64,000 bases of DNA, from NCBI GenBank assembly GCA_030645675.1, contig JAUSLQ010000207.1:1-64000 (forward strand). Reading direction: 5' to 3'. Shown in pieces: positions 1 to 64,000 of the stretch. A program made the position numbers and the translations under genes. The notes below the pieces were generated by a model. The model saw only the letters and a list, made by a program, of their open reading frames with translations, was not told where the DNA came from and did no database searches. Within the stretch, counting starts at the first letter, position 1. Every line of letters starts with the position of its first letter. Source of the stretch: Actinomycetota bacterium. GTDB taxonomy: Bacteria > Actinomycetota > Acidimicrobiia > Acidimicrobiales > Ilumatobacteraceae.

Positions 1-323
1 CGGATGAGCGGATTGGTGACCAACCCGACACCGCCGACGCCGACGGCCCCCATCCCGAGGCGATACTTGGTCGTCCGCGGGTTCTGCTCGACCCAGCCGA
101 CGCTCACCAGCGTCATCAGGATGCGATGAACGCTCGCGCGCGACAGGTTCACGTAGCCCGACAGCTCGAGCAGCCCGAGCGGGTAGGGGTGCTCGGCAAG
201 TGTGGTGAGCACGTGGATAGCCCGCTGGATGGACCTGACCGTTCCTTCCTCGCGACCACCGCCCGCTGCACGCGGCTCGGGCGACGTCCCTTGCACAGCC
301 ACACCGACCTCCTCGACGAGCAT
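1..323 (-). CDS. IclR-family transcriptional regulator (partial, runs off window edge)
   Basis: Reverse translation from ATG at 323 gives ...GTVRSIQRAIHVLTTLAEHPYPLGLLELSGYVNLSRASVHRILMTLVSVGWVEQNPRTTKYRLG..., an IclR-type N-terminal HTH; open to the window edge. Confidence 0.75.
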   Translation of the reverse strand, partial: MLVEEVGVAVQGTSPEPRAAGGGREEGTVRSIQRAIHVLTTLAEHPYPLGLLELSGYVNLSRASVHRILMTLVSVGWVEQNPRTTKYRLGMGAVGVGGVGLVTNPLI

Positions 324-415
324 CGTAGCCGGGAAGCCAGGAGGGCTCCCCGACGTGGCCCGTCAAAACCGAAGAATTGTCCGTGAACAGCTCGTCGGCT
401 TTGAACGGGCACTTG

Positions 416-1123
416 TCACCTCAAGACCAGTCCCCCGTCCGGGCAGATGGATTGGCCCGTCACTGCTTGCGCGCCAGGGGTGGCGAGGAAGGCCACCACG
501 ACGGCGACGTCGTCGGGCACCAGGCTTCTCGGCAATGCCTGACGGCGGACGACGCCGTCCGCTATGTCCTTGCCCAGGCCCGGCTCGGGTATCGGCGGCG
601 GGGTCATACCGGGAGCGACGCAGTTCACGGTGATGCCGTCGGCACCCAGCGACCGAGCGAGGGAACGCGCTGCGCCGATCAAGGCGCCCTTGCTCGTGAT
701 GTACGGCAGCATGTCGGACACGGCCGGGGGATCCCAGAACGTGTCCGACACGAGGAAGATGCCGCGGCCGAAGCCACGAGCCTTCATCCCGGGCGTGAAC
801 TCCTGCATCAGCCACAGCGGCGCCTCCACGTTCACCGCCATCACCGTCCGCAGCAGCGACGCATCCAACTGGTCGAGCGTCGACCGTTCGAACGCCACTG
901 CTGCGTGCACCAGCACGTCGCATCGCCCGTACTCGGCCAACACGCGGCGCGCGACGCGACGCACATCGGCCTCTGTGGCGAGGTCCGCGCTGAACTCACC
1001 CTCTCGGTCCACCACCACGACGTCGTGGCCACTGGCCACGAGATGGCAGACGATGGCGCTGCCAATGAAACCGTTTCCACCCGTCACCACGGCGACGGGC
1101 TTGGATTCACCTCCGTCAGGCAC
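416..1123 (-). CDS. SDR family oxidoreductase
   Basis: VTGGNGFIGSAI Rossmann motif, YITSKGAL catalytic YxxxK, C-terminal PDGG; 235 aa. Confidence 0.85.
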   Translation of the reverse strand: MPDGGESKPVAVVTGGNGFIGSAIVCHLVASGHDVVVVDREGEFSADLATEADVRRVARRVLAEYGRCDVLVHAAVAFERSTLDQLDASLLRTVMAVNVEAPLWLMQEFTPGMKARGFGRGIFLVSDTFWDPPAVSDMLPYITSKGALIGAARSLARSLGADGITVNCVAPGMTPPPIPEPGLGKDIADGVVRRQALPRSLVPDDVAVVVAFLATPGAQAVTGQSICPDGGLVLR

Positions 1124-2222
1124 TAAACCTCTCCTGAAGGCCTGCCAAGGCCCCGTCGATGTCGGCGCCGATACCCACCCGCGCCATGTCCTGCATCGGG
1201 TCGGGAACCTCGACGGTGATCGCGTACTCGACTTCCGTGTGGCCGTCGACCGCGCGCACGGTGAAGGCTGCGAGCAGGCTCGCCAGCGGCGTCGCCTGAC
1301 CAGGAACCAGCTCGTACGCCAGGCGCTTGCCGGCCACGTCCAGTTCGGCGATCCGGTCGAACACGCTGTCGCCGCGCGTGAAGTTGACCTTGCGCTCGCC
1401 GTTGCTCTGCATCTCGATCGACTGGATGTGCGGTTGCCACGAGGCGTGACCCGCGAAGTCGCTGACGAACTCCCAGACCTCCTCTGCGTCCGCGTTCAGC
1501 TCGATGGACTTGCTCAGTGCGACCTTTGCCATGTTGTTGCTCCTTGTTTCGTTCGAATGGGTAGTGACGCCTGCGTCGAGTGCCGCGCGTGCGGCCTCGA
1601 CCCGGCTCCGGGCGTCGGCGGGGGTGAGCATCTCCATGACGCCCGCGAGGGGTCCGGTCATGCCTTGTAGCCAGCCGCCCGTCGCGAGGTCGCCGGTGTC
1701 GACCGCTTCGCCGCCGATGCTGGCGATGATGTCCGCGACCAACGACTTCGCCGTGGGATCGTCACCTGCGATGTAGACAGCGTTGTTGGCGCCGGCGTTC
1801 GCGCCGAGTGCGGGGGCCAGGATGAAGAGGGGCGTGCTGTTGAATGCCTTCACCACGCGAGCGCCGGGCACGTAGCTCGCAACCAGCACGCTCGACACGT
1901 TGTCGCCGATGTCGATGAGGCCGTCCGGCCCCGGCGCAGAACGGTTGTTCGTGCCGTCGACGACGACGACCCCGGACCAGTCGTCGACGACCGACACCGC
2001 CTCGGCGGTCTTCCCCCAGGGGGTCGCGAGGAACACGACATCAGCCCACGCGACAGCGTCCGTCACCTCCGCGGCATGGCCGTTCGGCCCGAGGGCCGCA
2101 ACCATTTCGTCGAGCGACTCGGGCCCCCGCGAGTTCGACAGCGTGACCTCGTGCCCCGCCTCCACGAACAACGCGCTGAGCGCCTGGCCCATGCGACCGG
2201 ATCCAATGATTGCAATATTCAT
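1116..2222 (-). CDS. NADPH-dependent F420 reductase-like domain read in frame into an SRPBCC-family domain
   Basis: MNIAIIGSGRMGQALSALFVEAGHEVTLSNSRGP (NpdG-like) followed without a stop by MAKVALSKSIELNADAEEVWEFVSDFAGHASWQPHI (SRPBCC); start moved from the ORF-track 2441 to ATG 2222, 4-nt overlap with the upstream gene. Confidence 0.75.
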   Translation of the reverse strand: MNIAIIGSGRMGQALSALFVEAGHEVTLSNSRGPESLDEMVAALGPNGHAAEVTDAVAWADVVFLATPWGKTAEAVSVVDDWSGVVVVDGTNNRSAPGPDGLIDIGDNVSSVLVASYVPGARVVKAFNSTPLFILAPALGANAGANNAVYIAGDDPTAKSLVADIIASIGGEAVDTGDLATGGWLQGMTGPLAGVMEMLTPADARSRVEAARAALDAGVTTHSNETRSNNMAKVALSKSIELNADAEEVWEFVSDFAGHASWQPHIQSIEMQSNGERKVNFTRGDSVFDRIAELDVAGKRLAYELVPGQATPLASLLAAFTVRAVDGHTEVEYAITVEVPDPMQDMARVGIGADIDGALAGLQERFSA

Positions 2223-2989
2223 TCCTGTGCTTCCTCTCCAATGAACGGCAACTTGCTTTCGTCCTCGAACTCGCTCGCCCACTCGGGACCACCGAGGTAG
2301 CTCGCTTGGACGAGGGTCATGTCGTTGCGCAGCACGTGCGCGTCGTAGCTGCTGGAACTGACTCCGCTCGCCATCAGGTAGGCGCGGTCCGCGATGCCGA
2401 GCGCAAGATGCACGTGCTGCTCGACCAGCAGGACCGCACACTTGTGCTCGGTCGCGTACGTGCGCACGACCGGCAGCAGACGCTCGACGACCAATGGCGC
2501 CAGACCCAGACTCAACTCGTCGAGTAACAGCACGCTGGGCTTGCGCGCAAGGGCCCGGGCCATCGCGAGCATCTGCTGCTCACCGCCCGACAAGACCCCG
2601 GCCATCCGTCCCGAGATCGCCCTGAGCGCCGGGAAGTACTCGTAGGCGGCGTCCGCATCGAGCTTCTCCTTCCGCGGTCCGAGTCGCAGGTGCTCAGCGA
2701 CAGTCATCCCGCGGAAGAGCCCTCGATCCTCGGGAACATGAGCGATTCCAGCGCGCGCGCGTGCGCTGGGAGACAGCGGTGCGAGGTCCGAACCGGCGAG
2801 GCGAACCTGCCCTTCTGTCATTCGGATCAATCCGGAGATCGCACGCAAAGTGGTGGACTTGCCGGCACCGTTCGGTCCCAGCATTGCCACGACCTCACCC
2901 GGCGCCACGTACAACGAGACCCCGTGCAAGACGGGACCGTTGTCGTACCCCGCAGCGAGCCCGTCGACGGAGAGCGCAGAGGTTGTCAA
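2219..2989 (-). CDS. Branched-chain amino acid-type ABC transporter ATP-binding protein (LivF-like)
   Basis: GPNGAGKST Walker A, LSGGEQQ signature, LLLDELSLGLAP Walker B. Confidence 0.9.
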   Translation of the reverse strand: MTTSALSVDGLAAGYDNGPVLHGVSLYVAPGEVVAMLGPNGAGKSTTLRAISGLIRMTEGQVRLAGSDLAPLSPSARARAGIAHVPEDRGLFRGMTVAEHLRLGPRKEKLDADAAYEYFPALRAISGRMAGVLSGGEQQMLAMARALARKPSVLLLDELSLGLAPLVVERLLPVVRTYATEHKCAVLLVEQHVHLALGIADRAYLMASGVSSSSYDAHVLRNDMTLVQASYLGGPEWASEFEDESKLPFIGEEAQE

Positions 2990-3762
2990 CTCGGACCTCC
3001 TGGATCGTTTGTTCGAAGAGCCGACGATCCGAGGTACGCCTCGATCACCCGTTCATTGGCGTAGATCTCGTGCGGCGGTCCCTCGGCGATGACCTCTCCG
3101 AACTCGACCACGACGACGTGATCACACGTGCCGAACACGAAGCCGATGTCGTGGTCGATGAGCAACATGGATGTTCCGCCGGACGTGAGCCCGCGCAACT
3201 GCAGTCCCAGCGCCCGCGTCTCCGACGTGTCGAGGCCAGCTGCCGGCTCGTCCAGGCATACGACGCGGGGGGACCCGGCAAACGCGCGCGCGATGCCGAC
3301 GAGCTTCCGTTGCCCTTCCGACAACTCGGTGGGCATCGCCTCGAAGAGGTGCCCGATCCCCACGGAGTCCAGCACACCGCCGACTCGCGCCTTGTCCAGC
3401 GTCGGCTTGATGAATAGTTCCTTGACGGTGGCCCAGGGCGACGGAGTTCCGATCGCGACAGCCACGTTCTCCGCCACACTGAGATCGTCGAACAGCTCAA
3501 CGGCCTGCCAAGTGCGGCCGAGGCCGCGCCGGACTCGGGCATGAGGCTTCAGCCGTGTCACGTCCTGGCCAGCGATCTCGACCCGTCCGTCGCACGCGAC
3601 GAAGCCTGCGATCGCGTCGACAAGCGTCGTCTTGCCAGCCCCGTTGGGTCCGATCAGTCCCACTATCTTGCCGTCAGGCACTTCAAGGCTCACGTTCGAC
3701 ACTGCCCGCAGGCCGCCGTATCGGACGGACACTCCACGGACTGCGAGGGCGGGGGCGGTCAT
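2986..3762 (-). CDS. ABC transporter ATP-binding protein (LivG-like)
   Basis: GPNGAGKTTLVDAI, LSEGQRK, VCLDEPAAGLD; 4-nt overlaps with neighbours. Confidence 0.9.
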   Translation of the reverse strand: MTAPALAVRGVSVRYGGLRAVSNVSLEVPDGKIVGLIGPNGAGKTTLVDAIAGFVACDGRVEIAGQDVTRLKPHARVRRGLGRTWQAVELFDDLSVAENVAVAIGTPSPWATVKELFIKPTLDKARVGGVLDSVGIGHLFEAMPTELSEGQRKLVGIARAFAGSPRVVCLDEPAAGLDTSETRALGLQLRGLTSGGTSMLLIDHDIGFVFGTCDHVVVVEFGEVIAEGPPHEIYANERVIEAYLGSSALRTNDPGGPS

Positions 3763-5753
3763 GCGGCGACCCCCTGCTGGTTCGCTGGCTGCACCGGGGG
3801 CGTGGCCGAGCCCCGGAGACGCTCAACTCGGCGCCGTTCGCGCTTGGTCGCCGAGGCAATGAGGATCCCGTCCGGGTAGAAGCGGAGTTGGAGAAGCAGC
3901 CCAGCTCCGATGAGGAGCTGCACGTACAGCCCCACTTGATTCTGGGGCAGCACCCATTTCTGCAGGATGAGCGGCACCACTGCACCCACCATGCCGAAGC
4001 CTCCGAGTACCGCGCCCTGCACGACCGTCACGCCCAGCACGTAGACGCTGGCGACGACGGAGAGCGCGGTCATCACGTCGAACATCGAAGTGGAGACCGT
4101 GCCGAAGTCGTACGCGAAGAGAACACCGGCGACACCTGCCAACGCGGACGAGATTGCAAAGGCGGCAACCTTCAGCGCCCGGACGTTGACCCCGGCCGCT
4201 GCCGCTGCGCGCTCGTTCGATCGAACCGCCAACATGCGCCGGCCAAGTTCGCCACGTCGCAGATTCGCGACAAAGGCATACAGGGCTGCAGTGACCACGA
4301 GTGCGCACAGGCCGAAGACCGGACTCGGCAGATCGCCTCCGAGGCCTCTGAAGCCGGCGTCCGTGCCCAGGCTGACTCCGAAGATGGAGGGCTGCTCGAC
4401 CGTGACAGCCGTCTGCCCGCCGCCCCAGTCGGGATTCGCGAAGACGAACTTCTCGACCGCCACGGCAGCGGCCAGAGTGACGACCACCAGCGTCACGCCG
4501 CGGACCCGCAAGGCCGAGACACCGACGACCACACCCACGATCAGCGCCATTACGACGGCGATCAGAGGTCCTAGCGGGAAACCAATGCCGTACCTCGAGC
4601 TCAACCGTGCGACACCGAAACCGGCGATTCCGGCCAGCGCCAGCTGCACGACCGACAATTGCCCGACGTACCCCATGATCACGATGAAGGAAAGACACAA
4701 GACGGTGCCGACCAGTCCGGTGACCACGGCCTGCCTGAACTCCGAGGGCAGCACGACGAGCGCGATGGCGCATGCGGCGACCATGGGGACCATTCGTCGT
4801 GCAAGTTGCTCCTGCTTGGGAACGCGAGGCAAGGACCGCTCGCGCAGGTCGCCTCGCTGCGGCAGGCTCGATCCTCGCCACCACAGCGCCACGACGATGA
4901 GGACGAACACGACGAGCGGTTGAACGCCGGACAACGCCACCCCGTTGCGGTTGGGAAACCACGGTTTCGTCGATGCATAGAAGATGAGGGACTCGCCGAC
5001 TCCGATGGCCAAGCCAGCGGCACACGCAATACCGAACGAAGTGAATCGCGCAAAGAGCGCTGCGGCCAGGGCTGGGACGATGAGGAGTGGAATCGTCGTC
5101 GCGCTGATGCCGACGATCGGGGCCGCGGCGATACCTACCATCCCCGCCCCAAGGTTCGCGAGGATCGAGTTCATCACCGAGATCGAGCTCGGCTCGAGCC
5201 CCGCGAGCACCGCCGCGACTTCGTTCTCTGACGATGCGCGTGTCGCCAATCCGAATCGCGTGAAGCGGTAGATCAGCCACAGCCCTGCGGCCAGCAGCGA
5301 GACCCCCGCCGCAAGGATCAGCTGAGCCACCGGCACGGGGACATCGCCGACCACGATGACATCGTCGGGCAAGACCGCTGGACTTGCCAACGGGGCGGTA
5401 CCGAAGATCACCTGGACCAGCGCCTGCGAGAGCAGCAGGACGCCAAGAGACGCCACGAGCTTGGCCAGCGGTGAGGCTGTTCGCAGTGGTCTCACGGCGA
5501 GCAGTTCGATCACCACTGCGTAGAGCACCATGAATGCAAGGGTCGCAATCACCGCTGGCCAAGTGTCGAGTGTGAAACGGAAGAACCCCGTGCGGAACGC
5601 CCAGAACATGTAGCCGGCCACCATGACCGACGCACCCGCGGCCAAGTTGAACGACCCGGTGCCGCGCCAGCTGAGCACGACGCCGATCGCCACTGCGGCG
5701 ATGACGGCGCCGGATCCCAGCCCGAGGAGGGCGAACACGAGGATGGTTTGCAA
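3759..5753 (-). CDS. ABC transporter permease, LivH-LivM fusion
   Basis: Two consecutive permease halves (LQTILVFALLGLGSGAVIAAVAIGVVLSWRGTGSFNLAAG... and ...LVGTVLCLSFIVIMGYVGQLSVVQLALAGIAGFGVARL). TTG start at 5753 preceded by GGAGGA; upstream part of ORF 3759-6128 is out-of-frame noise over the next gene. Confidence 0.8.
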   Translation of the reverse strand: MQTILVFALLGLGSGAVIAAVAIGVVLSWRGTGSFNLAAGASVMVAGYMFWAFRTGFFRFTLDTWPAVIATLAFMVLYAVVIELLAVRPLRTASPLAKLVASLGVLLLSQALVQVIFGTAPLASPAVLPDDVIVVGDVPVPVAQLILAAGVSLLAAGLWLIYRFTRFGLATRASSENEVAAVLAGLEPSSISVMNSILANLGAGMVGIAAAPIVGISATTIPLLIVPALAAALFARFTSFGIACAAGLAIGVGESLIFYASTKPWFPNRNGVALSGVQPLVVFVLIVVALWWRGSSLPQRGDLRERSLPRVPKQEQLARRMVPMVAACAIALVVLPSEFRQAVVTGLVGTVLCLSFIVIMGYVGQLSVVQLALAGIAGFGVARLSSRYGIGFPLGPLIAVVMALIVGVVVGVSALRVRGVTLVVVTLAAAVAVEKFVFANPDWGGGQTAVTVEQPSIFGVSLGTDAGFRGLGGDLPSPVFGLCALVVTAALYAFVANLRRGELGRRMLAVRSNERAAAAAGVNVRALKVAAFAISSALAGVAGVLFAYDFGTVSTSMFDVMTALSVVASVYVLGVTVVQGAVLGGFGMVGAVVPLILQKWVLPQNQVGLYVQLLIGAGLLLQLRFYPDGILIASATKRERRRVERLRGSATPPVQPANQQGVAA

Positions 5754-5776
5754 GGGTTCCTCCGAGCGCGTGAGCG

Positions 5777-7024
5777 CTAGATCAGTGAGCCGAACTCGAT
5801 GCCGAAGTGTTGCTTGGCGTAGGTCTGCGCGAACGACTCGTACTGCAGGCCGGCGTTCGTGCGGGCTGTCGAGAAGTCGCGCCAGTAGCGCTCCATACGA
5901 CTGCCCTGACGGCCGCTCTCGCTCGTTCCACCAGTACGGAACAGAATCTCGATCGCCTCCCACGCGAGGTTGATCGCGTGGTGGGTGCCGGCGTGGATCG
6001 TCATCAGTTGCTCGGTGTCGTAGCCGGCGCCGTCCTGCACGGACTCCGCGCACAGCTGCGAGTAGTACTCGCTCATGTGCAGGAGAATGGCCTCGGCAGC
6101 CACCAGCTTCCCGCTGGCGAGGCCCCAATGCCGCTGGAAATCCGGGTTCTGGTACCTCGGCACCGGGTTCGGGCCCATGGTCTTGCGCTCGCGGATGATC
6201 CGCTCGTACTCGTCGAGCGCCGCGTACGCAGTGCCGACGAGGATGGAGGTGATCTCCAGCTGGAGGTAGCCCATGGGGTGTCCGGCATACATCGGGTTGC
6301 CGTGCAGTTCGTAGCCGGGAGCGGCGAGGCCGTCACCGAAACCGACGAGGCTGCCGAAGACCATGGACTCGTCCGGGATGACCGCCCCGGTGACCTCGAT
6401 GCTGTTGGACCCGCTCCCGCGCATTCCGACGGCCCAGTCCTTCCAGTCGTCGAGCAGGGCCCAGTCGGCGCGAGGGACGAGGGCGACACCGATCCGTGCA
6501 CCGTTCGCCTCTTCAGGGTCGAGGCGGACCGCCAGCATCGCGTGGGTGGAGTACGGGGAGCCGGAGCAGTAGTCCCACTTGCCGTTGATGGCCCAGCCGC
6601 CTGGCGCACGAACTGCAGTCCCCATCGGGAGCGCCCGCAGCGGGGCCGCGAACTCCCCATCGGGGAGCAGCGCCGACAACTGAGCCGATTCGCCCCACAA
6701 GCCACCGAGCTGGAGGCCGTGCCCGGCCGCGAGGCAAAGGCACCAACCCGTTCCGGGACAGCCGCGAGCGATCTCCACGACCATCTTGACGAAGGTCGGG
6801 ACATCGAACTCGTACCCCCCGAATCGCTGGGGAAGGAGGGTCCGGTAGAAACCGGCCCCACGGAACAACTCGTGAGTCTCCGGCGAATAGGCGCCGCGCT
6901 GCTCCGTGGCGTCCTGTTCCGTCCGAAGATGATCACGGAGCGCTCGTGCCCGGCCGACGAGGGCCTCCGGGGTGAGCTCGGGTTCCGGAACCGGAATCGT
7001 GACGCGGGTTTGGGTGTCGCTCAT
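5777..7024 (-). CDS. Acyl-CoA dehydrogenase-fold, class D flavin monooxygenase-like protein
   Basis: ACAD-like N-terminus (FYRTLLPQRFGGYEFDVPTFVKMVVEIARGCPGTGWC) and HpaB/HsaA-like layout; 415 aa. Confidence 0.75.
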   Translation of the reverse strand: MSDTQTRVTIPVPEPELTPEALVGRARALRDHLRTEQDATEQRGAYSPETHELFRGAGFYRTLLPQRFGGYEFDVPTFVKMVVEIARGCPGTGWCLCLAAGHGLQLGGLWGESAQLSALLPDGEFAAPLRALPMGTAVRAPGGWAINGKWDYCSGSPYSTHAMLAVRLDPEEANGARIGVALVPRADWALLDDWKDWAVGMRGSGSNSIEVTGAVIPDESMVFGSLVGFGDGLAAPGYELHGNPMYAGHPMGYLQLEITSILVGTAYAALDEYERIIRERKTMGPNPVPRYQNPDFQRHWGLASGKLVAAEAILLHMSEYYSQLCAESVQDGAGYDTEQLMTIHAGTHHAINLAWEAIEILFRTGGTSESGRQGSRMERYWRDFSTARTNAGLQYESFAQTYAKQHFGIEFGSLI

Positions 7025-7061
7025 GTCGTCTCCTTGAGTTGGGCTGTGGTGGAGGTCATCG

Positions 7062-8471
7062 TCATTCCACGCCTGTCGGATCGAGCCAGTCGGTCACGGC
7101 GGTGAAGACGTTGCCACCGGTGTTCTCGAACACTCGGGTCTGGAAACCACACAGACCTGCCTGCGTGGGGTACGTGCCGCAAGCGACCACCGCGGGACCC
7201 AGCAGCATGGGGCCGGAGAACGCCACCGCCTCAGCAGCAATGGTCTCCTCGGTGGCGTCGGCGCCTCCAGCGGCATTCAGCAAGCGCGCCGCCGTCATCA
7301 CGAGACCCCAGGCGAGGGCAGCGTTCGAGTCGTTCTGCACGTCGGCCGAGAGACCGGCCTGGGCCGACTGCTCGATGTAGGCCTGCACGTCGGGCTGGGT
7401 CGAGTCGGCGACGTTCACCTGTGTGGACAACTGCATCCACTCGGGCGTCTCGCCGCCCAGTCCCTGGGCGACATCGGCAGTGAAGCAGAAGCTTCCCGTG
7501 GACACCACCGGGGCGGTGACATTGAGTGTCTTGAACGCGCTGGCGGCGGCAACGCATGCAGGCGGGAACGACACGAGCGGAACAATCGCGTCCGTATCGA
7601 GCACTCCAGCAGCGGTAGCGGCGGCCGTCAGGTTCGTCGTCGCCGGATCGAATCCGACACTCTTGACGGTGACGCCAGCCGCTTTGAGTGCACCCGTCAG
7701 CGTCTCGGCGCCACCAATGCTCTGTGCATCCTGCGGGTAGATCAACGAGACGGTCTTGGCCTCCAGAACGTCCACGAGGTACGTCGTGAGGCCGCCGAAG
7801 ATCGAGGACGGGTTGCCGTTGTAGATGTAGACGTTGTCGCCGGCAGCATCGGAAACGCTGATGGAGTTCGCCATCAGGATCGGCTTACTGCCCTGCATCA
7901 CCGCCTGCAGTGCAGCATCGCCGAAGATCGCAGTTCCGTAGAGGACGGTCTTCACCGCTTCGTCGTTCGAGAACTGGAGACCACAGGCGTTGCCGTCCTG
8001 CTCGCTCTGGACGACGAAGCAGGTGCTCAGCTGCAATGGGTGGCCATCGATACCGCCGAGCTCCGAGTTGATGTAGTTGACCGCAGCCTGCGCCCCCTGC
8101 GTGGCGGCCGGCCACGCCAGGCCGCCGCCCTCCTGGTTGAACCAGCCGATCTTGACGGGCTCGAGGCTGTCGTCTGCGGCTCCGGCCGTGCCGCCCGTGT
8201 ACGCAACGAGGTCAGTGACTGCCCCGGTCTCCGGCTCGGTGGTGGTCGGCGCGGCGCTCGTGTCCGGGCTCGAGTTCGCGCTCGTCGCCGGCGCTGAGCT
8301 CGAGTCGGGCGTGGAGTTCGTCTCGGGCGATGACGCCGCGGTGTCCGTCGACGATTCGTCGCCCGAACAGGCAGCGAGGACGAGGGCCGCCACGACGGCG
8401 ATCGCCGACGCCGCACGTCGACCTCGGCGGTTGGTTCGGGTCGAGCCCGGGACTTGGTTGTGTGCACTCAT
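7062..8471 (-). CDS. ABC transporter substrate-binding lipoprotein (Leu/Ile/Val-binding type)
   Basis: Lipobox-like signal (ALVLAACSGDES), Ser/Thr-rich linker, VKIGWFNQEGGG periplasmic-binding fold; next to liv genes. Confidence 0.85.
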   Translation of the reverse strand: MSAHNQVPGSTRTNRRGRRAASAIAVVAALVLAACSGDESSTDTAASSPETNSTPDSSSAPATSANSSPDTSAAPTTTEPETGAVTDLVAYTGGTAGAADDSLEPVKIGWFNQEGGGLAWPAATQGAQAAVNYINSELGGIDGHPLQLSTCFVVQSEQDGNACGLQFSNDEAVKTVLYGTAIFGDAALQAVMQGSKPILMANSISVSDAAGDNVYIYNGNPSSIFGGLTTYLVDVLEAKTVSLIYPQDAQSIGGAETLTGALKAAGVTVKSVGFDPATTNLTAAATAAGVLDTDAIVPLVSFPPACVAAASAFKTLNVTAPVVSTGSFCFTADVAQGLGGETPEWMQLSTQVNVADSTQPDVQAYIEQSAQAGLSADVQNDSNAALAWGLVMTAARLLNAAGGADATEETIAAEAVAFSGPMLLGPAVVACGTYPTQAGLCGFQTRVFENTGGNVFTAVTDWLDPTGVE

Positions 8472-8598
8472 GGACGGCTCCTTTGGGTCATCGATGTTGA
8501 GAACTTGCTTGCCGCCTCGACCGGGGCCGAGGTTCGAACGGATTCCTTGCGGTGATCAACGGCCAGATCTCGGCGCTGCGCCGGATCGGCACGGGTGT

Positions 8599-8880
8599 TC
8601 AGTGATTGCTCTGCTGTACCAGGTCTGCCTTGGCTTCTGTGCTGGCGAGGGCCACTTCGATCGCTCGAACCAGCTCACGGGCCGAGCTGGCACTCAGCTC
8701 GATGCCCACCCGTGCGCCCACACCCTGCGAGGGATTGATGAAGTCGAGCAGGAGCGCGTGGTCGTACGGGGCGCTCACCGGGTGGTCGTACATGACGTTC
8801 ACGGCGGTGACCCGCATCCAGTCGGCGACTCCACGAGCGGCCCCGCTCGCTTCCACTTGTTGGCTCAGCCATGTGCACAT
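8599..8880 (-). CDS. Small conserved-looking protein of unknown function (possibly the DUF6295 family)
   Basis: MCTWLSQQVEASGAARGVADWMRVTAVNVMYDHPVSAPYDHALLLDFINPSQGVGARVGIELSASSARELVRAI; overlaps stop of upstream gene; family name is from memory. Confidence 0.6.
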   Translation of the reverse strand: MCTWLSQQVEASGAARGVADWMRVTAVNVMYDHPVSAPYDHALLLDFINPSQGVGARVGIELSASSARELVRAIEVALASTEAKADLVQQSNH

Positions 8881-9638
8881 CAGTCGGCTCCTTTGAGCGT
8901 GCGGTCGAGAAACCTGAAGACCTGCTGCCACCCGTCGAGCGCCTGCTCGAGTCGATAGACGGGCTTGTCCGTGACGAAGAAGGCGTGCCCTGCCCCGTCG
9001 TAGCGGTGGAACGTGTGGTCCTTGCCGAGCTCGGTGAGGACACGATCGATCTCGTCCACCTCTGCCCGATCTGGGTTGGAGTCGTCGTTGCCGAAGATTC
9101 CGAGCAGCGGCATCGACATGTCGCCAGCCCGGTGGAGCACACCACGACTGGCCGGCCTGCCTTCGGACTCTGGCTGCGGCAGGATGCTGCCGCCCCAGCA
9201 GTCGACGGCCGCGTCGAGCTCCGGCACCTCGCACGCGGCGAGGAAGGTCTGGCGGCCACCGGAGCAGAAGCCGATGACACCGACCTTGCCGTTGGAACCG
9301 GGCTGCGCCCGGAGGTACGCGGCGGCACCTGCGATGTCGCCCATCACCTGGTCGTTGGGCATCGACTTGGCGAGGCCCTCCGCTCGGCCGGCCGCCGCCA
9401 CGTCGGCCCAGTTCCCGGGCCCGCGACGGTGGTACAGGTGGGGTGCAAGGCACGCATAGCCCTCGGTCGCGAAGCGACGCACGACCTCCTTGCACCACGG
9501 ATCCAGGCCCGGGGCATGGTGCACCAACACCATGCTGGGCACCGGTGTGTCGGAGATCGGGCGCGCCAAGTACCCCTCGATCACGTCGGAGCGATGCCCG
9601 GCGAAACCGACGAACTCGGCGATGAGCGCGTCCTTCAT
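8880..9638 (-). CDS. Dienelactone hydrolase family protein
   Basis: GFCSGGRQTFLAA nucleophile region, FGNDDSNPD acid, HRYDGAGHAF histidine region. Confidence 0.85.
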   Translation of the reverse strand: MKDALIAEFVGFAGHRSDVIEGYLARPISDTPVPSMVLVHHAPGLDPWCKEVVRRFATEGYACLAPHLYHRRGPGNWADVAAAGRAEGLAKSMPNDQVMGDIAGAAAYLRAQPGSNGKVGVIGFCSGGRQTFLAACEVPELDAAVDCWGGSILPQPESEGRPASRGVLHRAGDMSMPLLGIFGNDDSNPDRAEVDEIDRVLTELGKDHTFHRYDGAGHAFFVTDKPVYRLEQALDGWQQVFRFLDRTLKGAD

Positions 9639-11797
9639 CAGCGACTGGCTCCGGCCGAGACGACCATGTCGCGAAGGATCTGATGGATCTCGCTCTCGGA
9701 CAGGCTGAGGTCGATCCGGTCGCTGTGGGGCTGCGGCCAGTCGATGCCCGTGTGCCAGTACACCTCGACGCGGTTGCCCTCGGGGTCGCGGAAGTAGCAG
9801 CCGATCGCGTTGCCGTGGTTGCTGACGTGATCGATCTCGTACTCGCGCTCGACGATGCGTGCGTAGAAGTCGCGCAACGCCGACAACGAGTCGACGACGA
9901 ACGACATCTGCTGCGGGTCGGTGTGCTTGCTCTCGTGGTACGCCAGCAGGAGCTCGTGATGCTCCGCATCCGGCTGGGCGCTGAGGAACACCTTCTTGTC
10001 GTCCCGGTCGGTGACGGTCAGGCCGAGGAAGTCGCTGTAGAACTCGCGCATCTTCTCGATGTCACGGACGTACAGCCCGATGTGGCCGAGCCGGCTCACC
10101 TTCGGCGCCGCAGCGGTGGAGCCGCCCCGGCTGCCGGCGGCTGCGGCCGGCTGCGAGAAGGAACCCCAGCCGACGATCACGCCCAGGACGGCGCCAGGGT
10201 CCGACGGGGCGACATCGCCGCGCCATGCGACGTGATGATCCGTGCGCACGATGACTGCGTTCGCCGTGTAGAGCTCGCGCAGCGCCTCACGATCGGCCTC
10301 GGCCGGCTCGAAGACCTCGAGCGGGATGCCGCGCTCCGCTGCTGCTGCCACGATGCCGGCGGTGTCGAACTCGCCGACGGTCAGCAGGGTGAACCCCAGG
10401 CCGAAGTGATCGAAGAGCGACGACCCGTCGGCGAGCCACATGTGCGGCGCACGGTTGCCCGGCGAAGCGGAGGGGATGTAATCCTCGAAGTTGGCAGCCG
10501 GCTCGTCGACACCGTCGCGCACGATCACCGGCGAGCTCGAGTAGCGGTAGCCGAGCTGACCGCCCATCCGCTTGAACTGGCGTGCCTTCTGGATGTTGAT
10601 GTCTGCGGCGACCTGCGCTCGCACGGCGTCGCCGGCCGGGCCGGCCTCTTCGATACCGGAACGCACCAGCTCCCGGGAGCCGACGGCCTGGTTGGCCTCG
10701 CATCCGGCGAGGATGAACCGCGCCGCTTCGCCGCGCTCGATGCCATAACTGGGCAACAGCATCGGGCCACCCCAGCCTTCGACGACGGCAGCAATCTTCC
10801 AGCCGAGGTCGGCGGCGTCGCCGATGCCGATGTTCATGCCGAAACCGCCCATCGGCGACACGAGGTGAGCCGCGTCGCCGATGAGGTAGGCCCGGCCGAA
10901 GTCGTAGCGCGGCACCTGCAGCGTGTTGGTGATGAAGGTCCCGCCACCGAGGGGTTCGGCTTCGAACTCCTCGCCGACAGCACGGAAGAGCATCGCCTTG
11001 CACTGCTCCCAATCGTCGCCATCGACGTGCTCGGGGACCGGCGAGCTGAAGTAGGCCCACTCGTCCACACCGGACTGCGGCACCATGCTGTCGCCGTTGC
11101 GGTCCTCGTTGTAGAAGAGGAGCATCGAGGCCATCGGGGTGGCCTTCCAGAATTCGGAGAGCCGCGGTGCCCGGAAGTGCCACAGGAAGCTCCGGGCGAT
11201 ACCGGGGTGGCCCTCCATGCGGACGTTGAGCACGTTGCTGCGCAGATGGCTCCGGCCACCGTCGGCGAGCACGATGTAGTCAGCGCGGGCCGACTTGGGT
11301 CCGACCGGCGTCGTGATGGTGAGATCCACGCCCCAGTCGTCCTGCGTGAAGGTGTCGACGGAATGGTCGAAGCACACCCGGATCAGTTCCGGAAAGGTGG
11401 CCATGCGCTCCCTGAGGGTGCGCTCGATCGCACCATGCGGTGCCCATTCCGCGACCTCGGAGGCGATCGGCTGCCGCTCGTCCCACTCGTAGGCACGAGG
11501 AAAGCGCTCGACCTGGAAGCCGTTGAGCCGTGTCACGAATGCGACATCTCGGAGCACCTCGTTGCTGACCGGATCGTTCTCCCGGAGCGCGTCGGCGATT
11601 CCCCAGCGACGGAAGTGCTCCATCGACCGCACATTCGTCAGGTTGGCGCGAGCCGGATACACCTGCGACTCGGACCGGAGTTCGAACAGCATGCTGCGCA
11701 CGCCGCGCAGCGCCAGGTCGATGGCGAGGGCCATCCCCACCGGGCCCGCGCCGACGATGGCGACCGGGGCTTCGTAGTCAACGACGACTTGGGACAC
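9638..11797 (-). CDS. FAD-dependent aromatic monooxygenase fused to a C-terminal VOC (extradiol dioxygenase-like) domain
   Basis: GTG start 11797 with GAGGAG SD; GAGPVGMALAIDLALRG, YLIGDAAHLVSPMGGFGMNIGIGDA (phenol hydroxylase type); C-terminal VSRLGHIGLYVRDIEKMREFYSDFLGL...YFRDPEGNRVEVYWHT. Confidence 0.85.
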   Translation of the reverse strand: MSQVVVDYEAPVAIVGAGPVGMALAIDLALRGVRSMLFELRSESQVYPARANLTNVRSMEHFRRWGIADALRENDPVSNEVLRDVAFVTRLNGFQVERFPRAYEWDERQPIASEVAEWAPHGAIERTLRERMATFPELIRVCFDHSVDTFTQDDWGVDLTITTPVGPKSARADYIVLADGGRSHLRSNVLNVRMEGHPGIARSFLWHFRAPRLSEFWKATPMASMLLFYNEDRNGDSMVPQSGVDEWAYFSSPVPEHVDGDDWEQCKAMLFRAVGEEFEAEPLGGGTFITNTLQVPRYDFGRAYLIGDAAHLVSPMGGFGMNIGIGDAADLGWKIAAVVEGWGGPMLLPSYGIERGEAARFILAGCEANQAVGSRELVRSGIEEAGPAGDAVRAQVAADINIQKARQFKRMGGQLGYRYSSSPVIVRDGVDEPAANFEDYIPSASPGNRAPHMWLADGSSLFDHFGLGFTLLTVGEFDTAGIVAAAAERGIPLEVFEPAEADREALRELYTANAVIVRTDHHVAWRGDVAPSDPGAVLGVIVGWGSFSQPAAAAGSRGGSTAAAPKVSRLGHIGLYVRDIEKMREFYSDFLGLTVTDRDDKKVFLSAQPDAEHHELLLAYHESKHTDPQQMSFVVDSLSALRDFYARIVEREYEIDHVSNHGNAIGCYFRDPEGNRVEVYWHTGIDWPQPHSDRIDLSLSESEIHQILRDMVVSAGASR

Positions 11798-11827
11798 AAC
11801 ATCTCCTCGTGGCCTGAAACGGACGGG

Positions 11828-11880
11828 AGTTCCGCACCTCGGAACTAGAGTCCGAACTGTAGCAGTGACGATGGTCACTG
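11828..11880. promoter_or_regulatory. Two perfect inverted repeats upstream of the monooxygenase operon
   Basis: AGTTCCG-CACCT-CGGAACT at 11828-11846 and CAGTGAC-GATG-GTCACTG at 11863-11880, 31 bp upstream of the GTG start. Confidence 0.55.
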
Positions 11881-12104
11881 TCGAGTGCTTTCTGGAACAA
11901 CTTCGGCCGTGGTCGGCGGTGGCGATCACCGGGGCCAACCGTGGAACGTGGGAGCATCCGTCCACACCGCCACCTGCTGTAGGAGCGCCTCACGGCGCCT
12001 CGAGTGCCCGGCAGCGCCAGGCGAAGTCGGCTGCAGGACTGGGCCTTGACACCGTCACGCGACTCTGGAACGTCTGACGGGTGCCCAGGAACCGGGCCGC
12101 TGAC

Positions 12105-15100
12105 TCAGCCGTCCTCGCCGAGGACCACGCGGACACGGTGCGTGCGCCCGTCGTCGGCGAGGGGGATCGCCGCTTTGCCGTTCCACAGCACCTCGTTCGC
12201 CAGCACCTCGTCGTCGAGCTCGACCGACACCACCCCGCGGCTCAGGCCACGCGGGTTCTCCACGACGATCTGGTAGCGGGACGAGTGGTAGCGGAAGCTG
12301 ATCTCGAAGCCCGGCCAGGCACGCGGGATGCACGGGTCGATCACGAGCGTCGTGCCGCGAAGCCGGAAGCCCAGGATCGACTCGACGCCGGCCTGGTACA
12401 TCCAGCCCGCCGATCCGGTGTACCAGGTCCACCCGCCGCGGCCCACGTGGGGCGGTTCGGTGTAGACGTCGGCGGCCATCACGTAGGGCTCCACCTTGTA
12501 CCGCAACACGCCGGCCCGGGTGCTGGCGTGGTTGATCGGATTGAGCAACGAGAACAGCTCGCCGGCCCTGTCGCCGTCGCCGAGGGCGGCGAAGGCGAGC
12601 ACAGACCAGATGGCACCGTGCGTGTACTGCCCACCGTTCTCGCGGATGCCCGGCACGTAGCCCTTGATGTAGCCGGGGTCGACGTCGGACCGGTCGAACG
12701 GCGGGGTGAACAGCAGAACCAGACCGTCGCCGCGTCGGATGAGGTACTCGTCCACCGCTGCCATCGCCTGCGCCGCCCGAGCCGGATGGGCGACGCCGGA
12801 CAGGACGCTCCACGACTGGGCGATCGAGTCGATCCTGCATTCGGCGTTCGCGGCCGAGCCGAGCGGGGTGCCGTCGTCGAAGAAGGCACGCCGGTACCAG
12901 TCGCCGTCCCAACCCTCTCGCTCGACCGCCTGCTGCAGCTTCACGATGTGGGCCTTCCAGCGTTCCGCGCGAGTTCTATCGCCGCGCGCCTCTGCGAGCG
13001 GGATGAACGAGCCGAGCGCGCTGGACAGGAACCACGCCAGCCAGACGCTCTCGCCGCGACCCTCGTGACCAACCCGGTTCATGCCGTCGTTCCAGTCGCC
13101 CGACCCGATGAGCGGCAGGCCGTGCTCGCCGACGGCGAGGCTTCGGTCGAGGGCCGCGGCGCAGTGGTCGAACAGTGAGGCCGATCGGTTGGACCGCTTC
13201 GGCTGGAAGTAGTTCTCCATCTGGCCGGGCAGCAGGTTCACCCCGTCGAGGAACGGCACTTGCTCGTCGAGCACAGCCGTGTCGCCGGTGACCTCGAGGT
13301 AACGATCGACCGTGTACGGCAGCCAGAGGAGATCGTCGGAGATCCTGGTCCGCACCCCGCGACCCGTCGGCGGATGCCACCAGTGCTGCACGTCTCCCTC
13401 GACGAACTGACGCGACGCAGCCCGCAGCAGGTGCTCGCGCGCGAGATCGCGCTTCGAGGGGAGCAGGGCGATCACGTCCTGGAGTTGGTCGCGGAACCCA
13501 TAGGCACCACCTGCTTGGTAGAACGCCGACCTCGCCCACATCCTGCACGCGAGCGTCTGGTAGGTGAGCCAGCGGTTGAGCATGATGTCCATCGAGCGAT
13601 CCGGGGTGTGCACCTGGATCGTTCCCTGCGCGTCGTCCCAGAAGGTCGTCACGTCGCGGAGCATCGATTCGTGGTCGGCCAGCCGAGCGCCGTGAATCAG
13701 GTCCACCGCCGCGGCGGCATCGCCGGCCTCGCCGAGCAGCACGACCACTTGCGTCCGTGCCCCGCTCGCGAGCTCGAAACTGGTCTGCAGCGTGCCGCAC
13801 GGGTCCAGGCCTGCGCCGACCGCGCCCTGGAGCCGGTGGCCGCGATCGAGCCCTGCGGGCCGATCGGGCGCGCCGTTCCGGCCGAGGAACTCGGTCCGAT
13901 CGGCGGTCGCTGCGGTCTGCCGCCCGCCGAGATCGAGGAAGCAGACGCGCCCGGCGAACTCGTTGTTCCACGGGTTGCGTGCCAGGAGCGCCCCCGTCTC
14001 GGGTTCGAGTGCGGTGATGATGCGCGCGGCGTTCACCCCGCGCGAGGTGCCCAGCACCCACTCGACGTACGCGGTCACCGACAGACGCCGAGTCTGTCCT
14101 GATCGGTTCTCGATGGTCAGCACCGAAACCTTCACGGCCCGGTCGAGGGGTACGAACTGCAGCAGATCGAGCTGAATGTCGGCGTGAAGGTGCTCGAAGC
14201 GGCTGTACCCGGCTCCGTGACGGGCGACGTACGTCGAGTCGTTGCACCGGATCGGCTGGGTGGTCGGCCCCCACACCTCGCCGGTGTCGTCGTCGCGCAG
14301 GTAGATGGCCTCGCTCACGGGGTCGCTGACAGGGTCGTTGGACCACCCGGTCAGCTGGTTCTCGCGGCTGTTCCCCGACCACGTGTACCCCGAGCCGGAC
14401 TCGGACACCTGGAACCCGAACGACTCGTTGGCGATCACGTTCAACCACGGCGCAGGAGTGGACTGTCCCGGGCCGAGGATCGTGACGTACTCACGGCCGT
14501 CGGCGGTGAAGCCACCGAGACCGTTGAAGAACTCCAACTCCGGTCGTCGAACGATCGGCTCGCCTGCCGACTTCCTCGAGCGGACCGCCGACGGTGGCCG
14601 CGCAATGCGGTCGGGCCGTTCGAGCCGCGTCACCTGGTCGGCGAGACTGCCTCGACGGCTGAGAAGCACCGCACGGGACGCACTTTGGAGGAGCACACGA
14701 TCCTCGCTCGACAGCCGGTCGCCACGCAGGATGTACACCCCTCCGCGACCTGCATGGACATCGTGCTGGAGGACCGACTGGCTCGTACGCACCAGGGCTT
14801 CGAGCGAGTCGTGCAAGTTCTGGGAGTAGGTCGCGCCGTGCTCGTTGAGAATCACGAGGTCGACGTCGAGGAGCTTCAGCCGCCAGTACTCGTGTGCATG
14901 CAGCAACTGGCGGACGATGCCGAGATCCTCTGCTTCGTCGATGCGAACCAGCACGATCGGGAGGTCGCCGGAGATGCCGTAGGCCCACAGCGCCGGGGCT
15001 CCCCGATCGTTGCGGACCAGCAGGCTCTCCGCCGGGCGCAGCGAAGGGTCCGAGTAGAGGACCCGGTTGGCGAGGCGCTGGAAGAGGTGCGCCTCGTCGG

Positions 15101-18100
15101 ACTGGATCCTCAGGTGGTGCAGCTGCACCTGCGCGTGGGTCCACGCCAGCACTGCAGCTCGTTCGAAGGTGGCCGACTCGCGGTACTTGTCGGCCAGGTC
15201 GAGCACCTCCTCGCGCGACCCGGCGACCACCGTGGAGAAGACCGCGTGCGCCGTCGCCCCAGGGGCCAGCGTCACGCGGCAACGGAGGCTGAAGATCGGG
15301 TCCAGTACCGAGCCGACCGTGTTCGACAGCGGGTGCCCGTCGATCACCGAGACGGGCGAGCGGACCGACCGGCCGCGCCCGAGGAACCGCGAGCGATCCG
15401 TCTCGTACTGCACGACCCCACCCGGTTGATCCTCGAGCGCCACCACGTGGGCGGCCCAGATCGGTGCTTCGCCCCGCGACCGCGGTCGCCGGGTGGCGAG
15501 GAGGGCACCGATCTCGGGAACGAACTCGGTCTGCACGAACAGGTTCTGGAATGCGGGGTGCGCCATGTCCGCGGCCTGCGGCGCGAGGGCGATCTCGGCA
15601 TACGACGTGAGCTCGATCTTGCGTTCGTGCGTGCCGAGGTTGGTCAGCGTCACGCGGCGGATCTCCGCGTCGTGCTCGGCCGACACCACGACGGTGAGCC
15701 CCGTGGAGATCGACCCGTCGCGCCGGGAGAACTCGGCGCGATCCTCGGAGTAGGTGACCTCGTAGCTGTCGGCTTCGGCACCGGTCGGCTGATGCCCGGC
15801 CGACCAGACCGTGCCAGTGTCCATGTCGCGCAGGAAGAGGTAGTTGCCCCAGTTGTCCTGGGTGACGTCCTCACGCCAGCGCGTCACCGCGATGTCGCCC
15901 CACCGGCTGTAGCCAGATCCCGCGGTGGTGACCATGACGGCATAGCGGCCGTTCGAAAGCACGTGCGTTCGAGGGATCGCGTCGTGAGGCGATGTGAAGT
16001 GACGCAGGACCGGCGGCACCAGATCACGGGCGTCGGCAGCGCTCTTCACCTCCTCGGCTCGTGGCCGGGCCACGAGCACATCACGCGGCATCCGCTCCTG
16101 CAACAGCAGCTCGGCCGCCTCGACGATGGGGTCGGCGTGGAAGCGCTCCACCATCACCCTGTCGTTGAGGACGTTGCCGATGGCCACCAGCGCCATTCCC
16201 TGGTGATGGGCCATGTAGCTGTTGACGATCGCGACCGACGCCCCTTCCGGGAGCCGGCGCTCGGTGTAGTCGAGCGCCTCGCGGAAGCCGTACCGCCCGG
16301 CGGCACCGGCCGCCCCGAGGCGGACGAGGTTCTTCACCGCGGCCTTCGGTTCGATCATCGCGGCGAGCGCCGTCGCGTAGGGGGCGATGACGACGTCCTC
16401 GCTCAGCCCGCGCTTCAGGCCGAGGCCGGGAACGCCGAAACCCGAGTACTGGTACGTGTTCTCGAGGTCACGCGCGTTGAACCCCGACTCGGAGATCCCC
16501 CATGGCACACCGATCTCGGCGGCGTAGCGGATCTGACGTGCGACCACCAGCCGGTTCGTCTGGTCGAGGAGGCTGTTGGCCGGCGAGCGCATCACCAGCG
16601 CCGGCATGAGGTACTCGAACATCGATCCGGACCAGGAGATGAGGGCCGAGCCGCGACCGACGGGTGTCAGCGCCCGACCGAGCCGGAACCAGTGGTCCGG
16701 CTCGACGTCACCCTTGGCGATCGCGAGGAAGCTGGTGAGGCGGGCCTCGGAGGCGAGCAGGTCGTAGTAGCTCGGGTCCAACGAACCATCACGGACTCTG
16801 AACCCGATCGAGAACAGCATGCGCGTCGGATCGAACAAGAACGAGAAGTCCATCTCGTCGAAGAACTGCTGGGCTCGATCGGCAATCACCCCGAGGCGCC
16901 GGACGAGCCCCGCAGCCGCACGCGCGCCGTCGTCCACGGTGCCGTCGGATGGATCAGACAGTTGTGCGATCGTCGGGAAGGCGCCGAGCTGTGCGGACGG
17001 ACTGAACAACGTCGTGTCGCGGGCGTGGCTGGCGGCGGTGCGTCGTGCCGCCTCGGCCCATGTCACGAGTTCGCTCTCGGCTCCCCCGCCTCGTTCAGCG
17101 TTGAGCGCCACGGCGACATCAGACAGTGTGTCGGTGTACGCGACGAGCCTTGCCAGCTGGGAGGCCCAGTCCCCCAGGGTGAAGGGAGACGTGACCCCGA
17201 CTCCTTCGGGCAGCACCAGCGCTTCGTCGAGGTGCCGCCGAGTGAGAGTGGAGCTGCGCCCGTCGCCGATCGCAGAGGCAGCAACGCGGGTCAAGGTGAG
17301 CGCATCGCCGACGCCGGCGAGCGCGGCTGCCGCAGGCAGGGGTTGGTCGATCATCTGCCGGCAGGCGTTCGACAAGGCCAGCAGGTGTCCGGCGAGATTG
17401 CCGCTGTCGACGGACGACACGTAGTCCGGCTCCAGCCGGCGAAGGTCTCTGGTGTCGTACCAGTTGTACAAGTGCCCGCGGAACCGATCGAGCTCGCCGA
17501 GCGTGGCGAGCGTCTGTTCCAGGCGTTCCACCATCTCGAGCGTCCCGATCCAGCCGAAGTCGCGGGCCGTCACCGTCGACAGCAGGTACATCCCGATGTT
17601 CGTCGGCGAGGTGCGATGGGCGATGAGCGGATCTGGATCGTCCTGGAAGTTGTCGGGCGGCAGCCCATGATCCTCTGGCCCCACGAAGGTCTCGAAGAAC
17701 AGCCAGGTGCGGCGAGCGGTGATGCGCAACGCCTCGACCTCGGCATCCGACAGCAGTTCCGACGCCGATTCGGGAGGGGGCAGGCTGATCCAGAGCGCGA
17801 CCAGCGGTGAGAACGACCACAGGACGACGAAGGGCGCGGCGATCCACACGGCATCGGGCTTCACGGCCAGGACCAGACCGAACGTTCCCGCCCCGATCAT
17901 GACGGCACCGGCCATCTGCCGGGCGAACCCCACAGCGCTGAGGTGGCGGCTGGCCTGGGCGTGCGCTGCGGTGGTCCACTCGAGGAGGTTCCGCCGCGTG
18001 ACGAGCAGCCGGATCAGCGTCCGCAAGATCGCGTCGATCATCATCCACGCCTGGTATGCGAGGAACGTGATGCCCAGTCCGATGTGGGCGGCTGCGGCGA

Positions 18101-20783
18101 CCACATCGGCCCCAACGGCGCGCGCGTGGCTGCGCTTGGAGATGCCCTGCCGGCGCGGCCGCAGTCCCGCCACCGCCGGCAGCACCGCCGGGATCGCCAC
18201 AGCAACGACGACGAACCACGTCCACGGGCCCGCCGAGATGTGCGGCAGGGTCCAGGCCGCGACCAGCGTCGCCAAGGTGAGGGGTGCGGACAGTGTGCGC
18301 CGGAGGTTGTCGACCATCTTCCAGCGGGCAATGCGCGGCAAGGAGCTGCCGCCGCGCTTGCCAGTGGCATCGCGTGCCACGCCGAGGATCCACGGCAACA
18401 GCTGCCAGTCGCCACGCGCCCACCGGTGCTGGCGGCTCGCCGAGACGAGGTAGTTGGAGGGGAACTCGTCGAAGAGCTCGATGTCGGTGACCAGCCCGGC
18501 GCGGGCGAAGACGCCCTCGAAGAGATCGTGGCTCAGCAGTGCGTTGTCCGGGACGCGGTCCGCCATCGCCGTGCCGAACGCGTCGAGGTCGTAGATCCCC
18601 TTGCCGGTGTAGCTCCCCTCCTGGAACAGATCCTGGTACACGTCGGACACCGCCGATGCGTACGGGTCGATCCCCGCCGACCCGGAGAAGATGCGCTGGA
18701 AGACCGAGCCGCCGTGCTCGGCCGCGAGGGTCGGGGTGATCCGCGGTTGCAGCACCCCATAACCCTCGACGACTCGACCCGTCGCTGCATCGATGCGCGG
18801 CCGGTTGAGCGGGTGGGCGATCGTGCCCACGAGGCGTCCGACGGCACCCAACGGAAGCCGTGTGTCGGCGTCGAGCGTGACGACGTACCGCACATCCGGC
18901 GGCGGCGTCGATGCCCGCCGGCTGTTGGTGATGATGCTGGTCGTGGTCGAGCCGCGGAGCAGGTCGTTCAGCTCGTGGAGCTTGCCCCGCTTGCGCTCCC
19001 ACCCCATCCAACAGCCGTCGGCTTCGTTCCAGGTTCTCGTTCGGTGGAACAGCAGGAATCGGGCGCCCCCACCGGGGGCTTCGCCGTATCGATCGTTGAG
19101 CTCGTCGATCGCCGCCGTTGCAGCGGCGTGGAGCTCGTCGTCACCGGGGACGCTCTCGGCTGCGGCGTCGAGCCAGTCCGACAGCAGTGCGAAGCGAACA
19201 TCACCCTCACGATTCCCGAGGAAGTGCACCTCCAGCCCTCTGACCTGCGCCTGCACGTCGGCCTCGCTGGTGAGCAGCATCGGCACCACCACCAGGGTCC
19301 GCAACTCTCCGGGAACGCCGTCATCGAGATCCAGTCGCGGCATCGGGTGCGGACCCACCACCCTCGTCACCAGCCTGTTGACCAGGGCGATCGACAGATC
19401 GGAGGCCGGCACCAGGGCCAGCGCCGCGACGACGAGCAGGGCGGCCAGCGTGCTGCCGTCCCGAGCGAACAGCAGGGGTACGGCGAGGACGGCCGCTGTC
19501 ACCACGGCGATCGTCGACAGATAGCCGATGCCTGCCGCTTCGACGAACGCACGCCGGAGCCGCTCGGCGAGGCGCAGCCGAACCCCGAGGGCCGACTCGA
19601 GCGCGCGGCGGCCGTCGGAGACCAGGAAGTACCCGGGGTCGCGGTGGCGGGCCGAGTGGAGCTGCTCGCCGTCGCCGGCCGGAGGCACCGCCTCCGCCAT
19701 CTCTGCCGCTGCGGTGGCGACTTCGATCTCGTTGCGACCCGAACCGCGCGCGATCTCCTCGATCGCGTCGCGATACCGGTTCCGTGTCGTGAAGTCCATG
19801 TCGGCGAACGCGCTGCGCGCGCGCAGCACTTCGTCGACCTCGCTGACGCTCTCCACGAACTGCGCCCAGTCGAACCAGGAGATCAGGCGCATGCTCATGA
19901 TCACGTTTCGGACCGTCACGTTCATCGTGGACTGCAGCTGGTGCTCGAGGCGCACCATCTCCTCGGCGGTCGTGCCCTGCGCAGCGAGCAGCTCCTCCAG
20001 CCATCGCAAGGCGGGGGTGGTCGCGGGGTCGAAGTCTCGAAGCCGCTGGAACAACTGCACGCGCGCCGCGGTGGGAAGCGTCGCTCGCTTGAGCCGCCTC
20101 AGGGATGCGGCAGCTCGGTCCTCCCCGTCGGCGCCGAGGCCGAGGAGGCCGTCGGCGAGCTCGTCCGCCAGCTGGCGGGCTTCTCGCTTCCGCACGATCT
20201 GCTCCGTCAGCCGGCGGAGGTTCTCCACGAGGAGGATGCGCAGGCTGATCGCGATCGCCCAGAGCTCGCCGATCGTCAGCGGCTGGACCTCCTGATACGC
20301 GCGCAACATTCTCCGCAGGCTCTCCGGGTCGAAGCGACTGTCGGTGTGCGCGATGTACCCCCAGGCGATGCCAACCACCCGCGGGTAGCCGGCCAGCGGG
20401 CCCTCCGCGAGCTTGGGCAGCTCGCGGTAGTAGGTCGGGGGAAGGTCGTCGCGTATCTCGCGGAGCTGCTCGTCGACGATGGGGAAGTTGTCGACCAGCC
20501 ACTCTGCGGCGGGGGTGAGCGATCGCTCGTCCTTGATCGCACGAGCGAGCACCCGGTACGAGTCCACGAGCACGCGACCGTTCTCCGCGATCCGAGAGTG
20601 GACGTCGCGCCCGCGATGAGGCGCGTTCGTGACCGTCTGCGCTGCTGCCAGAGACCGGGCGTGCTGCTCGAGACGTTCGACGCTGAACAGCTCGGCAAGG
20701 ATCGGCTCGTCGAACTCTGCCTCCGAAGGAGCTCGCCGCCGATCACCCTTGAGTTCGTCTCGGTAGGGCTGGTTCGCGTTCAT
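12105..20783 (-). CDS. Cyclic beta-1,2-glucan synthase-like protein (NdvB/Cgs type, GT84-GH94)
   Basis: 2892 aa; YASAVSDVYQDLFQEGSYTGKGIYDLDAF, HDLFEGVFARAGLVTDIELFDEFPSNYL, RQHRWARGDWQLLPW, C-terminal phosphorylase-like GSGDWNDGMNRVG. Confidence 0.88.
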   Translation of the reverse strand: MNANQPYRDELKGDRRRAPSEAEFDEPILAELFSVERLEQHARSLAAAQTVTNAPHRGRDVHSRIAENGRVLVDSYRVLARAIKDERSLTPAAEWLVDNFPIVDEQLREIRDDLPPTYYRELPKLAEGPLAGYPRVVGIAWGYIAHTDSRFDPESLRRMLRAYQEVQPLTIGELWAIAISLRILLVENLRRLTEQIVRKREARQLADELADGLLGLGADGEDRAAASLRRLKRATLPTAARVQLFQRLRDFDPATTPALRWLEELLAAQGTTAEEMVRLEHQLQSTMNVTVRNVIMSMRLISWFDWAQFVESVSEVDEVLRARSAFADMDFTTRNRYRDAIEEIARGSGRNEIEVATAAAEMAEAVPPAGDGEQLHSARHRDPGYFLVSDGRRALESALGVRLRLAERLRRAFVEAAGIGYLSTIAVVTAAVLAVPLLFARDGSTLAALLVVAALALVPASDLSIALVNRLVTRVVGPHPMPRLDLDDGVPGELRTLVVVPMLLTSEADVQAQVRGLEVHFLGNREGDVRFALLSDWLDAAAESVPGDDELHAAATAAIDELNDRYGEAPGGGARFLLFHRTRTWNEADGCWMGWERKRGKLHELNDLLRGSTTTSIITNSRRASTPPPDVRYVVTLDADTRLPLGAVGRLVGTIAHPLNRPRIDAATGRVVEGYGVLQPRITPTLAAEHGGSVFQRIFSGSAGIDPYASAVSDVYQDLFQEGSYTGKGIYDLDAFGTAMADRVPDNALLSHDLFEGVFARAGLVTDIELFDEFPSNYLVSASRQHRWARGDWQLLPWILGVARDATGKRGGSSLPRIARWKMVDNLRRTLSAPLTLATLVAAWTLPHISAGPWTWFVVVAVAIPAVLPAVAGLRPRRQGISKRSHARAVGADVVAAAAHIGLGITFLAYQAWMMIDAILRTLIRLLVTRRNLLEWTTAAHAQASRHLSAVGFARQMAGAVMIGAGTFGLVLAVKPDAVWIAAPFVVLWSFSPLVALWISLPPPESASELLSDAEVEALRITARRTWLFFETFVGPEDHGLPPDNFQDDPDPLIAHRTSPTNIGMYLLSTVTARDFGWIGTLEMVERLEQTLATLGELDRFRGHLYNWYDTRDLRRLEPDYVSSVDSGNLAGHLLALSNACRQMIDQPLPAAAALAGVGDALTLTRVAASAIGDGRSSTLTRRHLDEALVLPEGVGVTSPFTLGDWASQLARLVAYTDTLSDVAVALNAERGGGAESELVTWAEAARRTAASHARDTTLFSPSAQLGAFPTIAQLSDPSDGTVDDGARAAAGLVRRLGVIADRAQQFFDEMDFSFLFDPTRMLFSIGFRVRDGSLDPSYYDLLASEARLTSFLAIAKGDVEPDHWFRLGRALTPVGRGSALISWSGSMFEYLMPALVMRSPANSLLDQTNRLVVARQIRYAAEIGVPWGISESGFNARDLENTYQYSGFGVPGLGLKRGLSEDVVIAPYATALAAMIEPKAAVKNLVRLGAAGAAGRYGFREALDYTERRLPEGASVAIVNSYMAHHQGMALVAIGNVLNDRVMVERFHADPIVEAAELLLQERMPRDVLVARPRAEEVKSAADARDLVPPVLRHFTSPHDAIPRTHVLSNGRYAVMVTTAGSGYSRWGDIAVTRWREDVTQDNWGNYLFLRDMDTGTVWSAGHQPTGAEADSYEVTYSEDRAEFSRRDGSISTGLTVVVSAEHDAEIRRVTLTNLGTHERKIELTSYAEIALAPQAADMAHPAFQNLFVQTEFVPEIGALLATRRPRSRGEAPIWAAHVVALEDQPGGVVQYETDRSRFLGRGRSVRSPVSVIDGHPLSNTVGSVLDPIFSLRCRVTLAPGATAHAVFSTVVAGSREEVLDLADKYRESATFERAAVLAWTHAQVQLHHLRIQSDEAHLFQRLANRVLYSDPSLRPAESLLVRNDRGAPALWAYGISGDLPIVLVRIDEAEDLGIVRQLLHAHEYWRLKLLDVDLVILNEHGATYSQNLHDSLEALVRTSQSVLQHDVHAGRGGVYILRGDRLSSEDRVLLQSASRAVLLSRRGSLADQVTRLERPDRIARPPSAVRSRKSAGEPIVRRPELEFFNGLGGFTADGREYVTILGPGQSTPAPWLNVIANESFGFQVSESGSGYTWSGNSRENQLTGWSNDPVSDPVSEAIYLRDDDTGEVWGPTTQPIRCNDSTYVARHGAGYSRFEHLHADIQLDLLQFVPLDRAVKVSVLTIENRSGQTRRLSVTAYVEWVLGTSRGVNAARIITALEPETGALLARNPWNNEFAGRVCFLDLGGRQTAATADRTEFLGRNGAPDRPAGLDRGHRLQGAVGAGLDPCGTLQTSFELASGARTQVVVLLGEAGDAAAAVDLIHGARLADHESMLRDVTTFWDDAQGTIQVHTPDRSMDIMLNRWLTYQTLACRMWARSAFYQAGGAYGFRDQLQDVIALLPSKRDLAREHLLRAASRQFVEGDVQHWWHPPTGRGVRTRISDDLLWLPYTVDRYLEVTGDTAVLDEQVPFLDGVNLLPGQMENYFQPKRSNRSASLFDHCAAALDRSLAVGEHGLPLIGSGDWNDGMNRVGHEGRGESVWLAWFLSSALGSFIPLAEARGDRTRAERWKAHIVKLQQAVEREGWDGDWYRRAFFDDGTPLGSAANAECRIDSIAQSWSVLSGVAHPARAAQAMAAVDEYLIRRGDGLVLLFTPPFDRSDVDPGYIKGYVPGIRENGGQYTHGAIWSVLAFAALGDGDRAGELFSLLNPINHASTRAGVLRYKVEPYVMAADVYTEPPHVGRGGWTWYTGSAGWMYQAGVESILGFRLRGTTLVIDPCIPRAWPGFEISFRYHSSRYQIVVENPRGLSRGVVSVELDDEVLANEVLWNGKAAIPLADDGRTHRVRVVLGEDG

Positions 20784-20952
20784 CGACCGCTCTCAACGCA
20801 TTGTGTGCCTCACGTTACCTCAAGCTCAGGGCGGACCTTCCCGCAGATCGAGGACCGCTACGACGTTTGAGACCCCGCACCTGCGGGTACATCCCCGACG
20901 ACGAGTTTGGGTCTCGCAACAACAGAGAACAGGCTCGGCACAGGAGGCACGA

Positions 20953-21198
20953 ATGGCTCACGATGCAGTAACTGAGAATGCGGGCGCGGTTCACCGCCGG
21001 GACCTCGCGAGGGCGTTGCGGTTCTCGCTCGCGGTCGGAGTCGTGGTCGCGCTGGTGCTTGTCGGTCTCGACAACCGCAGCAAGGTGCGAATCGGATACG
21101 TGATCGGACACGCCCAAGCGCCCGTGTGGGTGGTCGTTGTGGGTGCGGCACTTGCCGGCATGGTCGTCGCAGCCCTCGCCATGCGCGGCCGTTCGTAG
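20953..21198 (+). CDS. Small membrane protein, LapA-domain-like
   Basis: 81 aa, two hydrophobic helices, LVGLDNRSKVRIGYVIGHAQAPVWVVVVGAALAGMVV; AGGAGG SD. Confidence 0.6.
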   Translation: MAHDAVTENAGAVHRRDLARALRFSLAVGVVVALVLVGLDNRSKVRIGYVIGHAQAPVWVVVVGAALAGMVVAALAMRGRS

Positions 21199-21223
21199 AA
21201 GCCGTTTCGCGGATCGGCAAGAT

Positions 21224-22312
21224 GTGTCAACGCTCTCGCTGCCAGAACACTCTCTGTCAGACGCGGCATCCGCGAGAGCGGAGAACGCCGGCGAGATTGC
21301 CGCGTGCAAGCCAGATCCCGCCGTCGTCCGCCGAGCGGTGCGGCGTCTGCGCGCCAAGACGTTGATGATCGGTTCGATGGTGTTCGGGAGCTACGTCGGG
21401 TTGGTCTTCATCGCCGATCGCCCCGCCATGGCACTGCCGTTCGCAGCGGTCTTGATCGTGGCGCTCGTGGCGACCGGCACGGCGGTGATGCACGACGCCA
21501 ACCATGGGGCCTTCGGCCGCCCGAGGTGGCTCAACCAGACGTTGGCGTTCACCGCCGACGTGCTCGGCGCGAGCTCGTGGTTCTGGCGTCATCAGCACAA
21601 CGGCATCCATCACGGCAACACCAACGTCGTCGGTATCGACGCGGACATCGAGCAGATGCCCTTCGCTCGGCTGGCTCCGGCCCAGCCGTGGAAGCCCTGG
21701 TATCGATTCCAGCACATCTACATGTGGCCGCTGTACGGCTTCCTCACACTGAGAATGCTGCTGTTGGACTTCACCGGGTTGTTCACGCGTCGGATCGGGA
21801 GCCAGGAACTCCCGCGTGGACCGAAGCGACGCGACGTGATCGAACTGTTCGCTGGCAAGGCGTTGCACCTGTCGTGGGCGCTGATCCTGCCGATGCTCTT
21901 CCACCGGTGGTGGATCGTGCTCGTGTTCTACTTCGCGTGCTCGTGGACGGTGGGGCTGGTCCTGGCGACGTTCTTCCAGCTCGCCCACTGCAACGACCTC
22001 GTCGGGTTCGCTGACTTGGATGCACCCCGTCGCGGCCACGACTTCTCGATCCATCAGTTGGAGACCACCGCCAACGTCCACACGGGCGGCATCAGCCGCC
22101 CGGTCGGCTGGCTGATGGGCGGCCTCAACCACCAGATCGAGCATCACCTCGCTCCAGGCGTGCCGCACCCGGCGTACCCGGCGATGGCCGACAGCGTCCG
22201 CAACGTGTGCGAGCGCCGCGGCATCCGGTACCACGTCCACCCCACCTTCCGAGCAGCGGTCGCCTCCCATGCCCGATGGCTGCGGCTGATGGGCACGCCC
22301 GACGCCGGCTGA
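21224..22312 (+). CDS. Fatty acid desaturase family protein
   Basis: Histidine boxes HDANHG, HQHNGIHH, NHQIEHH; GTG start chosen at 21224. Confidence 0.88.
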   Translation: MSTLSLPEHSLSDAASARAENAGEIAACKPDPAVVRRAVRRLRAKTLMIGSMVFGSYVGLVFIADRPAMALPFAAVLIVALVATGTAVMHDANHGAFGRPRWLNQTLAFTADVLGASSWFWRHQHNGIHHGNTNVVGIDADIEQMPFARLAPAQPWKPWYRFQHIYMWPLYGFLTLRMLLLDFTGLFTRRIGSQELPRGPKRRDVIELFAGKALHLSWALILPMLFHRWWIVLVFYFACSWTVGLVLATFFQLAHCNDLVGFADLDAPRRGHDFSIHQLETTANVHTGGISRPVGWLMGGLNHQIEHHLAPGVPHPAYPAMADSVRNVCERRGIRYHVHPTFRAAVASHARWLRLMGTPDAG

Positions 22313-22404
22313 CGGCCGTGACCGTGTCGCGGCCCGGAGTTCGAGATCGGCCCCGGCACGATGAGCACGGGCGACGGATCGGACGCTGATGTACGGTCGC
22401 TCGC

Positions 22405-23811
22405 ATGACAGCGACCGACGAGCAGCGGCTCGCTTCCTGGATCGAGGCGAACATCGGCGGCAGAGTCGTGCGCGTCGAGCACCTGCAGCGGTGGCGGCCA
22501 GGTTGGAACATCGATCTCGAGATCGATGGCGCAGTGCTCGCACTACACGCGCGGGGCGACCGCGAACTGAACTTCGCGATCCCCTGTCGCATCGCCGGTG
22601 AGGTGCCGATCCACGACATGCTCGAGGTCAACGGCCTGCCCGTCCCGCACGCGTACGGGCTGTGCGACGACCCGTACTCGCTGGTGATGGACCGACTGCG
22701 AGGCGATGTCGACCTCACGTTCGCGGCGAGCGACGACGAGCGCACGCAGCTCATCGAGGAATACCTGTCGATGCTGCCGAAAATCTACGGGATCAGCGGC
22801 GACGACCTCGCCCGCGCCGGCTTCGCCGTGCCGACGACGGCTGAAGGGGTCGCGTTGGATTCGTTCGGCCGTTTCGAGAAGGTGCACGACGAGTTGATGG
22901 AGGTGCGCGACCCGGTGGCCGAATTCCTCCGCCGCTGGCTGCACCACAACTACCCGCACGACCGCGACCAGGCAACATTCGTGACGTACGACGCGTTCCA
23001 GTTCATGTTCGAGCACGGACGGATCACCGGCCTGCTCGACTTCGAACTCGCGTGCGTCGGCGATCCGATGATGGATCTCGCGGCGCTGCGCGTGCGCGAC
23101 ACGATCAAGAATCTGGGCGACCTCTCCCTGATCGCCCACGGCTTCGAGGTGGCGACCGGCATGACCGTCGACCACGACGCGGTCGATTACCACTCGGTGA
23201 TGTACAACACGCTCACCGTGCTGTCCGCGGCGCCTCCGATCGTGAGTCCGATCCGCACCACCGACTACGTCTCGCACTGCGCATGGTACGTGAACAGCGC
23301 GCGCTGGGCGTTCGCGGACATCGCCGAGATGCGCGGCTTCACGCTCGACACCGTCGCTGTGCCCGCATCCAAGCCGTCTCGGCACGGCCCGTCGTACACC
23401 CATCTGGCGACGGCGCTGAAGGCACGATCGGCCGAGGCGCCGGACGACTACGAAGTGGCTTCGCTCTACCGGCACGCCCGTCACCTCCGCCGCGTGGACG
23501 AGATCGGTGCGGCCCTGCTCGCCGCCGACCTCGACGACCTCGCCGCGTTGCTGGGCAGACGGGTCGACGCGGCGCACATGGACCTCGCCCTGCTGGACTT
23601 CATCGACGGTTCTGGTGAGGACGAGGCGGAGTCGTTGGTGAAACTGCTTGATCGACGGGTGCAGCGCATGCACCTGCTTCTCGCCCCTACCGGGTCGTTG
23701 CTGTTGCGCCACCCGCCGCTGCGCAACTTGCGCCACGACGTGGAGGACCGCGTCGACGATTCCCAGCGTTGGCCTGCGGGCGCGATCCCCGGCACCCGGA
23801 GCATCGGGTGA
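22405..23811 (+). CDS. Phosphotransferase (aminoglycoside phosphotransferase-like) family protein
   Basis: LLDFELACVGDPMMDLAALRVRDT resembles the APH-like catalytic/DFG-type region; 468 aa. Confidence 0.65.
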   Translation: MTATDEQRLASWIEANIGGRVVRVEHLQRWRPGWNIDLEIDGAVLALHARGDRELNFAIPCRIAGEVPIHDMLEVNGLPVPHAYGLCDDPYSLVMDRLRGDVDLTFAASDDERTQLIEEYLSMLPKIYGISGDDLARAGFAVPTTAEGVALDSFGRFEKVHDELMEVRDPVAEFLRRWLHHNYPHDRDQATFVTYDAFQFMFEHGRITGLLDFELACVGDPMMDLAALRVRDTIKNLGDLSLIAHGFEVATGMTVDHDAVDYHSVMYNTLTVLSAAPPIVSPIRTTDYVSHCAWYVNSARWAFADIAEMRGFTLDTVAVPASKPSRHGPSYTHLATALKARSAEAPDDYEVASLYRHARHLRRVDEIGAALLAADLDDLAALLGRRVDAAHMDLALLDFIDGSGEDEAESLVKLLDRRVQRMHLLLAPTGSLLLRHPPLRNLRHDVEDRVDDSQRWPAGAIPGTRSIG

Positions 23812-23939
23812 TCTGAGAGCGCGTCACCGCCTGCTGCGAGCAGCACGTCGGTCGGCACCTCCGAAACAGCGTCGCCTGCTGATCCCCTGTCGCCGACGAG
23901 GGCCAGACGCCGGACCTCGACCTCAGGTCCCGCGGCAGC

Positions 23940-24140
23940 GGCCTAGCGGGCGTGGCGCTCGACTTCGCTGTTGACCAGTCTGGATCAGGCGACTCAGCTC
24001 CAGATCGAGGGCGTCGGCCAGCCCAGCAGAGGTTGACGCCAAGCCGTCGTCGACGACCAGGGTGACGACTGCCTGGCCAGCGTAGCTGAGCACGCTGATG
24101 CCAATTCCGACCGGTCCGGTGCTCGGGACCCAGAGTTGAG
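23940..24140 (-). pseudogene. C-terminal remnant of a WS/DGAT (wax ester synthase/diacylglycerol acyltransferase) gene
   Basis: VPSTGPVGIGISVLSYAGQAVVTLVVDDGLASTSAGLADALDLELSRL resembles the WS/DGAT C-terminal NITVLSYAG...D region; no N-terminal half. Confidence 0.5.
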
Positions 24141-24274
24141 CGGACAGCTCGCACCTCCGGACGCGGCACCGACCGGCGAACTTAGCGACTTGAACCTGAC
24201 GCGGCGACATCGACCATCGTGTCGATACGAGCCATCGGAACGCACGCTCCCGTTGATGCAGCCATTCCGAGCGG

Positions 24275-27133
24275 TCATCGCTCTCCCAGCAAGGCTGCCG
24301 CAGCCGCACCCGCTTCGGCCTGTTGGCCGAGCGGTTTGCCGGGACCCGCGTGACCGGTGGCGTCGGTCCGCCGTCTGGTGACCAGCTTGCGGAGCTCGTC
24401 AGTCCACAGGACGAAACTGGCGAGGCCGATGCACAGCAGCCAGTCCGTGAGGTTCATCGCGGTGGTGTCGAACGCTTCGTTGAGGAACGGGACGTAGACC
24501 ACGGCGACCTGCAGCGCCAGTGAGATGCAGATCGCGATCCACAGCACTGGATTGGTGAACAGGTGGTGGAAGGCGCTGACGCGATCGGAGCGGGCGTTGA
24601 AGCAGTTGAACAGCTGTGCGAGCACGAGGGTGGTGAACGCCATCGTGCGGGCTTCGGTGATCGTGCCCGTGCCGTGCACCAGCCCGCCGGGCAAGGCGAT
24701 GTCGAGTGCGAGCAACGTGACGACGGCCATGACCAGGCCCACGTACACGATGCCGATCTGCATTTCGCGGTCGATGACTCGGTCGTTCAGGCCTCGCGGC
24801 GGACGGTCCATGACGTCGTCCGGGGGTGGGTCGAACCCCATGGCGAGTGCTGGTGCAGTGTCGGTGAGCAGGTTGATCCACAGGATCTGGGTGGCGAGCA
24901 GCGGCACGGCCAAGGTACCTCCGGCGTCGTCGAGGCCGATGACGCCGGCGGCAACGACACCGAGGAGCATCGTCAGGACCTCACCAGCGTTGGATGACAG
25001 CAGGTAGCGCAGGAACTTGCGGATGTTGGCGAAGATCCCCCGTCCTTCGCTGACGGCAGCGACGATGGTGGCGAAGTTGTCGTCGACGAGGATCATCTTC
25101 GCCGCCTCCTTCGTCACGTCGGTTCCGGTGACGCCCATCGCGACGCCGATGTCCGCGCGTTTCAGGGCGGGGGCGTCGTTCACCCCGTCGCCCGTCATGC
25201 ACACGATGTTCCCGTCGGCTTGGAGCGCTTCCACGATGCGCAGCTTGTGCTCGGGAGCGACACGGGCGAAGACCGAGGCCTCTCGCACCGATCGCCGGAA
25301 CGCATCGTCGTCGAGCTGCTCGATCTGCAACCCGGTGACGGTCGGTGCGCCGGCAGGCGCGAGGCCGAGGTCAGCCGCGATGCGCGCGGCCGTCGCCGGG
25401 TGGTCGCCTGTGATCATCACCACGCGCACGCCGGCGCGATGGGCCTCGGCGATGGCAACGCGAGCCTCGGCGCGCGGGGGATCGATGATCCCGACGATCC
25501 CGACGAAGATGAGCCCGTTCTCGACGGCCTCGCTGACGTCGAGCGGAGCGTCACCGTCCAGCGGTAGATAGGCCACCGCCAGCGTACGAAGCGCCTCGCC
25601 GGCAAGCCGCTCGACGGCGGCAAGGATCTCACTGCGCCGATCGTCATCGAGCGGCAACGAGTCGCGACCAGCGCGTTCGTGGGTGCAGCGGGAGAGGAGG
25701 ATGCCAGGAGCGCCCTTGGTGACGACGACCACGCGATCGTCGAGTTCGGCATCGACCTGGAGCGTGCTCATCAGCTTGCGCTCCGAAGTGAAGGGCACCT
25801 CGCCGACGCGCCGGAACCGCGCGTCGCGCGCCTCGGCGAACCCCGCCTTGCGCTCGGCGACGAGGAACGCAGCTTCGGTGGGGTCGCCGTGCACGATCCA
25901 GGTGCCATGTTCCTCACGCAACGACGCGTCGTTGGCGAGGCTGCCCCCCGACAGCACGCCTTGGACCTCGGCGAGCAGCAGATCGCTGGTGATGGGTCGA
26001 CCGCCGACGAGCAACTCGCCCTGGGGCACATAGCCGGTTCCGGTGACGTCGACCTCGCCGCTGCGAGTCACGATGCACTGGATCGTCATCTCGTTCCGGG
26101 TGAGAGTGCCCGTCTTGTCCGTACAGATCACCGAGGTCGAACCGAGCGTCTCGACCGAGGACAGCTTCTTGACGACAGCACGTTTGCGTGCCATGCGCTG
26201 CACGCCGAGCGCCAACACCACCGACAGAATCGCGGGGAGGCCCTCGGGCACCGCGGCAACAGCGAGTGACACCCCGATCAGGAGCACCTCGACCAGGTCG
26301 CCGGCCCCGGAGATGTCCGAGGTGGCCAGGACCGCCGCCATCAGCACCACGGCAATGGCGAGCACCGCGAGTCCGAGTGTTCGGCTGACGAGGGCGATCT
26401 CGCGCTCGAGCGGGGTGGGCTCCTCCTCGGTCGACTCGAGCAGCATGGCGATGTGGCCCATCTCCGTCGCCATGCCGGTGGCGGTGACGACGACGCGGCC
26501 GCGTCCTCGAACCACGGCTGTGCCGCTGAACACCATGTTGAGCCGGTCGCCGATCGCCACCGAACCGTCGAGCGTCGAGACGTCCTTCACCACCGCTTCG
26601 CTCTCACCCGTCAGTGACGCTTCGGCGATCGTCAGCGTCGCCGCAGTCACGAGCCGGCCGTCGGCGCTGACGGCGTCACCCTCGGCGAGGAGCATGATGT
26701 CGCCCGGGACGAGATCCGCAGAACCGATCCGCTGCTCGACGCCGTCACGCACCACCGAGGACGAGAAGGCGACCATGCGCTGGAGGGCGGCCACCGCCTG
26801 CTCGGCCCGAGCTTCTTGTACGAAGCCGAGCACGGCGTTGGCGATGAGGATCGCGACGATGACGAGCCCCTCGAAAGGGATGCCATCGGCTCCCTCGACA
26901 GCCCACGTGATGAACGAGATGATCGCAGCGGCAACGAGCAGATAGACGAGTGGATCTGCGACCTGCGCCAGCAGCTTGCGCCAACCCGAAACGCCAGCGC
27001 GCGCTTCGATCTTGTTGGGACCGACGCGCGCTAGTCGCGCCGCTGCCTCGGTCGTCGTGAGCCCGCTCGCGAGATCGGCGTCGACCTCCCGTGCAACCGC
27101 CGCCGAGTCCGCAAGCCAAGGTTCAACGCTCAC
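24275..27133 (-). CDS. P-type cation-transporting ATPase (P2-type, Ca2+-ATPase-like)
   Basis: DKTGTLT phosphorylation motif, VAAVPEGLPAILSVVLALG, GDGVNDAPALKRADIGVAM. Confidence 0.9.
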   Translation of the reverse strand: MSVEPWLADSAAVAREVDADLASGLTTTEAAARLARVGPNKIEARAGVSGWRKLLAQVADPLVYLLVAAAIISFITWAVEGADGIPFEGLVIVAILIANAVLGFVQEARAEQAVAALQRMVAFSSSVVRDGVEQRIGSADLVPGDIMLLAEGDAVSADGRLVTAATLTIAEASLTGESEAVVKDVSTLDGSVAIGDRLNMVFSGTAVVRGRGRVVVTATGMATEMGHIAMLLESTEEEPTPLEREIALVSRTLGLAVLAIAVVLMAAVLATSDISGAGDLVEVLLIGVSLAVAAVPEGLPAILSVVLALGVQRMARKRAVVKKLSSVETLGSTSVICTDKTGTLTRNEMTIQCIVTRSGEVDVTGTGYVPQGELLVGGRPITSDLLLAEVQGVLSGGSLANDASLREEHGTWIVHGDPTEAAFLVAERKAGFAEARDARFRRVGEVPFTSERKLMSTLQVDAELDDRVVVVTKGAPGILLSRCTHERAGRDSLPLDDDRRSEILAAVERLAGEALRTLAVAYLPLDGDAPLDVSEAVENGLIFVGIVGIIDPPRAEARVAIAEAHRAGVRVVMITGDHPATAARIAADLGLAPAGAPTVTGLQIEQLDDDAFRRSVREASVFARVAPEHKLRIVEALQADGNIVCMTGDGVNDAPALKRADIGVAMGVTGTDVTKEAAKMILVDDNFATIVAAVSEGRGIFANIRKFLRYLLSSNAGEVLTMLLGVVAAGVIGLDDAGGTLAVPLLATQILWINLLTDTAPALAMGFDPPPDDVMDRPPRGLNDRVIDREMQIGIVYVGLVMAVVTLLALDIALPGGLVHGTGTITEARTMAFTTLVLAQLFNCFNARSDRVSAFHHLFTNPVLWIAICISLALQVAVVYVPFLNEAFDTTAMNLTDWLLCIGLASFVLWTDELRKLVTRRRTDATGHAGPGKPLGQQAEAGAAAAALLGER

Positions 27134-27543
27134 GCGTCGATCTCACTCACAACGACGGCGGCTTCGAGGCCGCAGATCAGCTGATCACTCCGATGTCATG
27201 GTGGGCGTCAGCTGCCCGAAATGGTGTGGGCCAGGGCGACCAGCCGACCGACGCAGGCAGAATCGCCGGCGGCCACCGAGTGCTCCCAGCGCGGCGAACA
27301 CCGTCACCAGGTCGGTGGCGTCGGGCGACCGGGACGACGCCATGGAAGGTGACACGTTCGTGGCCAGACGCTGGTGGACTGACGATTTCGACGAATGAAC
27401 TCGAATCCATGCAACACATGGCTTTCGCTGGTCAGCGAACCGCTGGGGCTGGACGGGTCAGGAGAACGAAGGAACGATGATGACCCTAACAGCGTCTCGC
27501 GGCTTCGTTCCTCAGGGTCTCTTCGGTTCGGTAATGGATTGCT

Positions 27544-28045
27544 GTGGCGTCTGGTGGCGGTTGTGACGGTGGATCTGCAGACGTCTCGGTCGGGCCGGCG
27601 GACCGATCCCGCGGGCTCTGTCTCCGTCGTGCACGTTCGGCATGGCTGATGCCGCGTGTCGGCAAGACGGCCACCGCGACACAGCGGTGCCGATCGGTCC
27701 GCCGACTCGACGTTGCATCCGAGCGTGAGATCGTCGAGGCCGACCCGGCGATCATCGCGCGAGACCCGGCACCGTTGCTGATCGACGAGTGGCAACGTGT
27801 CCCCGCTGTGTTCGACGCCTTGCGTCGCCTCGTCGACGACGACCGGACAGGCGGCCGCTTCCTGCTCACCGGATCGGCGTCGACCACCCAGACACATTCC
27901 GGGGCATGACGCATCACCACGCGCCTGGCTCCGCAACGAGCTCGGCGACAACTGCATCGACACCGTCGTGCTCAACACCGGCCCCGAGGCCTACCGACGC
28001 ACCGACGGGGTCGCCGTCGTACCGCTCGCCCTGCTCGTCCCGCTG
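27544..28045 (+). pseudogene. Decayed AAA/DUF4143-type ATPase gene
   Basis: Frame 1: VGKTATATQRCRSVRRLDVASEREIVEADPAIIARDPAPLLIDEWQRVPAVFDALRRLVDDDRTGGRFLLTGSASTTQTHSGA*; frame 2: AWLRNELGDNCIDTVVLNTGPEAYRRTDGVAVVPLALL (typical C-terminus); the middle is missing. Confidence 0.75.
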
Positions 28046-28131
28046 CGCGACCTGGAGGGTTCGATCGCCCACGATCCTCCTCCGGTCGGGAAGCCGGCTG
28101 GAGGAGGATCGCCGAGTCGAGCAGTGGGAGC

Positions 28132-29415
28132 TCAGATCCCTGCGGCAGGCTTGCCGTCGATCGAAACGATGACGCCGTCCTTGACAACCGCCGGCCAGTA
28201 GGTGCCGTTGTAGAGCGAGGTCAACGGTGCGTTACCAGGCGTCTGCGTCGAGTACGGCGGAGCCAGGTCGAGCAGGTCGATGCCGTCGGCGGCCCTCATC
28301 GCGGCGAGCACCGTGGTCGCCGTGATCTCCGACGGCTGAGCGGCTTCGACCGCACCCGCGAACAGTTGGACGGCGAGCCACGACCCGAGCGCATAGAAGT
28401 TCGGCGCCAACTCGTCGCCGACCTCGCTCACGAACTGCTCGATGCCAGGCCCACCGTCTGCGACGGGTCGGAGGTACGAGGCGACCTGGACACCCTCGGC
28501 AGCGTCGCCGATCGTGCCGATGACGTCGTCGGACAGTCCCGGCGCGCACTGGGGAAGGGTCACACCCTGCTGACCGGCAGCGATCAACCAACGGGCCGCC
28601 ATCTCGGGCTGCAGGACGAGCAGGATCGCATCCGCGTTGTCGGCGGCTGACGACACGAGCGGGTTGTAGTCCACTGCCTCCAGCGGCACGGGCACCGTCC
28701 CTTCGACGACCGCTTCTGTGCCCACCAGGGCCTGTTCGGCGAAGGTGGTCGCGAACGCGCCCGCCGGGAGGTCGAAGTAGACGACGGAGATCTTCTTCGC
28801 GCCTCCCGCGGCCAGCATCTTGGCGCAGCCTGCGATCCATGCCGGCGATCCGCCGATCGGGAACGAGTTGACGCCGAGGAAGTCCGTGACGCCGGCGGCG
28901 AAGCTACCGATGTTGGCCATGCCCTGCTCCTCGAGGACGGGGTTGATCGAGTCCGGGTTCGCGGAGGCGCCACCGACGACCGCCACTGCACCCTGCTCGG
29001 ACGCCTGTCGGGCACAGTCCGCTGCGCCGTTGGGGTCGGACCCGTCGTCGCAGACGATCACCTCGATCGGGCGGCCCATCACACCCCCGCGCTCGTTGAG
29101 GGCCGCCGCGGCCGCCGAAACGGCATCTGCCGCGGCCTGGGTGTTCGACTGCCCTGCCGACTCGGTCCGCACGATCGTCATGATCTTGATCGGCTCACCG
29201 CTCGCCGGCGCCACGGTCTCGGCAGGTGCGTCGGTCTCGGCGGGCGCGTCGGTCTCGGCGGGGGTGTCCGTCGCCGCTGGTGGCTCCGTCGCCGACGTTT
29301 CCTCCGCGCCCGTCGTTGACTGCGTCGACGAGCCGCTGTCGTCGTCGCTCGAGCAGGCGGCGAGGACGAGCGCCACCGCCACTGCAACAGATGTGAGCTT
29401 TCTCCGTGCTGTCAT
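28132..29415 (-). CDS. ABC transporter substrate-binding lipoprotein (Leu/Ile/Val type)
   Basis: Lipobox LAACSSDDDS, linker, IKIMTIVRTESAG; adjacent to liv genes. Confidence 0.85.
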   Translation of the reverse strand: MTARRKLTSVAVAVALVLAACSSDDDSGSSTQSTTGAEETSATEPPAATDTPAETDAPAETDAPAETVAPASGEPIKIMTIVRTESAGQSNTQAAADAVSAAAAALNERGGVMGRPIEVIVCDDGSDPNGAADCARQASEQGAVAVVGGASANPDSINPVLEEQGMANIGSFAAGVTDFLGVNSFPIGGSPAWIAGCAKMLAAGGAKKISVVYFDLPAGAFATTFAEQALVGTEAVVEGTVPVPLEAVDYNPLVSSAADNADAILLVLQPEMAARWLIAAGQQGVTLPQCAPGLSDDVIGTIGDAAEGVQVASYLRPVADGGPGIEQFVSEVGDELAPNFYALGSWLAVQLFAGAVEAAQPSEITATTVLAAMRAADGIDLLDLAPPYSTQTPGNAPLTSLYNGTYWPAVVKDGVIVSIDGKPAAGI

Positions 29416-30170
29416 TGTCTCCCCTGTTGGTCTGAGTCTGCGGTCGCAGACACACTTGTGCGCGTCGGGTCACCGGTCGAGGTGGTGGCGCCGAATGCGA
29501 GGTACAGCTCGGCGAGCGCCGTCGGGTTCGACCGCAGCTCGTCGGCGGAGCCGGAGAGCACGACGCGTCCGCGTACGAGGACCGAGACCCGGTCGACGAC
29601 GGACAACGCCTTGTCAACGTGCTGCTCCACGAGCAGCACGGCCACGCCCCTGTCAGCCGCGGCACGGACAGCGACCAGCAGCCGGTCGACGACGAGTGGT
29701 GCGAGCCCCAACGACAGCTCGTCGGCCAGCAGCACACGCGGACGGCGGGCGAGAGCGCGGGCGAGGGTGAGCATCTGCTGCTGGCCGCCCGACAGCAGGC
29801 CCGCTCGGCGCGCGAGGTGCGGGCCGAGCTCCGGAAAGAGCTCCAGCACGTCCCCGATCGACGCGCCGCCAGCCCGCAGGTTGTCCTTCACGGTCTGGCC
29901 CATGAACACGGATCGCTCCTCCGTGATGAGTGCCATGCCCTGACGGGCGCGACGGTGGAGGGGTGCCGTGGTCTCGCGGCCTGCCACCCGCACCGCGCCG
30001 CGGATCGCGCGCAGCTCACCTGCGAGAGTCAGCAGTGTCGTCGTCTTCCCTGCACCGTTCGGGCCGAGCAGCAGGTGCACCTCGCCGGGTTCGACGGCAA
30101 GGTGCAGGTCACGGACGATCGGCACGCCGGCATACCCGGCATCGACGCCGACGGCTTCGAGGGCGGTCAC
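29412..30170 (-). CDS. ABC transporter ATP-binding protein (LivF-like)
   Basis: LLGPNGAGKTTTLLTLAG, LSGGQQQMLTLARAL, LLADELSLGLAP. Confidence 0.9.
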   Translation of the reverse strand: MTALEAVGVDAGYAGVPIVRDLHLAVEPGEVHLLLGPNGAGKTTTLLTLAGELRAIRGAVRVAGRETTAPLHRRARQGMALITEERSVFMGQTVKDNLRAGGASIGDVLELFPELGPHLARRAGLLSGGQQQMLTLARALARRPRVLLADELSLGLAPLVVDRLLVAVRAAADRGVAVLLVEQHVDKALSVVDRVSVLVRGRVVLSGSADELRSNPTALAELYLAFGATTSTGDPTRTSVSATADSDQQGRQ

Positions 30171-32911
30171 AGCGGCACCTCGTCACGGGTGCATCCATCG
30201 GACGGCGCCACGAGGCTGCCATCTGCGCCCGACTCACCGGCGATCTCCTCCGGGTCGGCCAGCACTCCCAGATATGCAGCCATGACCGCGGGGTCACGCT
30301 GGATCTCCTGCGGGGTGCCGGACGCGATGGTCCGGCCGGCGTCGAGCACCGTGACGCGGTCGCAGATGCTCATCACCACCTCCATGTCGTGCTCGACCAA
30401 GAGGATCGCCAGCCCGGACTCGTCGGCGAGGCGGCGGATCAGCGTCGCGAGCTCCCGGCTCTCGACGTCGTCGAGCCCTGCAGCGGGCTCGTCGAGGAGG
30501 AGAACCGAGGGGGAGGTGCTCACGGCGCGGGCGATGGAGAGGAGCCGGCGCCGGCCGTACGGCAGGTCGGTGGGCAGGCGATCGAGGTCCGGTTCGAGCT
30601 CGAGGATGCGGACCGCTTGGGCCGCCTGCCCGTCCAGCACGCGGCGGGGGCACCAGAACGGATCGGAGAGCCACCGCCACTGCGAGCGACCGTCGGAGGC
30701 GGCGAGCAGGTTCTCGCGCACCGTCAGGTCGTCGAACAGCTCGAGCGACTGGAAGGTCCGGGTGATACCACCGCGCGCCCGTGCGGCCGGCGACATCCTC
30801 GTCAGGTCCTGGTCTCCGAGATGCATCGAGCCCGCGAACGGACGGCTGTAGCCGGTGATCGCGTCGATGAGGGTCGTCTTGCCGGCACCGTTCGGGCCGA
30901 TGAGGCCGACGACGTGACCGGGGGCGACCTCGAGGCTCACCTCGTCCAGGGCACTCACGCCGCCGAACCGCACGGTGACATCCCTGACCGCCAAGGTCCG
31001 TGGCGTACATCGCTGCCAGGTGCCGGGTTCGCCCGAACCGCCCAGACCCGCGGCGGCATGCCGCAACCGGCGGGTCATCCTCGCAGCCAGTGCAGCCGGG
31101 ACGCGTGCAAGTCCGTCCGGGGACCACATCAGCATCAGGACCAGGGCCGAGCTCGTGATCAGCGTTGCCCACTTGTTGAGATCGAGTGTGTGCTGCAACA
31201 GCTCCGTGACCAGCCCACCGGCGAGCAGCGCTCCTCCGATGAGCGCTCCCGTCACGAAGCCGGCGCCACCGAGCACGGTGAGCACGACGGCGTTCATCGA
31301 TGCGAAGACCCCGTATTGGTCGAATCGGACGTTCGGGAGTCGGAACGCGAGCAGCGCTCCTCCCGCTGCGGCGATGAATGAGCCGACGGCGAATGCGTAC
31401 ACCTTCGCCCCCATCACGCTGATGCCGAGCGAGGCAGCGGCGCGTTCGTTGGCCCGGGTGGCGAGCAGTCGCCGTCCCGACGGCGCCCCTCGGAGGTTCA
31501 CCACCCCGAGGGCGAGGAGCGAGAACACCACGAACACCACGACCGCGTAGCGGTTCGGGTGGGTGATCGAGAACACGCTCCAACCGAAGATCGTGGGCTC
31601 GTCGACGACGGTGCCCACGAAGCCGCCGGTCCAGTCCCGGTTGAACAGGATCAGCTGCTCGACGGCAAGCGCCAGACCGAGCGTGGAGATGGCGAGGAAG
31701 AGACCTCGGGTACGCAGGGCGGGCAGGGAGAACACGATCCCGACGGGCACCGCAACGACCATGCCGGCGAGCACGGCGACCGGGAAGGGCAGCCCGTGGG
31801 TGTCGGCCAACCGCGACGCCACGAACGCACCGAGGCCGGCGAGCGCGTACTGGCCGAGGCTCAGTTGGCCCGCGAGGCCGGTGACGACGACGATCGACAG
31901 GCACACGATCGCAGCGAGCAGGCTCGTCGTCGCCGCGATCGCGAGATCCTCCGACGCGAATCCCAGGCCGACGGCGCCGAGCACGACGAGCAGGACGCGC
32001 ACCCAACCCGCAGCGAGCGATCGGCCCACCATCGGCAGCTTCTCGATGATGTGGCCCCGGACCGGGAGCGACCGCCCACGAACGATGAGGACGGCCACGA
32101 TGACGAGGAAGGGGGCGGAGCGGGCCCACCCCTGCTTGGTCACGTAGTTGCCGAGGAGCGACTCTGCGATCCCCAGTCCGAGGCCACCCAGTAGGGTCAA
32201 CGGGAACGACGCGAAGCCGCCGACGAGTGCAGCGGCGAGCGCCGGGACGATGAGCAGCGTGAGGTTCCCCGGCAGTCCGGTGATCGGGACGATCAGCACG
32301 CCGGCGAGTGCGGCGAGCATCGCACCGAGCGCCCAGTTGGCCGTGGCGACGAGGTCCGGGGAGATCCCGAGGGCACCGGCGGCGCGCCGGTTCTCGGCAA
32401 CGGACGACGTCCAGATCCCGAAGGTGGTGAAGCGGTACGCAGCCCACAGGACCATCGCGAGCACGATCGAGATGCCGAGCAGCCAGATCCGGTCGGACGA
32501 CACGACGATCTCGTCCGTCAAGTTGACCGGCGTCGTCGGCAGGAACGAGGGGACCAATCGCATGTCGGTGCCGTAGCGCAGGATCGACGCCGATTGGATG
32601 ATGCCGAGCAGGCCGAGGGTTGCGACCACGCGGGCGAGTGGCGAGGACGTCCGCAGCGGTCGCATCACCACGAGGTGGATCGCTGCCCCGATCACCCCGG
32701 TGATCAGGATGGAGACCATCGCTGCGGGAAGGGCGCTCATGCCCCCGTCGCGCAGCTCGCCGAAGGTGGAGCCGGCGAACAGGGCGAGGGCTCCCTGGGC
32801 GAAGTTCAAGATCCCCGAGCCCCGGTAGATGAGGACCAGGCCCTGGGCGGCGATGGCGTAGATCGCTCCCACGCCGATACCGAGCACGGCGAAGCGCAGC
32901 ACGTCCTGCAT
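30167..32911 (-). CDS. ABC transporter permease-permease-ATPase triple fusion (LivH-LivM-LivG)
   Basis: LivH-like N-terminus (AVLGIGVGAIYAIAAQGLVLIYRGSGILNFAQG), LivM-like middle (IVVVTGLAGQLSLGQYALAGLGAFVA), ABC ATPase C-terminus (GPNGAGKTTLIDAITGYSRP..LLLDEPAAGLD); 914 aa in one frame. Confidence 0.9.
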   Translation of the reverse strand: MQDVLRFAVLGIGVGAIYAIAAQGLVLIYRGSGILNFAQGALALFAGSTFGELRDGGMSALPAAMVSILITGVIGAAIHLVVMRPLRTSSPLARVVATLGLLGIIQSASILRYGTDMRLVPSFLPTTPVNLTDEIVVSSDRIWLLGISIVLAMVLWAAYRFTTFGIWTSSVAENRRAAGALGISPDLVATANWALGAMLAALAGVLIVPITGLPGNLTLLIVPALAAALVGGFASFPLTLLGGLGLGIAESLLGNYVTKQGWARSAPFLVIVAVLIVRGRSLPVRGHIIEKLPMVGRSLAAGWVRVLLVVLGAVGLGFASEDLAIAATTSLLAAIVCLSIVVVTGLAGQLSLGQYALAGLGAFVASRLADTHGLPFPVAVLAGMVVAVPVGIVFSLPALRTRGLFLAISTLGLALAVEQLILFNRDWTGGFVGTVVDEPTIFGWSVFSITHPNRYAVVVFVVFSLLALGVVNLRGAPSGRRLLATRANERAAASLGISVMGAKVYAFAVGSFIAAAGGALLAFRLPNVRFDQYGVFASMNAVVLTVLGGAGFVTGALIGGALLAGGLVTELLQHTLDLNKWATLITSSALVLMLMWSPDGLARVPAALAARMTRRLRHAAAGLGGSGEPGTWQRCTPRTLAVRDVTVRFGGVSALDEVSLEVAPGHVVGLIGPNGAGKTTLIDAITGYSRPFAGSMHLGDQDLTRMSPAARARGGITRTFQSLELFDDLTVRENLLAASDGRSQWRWLSDPFWCPRRVLDGQAAQAVRILELEPDLDRLPTDLPYGRRRLLSIARAVSTSPSVLLLDEPAAGLDDVESRELATLIRRLADESGLAILLVEHDMEVVMSICDRVTVLDAGRTIASGTPQEIQRDPAVMAAYLGVLADPEEIAGESGADGSLVAPSDGCTRDEVPL

Positions 32912-32920
32912 CGACTGACC

Positions 32921-33097
32921 TCAGCGCCCGGCCGGGAGGTGCAGATCAGCAGCGGAATGCCACGAGCGCGTCGGCACCTCGCGGTAGAGCCCCGGCGCCT
33001 CGAGGAGCCGGTCGAACTGCCGCTGCCCCTTCAGGTCCACCTCGGCGAGCGCGGCGTCGAAGCGCGCCGGCGGATCGTTCGAATCGATGCTCCCCAT
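32921..33097 (-). CDS. Small ORF (58 aa) heading the transporter operon
   Basis: MGSIDSNDPPARFDAALAEVDLKGQRQFDRLLEAPGLYREVPTRSWHSAADLHLPAGR*; absent from the ORF track (<60 aa); stop 9 nt before LivHMG start; promoter-like motif 34 nt upstream. Confidence 0.5.
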   Translation of the reverse strand: MGSIDSNDPPARFDAALAEVDLKGQRQFDRLLEAPGLYREVPTRSWHSAADLHLPAGR

Positions 33098-33130
33098 GCC
33101 ACCCCCCGGCGACCGACCCCGGACGGGTCG

Positions 33131-33162
33131 CTAATGGCACACTATACGAGACTTATGTGACA
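33131..33162. promoter_or_regulatory. Putative promoter/operator, copy A
   Basis: CTAATGGCACACTATACGAGACTTATGTGACA; matches copy B at 47484 at 25 of 29 positions. Confidence 0.7.
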
Positions 33163-33285
33163 TACAACCCCGAGCGTCGTCCAGGGCCCGATCCGATGCT
33201 CGCCGGCGACGCCAGGCGCATCGGCCGCGGCCACCCCCTCCCGGTCAGGGGCCCGATCGCTCCCGATCAGCGGGAGGACTGTCGC

Positions 33286-34077
33286 TCACGTCGAGCGACT
33301 TCCCGCCCGAGTGTCGTCTGAGTAGCCCAGCTCGGCAGAGATCGTCGACGAGGCGGCAAGGAGGAGGTCGATGATCTGGAGGCGGTCGTCGCCGCCGATG
33401 CTCTTGTGCGGAGTGACGACACCGATCACGAGTGACACGTTCCCGAACGCGTCGAAGACGGGGGCAGCGAAGCCCTCGATCCCAAGCACGGGCGTGTTGG
33501 ACACGACACAGACCCGCCGTTCGCGGATGGTCGCCAACTCGTCGGCGAGGGTGTCGTAACCGACGTCCTCCGGCACACCACCGCCGCGCTGGGCCAGGAG
33601 CACCGGCTCGGTCACGTCGCGCGGGAGAAACGCGAGGAACACCCGACCGACCGACGACCACAGCGGGAGCGAGCCACCCACCCGCACGGTGACGCTCATC
33701 GGGTGACGTCCGATCTCCCATCGGATCAGCACCGGGCCGGCCTCGCCCCAGGCGGCCAGGTTCACCGAGTGGCCGGAGCGGTCGCGCAGATCGGCGATGT
33801 GGGGGCCGGCGATGTTGGCCTCGTCGGTGCGGCGGAACGCCTCGGCACCGAGCCGACGGGCAGCCGGACCGAGGTCGTAGAGGCCCGTCGCTGCCGACTG
33901 GACCACCACACCGACGCGGCACAGGCTGACGAGGTAACGGTGGACCTTGCTGGCCGGCATGCCGGCGAGGCCGGCTATCTTGGAGAGCGACGCCGCTCCG
34001 CCGCAGGCCTCGAGGGCCTCGAGGACCGCCATCGCGATCTCGACCGACTGGATCCCGCGACGCTGAGGTTCGACCAT
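33286..34077 (-). CDS. IclR-family transcriptional regulator
   Basis: VEIAMAVLEALEACGGAASLSKIAGLAGMPASKVHRYLVSLCRVGVV HTH plus IclR effector domain; alternative start 34086. Confidence 0.85.
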   Translation of the reverse strand: MVEPQRRGIQSVEIAMAVLEALEACGGAASLSKIAGLAGMPASKVHRYLVSLCRVGVVVQSAATGLYDLGPAARRLGAEAFRRTDEANIAGPHIADLRDRSGHSVNLAAWGEAGPVLIRWEIGRHPMSVTVRVGGSLPLWSSVGRVFLAFLPRDVTEPVLLAQRGGGVPEDVGYDTLADELATIRERRVCVVSNTPVLGIEGFAAPVFDAFGNVSLVIGVVTPHKSIGGDDRLQIIDLLLAASSTISAELGYSDDTRAGSRST

Positions 34078-34126
34078 ACGGCCCATTGTGGCCGCCCCGG
34101 CCGACGTCGCGCCGCTCACCGGCGAG

Positions 34127-36106
34127 CTACCCGTCCAGTTCGGCGCGACTGCGCCACTCCGCCGCGGCAGCGGCGATCGAAATGACCGCTCCGGGGTCGT
34201 CAACAGCGCTCGTGTCGAGGACCTCGTCCACTGCCGAGCCGGCGAACAGGCGCTGGACGGGGATCTCGAGGCGCTTGCCGGTCAGGGTGTGAGGCAGGCG
34301 GTCGACCACGATGACGTGATCCGGGTTGTGGCGGGGGCTGAGCGACGAGCGCAGTCGGGTGCGGATCCGCACCTCCAACCCCTCGATGTCGTGACCTGGA
34401 GAGGGCTGGACGAGGACGATCAGCTCGCCGCGTGGCCTGGCCGCGCTCGTCGTGTCGATCACGAGTGAGTCGGCAACCTCGGGCATGGTGTCCATGACCC
34501 CGTAGAAGTCCGAGGTGCCCATGCGGACACCGCCCCGGTTGAGGGTCGCATCCGAGCGGCCATACACGACGCTCGAGCCGTCGGCGTCGAAGCGGATCCA
34601 GTCACCGTGCCGCCATACACCCGGATACATCTCGAAGTAGGTGCTGCGGTACCTGGCGTCACCCGGGTCGTCCCAGAACTTCACCGGCATCGACGGCATC
34701 GGCTGGCGGACGACCAGCTCGCCGGTGTCTCCGACGATGGGCTGCCCGCCGGGGTCGAAGGACGTCACGTCGACCCCGAGGCACGGCGCCTGCATGGCGC
34801 CCGCCTTCACCGGCAGCCAGGAGGTGGCGCCGACGAACGCGCTCACGACGTCGGTGCCGCCGCAGATCGGAGCGATGAAGAGGTCTGGCCCGAACTGGTC
34901 AGCCAGCCATCCGTACCCGCTCACCGGCAAGGGCGATCCGGAGGAGACCACCGTTCGGAGCCGGGAGAGGTCACGGTCGCGGCACGGTTGGTGCCCGTCG
35001 CGGAGGGCGTTCTGGATGAACCCGGCGCTCAGACCGAGGACCGAGGCCTTCGAGTCGGCGGCGATGTCCCACAGCCGCTCCGGAGACGGGTACGTCGGGC
35101 TGCCGTCGTAGATGACGATGGAGGCCCCGACGAGGAGGCCTCCGACGAGGATGTTCCACACGACCCAGGCGGTGCTGCTCCACCAGAAGAAGCGGTCATC
35201 CGGTGTCATGCCGAGCTGCAGCCGATGGAGCTTGTGGTGCTCGAGCATCACGCCACCGTGGCCGTGGACCATCGACTTCGGACGCCCGGTCGTGCCCGAC
35301 GTGTAGACGATCCAGAGCGGATGGTCGAACGGCACCGGCGTCGGTGAGAGCGGCTCGTCGGTCGGCGCGAGGAGATCCGACCACGCAAGGGCGCCTGGGA
35401 TCTCCTCGCCACCCGGGATCTGGACGACGTGCTGCACGGTGACCAGGTCGGCGTGGAGCTGACGGACCACGTCGCTGCGGTCGTGCCAGACCCCGTGGTA
35501 GCGATACCCGGAGACGGCCAGCAGCACCGTGGGTGTCACCTGGCCCAGGCGGTCGAGCACGCTGCGCTCGCCGAACTCGGGAGGTGTGACCGTCCAGATC
35601 GCTCCGAGCGACGCCGTGGCGAGGAAGGCGACGAGGGTCTCGATCCGGTTCGGGAGGTAGGCCGCGACACGGTCGCCGACACCGACACCGAGCCGGCGCA
35701 ACCCGCCTGCGGCGCGCCGCACCTGGTCGGCGAGATCGTCCCACGAGACGCTGGTCCGATCGAGCTCGGTGTGGACCTCGACGGCGATCTCCGGGCCGCG
35801 CCGCCGCAGAGCCATGTCGACGTAGTTGAGGGTGCCCCCCGGAAACCAGGTCGCGCCAGGCATCGATGCGTCGACGAGGGCCGCGCCCGGCTCGCTGTGC
35901 CAGGCCACGCGGGCGTCCCGAGCCACAGCGGACCAGAACCCGCCGAGGTCGCGGACGGACCAGCGCCAGAGCGCGCCGTAGTCGCCGACGGCGACACCCG
36001 CGGCACCCGGCAGGAAGCGGGCGAACTCCGCCAGCGGAGAGGCCTCGACCGCGGCCGGCCGCGGCGACCACACGACATCGCCCTCTTGGAGCGGGCGCGG
36101 CGACAT
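34127..36106 (-). CDS. Acetoacetate-CoA ligase (acetoacetyl-CoA synthetase)
   Basis: 659 aa; LWIVYTSGTTGRPKSMVHGHGG AMP-binding motif, N-terminal NYVDMAL, FFWWSSTAWVVWN. Confidence 0.85.
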   Translation of the reverse strand: MSPRPLQEGDVVWSPRPAAVEASPLAEFARFLPGAAGVAVGDYGALWRWSVRDLGGFWSAVARDARVAWHSEPGAALVDASMPGATWFPGGTLNYVDMALRRRGPEIAVEVHTELDRTSVSWDDLADQVRRAAGGLRRLGVGVGDRVAAYLPNRIETLVAFLATASLGAIWTVTPPEFGERSVLDRLGQVTPTVLLAVSGYRYHGVWHDRSDVVRQLHADLVTVQHVVQIPGGEEIPGALAWSDLLAPTDEPLSPTPVPFDHPLWIVYTSGTTGRPKSMVHGHGGVMLEHHKLHRLQLGMTPDDRFFWWSSTAWVVWNILVGGLLVGASIVIYDGSPTYPSPERLWDIAADSKASVLGLSAGFIQNALRDGHQPCRDRDLSRLRTVVSSGSPLPVSGYGWLADQFGPDLFIAPICGGTDVVSAFVGATSWLPVKAGAMQAPCLGVDVTSFDPGGQPIVGDTGELVVRQPMPSMPVKFWDDPGDARYRSTYFEMYPGVWRHGDWIRFDADGSSVVYGRSDATLNRGGVRMGTSDFYGVMDTMPEVADSLVIDTTSAARPRGELIVLVQPSPGHDIEGLEVRIRTRLRSSLSPRHNPDHVIVVDRLPHTLTGKRLEIPVQRLFAGSAVDEVLDTSAVDDPGAVISIAAAAAEWRSRAELDG

Positions 36107-36107
36107 C

Positions 36108-36944
36108 TCAGGCCCCGACGAGGCGCGTCGTCATCGAGCCGATGCCATCGATGCTGGTGACGATCTCGTCGCCGGGCTGCAGGTATTCGGGCGGATCCTG
36201 GATCATCCCCACACCACTGCTCGTGCCCGTGAAGATGATGTCCCCCGGCAGCAGGGTCACGATCTTGGACAGCTCGACGATGATGTTCGGCACGCTGAAG
36301 ATCAGCCGGTCGGTCGTGAAGTCCTGACGGGTGCGGCCGTTGATGACGCAACGCACGTGCATGGTGTCGGGGTCCGCGAACTCGTCCGTGGTGACGAGGA
36401 CCGGGCCCGTCGGCCCGAAGCCTGGCAGCGACTTGGCCAGGCTGAACTGCGGCCGGTCGTAGTTCAGCTGCAGCACCCTGTCGGAGAGGTCCTGCCCGAT
36501 CGTGAAGCCGGCGATGGCGTCCCACGCGTGTTCGGGTGGGATCAGATGGCCACCGGTGCCGACGACGATGACCAGCTCCGCCTCCCAGTCGATCGACGCC
36601 GACGGGAGGACGACCACGGTGTTCGGTCCCGTGATGCACGTCGGGAACTTCGTGAACACGACCGGCGTGGTGGGGCGCGTTGCGCGCGCTTCCTCCACAT
36701 GGTCCAGGTAGTTCGCCCCGACACCGAACACCTGGCGCGGCTCGGGTGAGGGCGCGCCGAGCGTTGCCGGATCGACGGTGAGCGGTGTGCCCGTCGCCGA
36801 CGGAACCCAGTCCCGGAACGCCGACCACTGGTCGTAGACGGAGCGCATCGACGGCCCGAACCGCCCTTCACTGGCCATCTCGACGTCGATGACACCGTCG
36901 TCGGTGGCGACAGCGGCACGTCCGTGCACATTGGCGAGCTTCAT
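36108..36944 (-). CDS. Fumarylacetoacetate hydrolase family protein
   Basis: VFGVGANYLDHVEEA, DWEAELVIVVG, FTIGQDLSDR, GDIIFTGTSSGVG. Confidence 0.88.
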   Translation of the reverse strand: MKLANVHGRAAVATDDGVIDVEMASEGRFGPSMRSVYDQWSAFRDWVPSATGTPLTVDPATLGAPSPEPRQVFGVGANYLDHVEEARATRPTTPVVFTKFPTCITGPNTVVVLPSASIDWEAELVIVVGTGGHLIPPEHAWDAIAGFTIGQDLSDRVLQLNYDRPQFSLAKSLPGFGPTGPVLVTTDEFADPDTMHVRCVINGRTRQDFTTDRLIFSVPNIIVELSKIVTLLPGDIIFTGTSSGVGMIQDPPEYLQPGDEIVTSIDGIGSMTTRLVGA

Positions 36945-37047
36945 GGAATCCCCCGATCCTCGGCCATGGCGCTCGCGATTCGAGCCCCATGGTGAATGCC
37001 TCGGTCAATGTACGACCGCCCATCGCCAGATTCAAGGAGAAATTCAC

Positions 37048-37071
37048 CATTGGCACTTGATTCGCCCAATG
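37048..37071. promoter_or_regulatory. Inverted repeat CATTGG-N12-CCAATG in a divergent intergenic region
   Basis: cattggcacttgattcgcccaatg between divergent FAH and VOC genes. Confidence 0.5.
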
Positions 37072-37118
37072 CAGAATCGTAGGGTCTGCGTCTGGGGTAC
37101 ACCGAGGGGGTCCTGCCC

Positions 37119-38027
37119 ATGCCGCTTCACCGTCTGTCCGCCGTCCACGTCCGCGTGGCGCGCTACGCCGAGTTCTGCGACTTCTACCGACGCTTCGGGT
37201 TGGAGGAGATCGCATCAGGGCGCTTCGCGTCGGCGCGTGGCGGCCAGCAGCTCCATGTCGAACCCGGCGACCGGAACACCGTCGTGGAGATCGTCATCGG
37301 CGCCGACGCTCCGTCGGATCTGGACGCCGTGGAGGCCGGGCTGCAGGCCGCAGGCCACACGCCCGAGCGCCCCAGTTCAGAGACCCTGCTCGTGGCCGAG
37401 CCCACGACCGGCATCACCATCAGGGTGACGGTCGAGCCACGCGTGCCGGCCATCAGGCCGCGGGGTGGGATCCCGGAGGTGAACCGCGCCGAGCTGGTGG
37501 GCCGGGCCCGGGTGCGGCCGCAACGGCTGGGCCACATGGTGCTGGGCTGCCCAGACGTCGATGCGGTGAACCGCTTCTTCACCGAGTGCCTCGGGATGCG
37601 GATCAGCGACGAGGTGATCGGCGCCGTGTTCCTCCGGTTCGACACCGACCACCACAACCTCGCGTTCCTCCGCAGCGATCACACGTGGCTGCACCACATG
37701 GCGTGGAAGGTGGGCAGCGTCGACGAGGTGGGGTACGGCGCGATGCAGCTGATCGACCACGACCAGTCCACGAACTGCTACGGGCTCGGCCGGCACGCGG
37801 CCAGCGCCAACTACTTCTGGTACCTGCGCGACCCGTCGGGAAGTCTCGCCGAGTACTACCACTCGGAGTTCGACGACCTCGTCGACGACGCTGAGTTCTG
37901 GAACCCTGTCCCCAACCAGGCGCCGATGCCCGTGGCGTCGTGGGGCCCGAGCCTGCCCCCGACGTTCTTCGCCCCCACCGGCCAGCTGTCGGCAGGCGCC
38001 ACACAACCAGGAGAGGAGGGGCCGTGA
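37119..38027 (+). CDS. VOC family protein / extradiol dioxygenase-like (two VOC modules)
   Basis: HRLSAVHVRVARYAEFCDFYRRFGLEE and RLGHMVLGCPDVDAVNRFFTECLGMRISD...NLAFLRSDHTWLHHMAWKV...YYHSEFD. Confidence 0.8.
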   Translation: MPLHRLSAVHVRVARYAEFCDFYRRFGLEEIASGRFASARGGQQLHVEPGDRNTVVEIVIGADAPSDLDAVEAGLQAAGHTPERPSSETLLVAEPTTGITIRVTVEPRVPAIRPRGGIPEVNRAELVGRARVRPQRLGHMVLGCPDVDAVNRFFTECLGMRISDEVIGAVFLRFDTDHHNLAFLRSDHTWLHHMAWKVGSVDEVGYGAMQLIDHDQSTNCYGLGRHAASANYFWYLRDPSGSLAEYYHSEFDDLVDDAEFWNPVPNQAPMPVASWGPSLPPTFFAPTGQLSAGATQPGEEGP

Positions 38028-39337
38028 CGATCGACCACTCGACGGAGGCGACGAACCTCACCGTCAGACGGACCGGGCGCATGGTCCACGACGTACCGGA
38101 GACCGGCGAGTTCATGGTGCACCGCAGCGCGTTCACCGACGGCGCCGTGCTGGAACGCGAGCGCCGGAACATCCTCTCGCGGTGCTGGGTGTACGTCGGC
38201 CACGCGTCCGAGATCCCGAACGTCGGCGACTACCGGACACGCTCGGTCGTCGGGCGCCAGGTGATCTTCTGCCGCGACCGCAACGACGAGGTCCGCGTGC
38301 TGCTCAACACCTGTCGCCACAGAGGAGCGCTCGTCTGTCGCGAGCCGCAAGGCAACGACACCACGTTCACGTGCTTCTACCACAAGTGGCAGTACCGCAA
38401 CTCGGGTGAGCTGATCGGCGTCCCGGGCAAGATCTCCTTCCCCGAGTCGTTCACCCTCGCCGACAACGGACTGGCCTCTGCGTCGCAGGTCGAGACCTAC
38501 AGGGACTTCGTCTTCGCCAGCTTCGACTCTTCCGCGCCTCCGCTGGTCGAGTACCTCGCCGGCGCCGCCGACTTCATCGACCGGATCGCCGACCAGGGCT
38601 TCCGCGACGGCATGGAGATCGTCGACGGAGCTCATCTGTACAGCATGCGCTGCAACTGGAAGCTCGTCGTCGAGAACTCGATCGACGGTTACCACGGCTT
38701 CCCGGTGCACTCCACGTACTTCCAGTACATCGGATCGCGCGGCGTCGACCTCTCCGTCGGCCTCGACGGAGTGCCGCGCGACCTGGGCAACGGGCACGCG
38801 TGCCTCGACTACCTCGCGCCGTTCGCCCGCACCGTCGCCCGCACCACGGCGCCGATGAGCGACCGCGCCAAGCAGCTCATCACCGACATCCGCGCCGAGG
38901 CCGACGCAGCGCTGGGTGAAGAGCGGGCGGCGCTCGTGGCCGACCGCTCCAAGAACATCTTCGTCTACCCCAACCTCTTGATCATCGATGCTGCATCCCT
39001 GCAGATCCGCGTCCTCGACCCGGTCGCCACGGACTACACGAACATCAGCGCCTGGCTCCTCGCCCCGCGCGGCGAGGATCGTGAGCTCCGCCAGATCAGG
39101 AGCGACTCGTACCAGGAGTTCCTCGGCCCGGGTGGCTTCGCCACCCCAGACGACTGCGAGGCACTGGAGACGTGCCAGATCGGCTACCAGAACATCGCCG
39201 AGGTCGAGTGGAACCTCGTCAACAAGGGTTATGGCGTCGACGCTCCCGAAGCGGTCGACAACGAGACGCAGATCAGGGCGTTCTGGCGGCAGTGGGACAG
39301 CGACATGGCCGGCGGCCCGGATGGAGGAACACGATGA
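38024..39337 (+). CDS. Rieske aromatic ring-hydroxylating dioxygenase, alpha subunit
   Basis: GTG start overlapping upstream TGA; Rieske CRHRGALVCREPQGNDTTFTCFYHKW; ENSIDGYHGFPVH iron-site region. Confidence 0.9.
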   Translation: MTIDHSTEATNLTVRRTGRMVHDVPETGEFMVHRSAFTDGAVLERERRNILSRCWVYVGHASEIPNVGDYRTRSVVGRQVIFCRDRNDEVRVLLNTCRHRGALVCREPQGNDTTFTCFYHKWQYRNSGELIGVPGKISFPESFTLADNGLASASQVETYRDFVFASFDSSAPPLVEYLAGAADFIDRIADQGFRDGMEIVDGAHLYSMRCNWKLVVENSIDGYHGFPVHSTYFQYIGSRGVDLSVGLDGVPRDLGNGHACLDYLAPFARTVARTTAPMSDRAKQLITDIRAEADAALGEERAALVADRSKNIFVYPNLLIIDAASLQIRVLDPVATDYTNISAWLLAPRGEDRELRQIRSDSYQEFLGPGGFATPDDCEALETCQIGYQNIAEVEWNLVNKGYGVDAPEAVDNETQIRAFWRQWDSDMAGGPDGGTR

Positions 39338-39846
39338 CCAGCACCGTGACGGACGCACTCCTGCTGCGACTACGCATCGAGGATTTCCTCTTCACGGAGG
39401 CCGAGCTCCTCGACGCCTGGAAGCTCGACGAGTGGCTCGCACTGTTCGAACCGGACGGGCGCTACTTCGTGCCGCCGACCGACAGGCCCGATGCGCGCGA
39501 CACCATCGCCACTGCGTTCATCATCGCCGACGACCACGAGCGCCTCACGGGGCGCGTCCGCCGGCTCGCCACGGACGCAGCGTGGGTGGAGCGCCCGCGA
39601 TCGCGCACGCACCGGGTGGTCGGGAACGTCCGCGTGGAGAGCGGCACGGATTCCGTAGGCGACGACGTCGTTGCCCGCTCGAGCTTCATCGTCCACCGCG
39701 TCCGCCGTGGCGTGACCGACTGCTTCACGGGCCGCTACGAGCACCGGCTGCGCGTCGTCGGCGACTCGTTCCGGATCCGGGAGCGATGGGCCGTCCTCAC
39801 GGCAGAGGCACTCCAGCCCACCGGCAAGATCGGATTCATCCTGTGA
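39334..39846 (+). CDS. Aromatic ring-hydroxylating dioxygenase, beta subunit
   Basis: IEDFLFTEAELLDAWKLDEWLALFEPDGRYFVP; 4-nt overlap after alpha subunit. Confidence 0.88.
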   Translation: MTSTVTDALLLRLRIEDFLFTEAELLDAWKLDEWLALFEPDGRYFVPPTDRPDARDTIATAFIIADDHERLTGRVRRLATDAAWVERPRSRTHRVVGNVRVESGTDSVGDDVVARSSFIVHRVRRGVTDCFTGRYEHRLRVVGDSFRIRERWAVLTAEALQPTGKIGFIL

Positions 39847-40586
39847 GCACCGACACTCCCGTGGCCATCGTCACCGGCGCCGGATCCGGCATCGGCGCCG
39901 CCATCTCCCGGCGACTCGCCGCGGACGGCTACCACATGGTCCTGTCCGACCTCGACGACTCGCGGCTCGCACCCGTCGCTGCGTCGATCCCCGGCAGCGT
40001 CGTCCACCTCGGCGACCTCAGCCGCGCCGGCACGGGTGACGCTCTGGTCGCGGTGGCCGTCCAGGCCTGGGGCCGGCTGGACGTGCTCGTCAACAACGCC
40101 GGCGGCGGCGTGATCCTGCCGACGCTGCAGCACACCGAGGAGACGCTCCAGGCCACCATCGACCGGAACCTGTGGACCACGATCCGCTGCACGCTCGCCG
40201 CGATCCCCGTGATGCAGGCGGCCGGATACGGTAGGGTGGTGAACATCGGCGCCGACTCGGTGAAGAGCGGGGTACCCGCGCACGCGATGTACAACGCGGC
40301 CAAGGGCGGTGTGCACGCCATGGTGGGCGGGCTCGCCCGCGAGTTCGCCCGCGACGGCATCACGTTCAACGTGGTGGCCCCCTGCATGGTGCTCACCGAC
40401 GAGGTCCAGGTGATGTGGGACGAGAAACCAGCGTTCATGCAGCCGTTCCTCGACGTCATCCCCGTCGGTCGCCCCGCCAAGATGGAGGAGGTGGCTTCCG
40501 CCGTGGCCTACCTCGCGTCGGCGGAAGCAGCGTTCATCACCGGCCAGGTCATCGGAGTCAACGGTGGCTCCAACTTCCTCGGGTGA
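39843..40586 (+). CDS. SDR family oxidoreductase
   Basis: GTG start 39843; [32 protein letters not shown]. Confidence 0.88.
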
Positions 40587-40590
40587 CGCC

Positions 40591-41397
40591 ATGAGCAACG
40601 CATCCGAGCCGCGATACTCGGCATTCCCCGACCTCACCCTCGACCGACCCGCCGACGGTGTCCTGCGCCTGACGCTCGACGCGCCTGGCCTCAATGCCGT
40701 CACGCCCGCGGTGCACCAGCAGTTCGCGGACATCTGGCCCGTGATCGACAGGGACGACTCCGTGCGGTGCGTGCTGCTGCGCGGCGCCGGTCGGGCGTTC
40801 TCCGCCGGTGGCAGCTTCGAGCTGATCGACAGGGTCATCAACAGTGACGAGGGCCGGCTGCGAACGATGCGCGAGGCACGCGACATGGTCACGAACCTCG
40901 TGAACTGCTCGAAGCCGATCGTCGCTGCGATCCATGGCGTCGCCGTCGGTGCCGGACTCGTCGCGGCGATGCTCGCCGACATCACGGTCGCCGCGAGGAC
41001 GACGCGCATCATCGACGGTCACACCCGGCTCGGCGTGGCGGCCGGCGACCACGCCGCCCTGTGCTGGCCCTTGCTGTGCGGGATGGCGAAGGCGAAGTAC
41101 TACCTCCTCACGTGCGACGAGCTGTCAGGCGAAGAGGCAGAGCGGATCGGGCTGATCTCGATCTGCGTGCCCGACGGCGAGGAGCAGGACCGTGCCATGG
41201 CCATCGCCGTCCAGCTTGCGGCCGGCTCCCAGATGGCGATCCGCCTCACCAAGCACACCTTGAACCACTGGTACCGGGCACAGATGCCGATCTTCGATGC
41301 CAGCCTCGCCTACGAGATGCTCGGGTTCACAGGGGCCGATGCCCGCGAGGGCCTCGCCAGCCACCTCGAGAAACGCCCGCCGAACTTCTCGCGCTGA
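40591..41397 (+). CDS. Enoyl-CoA hydratase/isomerase family protein
   Basis: [35 protein letters not shown]. Confidence 0.88.
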
Positions 41398-41411
41398 CCA
41401 TTCCAGGCTGA

Positions 41412-42362
41412 TCAGGCGTCGGCGGCGACGACCGGGTTCGTCATCGTGCCGATGCGATCGCCAGTGATCGTCACCTCGTCGCCGGGCTTCAAGAAGAGGA
41501 ACGGCCGCTCCCCCATCCCGACGCCACCCGGTGTTCCTGTCGAGATCACGTCACCCGGCCGGAAGTGGTACCACTGCGAGTAGTACGACACGAGGTACGC
41601 CAGGCTGAACGCCAAGTCGTCGGTGCAGGCCGACTGCTTGAGAGTCCCGTTCAGCCGCAGCTGGAAGGTCACTCCCGTGGGGTCGAGCTCGTCCTTCGTC
41701 GCAATCGCCGGGCCGAGCGGGCAGAAGCTCGGGAACTGCTTGCCGAGCAGGTTCAGGTCCCATGCCTTCGTCGCGTCGAGCCCTTGGAGCTCGTGCATCG
41801 GCCGTACCCAGTTCCTCGCCGAGACGTCGTTGATCATCGTGTAGCCGACGATGTGATCGAGAGCCTCCGCCTCGGTGACGTTGTGGCAGTGACGTCCGAT
41901 CACGCCGCAGAACTCGGCCTCCCAGTCGACCATGTCGGGCGCCTGTGCAGGGAGGACGATCGGGTCGCCGGGGCCGACGACGGCGGCAGGGCTCTTCAGG
42001 AAGGCAGTGGGTGTGTCCGGCGGTGTCCCACCCATCTCGTGCAGGTGCTGGCGATAGCTCATCCCGCACGACAGGACGTGTGTGGGATCCGGGATCGGCG
42101 CACCGACGACCGCGTCCGTGAACGGCACCAGAGCAGATCGGGCGCGCAGCGCGCCCATCGTGGTGTCGGAGCTGGCCACCTTGTCGATGATCCTGCGGAG
42201 GCGGTCGAGCGCAGCATCGCCACCCTCGATGACACCCTTCAGGGTGGACGGCAGCGGGTCCTCTCCGAGGACTGCGACCGCTTCTGCGAGGTCGAGGACC
42301 TCGTCGTCGACGACGACGCCGGCCGACGAACCCACCTGGGTCTTCAGCGAGACGAGGCGCAT
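41412..42362 (-). CDS. Fumarylacetoacetate hydrolase family protein
   Basis: MRLVSLKTQVGSSAGVVVDDEVLDL start at 42362; LSCGMSYRQHLHEMGG, DWEAEFCGVIGRH, GDVISTGTPGGVG. Confidence 0.88.
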   Translation of the reverse strand: MRLVSLKTQVGSSAGVVVDDEVLDLAEAVAVLGEDPLPSTLKGVIEGGDAALDRLRRIIDKVASSDTTMGALRARSALVPFTDAVVGAPIPDPTHVLSCGMSYRQHLHEMGGTPPDTPTAFLKSPAAVVGPGDPIVLPAQAPDMVDWEAEFCGVIGRHCHNVTEAEALDHIVGYTMINDVSARNWVRPMHELQGLDATKAWDLNLLGKQFPSFCPLGPAIATKDELDPTGVTFQLRLNGTLKQSACTDDLAFSLAYLVSYYSQWYHFRPGDVISTGTPGGVGMGERPFLFLKPGDEVTITGDRIGTMTNPVVAADA

Positions 42363-42366
42363 CGGC

Positions 42367-42813
42367 TCAGGGCCACACTGCGGGCACGAACACGGGCGAC
42401 GCGATGCGCTTGGCGAACTTCCACCCCGCAGGGGTGCGGCGGTACTCGTCGTGCATCTCGACCATGCGGCCGTGCGTGGTCGCATACACGAGTGGGGTGC
42501 CCTCGAACGGTCCATGAGCGTGGAAGGTGAGCGCGACAGCGACCCCGGTCGCGATGTCGCTCTCGACGCGGTCGAACCAGAAGTTGGTCATCAGGTGACG
42601 AGTCGTGATCGGCGGGCGCTGCGCCATCCCCTCGCGCAGCTCCGCGTGCCCGCGGTGCACCGGCCCGGCACGGTCGAACACGCAGTCCTCGGTGAAGAGG
42701 TCGATGAGGTCCTCCAACTGGGCGTTGTCGATGTAGCGGGCGAACGCGTAGTTCAGCTGGATGCACTGGTGCTCGATGAGCATCCGCGCTTCGGGGGCCA
42801 GGTCGGCGGCCAT
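42367..42813 (-). CDS. SnoaL/NTF2-like protein
   Basis: MAADLAPEARMLIEHQCIQLNYAFARYIDNAQLEDLIDLFTEDCVFDRAG; 148 aa. Confidence 0.78.
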   Translation of the reverse strand: MAADLAPEARMLIEHQCIQLNYAFARYIDNAQLEDLIDLFTEDCVFDRAGPVHRGHAELREGMAQRPPITTRHLMTNFWFDRVESDIATGVAVALTFHAHGPFEGTPLVYATTHGRMVEMHDEYRRTPAGWKFAKRIASPVFVPAVWP

Positions 42814-43385
42814 CACGACAGCAGCTCCATCTGCTTGCTGAGGACTGCCATCACGTCGACCTCGCGGTCGGAGTCGAACGCCATGATCTCGGCCTCGCTC
42901 CTGCCATCCGCGCGGGCCGCCACCATGTCGTCGGGATCGATCTCGTAGCCCACCGGGTTCTTCGCGTAAAGCGGTCCCGTCAGGAACGCCGTGGCGTCCG
43001 CCGGCGGCATGGTGTCGACGAAGAACTCGAGCACGTTGCCCTCGGGATCCTTGTAGTAGAAGGAGATCGTCGGGCCGTGGTGCACGGCCGTCGCCGGCGT
43101 CACCGTGTCGGTCCTCAACCGGAGATAGTGATCGAGCAGATCGCCCGCTGTGTCGAAGCCGAAGGCGAGGTGCATCAGGCCGGTGCCAGGGGTCTTCGTC
43201 GACGCGTCCGCGGCGCTCAGCATCGCGGCGACCCGGTGATGCTCTTCGTCGTAGGTCATGAACGAGAAGAACGGCGAGTCGAACACCATCTCGCCACCGA
43301 GCACGTTGCAGTACCACTGCATCAGGCCGGATGGGTTCGTGGAGTGCAGCACGACATGGGAGAGGCGTGCGGGTTTGGTCGTCAT
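42813..43385 (-). CDS. VOC family protein
   Basis: LSHVVLHSTNPSGLMQWYCNVLGGEM...HLAFGF...FYYKDPEGNVLEFFVD. Confidence 0.85.
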   Translation of the reverse strand: MTTKPARLSHVVLHSTNPSGLMQWYCNVLGGEMVFDSPFFSFMTYDEEHHRVAAMLSAADASTKTPGTGLMHLAFGFDTAGDLLDHYLRLRTDTVTPATAVHHGPTISFYYKDPEGNVLEFFVDTMPPADATAFLTGPLYAKNPVGYEIDPDDMVAARADGRSEAEIMAFDSDREVDVMAVLSKQMELLS

Positions 43386-43410
43386 GTTCGGATCGGATCC
43401 TTTCGGTCGG

Positions 43411-44661
43411 TCACCCTGCGGTGACGGGAGCCTGTTGGGGTTGCACGTGCTTGGGGTTGAAGACCGCTTCGACGTCGGAGACATCGGCGGCCAGGCCCAA
43501 CGCCGGGCCGCCGCTGGCAAACGACTCCACGGCGTCCAGCAGCGCCTTGCGTCCGCGGTGCACGACGATGTCGGTGGCACCGAGGCTCTCGTCTGTACGG
43601 TCGAGCCAGCCCTGGCCCTCCGCGATCGCGATGTCCTCCATCAGGATCGTCAGGGCACCGCGCCCCGTCGCGATCCCGGTGAACGTCTCGCCGGCTTCCT
43701 GGGCAGCCCGGTCCTGCAGCCACTTGTTCTCGGGCGTGTACTCGGAGCGGAAGTTGTTCAGGTCGGGGAACATCCCGAACGTCTTGCGGCCGAAGCCGTC
43801 GGGCTTCATCGGCACGTTGCGGTTGTACATCAGCTGCCAGAACAGCGTGTGGTCGTCGTCGATCGGCACATGGATCTGAACCGCCTTGTCGTCCATCGGG
43901 TCAGGGCTGACCGTGTGGTGCACGTACCACGGCATGATCCACGCGTAGTTGAGCTCCTTCATCTCGTCCGACGACTGGTAGCGAAGGCCCCACTCCGTGC
44001 TCTCCACGCTGAGGTCGGGGAAGTCGTAGAGCATCTTGCTGTTCGGACGCTCCTTGTCGGAGAAGTAGTTGGCGAGTCGCTGCGTGCCGGCGAACGTCTG
44101 CCTGTTCGTGCGGTTGTGCAGGATCTGAGCGTGGAACGTGTCCCACAGACCCTCGAGCATCTGCACCCAGTTGGCACGGACGATGCCCGTCGCGTGCACG
44201 ATCCCGTCGTCGCCGAGACCCGAGAAGGCGAACTGCGGCCGAGCAGGCGGCTCACCGTCACCGATCCACACCCAGACCATGCCGCCGTCCTCGTAGCAGT
44301 GCCGGGCACCGCTGGGCAGCTTGTCGAGCCGCGCCGTTGCCGGGTGGGTCGGCGCCTCGAGCAGGTGGCCGTCGGCGGAGAAGAGCCAGCCGTGGTAGAT
44401 GCAGCGGATGCAATCGGCCTCGACGATCCCCTGCGCCATCGAGGCGCCCCGGTGCGGGCAGGCCTCGTCCATGATGCCGAGCGCGCCGTCCGCGCCTCGC
44501 CAGGCGACGAAGCTCTGGCCGAGCACACGGAACCGGACAGGTGATCGTCCGGGCTCGACCCGGGCGGAGCGCAACGCAGGGATCCAGTACTGCCGCAGCA
44601 GCTCCCCCGTCGGCGTTCCCTTGCCGACGCGCATGATCGTTTCGTTCTCGAGCTCGTTCAC
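43411..44661 (-). CDS. Rieske oxygenase, phthalate-4,5-dioxygenase/VanA-like alpha subunit
   Basis: CPHRGASMAQGIVEADCIRCIYHGW; NRTNRQTFAGTQRLANYF; 416 aa. Confidence 0.88.
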   Translation of the reverse strand: MNELENETIMRVGKGTPTGELLRQYWIPALRSARVEPGRSPVRFRVLGQSFVAWRGADGALGIMDEACPHRGASMAQGIVEADCIRCIYHGWLFSADGHLLEAPTHPATARLDKLPSGARHCYEDGGMVWVWIGDGEPPARPQFAFSGLGDDGIVHATGIVRANWVQMLEGLWDTFHAQILHNRTNRQTFAGTQRLANYFSDKERPNSKMLYDFPDLSVESTEWGLRYQSSDEMKELNYAWIMPWYVHHTVSPDPMDDKAVQIHVPIDDDHTLFWQLMYNRNVPMKPDGFGRKTFGMFPDLNNFRSEYTPENKWLQDRAAQEAGETFTGIATGRGALTILMEDIAIAEGQGWLDRTDESLGATDIVVHRGRKALLDAVESFASGGPALGLAADVSDVEAVFNPKHVQPQQAPVTAG

Positions 44662-44674
44662 AGGTCCCCCGGGG

Positions 44675-45229
44675 TCACAGGTAGACGGCGAGGTTCGACA
44701 CGCCGAGCGCCGTCTGGTCGAAGTAGATGGTCCGCGAGGCCAGCCTGAAGCCGCTGTCGGCCCTGCGCAGGCAGTCGACCCGACGGCCCGACAGGAGGTC
44801 GTAGTGGGTGTCGTCGTAGCGAGACCTCAGCAGGAGGATGCTGCTGTCGACCCGGTACTCACCGTCGACGTCGGTCTCGTGGACGCGGACGTTGCTGACG
44901 ATGCGACGGGTTCGCGAGGCCGGGTTCTCGGCCCACGCACTCGAGGTCTGGGTGAGGCGCATGACCTTCAGGAAGATCGTCATCGCGTTCTCCTCGAAGT
45001 GGGCGGCTTCCTCGTCGAACGGAGAGCCGGAACCACGCTCGGTGAAGCAGCGGATCGGAGCCCGGTACACGAGGTCCTCGGCGAGCAGCTGGATCCAGCC
45101 CATCAGGTCGTCCTCGTCGAGCAGCTGGGCCTCGTCCTCGAGGTGCTCGACGATGTCGCCGTGGAGCGGCTCGGACGCACGGACGCGTCGTCCGGTCGCC
45201 TCCTTGTAGGGCGTGTCAGCAGTCGGCAT
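44675..45229 (-). CDS. Aromatic ring-hydroxylating dioxygenase, beta subunit
   Basis: 184 aa; DDLMGWIQLLAEDLVYRAPI...TRRIVSNVRVHETDVDGEYRVDSSILLLRSR. Confidence 0.82.
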   Translation of the reverse strand: MPTADTPYKEATGRRVRASEPLHGDIVEHLEDEAQLLDEDDLMGWIQLLAEDLVYRAPIRCFTERGSGSPFDEEAAHFEENAMTIFLKVMRLTQTSSAWAENPASRTRRIVSNVRVHETDVDGEYRVDSSILLLRSRYDDTHYDLLSGRRVDCLRRADSGFRLASRTIYFDQTALGVSNLAVYL

Positions 45230-46644
45230 CAGAGCCTCCCCGTCAGGTGACCCAGGTACTCGGTCCAGAAGGCCCATTGGGTGTTGTCCTTCGGGAATCC
45301 GTCGTAGATGTCGCCGGGCCCCGGCCATCCCTCGGGCTTCCCCTCCGGCGTGATGGTCTGGTAGCGGAGCTTCTGCCGGCGTCCGAGGGCACCGCGGGCC
45401 GACTTCTGCTGCAGCGGCCAGATGTCGCTGTCGTCGGACTCGACGAAGCCGCTGACGCCGAACGTCGCCGCGGTGAACATGCGGACGTTCTCGCGGAGCT
45501 CGGGCGACGAGTCGCGCTCGGCGACGGTCCAGGACATCACTTCGAAGCGGTCCGGTCCCTTTGGCACCCAGGTGCGCCACGAGATGAACGCGCCGAGCGT
45601 GCCATCCGGCAACGGCTGGTGCATCACGATGCCGCCGATGTTCGGGAAGAACGAACCGACCTGGGGCGGGCGCTTCGCCAGCATCTCCACCTGCTCCGGC
45701 GAGAACTTCTGGACGATCTGGTCGACCATGTCGACCGACATGCCGGGCGGTGGCTGCATGCGCAGACGCTCGACGGCGCTGAGGCTCTTCAGATCCCGGC
45801 CCTTCAGGGCATTGAGGTAGTGCTCCTCCTCCACGTCGAAGCAGCGCACGAACGAGCCGCGGTGCGCAGCGCTCGTCCCCGCCATCGCCGGCTCCTGCAC
45901 CGGCCCGTCCGTCGACAGCATCCCGAGCTCCTGCATCGACTTGTGCAGGCTCAGGGTGTGGAAGATGTCGCCGGCGAACTGCTCGCCGGCCGTCTTCCAG
46001 TTGGCACGGATCGTGAAGCGCTGGGGTGGGCCGATCACCGTCATGCCCGCACTCGTGCGGTCGAACATGAGGTCCCAGTACCAGGTCATCGGTCCGAGGG
46101 TGTCCCGCAGCGACGGGGCGTCCAGATCGAAGTTCACGAAGATCATTCCGGCGTACTGCTCCACGCGCGCTGACTGCAGACTGAGCTCTTCTTTCGAGCG
46201 GAGCTCGCCGTGCATCTTCTCGCGGGCGATCGGCGCGCCGAGGAAGCGACCGTCGGGTCGGAAGGCCCACGCGTGGTACGGACAGGTGAACCTGAGCGCG
46301 TTGCCCTTCTCGTAGCGGCACAGGCGCGCACCGCGGTGGGTGCAGACGTTGAGCGCCGCCGTGATCGAGCCGTCCTCGGCGCGCGAAACGACGATCTCGT
46401 CCTCGCCGACGTAGCGGAGGACGTAGTCACCGGGCAGGCGGATCTCGTCCTCGTGGGCGACGATGTTCCACGTGCGAGGAAAGAGGCGATCCAGCTCGAG
46501 CTGATAGATCTCCGGGTCGCTCAACACGCGCATCGACACCTCGCGGTAGTCGAGGTCGAAGAGCTCGTCGAGGAAGACCCCGTCAGCGAGCACCGGCGAC
46601 GACGCCAACGGCACGTCCTTCAACGGCACGTCCTTCAACGGCAC
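45229..46644 (-). CDS. Rieske aromatic ring-hydroxylating dioxygenase, alpha subunit
   Basis: CTHRGARLCRYEKGNALRFTCPYHAW Rieske motif; 471 aa. Confidence 0.88.
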   Translation of the reverse strand: MPLKDVPLKDVPLASSPVLADGVFLDELFDLDYREVSMRVLSDPEIYQLELDRLFPRTWNIVAHEDEIRLPGDYVLRYVGEDEIVVSRAEDGSITAALNVCTHRGARLCRYEKGNALRFTCPYHAWAFRPDGRFLGAPIAREKMHGELRSKEELSLQSARVEQYAGMIFVNFDLDAPSLRDTLGPMTWYWDLMFDRTSAGMTVIGPPQRFTIRANWKTAGEQFAGDIFHTLSLHKSMQELGMLSTDGPVQEPAMAGTSAAHRGSFVRCFDVEEEHYLNALKGRDLKSLSAVERLRMQPPPGMSVDMVDQIVQKFSPEQVEMLAKRPPQVGSFFPNIGGIVMHQPLPDGTLGAFISWRTWVPKGPDRFEVMSWTVAERDSSPELRENVRMFTAATFGVSGFVESDDSDIWPLQQKSARGALGRRQKLRYQTITPEGKPEGWPGPGDIYDGFPKDNTQWAFWTEYLGHLTGRL

Positions 46645-46645
46645 G
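46606..46645. repeat. 15-bp tandem repeat (about 2.7 copies) at the 5' end of the Rieske alpha gene
   Basis: caacggcacgtcctt x2 + caacggcacg; encodes [M/V]PLKD-VPLKD-VPLAS and gives three in-frame GTG codons. Confidence 0.85.
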
Positions 46646-46647
46646 GC

Positions 46648-47448
46648 TCAGCCCTCGAACACAGAGAGGTCGGGTGGGCGGGTGTTGAGCCGCGGCACGT
46701 GGAGGCCACCGTCGACCGGGATGGTCGCCCCAGTGATGTAGCGGGAGCCCTCTCCGGCGAGGAACACGGCGACGGGCGCGATGTCCTCCTCGGGGTCGCC
46801 CATGCGGCCGATGGGGATCATCATCGGGATGGCTTGGAGGATGCCCGGGTTGACCTCCACCATCTTCTGGAAGGCGGCCGACGCTGCGATCGGTGAGATC
46901 GCGTTGACCAGGATCCCGTGCGGGGCCCACTGGATGCCGGCGGTGCGGGTGAGGGCGCCGACCCCCGCCTTCACTGCGTTGTAGTCGCCGTGCAGCCAGT
47001 TCCCGTTGTCGGCGTCGACGGAGTAGAAGTTGATGATGCGGCCGCCACCCTGGGCCTTCATCGGCTCGAGGACGGCCTGCATCGCCCACCACACCGACCA
47101 CAGGCCGACGCCGAGCGTCAGCGCCAGCATCTCGTCGGTCTTCATGTGGAGGGGCACCTCGGGGGTGACCGTGATGGCGTTGTTCACCAGCACGTCGATG
47201 CGGCCGTAGCGCTCGAGCGTCGTCGACACCATGCGCAGGACGTCGTCCTTCTTGCTGACGTCGGTCTGCAGGAACAACCCCGGCGCTCCGAGCTCGGCGA
47301 GCTCGTCGGCGACGCGCTGGCCCGCCTCTGCGTTGAGTTCTGCGACCACCACCGTCGCACCCTCACGCGCATACCGACGGGCGATCCCCCGACCGATGCC
47401 GTCACCGCCGCCGGTGACGATCGCCACCATGCCGTCCATCTGCCCCAT
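46648..47448 (-). CDS. SDR family oxidoreductase
   Basis: AIVTGGGDGIGRGIARRYA, NNAITV, YNAVKAGVGALTR; 266 aa. Confidence 0.88.
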   Translation of the reverse strand: MGQMDGMVAIVTGGGDGIGRGIARRYAREGATVVVAELNAEAGQRVADELAELGAPGLFLQTDVSKKDDVLRMVSTTLERYGRIDVLVNNAITVTPEVPLHMKTDEMLALTLGVGLWSVWWAMQAVLEPMKAQGGGRIINFYSVDADNGNWLHGDYNAVKAGVGALTRTAGIQWAPHGILVNAISPIAASAAFQKMVEVNPGILQAIPMMIPIGRMGDPEEDIAPVAVFLAGEGSRYITGATIPVDGGLHVPRLNTRPPDLSVFEG

Positions 47449-47483
47449 GTGCCTGTCTCCCTCGATCTCCCCCGCAGGGTTCC

Positions 47484-47514
47484 CTAATGTCACACTATGC
47501 GAGACTAGTGTGTC
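47484..47514. promoter_or_regulatory. Putative promoter/operator, copy B
   Basis: CTAATGTCACACTATGCGAGACTAGTGTGTC containing perfect CACACTA-N8-TAGTGTG; divergent SDR/TetR intergenic region. Confidence 0.72.
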
Positions 47515-47571
47515 GTCGCAACAAAAAGGTTTGACCATCGGCGCCGGTGAGACGGTTGCTACTCTCGCCCC

Positions 47572-48147
47572 GTGGCCCCACCCTTGAACAACCGCGCTGA
47601 GAGCATTCTCGAGGCAGCACTGCGGACGCTCGCACGACAGGGTGCCGACAACTTTTCGATCGTGAACATCGCCCGCGAGGCACACGTCTCGCGCCGCACG
47701 ATCTACCGCTACTACAGCAGCACCGCTGACGTCCTCGCCGGGGTGGCCGCGTACGTCGGCGGCAGCTTCGCTCGGGCGATCGAGGAGGCGGTGAGCGCCA
47801 CACCCGACCTCGACCGGCGCTTCGAGGTCGTGATGACAGCCACCATGCGCTACGGCGACTACCAGCCGGCGGCAATCGCCGTCATGCGCATGGAGCCTGC
47901 ATTCACCATCGAGTTCCTCTCGAACACGATCGGCGACTACGTCGAGGTGGTTCGCGCCGCGATCGCGCCCGTGATCGGCAGCGTGCCCGCCGTGACGGAG
48001 GGTCGCATCTCGGAGGAGCAACTCGCCGAGCTGATCATCCGCATCGGGATCTCCGGCTTCCTGATCCCGTCGCCGGTGCTCGACACCATGCCGGCGGCGA
48101 TGGCGAGCCTGATGGCCGGACCCAAGCCACGTCGCCGTCGCGCTTGA
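47572..48147 (+). CDS. TetR-family transcriptional regulator
   Basis: LEAALRTLARQGADNFSIVNIAREAHVSRRTIYRYYSSTADVL. Confidence 0.85.
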   Translation: MAPPLNNRAESILEAALRTLARQGADNFSIVNIAREAHVSRRTIYRYYSSTADVLAGVAAYVGGSFARAIEEAVSATPDLDRRFEVVMTATMRYGDYQPAAIAVMRMEPAFTIEFLSNTIGDYVEVVRAAIAPVIGSVPAVTEGRISEEQLAELIIRIGISGFLIPSPVLDTMPAAMASLMAGPKPRRRRA

Positions 48148-48189
48148 CCGAGTCGAGCACTACGTCGAGCAACTCGTTGCCGGCGCTTC

Positions 48190-48300
48190 GGCAGCCGCGT
48201 TGCCAAGTTCACCAACGCCCACGAACTCGTCATCGACGGCGATTCCTACCGGCGACGCCAACGACCCACCATTGACGGCGGCCACACCGACGAACCATGA
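48190..48300 (+). pseudogene. Possible C-terminal remnant of an IstB-like transposition helper
   Basis: RFGSRVAKFTNAHELVIDGDSYRRRQRPTIDGGHTDEP*; only weak resemblance to IstB ends (GDSYR). Confidence 0.3.
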
Positions 48301-48497
48301 GCCATGACGACCTTCGGCCCTATCGAGGCCTTCCGTCCGGTGCCGTGGATTATCGGTAACGGTCCTTCCCTACAGGTCCGATGCGACTCGGCAAGCGCCG
48401 GGGCGGGAGAGTCATCAGAGAACGGCGGCTCTCGAAAAGGGTTCGAACGCCAACGCGGGTCCATCTCGCATGGATCCCCCCGGTGAAGGAGAGAGAC

Positions 48498-51400
48498 ATG
48501 CGAAGGGTCACTAGAAGTGGCGGGTTCTTCAGCCTGCTGGCAACGTTCTTTCTGATGGTGACGGTCCCGATGGTCGCCGCGGTCCCCGACGATGGCGAAG
48601 GGTCGGGCACGGGTGATGTGTTCGCCGACCTCATCGTCGTTCTCCGTGACGAGGACGGGGTGCCGCTCCTCCGCCAGTTCGTGGTGCCGAGCGACGTCAG
48701 CCCTGGGCTGACCGAAGAGATGTATTGCGTTCAACCCATGTCGACGACCTCGATCCCGGCAGTCTTGCCGGTCGAGAACCCTGCCGACGGCCGTCAGGTG
48801 TACCTGATTCCGCTGATGGGCGATCCTGGCGCACCGCCTCCGCCGGAGGGCGAAGAGGTCGAGGTCTGCGATCCTCAGCCGTCGTACGCGATGTACGTGC
48901 AGGAGGCGGAGCTCGAACGCCTGAACATGGCACGGCAACCGGACGAGGTCAAGGACCGCAAGCTCTCCGACGTCATGGTCAAGCTGCTCACGGCTGACGA
49001 AGTCACCCTCGACGGCGCCGGTCGGATCACGGTGGACGGCGTGCCGATCGATGCCTCGCCCGAGCACGCGGCCATCTACCTGTCGTTGATGTCGAGCGGT
49101 TCGATCCCGGGACTGGGCGTCGAACCCGCTGCGATCAGCCCCTTGGACGCCTGGATGCTCGCTGCCGCTTCGGTGGGGACCGCCTCCGGCAAGGAGACGC
49201 CGATCACCATCGACTCGGTCCAGTACTACAACCGAATCGTCGGCGTCGTCGACGAGTACGTCGAGGTCCCTGGAGTGTGGACCGTCGACTTCCTCCGAAC
49301 GACTCCACCAGGTGGTGAGCAGTTCGTCGATTTCGGCGACTTCAGCTACTCCCGCAGCGATGTGTTCCAGGGCTGTGCGACGTGGCTCGACGTCCCCAGT
49401 CTCACGTGGCAGGTCAGCCCGGTCGCCGAGCTCGCGCAGTTCTCCGACCTTCCGCCGATCGCTGAAGGCGGCACCGTTGCGAACGTCGCCGGCTTCGCAC
49501 AGATGGCCGACGACGTCCGAGAAGTGATCCTGCTGCTGCACGATCACGAGGTCATTCCCGGCTTCTTCATCGACCCGGTGGGCCAGAACACGTGCGCTGA
49601 GCAGACCGCTGCACTCAGCGAGCCTGCGGTGAGCCTGGGAGTCGTTCCCATCGACATCATCCAGACCGATGTCGTTCCCGTCACCACCTCGCTCTACATG
49701 CCGTGGGCGGGTACAACGGTCGACGCCGCACAGCTGCGGCTGACCGTCGACGCGGTCGACGCGTTCTCCGCTGGAACCCAGATCTCCGCTGTCGCAACCG
49801 ACCTGTCGGGTGCGATGGAGTTCGTGGTCGATGTTGACGGCAACCTGGTGGGCACATGGGGCCCGGTGGATGGCTTTGCGGTCACGCCTGGCTACCACCT
49901 CGACACCACGTTCGACCTCAGCATCGCTGACGGCGCGCCGCTGGGCAGCTACACGCTGACCCTCGAGATGATCGATCTCGACGCATCCGATCCTTCGGTC
50001 GAGGTGCTGGCGTCTGAGATGACATCGACCATGGTCCACGACGCAGCGCTCACGGTGCTGTGGACGTCGATGATCGAGTACGCCGCGCAGGGCACGTACC
50101 AGCCGATCACCGCACGTGTGTTCAACCCCGACCTCGGCCAGCCCGAACTGATCGGCACCTCGCTGCGCGTTACAGTTGATGCGCCCGAGGCGTTCCTGCT
50201 CGACACTCAGGTGAGTGCATGGTCGGAGACCGTCGAGATGCAGTTCACGCTCGAGGCCGACGGTGACCTCGTCGGGGCTTGGGCGCTGCCCGATCCGTTG
50301 TCGGTCCCCTATGACCATCTGATCACCTGGTACCTCAACGTCGCCGAAGGCGCACCCACGGGTGTCTATCAGGTGATGATCGAGGTCGTCGATGGAGGCG
50401 GAGCCATCTTGAGCGGTCCCGCCGTCGATGAGTTCATCATTGTCGCGGCACCAGCTCACGGTGGTGGTGGCGGCGGTGGCGGCGGTGGCGAGGAGCCGGC
50501 CCTGCCTCCGGTGGCATCGATCATCGAGAGCCCCCCGGTCGTGACCAACTCGACCTCGGCCACCTTCGTGTTCGAGGCCAATCAGCCCGAGGCAGAGTTC
50601 GGCTGCTCGTTGGACGGGGCGGTGGCCACTCTGTGTTCCAGCCCTGTCACCTCCGAGAACCTGACCGACGGCTCGCACCTGTTCGCGGTATACGCGACGA
50701 CCGACCAGGTCGGCCCGACGGCAGTCGCATCGTGGATCGTCGACACGGTCGCACCAATTGTGTCGCTGACCACAGTGCCTGACGCAGCCACCACCGAGTT
50801 GGACGCCACCTTCGACTTCATCGTCGACGGAGCGGTCACCACGTTGTGTTCGCTCGACGGCGCGGTGCTCGCGGCGTGCACGAGCCCGGCGGACTACAGC
50901 GACCTCGATCTCGGCTCGCACAGCTTCGTCGTCGCCGCGGTGGACAACGCCGGGAATCATGCGTCGGTGAGTCACCGATGGACGATCCACACTGCACCGC
51001 AGGACATCCCGAGTGTCATCCCGATGACACCGGTCAGGCTGGCCGACACCCGCGCCGGATGGGTCGCTGCCGATGGTGAGTTCACCGGCACCGGCCCGGT
51101 CGCCAGCGGGAGTCGGATCCGTGTCCAGATCGCCGGGCGGGCGGGAATCCCAAGCGATGCCGAAGCGGTGATGATGAACCTCACCATCGCCGGTGCGACT
51201 GGGGCAGGGTACGCAACGGCGTATGCCTGCGGCATCCAGCCGCCGACGTCGAGCATCAACTATGTCGCTGGCCACAGCATCGCCAACGAGGTGATGGTGG
51301 ATCTGTCATGGGCAGGCGGTGTGTGCGTGTACGTGCACACCACTGCCGAGGTGATCATCGACGTCGTCGGCTACGCCCCGCCCAGCCTGGACTACTCCGT

Positions 51401-51758
51401 GCTGACACCGGTCAGGTTGGCCGACACCCGCGCCGGTTGGGTTGCTGCCGATGGTGAGTTCACCGGCACCGGCCCGGTCGTGGGTGGCCAGGTGATAGAG
51501 GTTCAGATCGCCGGGCGCGGAGGTGTCCCCGATGATGCCGAAGCGGTGATGATGAACCTCACCATCGCCGGTGCGACTGGGGCAGGGTACGCAACGGCGT
51601 ATGCCTGCGGCATCCAGCCGCCGACGTCGAGCATCAACCTCCTCGCCGGTCACAGCATCGCCAACGAGTTGATGGTCGGTCTGTCGCCCACCGGGACCGT
51701 GTGCGTATACGTGCACACCACTGCCGAGGTGATCATCGACGTCGTCGGCTACTGGTAG
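48498..51758 (+). CDS. Secreted multidomain protein with Gly linker, Ig/sortilin-like repeats and two C-terminal PVRLADTR-type domains
   Basis: Signal peptide MRRVTRSGGFFSLLATFFLMVTVPMVAA; GGGGGGGGGG linker; duplicated TPVRLADTRAGWVAADGEFTGTGPV...VYVHTTAEVIIDVVGY modules; SD GAAGGAGAG. Confidence 0.8.
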   Translation: MRRVTRSGGFFSLLATFFLMVTVPMVAAVPDDGEGSGTGDVFADLIVVLRDEDGVPLLRQFVVPSDVSPGLTEEMYCVQPMSTTSIPAVLPVENPADGRQVYLIPLMGDPGAPPPPEGEEVEVCDPQPSYAMYVQEAELERLNMARQPDEVKDRKLSDVMVKLLTADEVTLDGAGRITVDGVPIDASPEHAAIYLSLMSSGSIPGLGVEPAAISPLDAWMLAAASVGTASGKETPITIDSVQYYNRIVGVVDEYVEVPGVWTVDFLRTTPPGGEQFVDFGDFSYSRSDVFQGCATWLDVPSLTWQVSPVAELAQFSDLPPIAEGGTVANVAGFAQMADDVREVILLLHDHEVIPGFFIDPVGQNTCAEQTAALSEPAVSLGVVPIDIIQTDVVPVTTSLYMPWAGTTVDAAQLRLTVDAVDAFSAGTQISAVATDLSGAMEFVVDVDGNLVGTWGPVDGFAVTPGYHLDTTFDLSIADGAPLGSYTLTLEMIDLDASDPSVEVLASEMTSTMVHDAALTVLWTSMIEYAAQGTYQPITARVFNPDLGQPELIGTSLRVTVDAPEAFLLDTQVSAWSETVEMQFTLEADGDLVGAWALPDPLSVPYDHLITWYLNVAEGAPTGVYQVMIEVVDGGGAILSGPAVDEFIIVAAPAHGGGGGGGGGGEEPALPPVASIIESPPVVTNSTSATFVFEANQPEAEFGCSLDGAVATLCSSPVTSENLTDGSHLFAVYATTDQVGPTAVASWIVDTVAPIVSLTTVPDAATTELDATFDFIVDGAVTTLCSLDGAVLAACTSPADYSDLDLGSHSFVVAAVDNAGNHASVSHRWTIHTAPQDIPSVIPMTPVRLADTRAGWVAADGEFTGTGPVASGSRIRVQIAGRAGIPSDAEAVMMNLTIAGATGAGYATAYACGIQPPTSSINYVAGHSIANEVMVDLSWAGGVCVYVHTTAEVIIDVVGYAPPSLDYSVLTPVRLADTRAGWVAADGEFTGTGPVVGGQVIEVQIAGRGGVPDDAEAVMMNLTIAGATGAGYATAYACGIQPPTSSINLLAGHSIANELMVGLSPTGTVCVYVHTTAEVIIDVVGYW
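51031..51755 (+). repeat. Two tandem direct repeats, 378-bp period (126 aa), in a secreted protein
   Basis: cggtcagg...gtcgtcggctac copies start at 51031 and 51409; a stretch of about 100 bp (tgccgaagcggtgatgatgaacctc...ccgacgtcgagcatcaac) is identical. Confidence 0.9.
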
Positions 51759-51779
51759 CAGCGATCACCATCGCAAGAT

Positions 51780-52034
51780 GCACCGGGCCGCGTCCTGCGT
51801 CGGGGGACCTCCACCCCTCTCCCTGCACTGGTGTCGCGTTCACCGCCGTTCGAGTCCACGAAGCGGGATCGATCTCGAGCGCGCCGAGCACCTCGGCCAT
51901 CGCCGTCGGAAAGCGGTGACCACAGCAGACGCCGGAGCGAGCGGCGTCAACACCGGGACGAAGGTCATGGCGTTGACGAACAGCGCCACCTGCGGCCGCC
52001 AGAACAACACGCTCGCGTACCACTCGCCGAGCAT
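51780..52034 (-). pseudogene. Frameshifted remnant of a small DUF6933-like gene
   Basis: MLGEWYASVLFWRPQVALFVNAMTFVPVLTPLAPASAVVTAF in one frame continuing as RFPTAMAEVLGALEIDPASW in another. Confidence 0.5.
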
Positions 52035-52135
52035 GGTCGTGGGGTGATCTGCCCGAGGGCGACGCCGTCGAGGAACGTGGTTGATGTCATCCAGTAGTGG
52101 GCGACGAGCGCAGGCGCTCCAAGGGGCACGGTTGG

Positions 52136-52926
52136 TCAGGCTGTGATGTCGCGTCGGGCGAAGGTGGCGGCGGCGAGGACGTAGGCGCCGAGCGCATATG
52201 CCGCGACGAGGCCGAGCGCTGCACCGAAGCCGATGCTCGTGTTCCCGCCCTCGGCGAGCGCCGACATGGCACTGGCGGGGAGCCATTCCTCGGTGGAGGG
52301 CCACAACGAGTTGAGGAGGAGTTGCTCGCCGAGGAGGAAGTAGCCGACACCGGCAGCGATGGCAATCGCCGACGATCTTGTGAGCATGGCGAGCATGGCA
52401 CCGAAGACACCCCACGCGACACAGGACAGGAGCACGTTGATGTACGTCGAGAGCCCTTCGGCGAGTGCACTGGTCGTGGTCCAGGCGGAGGTGTCGAGCC
52501 CTTGACGGGCGGCAAGTGGGAATGCGACCGCGGCGACGACCGCACTGGTGATGACGAGGCCGGCGGCGATGAAGGTGACGAGCGCGATGGTCTTTCCGGC
52601 GAGCACCCTGAGCCGTCGTGGCTCGATGGTGAGGACCGATCGGATGGTGCCGGTGGTGAATTCGCCGGCGACGTTCGACGCGAAGATGGCGAGGGTGACG
52701 AGCCCCAGGAAGGTGGAGGCTGCACCGAGACCCGCAAGCCAGCCGCCGGGGGCAACGAGCTTGTTGAGGGTGAGCTGGCCCATCGGGCCGTGCCGGATGC
52801 CGGTGTCGTTGGCGCGCAGGATGCTGACCGAGGTGATCGCGACGCTGAAGCCAACGAGCGCGGCCAGGGAGCCGGCTGCGAAGTTGCGGCGGGTGAGTTT
52901 GACCCATTCGGATCGGAAGGCGGCGA

Positions 52927-52930
<4 letters not shown>
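52136..52930 (-). CDS. ABC-2 type transporter permease
   Basis: 264 aa, about 6 hydrophobic segments, follows ABC ATPase with 4-nt overlap. Confidence 0.8.
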
Positions 52931-53844
<914 letters not shown>

Positions 53845-53917
53845 CGTGACTCGTTCCGTCCGGGTTGATCGCCGTGCGCGGTTGGCGGGTCGATGCGGGT
53901 GTTGGTGGGCATGGCTG

Positions 53918-54289
53918 TTAGTTCGCCTGTTCGCTGTTGAGATCGTCACTGGCAGACGATGTACGGGTGATGGCGGCTCTGGCGCCGGCGGACAAGCGGC
54001 CGAGGGCATCGATGATCAGTAGGCGCTCGCTCACGCCTGATGCTCGCCGTCGGCTGTGGAGGTGGCCTCGCACCCGCTGACGCCTGGACCCTGTCGAGCG
54101 TTGTTCGCGGAGCGCGAACGGCGCGACCGCGGCAGCGGCACCGAGGTACAGGAGGCCAGCAAGGGCGACAGCGCCCACGTTGTCGACGAGCAGTTTGGTT
54201 GCCGGAGTAGCCGCACCGAACAGCACGGCTGCCAGCGCGCACCAAACCCACCCGTTCCTCTGAGTCACATGACGGCGAGTGTCTTCCAC
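53918..54289 (-). pseudogene. Truncated EamA/DMT-family transporter (first two TM segments only)
   Basis: GWVWCALAAVLFGAATPATKLLVDNVGAVALAGLLYLGAAAAVAPFALRE then Arg-rich unrelated tail. Confidence 0.6.
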
Positions 54290-54429
54290 GGATAGAAGCT
54301 AGACCCGGCAACGCACCCAACTCGCGCCAGGAGGGGCGAGCAGCGACCTGTTCGCCCCCGCGTCGACCGCAGCACCGAAGGCCGCTCTACGAAGTGATGC
54401 AGGGCCGTAGAGCCGGATAGCTTCTGGCG

Positions 54430-54930
54430 ATGACCAGAATCGAGCAGGTATCGACTGTCACCCACTACGGATCGGCTCGCCGTCTGTTCGGTGCGTATCA
54501 GCGGGCGGTGGAGAGCTTCGCGTCCGACGCGGAGATCTGCGCTTGATTCGATGACATCTCAGCGGAGCTGGTGCAGCTTCGTTCGTTCTACGACACCCCG
54601 GGGTTCCTTCTGCTCGCTGCCGGCGACGATGGGAAGCCGGCAGGGTGTGTCGGCATGCGCGTGCACGCCGAGGGGATCGGTGAGGTGCGCCGCCTGTTCG
54701 TCAATCCTGACTCGCGCGCGTCAGGTGTCGGCAGAGCTTTGGTCGCCGAGTTGGTCAACCGCTCGCGGGCGCAGGGGCTCGATCGTCTGGTGTTGAACAC
54801 GTTGCCGACGATGGTTCAGGCGGTGGGCCTGTACCGGTCTCTTGGGTTCGTGCCGTGCGCGCCGTATGTCGAGGATCCGACTGACGGGGTGCTCTACTTC
54901 GAACTGCTGCTGACGTCGGTTTCAGGCTGA
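54430..54930 (+). pseudogene. GNAT N-acetyltransferase interrupted by an in-frame TGA at 54544
   Basis: MTRIEQVSTVTHYGSARRLFGAYQRAVESFASDAEICA*FDDISAELVQLRSFYDTPGFLLLAAGDDGKPAGCVGMRV...RASGVGRALVAELVNRS; both halves in the same frame. Confidence 0.7.
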
Positions 54931-55007
54931 CACCGGGTTGGGAACGCGGCGTGCCTGGCTGAGTCGTGCGATGGGTCGGTTGGTCATAGCTGCACTCTTC
55001 TCGGCAG

Positions 55008-56162
55008 TCACAGCCACCGCCGCATGACTTGTTGCTCGAAGGCGACCTTGCCCCAGTGCCAGCGGCGACCGGGATCGTGCAGTGCCACCGTTGGGGCCGG
55101 GTCGCCGTAGAAGTTGCCTGCGCCATAGGCGGCACGCCCGTCTCCGGTCTCGATGAAGCAGCCGCCGTGCCCATCAAAGCCGGTGGGTGTCGGCGCGCCC
55201 GAGATCGATGCGCTGATCGTGTCCGCGACCACGTGTGCCTGCCCGTGTGCGAAGACCCCGGCGCGTGGGAGTGGTTTGCCGATGCCGAGGACGATGTGGG
55301 TGTTGTCCCCGATCGCGTAGACACCGGGGAAGGCGGTGGCCAGCGTGGATCGGTCGGCGTGGATCCAGCCGTCGTCGGCGGCCAGGGCGGAGTTGGCAAT
55401 GGCGGGTGGGGCCACGATCGGGGGCATGTAGACGACCAGGTCGGCTCGCTCGTTGGTGTCGCCGAACTGCAGACTGCCTGGCTCCACAGCGGTGATCTGT
55501 CGACCCGGCTGGTAGTCGATGTTGCGCTGTGCGAGCAGCATCGTGACGGCAGCGGACACGTCGGCTCCCGCGACGGGCATCGGTGCGGGTTCGGCGCTGC
55601 GAACGGCGACCTCGACGCTGCTGCGTACTCCCCTCGCGCGTAGACCGGCTTCGATCAGCAGGGCGGCTTCGTAGGGCGCGGCCGGGCACTTGTAGAGGGG
55701 TGCGGCGGTGACGACGACGATTCGGCCTGTCTCGACGCGTCGGAGCTCTCCGGCAAGTCGTTCCGCGCCGCCCAAGGTGGCGAAGGTCTGACCGTGTTCG
55801 GCCAGCCCGGGGATGCGGTCGGTTGCCCAGTCGGCGCCGAGGCTGACGACCAGGTGGTCGCCAGTCAACCGCTGGTCACCAACGGTGACAGTTCGCGTCG
55901 CAGGGTCGATGTCGGTCACGTCGCCGATGACCACCTCGATGCCACGGCGCTCCAGACGCCGCAGCGGGCGCGTGATCTGGGCAGGGCGGCGCGCTCCGGT
56001 CATCACCCACAGGTAGGACGCGGCGAAGGTGAAGTCGGGGTCGCGGTTGATGAGCACCACACGGTGGCGGCGGTCGAGCCGACGCCGAAGACGATTCGCC
56101 GTGGCGATCCCGCCGATCCCGCCACCGGCCACCAGCACCGTCTGAGATCCGGTCGACACCAT
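55008..56162 (-). CDS. Sulfide:quinone oxidoreductase-like FAD/NAD(P) oxidoreductase
   Basis: VLVAGGGIGGIATANRLRRRL; VVVTAAPLYKCPAAPYEAALLIEAGLRARGVR; VYAIGDNTHIVLGIGKPLPRAGVFAHGQ. Confidence 0.82.
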   Translation of the reverse strand: MVSTGSQTVLVAGGGIGGIATANRLRRRLDRRHRVVLINRDPDFTFAASYLWVMTGARRPAQITRPLRRLERRGIEVVIGDVTDIDPATRTVTVGDQRLTGDHLVVSLGADWATDRIPGLAEHGQTFATLGGAERLAGELRRVETGRIVVVTAAPLYKCPAAPYEAALLIEAGLRARGVRSSVEVAVRSAEPAPMPVAGADVSAAVTMLLAQRNIDYQPGRQITAVEPGSLQFGDTNERADLVVYMPPIVAPPAIANSALAADDGWIHADRSTLATAFPGVYAIGDNTHIVLGIGKPLPRAGVFAHGQAHVVADTISASISGAPTPTGFDGHGGCFIETGDGRAAYGAGNFYGDPAPTVALHDPGRRWHWGKVAFEQQVMRRWL

Positions 56163-56251
56163 CACAGGACCTGCGCAGCGTGTCGCACCGTCGCCAACAC
56201 ACGGATGTCGTCGGCGCCGGCGGCAACGTTCGGGATCTTGAAACAAGTCAT
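56162..56251 (-). CDS. Micro-ORF (29 aa) overlapping the SQR-like gene start
   Basis: MTCFKIPNVAAGADDIRVLATVRHAAQVL*; GAGGAG SD; stop/start overlap TGATG with downstream gene. Confidence 0.55.
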   Translation of the reverse strand: MTCFKIPNVAAGADDIRVLATVRHAAQVL

Positions 56252-56291
56252 CAGTGGTCTCCTCTGAAGCGGTGGCTGGACGGGTCGTTCA

Positions 56292-56987
56292 TCAGGTCGT
56301 GCCCTTTGTGTGGGTCGTCGAGTGAGGTCGCCGCAGGAACCGGAGCGGTTCGATGTCGCCAGTGAGGGCGAGGCGCCGCTCGGGAACCGGGTTCCCGTTG
56401 AACTGGCTGTCGTGGCATCGCATCGCAGCCCGCTGACGGCTGCGCTCGACCGGAAGTCGTACGTGGATCTCATCCTGAACGCGTCCCACGAAGCGACCGT
56501 TGAACTCGCCGTTCAGGGAGTCGGCGACCTGACTGCTGATGGTCCAGGCGAGCACCGGGAGATCGAGATGGTCGGCGACGGCCATCGCCGCCGCCGTTGC
56601 GTGGATGTGGTCGGGATGGCCGGTGATGCCGCCCTCGTCGAACACCAAGATCAGATCGCTGCCGACGGCGAAGGGCTCGATGGCTGCAGCGAGAAGTCCA
56701 ACATCGACCGTGGACAGCTGTCCGTCGGGATGGTCGAACTGGTGGATCGTGCTGATGCCGAGCTCGGTTGCCGCTGCAGCCAGCTCGCGACGTCGCGCTT
56801 CGGCAAGATCGCCGGACGGGGTGACGAGTGTGGACGCCTCACCATGCGTGAGGCACACCAGATCGATCGAGGCTCCGTGGTCGATGAGCGTCGAGATGAT
56901 CGCGCCGAGCCCGAAGCTCTCGTCGTCGGGATGGGCGCAGACGGCGAGGACCTGGTGTGCGGCCGGCATGACGTCGGCGGGGTTCAT
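56292..56987 (-). CDS. PIG-L (LmbE-like) family deacetylase
   Basis: VCAHPDDESFGLG metal motif, HPDHIHATAAA; start chosen at 56987 (4-nt overlap). Confidence 0.88.
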   Translation of the reverse strand: MNPADVMPAAHQVLAVCAHPDDESFGLGAIISTLIDHGASIDLVCLTHGEASTLVTPSGDLAEARRRELAAAATELGISTIHQFDHPDGQLSTVDVGLLAAAIEPFAVGSDLILVFDEGGITGHPDHIHATAAAMAVADHLDLPVLAWTISSQVADSLNGEFNGRFVGRVQDEIHVRLPVERSRQRAAMRCHDSQFNGNPVPERRLALTGDIEPLRFLRRPHSTTHTKGTT

Positions 56988-57706
56988 CGCGGAGCCATCC
57001 GGGTGAGATTGTTCGGCCCCGCGGGCGTCAGCTCGATGGTGAGGACCTGGAACGCGCCGAACCTCGTAGCAAAGTGACGACCGAGTCGTTCGAGCGCGGG
57101 TGACCAGCGCTCGATCCCCGGGAGTGCGTCTGGCGAGTACAGCCCGGCACGAAGCGAGCAGCGACCGTGTTGGGTGCCGAGGTCCGTGAGCGTGCGACGG
57201 TCGAGGAGATGCGCCGTGTCCCAGGGCGGCAGGCTGAACTGGCGCCGTTTCCAACAGCCCCATGGGCTGGTCCGGTTGAGCGAGCCGACCACGACGCGAC
57301 CTCCGGGTTTGGTGACCCGGGCCAGTTCAGCGAACACACGAGCGGGGCTGGCCGCGAACTCGCAGACGGTGACGGCGAAGGCGATGTCGACGGAGCCGTC
57401 CGGGAGTGGGATCTGGTGGGTGTCGCCGAGCAGGAGCGCACCCGTTGTCCGGTTGCGGGCGATGGCGAGCGCGTCGGGGTCCCGGTCGATGCCGATGACA
57501 TTGGCGCCCTCGGCTTCGAGGCGGTGCATGAACCGACCGGTCCCGCATCCTGCGTCGAGGGCGGCACGTCCCGAGATCGGTCCGGCGGCGTCGAGCAGCA
57601 GCCGATGTTCGATCGCGGTGGCGTGGTGGCCCCAGGGCCGGTCGAACCAGGCGTCGTACGCGTCGGCTGGGGCGCTCCAGCGTGTCGGCGGCTCAATGGT
57701 GATCAT
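56984..57706 (-). CDS. Class I SAM-dependent methyltransferase
   Basis: ALDAGCGTGRFMHRLEAEGANVIGIDRD; VTKPGGRVVVGSLN. Confidence 0.88.
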   Translation of the reverse strand: MITIEPPTRWSAPADAYDAWFDRPWGHHATAIEHRLLLDAAGPISGRAALDAGCGTGRFMHRLEAEGANVIGIDRDPDALAIARNRTTGALLLGDTHQIPLPDGSVDIAFAVTVCEFAASPARVFAELARVTKPGGRVVVGSLNRTSPWGCWKRRQFSLPPWDTAHLLDRRTLTDLGTQHGRCSLRAGLYSPDALPGIERWSPALERLGRHFATRFGAFQVLTIELTPAGPNNLTRMAPR

Positions 57707-57711
57707 GAGCG

Positions 57712-58062
57712 TCAGAACGTGATGGTCTTGTCGGCCCAGAGCGTCCAGTCGGTGACCTCGTCGAGGGTCGACCGACGGGTTTCAGGGATGAGCATCTCGT
57801 CGGTGATCCCCCGGGCGTCCATGCACGTGCCGCACAGACCGATCTCGGCGCCGTGGCGGGCGGCGGAGGTGAGCATGCGGTCGAGGTGGTAGTAGCCGTT
57901 GGGGAGTTGCTGGTTGGCGATCGCGCAACCAACTGCGTCGCCGAAGCAGAAGATCTTCACGTCGACGTCGTCACGTTTGGCGAGGTTCCCGGCCAAGCGG
58001 AGGCCGTTGTAGTTGGCCTCGGTGCCATAGGCGGGGCCTTGCAGGATGACCAGGATCTTCAT
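57712..58062 (-). CDS. DsrE family protein
   Basis: MKILVILQGPAYGTEANYNGLRLAGNLAK...VKIFCFGDAV...GLCGTCMDARGI. Confidence 0.85.
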   Translation of the reverse strand: MKILVILQGPAYGTEANYNGLRLAGNLAKRDDVDVKIFCFGDAVGCAIANQQLPNGYYHLDRMLTSAARHGAEIGLCGTCMDARGITDEMLIPETRRSTLDEVTDWTLWADKTITF

Positions 58063-58742
58063 GGCGTGATCTCCTCGCTGACGGTGGACTCGATCGGCAG
58101 GCGGGCGTTGCGCCATTCGGGGAAGCCGTCTTCGAGACGGCGTGCGTGGCGACCGCGGCGGCGCAGGAGCTGAACGGCTTCGTCGGCGAACACGCAGTAC
58201 GGCCCACGGCAGTAGGCGACGACATCGACGTCAGCGGGAAGGTTGCGCAGTTGACGAGCGAGTTGTTCGATCGGGATCGAGATCGCGCCGGCGATGTGGC
58301 CGGCGGCGTACTCGGCGCCGGGGCGGACGTCGATGACGATCACGTCGCCGTCGACGAGACGTCGGGCGAGGTCCTCGCGGCGGACCTGTTCGAGGTCGTC
58401 GCGGTGGCCGAGATAGGCGCTGGCGAGATCGTCAATGGCGTCGTGGTGAGTGACCGCGACCGAGCGCAGCGACGCCCACAACGCAGCGACCTGTTCCGAT
58501 GCGAGCCGGTAGTAGATGCGGTTGCCGTCGCGGCGGGTGGTGACGAGACCGACGGTGGCCAGGGTGCGGAGGTGGAACGACGTGTTGGCGACGCTCTGGT
58601 CGATCTCGGTGGCGAGCTCGTCGACGTGCCGTTCGCCCTGGGCAAGCACGTCGATCAGTTCGGCCCGGCGACCGTTGCCGAGCGCCTTGGCAACTTCGGC
58701 AAAGCCGTCGAAGAGTGCATCTTTCTTGCCTCGGCTTGCCAC
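58059..58742 (-). CDS. ArsR-family regulator fused to a rhodanese domain
   Basis: GTG start 58742; winged-helix RRAELIDVLAQGERHVDELATEIDQSVANTSFHLRTLATVGLVTTRRDGNRIYYRL then DVIVIDVRPGAEYAAGHIAGAI...AYCRGPYCVFADEAV. Confidence 0.9.
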   Translation of the reverse strand: MASRGKKDALFDGFAEVAKALGNGRRAELIDVLAQGERHVDELATEIDQSVANTSFHLRTLATVGLVTTRRDGNRIYYRLASEQVAALWASLRSVAVTHHDAIDDLASAYLGHRDDLEQVRREDLARRLVDGDVIVIDVRPGAEYAAGHIAGAISIPIEQLARQLRNLPADVDVVAYCRGPYCVFADEAVQLLRRRGRHARRLEDGFPEWRNARLPIESTVSEEITP

Positions 58743-58755
58743 TGCTACCTCCGTG

Positions 58756-58814
58756 TTCAAAGATCTACTTGACAAGATAGCGTCATCGCCGCGACTATTC
58801 AAGTTGCTATTTGA
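58756..58814. promoter_or_regulatory. Twin 17-bp operator-like inverted repeats flanking a divergent promoter
   Basis: TTCAAAGATCTACTTGA (58756-58772) and TTCAAGTTGCTATTTGA (58798-58814), both TCAA-N8-TTGA, offset exactly 42 bp. Confidence 0.75.
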
Positions 58815-58823
58815 GGAGGCAGT

Positions 58824-60170
58824 GTGCGTGTTCATGAGTTCGTCGACGAGGGTCTGGGTCATTCGTCGTATGTGATCGACCTCGGTGACGGCACTGCCGC
58901 GGTGGTCGATCCGCCCAGGTTCCCGATCGCCCAGGAGCGCCTCGTCACGGCGTTGGGCCTTCGGCTGGCGTGGACCTTGGATACGCACTCGCACGCCGAT
59001 TACGTGACCGGCAGCCCCGCGCTGGCTGCCCGGTCTGGGGCGACCTTCATCGCCCCCGCTGCGTCCCGTCTCGAGACTCCCCATCGTGCGGTGACCGACC
59101 GCGAACACGTCCGTGTGGGCGATGCTGCCGAACTGGTCGCGTTGGCGACGCCTGGTCACACGCCCGACCATCACGCGTACCTGCTGGTCGAGAACGGCAC
59201 ACCGGTGGCGTTGTTCTCCGGTGGTTCGCTGATGGTCGGCACGGTCGGACGAACAGACCTGTGCGGGCCGGACCTCGCGGTGCCGCTCGCCCACGAGATG
59301 TTCGTCGCGTTGCGACGCTTCGACGAACTTCCCGGCGCACTGCCCGTCTACCCGACGCATGGGGCGGGGTCGTTCTGCTCGGCACCGGGCGCATCGCAAC
59401 GCACCTCGACGCTGGATCACGAACGCAACACCAACCCGTTGTTCTCGATCATCGACGAGGATGAGTTCGTCGATCGTCTGGTCGCCGGGTTCGGCACCTT
59501 CCCCTCCTACTTCGCTCGCCTGCCGGAGCTGAACCGGCGCGGCCCCACCCGCTACGACACGCTGCCCAAGCTTGCCGCCCTCGGCGCTGACGATGTCGAT
59601 CGACACGTCGCCGCGGGCGGTGTCGTGGTCGATGCGCGACCGGTCGCGGCGTTCTCGGCCGGGCATGTTCCTGGGTCGCTGTCCAACACGCTGCGACCGG
59701 TGTTCGCCAGCTGGCTCGGTTGGCTGGTCGGACCAAACCGGCCGCTCGTGTTCGTCCTCGACGACGGCCAAGACCGCAACGACCTCGTTCGACAGTGCCT
59801 CGATGTCGGCCAGGAACTGATCATCGGTGAGCTCGCCGGCGGCATCGGCGCATGGAGCAAGTCCGGGCGAACCATCGGCTCGATCCCGCTCGTCGACCCA
59901 GCCGGGATGATCGGCCAAGTGATCGATGTTCGCCAAGTCAACGAGTACGCAACCGGGCACGTCCCCGGCAGCGTCAACATCGAACTCGGTGCCATCTCGG
60001 GCACTGCCGTCACGTCAGGACCGGTGACCGTGATGTGTGGCCATGGTGAACGCGCAATGACGGGTGCCAGCATCCTCGCCGCGGCCGGACGCGATGATGT
60101 TCTGGTCCTCGACGGCGGACCCGACACCTGGTCGGCAGCGACCGGCCAGGCCTTGGAGACCTCGCAATGA
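58824..60170 (+). CDS. MBL-fold hydrolase with two rhodanese-like domains (persulfide dioxygenase-like)
   Basis: TLDTHSHADYVTGSPALAARSG, TPGHTPDHHAYLL, ERNTNP; two C-terminal rhodanese modules, second with CGHGERA. Confidence 0.88.
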   Translation: MRVHEFVDEGLGHSSYVIDLGDGTAAVVDPPRFPIAQERLVTALGLRLAWTLDTHSHADYVTGSPALAARSGATFIAPAASRLETPHRAVTDREHVRVGDAAELVALATPGHTPDHHAYLLVENGTPVALFSGGSLMVGTVGRTDLCGPDLAVPLAHEMFVALRRFDELPGALPVYPTHGAGSFCSAPGASQRTSTLDHERNTNPLFSIIDEDEFVDRLVAGFGTFPSYFARLPELNRRGPTRYDTLPKLAALGADDVDRHVAAGGVVVDARPVAAFSAGHVPGSLSNTLRPVFASWLGWLVGPNRPLVFVLDDGQDRNDLVRQCLDVGQELIIGELAGGIGAWSKSGRTIGSIPLVDPAGMIGQVIDVRQVNEYATGHVPGSVNIELGAISGTAVTSGPVTVMCGHGERAMTGASILAAAGRDDVLVLDGGPDTWSAATGQALETSQ

Positions 60171-61420
60171 GCGCCGAAGTCACCCAGGCACCGTTGCGGC
60201 TCGGCCTCAAGCAGAACATCGCCCAGTTCTCCCTACTCGTCGGCGTCAACGCGCTCGTCGGCGGCATGATCGGCCAGGAACGCACCGTTCTCCCCCTGCT
60301 CGCCAAGCAGGAGTTCGGGCTCACCGCCTTCACCGCAACGCTCACATTCATCGTGGCCTTTGGCGCGGTGAAGGCAGCGACGAACTTCTTCGCCGGCACG
60401 CTGTCCGACCGCTACGGCCGCAAGCCGGTGCTGGTCGCCGGATGGATCATCGCGCTGCCGATCCCACTGCTGCTGATCTGGGCACCGAGCTGGGGGTGGG
60501 TGATCTTCGCCAACGTCCTGCTCGGCATCAACCAAGGGCTCACCTGGTCCACGACGGTGATCATGAAGATCGACCTCGTCGGCCCCGCACGTCGCGGGTT
60601 CGCGATGGGCCTCAACGAAGCCGCCGGCTACGGCGCCGTCGCAGCCACCGCGCTCGCCACCGGCTACATCGCCCAGCGATGGGGACTTCGCCCCGAGCCG
60701 TTCTTCCTCGGCATCGCCTACGCCGGCCTCGGCCTCGGCCTGTCAGTCTTCTTCGTCCGCGAAACACGCGGCCACGCCCACCACGAAGCCGCCAACCACG
60801 TCGCCACCAGCGAAGCCCACCACCAAGACCTCACCACCGGACAGATCTTCCGGCTCACCTCCTTCACCGACAAAGCGCTCTCGTCGTGCTCACAAGCCGG
60901 GCTGGTCAACAACCTCAACGACGGGCTCGCCTGGGGCCTGTTCCCGATCTTCTTCGCCGCCTCCGGGCTCTCGATCGGACGCATCGGTGTCCTCGCCGCG
61001 CTCTACCCAGCGGTGTGGGGCCTCGGGCAGCTCTACACCGGAGGGCTCTCCGACCGCGTCGGGCGCAAACCGCTCATCGTCGGCGGGATGCTCACCCAAG
61101 CCGTTGCCATCGCCTGGATCGCCGCCACCGGCAGCTTCACCGCATGGGCCATTGGCGCAATGGTCCTCGGCGCCGGCACCGCGATGGTCTACCCCACACT
61201 GCTCGCCGCGATCGGCGACGTCGCCCATCCCGCCTGGCGCGCCCGCTCAGTCGGCATCTACCGGCTCTGGCGCGACGGCGGCTTCGCCATCGGCGCCCTC
61301 CTCGCCGGCATCCTCGCCGACCTGATCTCGATCCCCGCCGCCATCTACGCCGTCGCCGCGCTCACCGCGATCTCCGGTCTCGTCGTTGCGGTGCGCATGT
61401 ACGAGACGCACCCGCGATGA
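60167..61420 (+). CDS. MFS transporter
   Basis: GTLSDRYGRKPVLVAGW and GGLSDRVGRKPLIVGG repeated MFS motifs; 12 TM-like pattern. Confidence 0.9.
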   Translation: MSAEVTQAPLRLGLKQNIAQFSLLVGVNALVGGMIGQERTVLPLLAKQEFGLTAFTATLTFIVAFGAVKAATNFFAGTLSDRYGRKPVLVAGWIIALPIPLLLIWAPSWGWVIFANVLLGINQGLTWSTTVIMKIDLVGPARRGFAMGLNEAAGYGAVAATALATGYIAQRWGLRPEPFFLGIAYAGLGLGLSVFFVRETRGHAHHEAANHVATSEAHHQDLTTGQIFRLTSFTDKALSSCSQAGLVNNLNDGLAWGLFPIFFAASGLSIGRIGVLAALYPAVWGLGQLYTGGLSDRVGRKPLIVGGMLTQAVAIAWIAATGSFTAWAIGAMVLGAGTAMVYPTLLAAIGDVAHPAWRARSVGIYRLWRDGGFAIGALLAGILADLISIPAAIYAVAALTAISGLVVAVRMYETHPR

Positions 61421-62070
61421 ACGCAGCAGACAGCACACATTCTCTGAGAGGTGAACCGATGGAACCCAGGACCCAGCCGTTGCGCGATGAACATCGTGCG
61501 TTGTTGCCCGAGTTGGCAATGCTGCGCGTCGCCGCCGACGCAGTCGGCACTGCGGCGGCGACAGAGCATGTCGCCCGGGCCTACCGGCTCCTGGTACGTC
61601 ACTTGCTTCCCCACATCGACGCCGAGGATGCTGTGCTGTACCCGGCGATCGACCAGATCGCTGGAAGCGGAGCAACCGCGGCGATGCGCCGCGACCACGA
61701 CGAGATGCGACGGTGCACGGTGCAGATCGGAGCTGCGTCACAAGACTCCACGGTCGGGCTCGGGCTCGGGCTCGGGCTCGACAACGAACTACGCGCCACT
61801 CTGTACGGGCTCGGTGCAATCATTCGACTCCACATGGCGAACGAGGAGGAGCTCTACTGCGTACGACACCGACTCGCAGCCCGTCAACGAGCTCGTCGAG
61901 ACCGGCGCCGCCGGGCATCGTGGCGCGCGCCCGGAGCTCGACGCCGAGCAACGCGGGGGCGCGAACGTGCCACCTCTCGCCATCGACATCGCCGACGTGA
62001 ATCAGCCCAGCCTCGATCGCAGCCGGATCAGGTGCGTGTGATGGTGAGAGCTTCAAGCCGGGCGCGGTAG
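61417..62070 (+). CDS. Hemerythrin-domain protein (3' end doubtful, possible frameshift)
   Basis: DEHRALLPELAML, HIDAEDAVLYPAID, RRDHDEMRR, HMANEEELY; tail after this is Arg-rich. Alternative start ATG 61459 with GAGAGGTG SD. Confidence 0.65.
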   Translation: MNAADSTHSLRGEPMEPRTQPLRDEHRALLPELAMLRVAADAVGTAAATEHVARAYRLLVRHLLPHIDAEDAVLYPAIDQIAGSGATAAMRRDHDEMRRCTVQIGAASQDSTVGLGLGLGLDNELRATLYGLGAIIRLHMANEEELYCVRHRLAARQRARRDRRRRASWRAPGARRRATRGRERATSRHRHRRRESAQPRSQPDQVRVMVRASSRAR

Positions 62071-62303
62071 TCGTCGGGTTCGATCTCGCCGCGTGCGAGG
62101 CGTTCGGCGAGGATCTGTTGCGGGTTCGGCGCCTGCGGGGCAGTCGGGCCGGTCACGGCCACATGTTCGTGAGTGCCCGTGCGGCGGAGCAGCGCAACGC
62201 CGAGCCAGATCAGGCTGCCCCACACGAGCAGCATCATGATCGCCATCGGTATCCAGCCCCAGCCGTATCCGTCGTGCATGTCGTTGTTCCAGTTGCCGTG
62301 CAT
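62028..62303 (-). CDS. Small membrane protein with SHOCT-like C-terminus
   Basis: GWIPMAIMMLLVWGSLIWLGVALLRR...NPQQILAERLARGEIEPDDYRARLEALT. Confidence 0.72.
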   Translation of the reverse strand: MHGNWNNDMHDGYGWGWIPMAIMMLLVWGSLIWLGVALLRRTGTHEHVAVTGPTAPQAPNPQQILAERLARGEIEPDDYRARLEALTITRT

Positions 62304-62364
62304 CACGGCCTCCGTTCGTTGTCGTGTTTGCGTGCTTCGCAGTTGCGATCCATTCGACTGGCCA

Positions 62365-62574
62365 TCAGTCGCGGAAGTCGCCGGTGACGGCCAGGTCGAG
62401 GACCGAGCTGGACCCGTCGGCGTACTGCACCGGTACATGGATCGTCATGTCGTGGGCTCCGTCCATGCCGGGGTGCATCGACAGCTCGAAGGTCAGTTCG
62501 GTGGACTGGTCGGGCTGGAGGGCGGTCGGGCGTTCATCGCGGTCCCGCCGGTACACGCTCCTCGTACGGGTCAC
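62365..62574 (-). CDS. Short protein resembling the C-terminal part of a longer secreted/metal-related protein
   Basis: RPTALQPDQSTELTFELSMHPGMDGAHDMTIHVPVQYADGSSSVLDLAVTGDFRD; beta-sandwich-like end without N-terminal part. Confidence 0.4.
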   Translation of the reverse strand: MTRTRSVYRRDRDERPTALQPDQSTELTFELSMHPGMDGAHDMTIHVPVQYADGSSSVLDLAVTGDFRD

Positions 62575-62764
62575 CCACGCTCTGGCGAGGTGCCGACTGC
62601 GGTTGGCGCATCAGCAACCACATCACGACGCCCATCACCAGCGGGCAGATCAGTAGGGCGAGGCTCACGCCGGCGAGGGCGGCGCCGCCGTTGCCGGCGA
62701 CAAGGAACCACGCTGCGAGGCCGACAGCTGCGGCGACGCAGACGAGGTGGTGGCGGTGGTTCAT
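62534..62764 (-). CDS. Small two-TM membrane protein (DUF2933-like)
   Basis: MNHRHHLVCVAAAVGLAAWFLVAGNGGAALAGVSLALLICPLVMGVVMWLLM. Confidence 0.5.
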   Translation of the reverse strand: MNHRHHLVCVAAAVGLAAWFLVAGNGGAALAGVSLALLICPLVMGVVMWLLMRQPQSAPRQSVGDPYEERVPAGPR

Positions 62765-63144
62765 GACCCTGTCCCCCCGTGATGCGCTTCGTGTTGCGTC
62801 TGCCCCAGCTCGGGTGCGGTCGCCGCCGAGCCGGTCATTGCGGCGTGGGCCTTGTCGCACTGGGCGAGGGCCTCGTCGTCGATGCTGCCCTCCATCATCT
62901 GGTGCATCATCGAGTGCATTGCCGACATGTCGGTCGAGCCCATCATGGTGGCCATCCCGCCGTGGTCGCCGGTCATCATCGAGCCCATGTCGGGCATCTC
63001 ACTCATCGGCATCGAGACCGTTGTTGGGGTGGTCTGGTTGGTGCCAGTGGCAGCGGAGCTACCGGTGAACGAGAGTCCGAGCATCAGTCCTGCGGTCACC
63101 ACCGTGGCGCCGATGGCGCCGAGTGTGCGAGTTCGTGGCTTCAT
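62761..63144 (-). CDS. Secreted Met/His-rich protein, candidate metal (copper?) binder
   Basis: Signal peptide, then MPMSEMPDMGSMMTGDHGGMATMMGSTDMSAMHSMMHQMM. Confidence 0.6.
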   Translation of the reverse strand: MKPRTRTLGAIGATVVTAGLMLGLSFTGSSAATGTNQTTPTTVSMPMSEMPDMGSMMTGDHGGMATMMGSTDMSAMHSMMHQMMEGSIDDEALAQCDKAHAAMTGSAATAPELGQTQHEAHHGGTGS

Positions 63145-63242
63145 GGTTTCCTCCTTGGACGAGGACCATGGTGCACCGCAGGTGTGGAGGGCGGATGGAG
63201 GCGACGTGCACGCGACGCGATTTCGACGCACGCTCGCAGCGT

Positions 63243-64000
63243 CTACTCGGCGGGTGCCGCCGGCATCGTCACGGTGAGTCGCGCTCCCCCACCGGGCACG
63301 TTGCCGGCGGCGACCGTGCCGTGGTGCGCGGCAACCAGCTCCGCTACGACCGCGAGACCGATGCCACTGCCGGTCGCCTTGTCGCCGTTCACGCCGCGCC
63401 AGAACCGCTCGAACACGTGGGGCAGGTCCTGTTCGGGGATTCCGGGGCCGTTGTCGAAGACCTCGAGCGACGCTGTGGTTCCGTCCGAGCGGGTGCTGAT
63501 GGTGATCGCACCGCCGGCGGGGGTGAACTTCACTGCGTTGGCGATCAGATTGACGGTGATCTGGTGCAATCGGTCGGCGTCACCGATCACGCCTGCCGGC
63601 TGGGCGTCGACCGTCAGGCTGGTTTCCCGGTCGTCGGCCAACGGGCGCAACAGGTCGGCGGCGGCTGCCGCGACGTCGGCGAGATCGACCGGATCGGTGC
63701 GAGGGCGCAGACCGGCTGCTTCGGCGGCGGCGAGGGTTTCCAGGTCGCCGACGAGGCGACGCAGGCGGGTCACCTCGTCGTTGAGCGAGCCGAGCACTTC
63801 CAGCGTCGGCTGGTCGACGCCGTCGAGGAGTGCCTCGGTCGACCCTTGCAGGATGGCGAGTGGTGTGCGCAGCTCGTGGGCAACGTCGGCAACGAGGTTG
63901 CGGCGGAGCCGGTCCTCGCGGTCGAGGTGGTCGGCCATCCCGTTGAAGGCCTCGGCGAGCGCGCGCAGCTCGCCAGGCCCGTCGGTATCGACCCTCGTGT
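63243..64000 (-). CDS. HAMP/HisKA sensor histidine kinase (partial, N-terminus beyond window)
   Basis: VADVAHELRTPLAILQG H-box, NLIANAVKF N-box, DNGPGIP, GSGIGLAVV; upstream HAMP-like DTDGPGELRALAEAFNGMADHLDRED open to edge. Confidence 0.88.
   Translation of the reverse strand, partial: TRVDTDGPGELRALAEAFNGMADHLDREDRLRRNLVADVAHELRTPLAILQGSTEALLDGVDQPTLEVLGSLNDEVTRLRRLVGDLETLAAAEAAGLRPRTDPVDLADVAAAAADLLRPLADDRETSLTVDAQPAGVIGDADRLHQITVNLIANAVKFTPAGGAITISTRSDGTTASLEVFDNGPGIPEQDLPHVFERFWRGVNGDKATGSGIGLAVVAELVAAHHGTVAAGNVPGGGARLTVTMPAAPAE

Follow-up and report, generated by a model that had tools for sequence, protein, structure and literature searches.

A Putative TetR Operator Shared by an Importer Operon and a Rieske Oxygenase Operon in an Uncultured Actinobacterium

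Introduction

Why should the upstream regions of a Liv-type importer operon and of a Rieske oxygenase operon carry almost the same stretch of DNA? The question is raised by a 64-kb stretch of actinobacterial DNA (64,000 nucleotides, referred to here as the window), in which a near-identical element, CTAATGnCACACTATnCGAGACTnnTGTG, lies at positions 33131-33159 (site A) and 47484-47512 (site B). An earlier note on this DNA took the two copies for a shared promoter and operator module and proposed the adjoining TetR-family protein as their likely common regulator. From sequence comparison, the element is best read as the operator of the cluster's own TetR repressor, placed over two promoters such that uptake through LivHMG/F/K would be coupled to ring oxidation, a reading to which we assign a probability of roughly 0.7.

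Position, Identity and Uniqueness of the Two Sites

Site A, CTAATGgCACACTATaCGAGACTtaTGTG (equivalent to CTAATGGCACACTATACGAGACTTATGTG), is an operator-like element upstream of orf58-LivHMG-LivF-LivK, and site B, CTAATGtCACACTATgCGAGACTagTGTG (equivalent to CTAATGTCACACTATGCGAGACTAGTGTG), lies between an SDR gene and a divergent TetR gene; neither is assigned to a strand. Comparison within the window gave 25 identical letters out of 29, in agreement with the coordinates and identity first put forward, and the placement of both copies just upstream of minus-strand start codons was likewise borne out, the distance being 33 nt from the start of site A to the ATG at 33097 and 35 nt from that of site B to the ATG at 47448. 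According to a self-comparison of the full window, no strong direct repeat other than A and B has two intergenic copies; the remaining 29-mers agreeing at 25 or more of 29 letters belong to apparently coding sequence or to a tandem repeat (about 51.0-51.7 kb). Shuffled DNA yielded an expectation of 0 matches to the A/B pattern, a figure to be read as a floor because the pattern was picked after the pair had been seen.

The genome-wide motif scan for which the earlier note had called, with many unrelated matches to count against its proposal, returned two places only. The metagenome-assembled genome (MAG) comprises 4.09 Mb in 296 contigs and is about 80% complete, the uniqueness counts referring to that part; even with up to three mismatches allowed, the core matches it at A and B alone. 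The downstream part ATAGTGTGnCATTAG is unique to the same two places, and ATAGTGTGNCATTAG, searched with up to two mismatches, found no further match in the MAG. The core pattern had 0 matches in 14 congeners, while across the class 32 of 395 genomes matched, the organism's own included, all others with at least two mismatches and at about chance level. Two of these class-wide matches, one inside a 619-aa ORF (L038) and one between unrelated genes (L040), were judged to be due to chance. Being absent elsewhere in the MAG and in the congeners, against a chance-like background in the class, the element is no common core promoter, and no dispersed repeat either.

Dyad Symmetry and Promoter-Like Hexamers

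Site B contains the perfect palindrome CACACTA-N8-TAGTGTG (47491-47512, no strand assigned) that had been reported beside the divergent TetR gene, and this is the sole 7-bp dyad of its intergenic region; the inner form ACACTA-N8-TAGTGT occurs exactly only once in the MAG, at site B. The corresponding dyad of site A, CACACTA-N8-TTATGTG (33138-33159, no strand assigned), matches the B palindrome in 12 of 14 positions, with the left half-site and the centre kept and the right half drifted to TTATGTG (5/7), and departs from ACACTA-N8-TAGTGT by two mismatches. A scan of the 64-kb window found the dyad at 10/12 or better in no other region. Three further palindromes with two mismatches elsewhere in the MAG (C21, C102, C159) are GC-rich variants with no obvious link and were set aside. 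The non-palindromic centre ATACGAG is common to site A and to a mycobacterial dyad (L075, 2432-2457) despite differing spacing, which may be chance.

On the minus strand, site A reads TTG-N15-TATAGT (TTG at 33167-33165, -10-like hexamer at 33141-33146, ahead of LivHMG) and site B TTG-N16-CATAGT (TTG at 47521-47519, hexamer at 47494-47499, ahead of SDR/Rieske), both hexamers being weak predictions, and the dyad covers the -10 and spacer region in each case. The suggestion of a promoter overlapped by the operator, written TTGnnn-N15/16-(T/C)ATAGT, thus holds as a pattern of letters, but its promoter half fared less well: with a sigma-70-type criterion of -35 and -10 hexamers at 16-18 nt spacing, no site was called at A or B, the hexamers falling below threshold. 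As the generic scan calls neither, both promoters are putative. The identity between A and B extends to asymmetric bases outside the half-sites (CTAATG, CGAGAC), including the -10-like hexamer and the initiation region, and because of this extension one promoter segment probably arose by copying of the other; this may be how the importer promoter came into the regulon.

Gene Environment

The order of features around site A is IclR gene, site A, 58-aa ORF, LivH-LivM-LivG fusion, LivF and periplasmic binding protein, all genes being on the minus strand. The IclR-family regulator (33286-34203, start uncertain) lies immediately upstream of the site. The 58-aa ORF (32921-33097), between site A and livH, had no homolog in 80 relatives; its GC3 is coding-like, and it may not be a gene. 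LivH, LivM and LivG are fused in a single 914-aa ORF (30167-32911) with two BPD_transp_2 permease domains and an ABC ATPase, followed by a LivF-type ATPase (29412-30170) and a periplasmic substrate-binding protein (Peripla_BP_6, 28132-29415).

Site B separates the minus-strand SDR-Rieske operon from the plus-strand TetR gene. The operon begins with an SDR-family dehydrogenase (46648-47448), 67-71% identical to mycobacterial homologs, and continues with the alpha subunit of a Rieske ring-hydroxylating oxygenase (45229-46644; homolog of the alpha subunit in Pseudomonas abietaniphila L086, 44%), the beta subunit (44675-45232, start approximate) and a second, LigXa-like Rieske oxygenase (43411-44661). 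A second Rieske operon in the opposite orientation (37119-41397) encodes a VOC dioxygenase-like protein, alpha and beta subunits, an SDR and an enoyl-CoA hydratase-like protein; the TetR-type site is absent from it and from the divergent region 36945-37118. That divergent region, between an FAA hydrolase gene and the plus-strand Rieske operon, harbors the dyad CATTGG-N12-CCAATG (37048-37071), a candidate for another IclR site, and the FAA hydrolase gene is closely preceded by the dyad CCATGGCGCTCGcgattCGAGCcCCATGG (36964-36992; 11 pairs, 1 mismatch), possibly an IclR operator or an RNA hairpin. Farther along, a long near-identical direct repeat with a 378-bp period (51025-51736) occupies the terminal part of a 1125-aa ORF (48381-51758) that has no Pfam match.

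The TetR Regulator and Its Linkage to Rieske Loci

The proposed repressor of A and B (47572-48147, plus strand) carries a TetR_N helix-turn-helix domain scoring 46.2 bits against a Pfam cut-off of 24. A contig scan with this protein alone gave no matches, and loci were collected with a Rieske-alpha alignment instead; when 61 relatives and 397 genomes of the phylum were searched for TetR, only unlinked TetRs of low identity came up. Among 26 loci with close homologs of the Rieske alpha subunit, 18 have a TetR homolog near SDR/Rieske-alpha, compared with 5 of 53 control loci with more distant Rieske oxygenases, and the loci are of similar size, the DNA searched amounting to about 0.51 and 0.98 Mb. 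The TetR-linked close loci belong to Mycobacterium, Nocardia, Pseudomonadota and Verrucomicrobiota. A maximum-likelihood tree unites the window TetR with every one of the 23 linked TetRs and places outside this group 32 of the 33 unlinked ones drawn from relatives of the window organism; branch support for the group is moderate (70/65), and the window protein shares only 27-36% identity with the linked TetRs. Its recognition helix, VSRRTIYRYY, aligns with VSRGTLYRYF of the latter.

Dyads in Homologous Clusters

Operators in homologous clusters were sought independently of the window motif, by palindrome search and promoter alignments, and dyads of the form ACAC(T/A)...(A/T)GTGT were found in the promoters. 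In two mycobacterial clusters, the palindrome search picked out AGACACATAGAATGGATTGTGTCT ahead of TetR and TGAACACATAATACGAGTTGTGTTCA ahead of an enzyme gene, both at conserved positions. Pelomonas has a perfect ACACTATCGTCGATAGTGT (ACACTA-N7-TAGTGT) just above the alpha gene, and aligned promoters of the Pseudomonas/Pelomonas type revealed TGTACA...AAAGTGTCTTATATT above alpha, with TGAACACTATA-N4-AAAATGTTCA above SDR in Pseudomonas. The spacing of the ACACTA half-sites varies by lineage from 6 to 8 bp. None of the 53 control alpha upstream regions scored 10/12 or more. Counted over whole loci without restriction, 10/12 dyads showed no excess over block-shuffled DNA, for which reason only promoter-restricted comparisons were used, the signal being limited to promoters; in many alphaproteobacterial homologs, consensus scores were no better than chance or shuffles. 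Beside the ACAC/TGT dyad, the Pseudomonas alpha promoters (L084, L087 and L098, at about 9880-9920) also contain a longer second palindrome, AGAATTCACTTAC...GTGAATTCT, which may belong to another regulator.

A half-site matrix was built from 16 proteobacterial sites only and scanned over the window at total lengths of 24-26. Of about 64,000 positions, B ranked 4th and A 5th, which amounts to one strong coincidence, not two, because A and B resemble each other, and the test was not fully blind because the window motif was already known when the training sites were drawn from the alignments. All three matches ranked above them are coding, one in a GNAT-like ORF (54571-54930), one in the FAA hydrolase gene and one in that of the LigXa-type Rieske oxygenase. 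Taken together, the cross-genome comparison of dyads and TetRs is suggestive of a shared operator, and the TetR protein, predicted early on as the likely common regulator, gains backing from linkage, the TetR tree, the dyads of homologous clusters and the proteobacterial matrix.

Discussion

In the preferred reading, two head-to-head ACACTA half-sites would lie over the -10 and spacer region of two promoters on the minus strand. As long as substrate is absent, a TetR dimer would occupy both sites and keep the SDR-Rieske and LivHMG/F/K operons off; a pathway substrate or intermediate would then release TetR, such that uptake and ring oxidation start together. TetR binding, repression as opposed to activation, and the role of the inducer are steps that we infer. 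The arrangement has the marks of a local TetR catabolic regulon: the regulator gene is divergent from its target operon, one operator is present in more than one cluster promoter and rare elsewhere (A and B only), and linkage and operator are kept in homologous clusters, more weakly in several Alphaproteobacteria. Several observations weigh against a TetR operator: the window TetR is distant from the linked ones in a group of moderate support, half-site spacing changes from lineage to lineage, many alphaproteobacterial homologs score at chance level, the scan did not recognise the promoter hexamers, a symmetric operator alone leaves the conserved asymmetric bases unexplained, and site A is a degraded dyad.

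The last point might mean that TetR control is confined to site B (SDR/Rieske, perhaps with its own gene), with A a decayed copy of little function. The drifted right half-site and the 12/14 match of A are what such decay would leave; on the other hand, the independent matrix places A next to B, its left half-site, centre and flank are intact, and the operon downstream serves uptake, a fitting function, so that this explanation appears unlikely.

The sites might also be bound by the IclR protein encoded beside site A, with TetR acting elsewhere. IclR proteins are frequent controllers of aromatic catabolism, the Pseudomonas homologous clusters also contain an IclR gene, and some homologous dyads have outer half-sites, TGAACA/TGTTCA, reminiscent of the group 2 half-sites of the family (PMC8222616). 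IclR motifs follow TGRAACA-N1-2-TGTTYCA or GKTYCRY-W3-4-RYGRAMC (PMC8222616), however, and A and B, with CACACTA arms 8 bp apart, match neither. Furthermore, most homologous loci with dyads lack an IclR gene: the flanks examined of the Mycobacterium, Nocardia, Pelomonas, Massilia and plasmid loci, several of which carry dyads, gave no IclR homolog. The dyads at 36964-36992 and 37048-37071 could suit the IclR protein instead. IclR is thus a weaker candidate than TetR for A and B, and its binding there is improbable.

A third possibility, that A and B are simply a core promoter shared through a copied segment and devoid of a dedicated operator, would account for identity over asymmetric bases including the -10-like hexamer and initiation region, and for the equal distance of both sites from the start codon. 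It has difficulty with the perfect 7-bp-arm palindrome of B and with the recurrence of similar dyads in homologous clusters, and a general core promoter would be expected to recur in the genome, which A/B does not. A common core promoter was rejected on the ground that core and downstream part match the MAG only at A and B, and a copied segment devoid of an operator is improbable. That the likeness is due to chance or to a mobile-repeat remnant, as the mere two copies and a pattern partly chosen after being seen could suggest, is largely excluded by the 0 matches in shuffles, the standing of A/B as the sole strong repeat pair in the window's intergenic DNA, the matching promoter positions with cross-lineage support, and the lack of the further copies in the MAG that a mobile repeat would lead one to expect.

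Co-control of uptake and oxygenase by one TetR protein is a sensible, ordinary kind of gene control. Its interest lies in a concrete candidate regulator-operator pair for a catabolic cluster of an uncultured actinobacterium, in the tie between an importer of unassigned substrate and a ring-oxidation pathway, and in an operator model, ACACTA-N6-8-TAGTGT, for the TetR group accompanying homologous Rieske clusters in other phyla. More tentatively, with the odds slightly against it, one may picture this TetR subfamily and its ACACTA-type operator as having travelled with SDR-Rieske clusters through both Actinomycetota and Pseudomonadota (and, as far as linkage of TetR is concerned, Verrucomicrobiota), the regulon having been extended here, by copying of the promoter/operator, to the fused LivHMG importer.

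Comparison with Known Systems

No description of the A/B operator was found in the literature. The closest relatives of the operon are those of Mycolicibacterium vulneris (L074) and a Mycobacterium MAG (L075), with SDR 67-71% and alpha 61-62% identical. Both share with the window a linked TetR (33-36%) and conserved ACAC...GTGT dyads but differ in operator spacing and flanks, and have no Liv importer in the flanks examined.

The P. abietaniphila locus L086, which its strain name suggests to be the published dit diterpenoid (resin acid) cluster, resembles the window in its homologous Rieske alpha (44%), linked TetR, and ACAC/TGT dyads above alpha and SDR. As to a DitA type, the comparison concerns the alpha subunit, 44-45% identical between the window and Pseudomonas homologs. 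At the related Pseudomonas locus L083, genes for an FAA hydrolase, an IclR protein, an extradiol dioxygenase and a thiolase are present in addition, and an MFS gene stands in place of the window's Liv-type ABC importer. For the diterpenoid-type clusters of Pseudomonas, the linked TetR would be a candidate regulator. P. abietaniphila is known for its DitA diterpenoid dioxygenase (PMC6891630).

The layout is also reminiscent of EdcR of Caenibius tardaugens, an estrogen-dependent repressor of the TetR family (PMC8700777), which is likewise encoded inside a catabolic cluster and has its palindrome over the -10 box in several cluster promoters, with a less conserved copy upstream of the separately transcribed edcT. 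Operator (TnnCnnTACnAnTnGTAnnGnnA), organism and substrate (estradiol) differ from the window, and the likeness concerns the layout as described. PheR of Sphingobium sp. SHPJ-2, from a system of phenanthrene uptake and catabolism (PMC13273656), is discussed as an IclR-family protein with the operator core GCAACG, and differs in both from the window TetR; as in the arrangement proposed here, one local repressor joins substrate uptake to the initial dioxygenase of an aromatic pathway.
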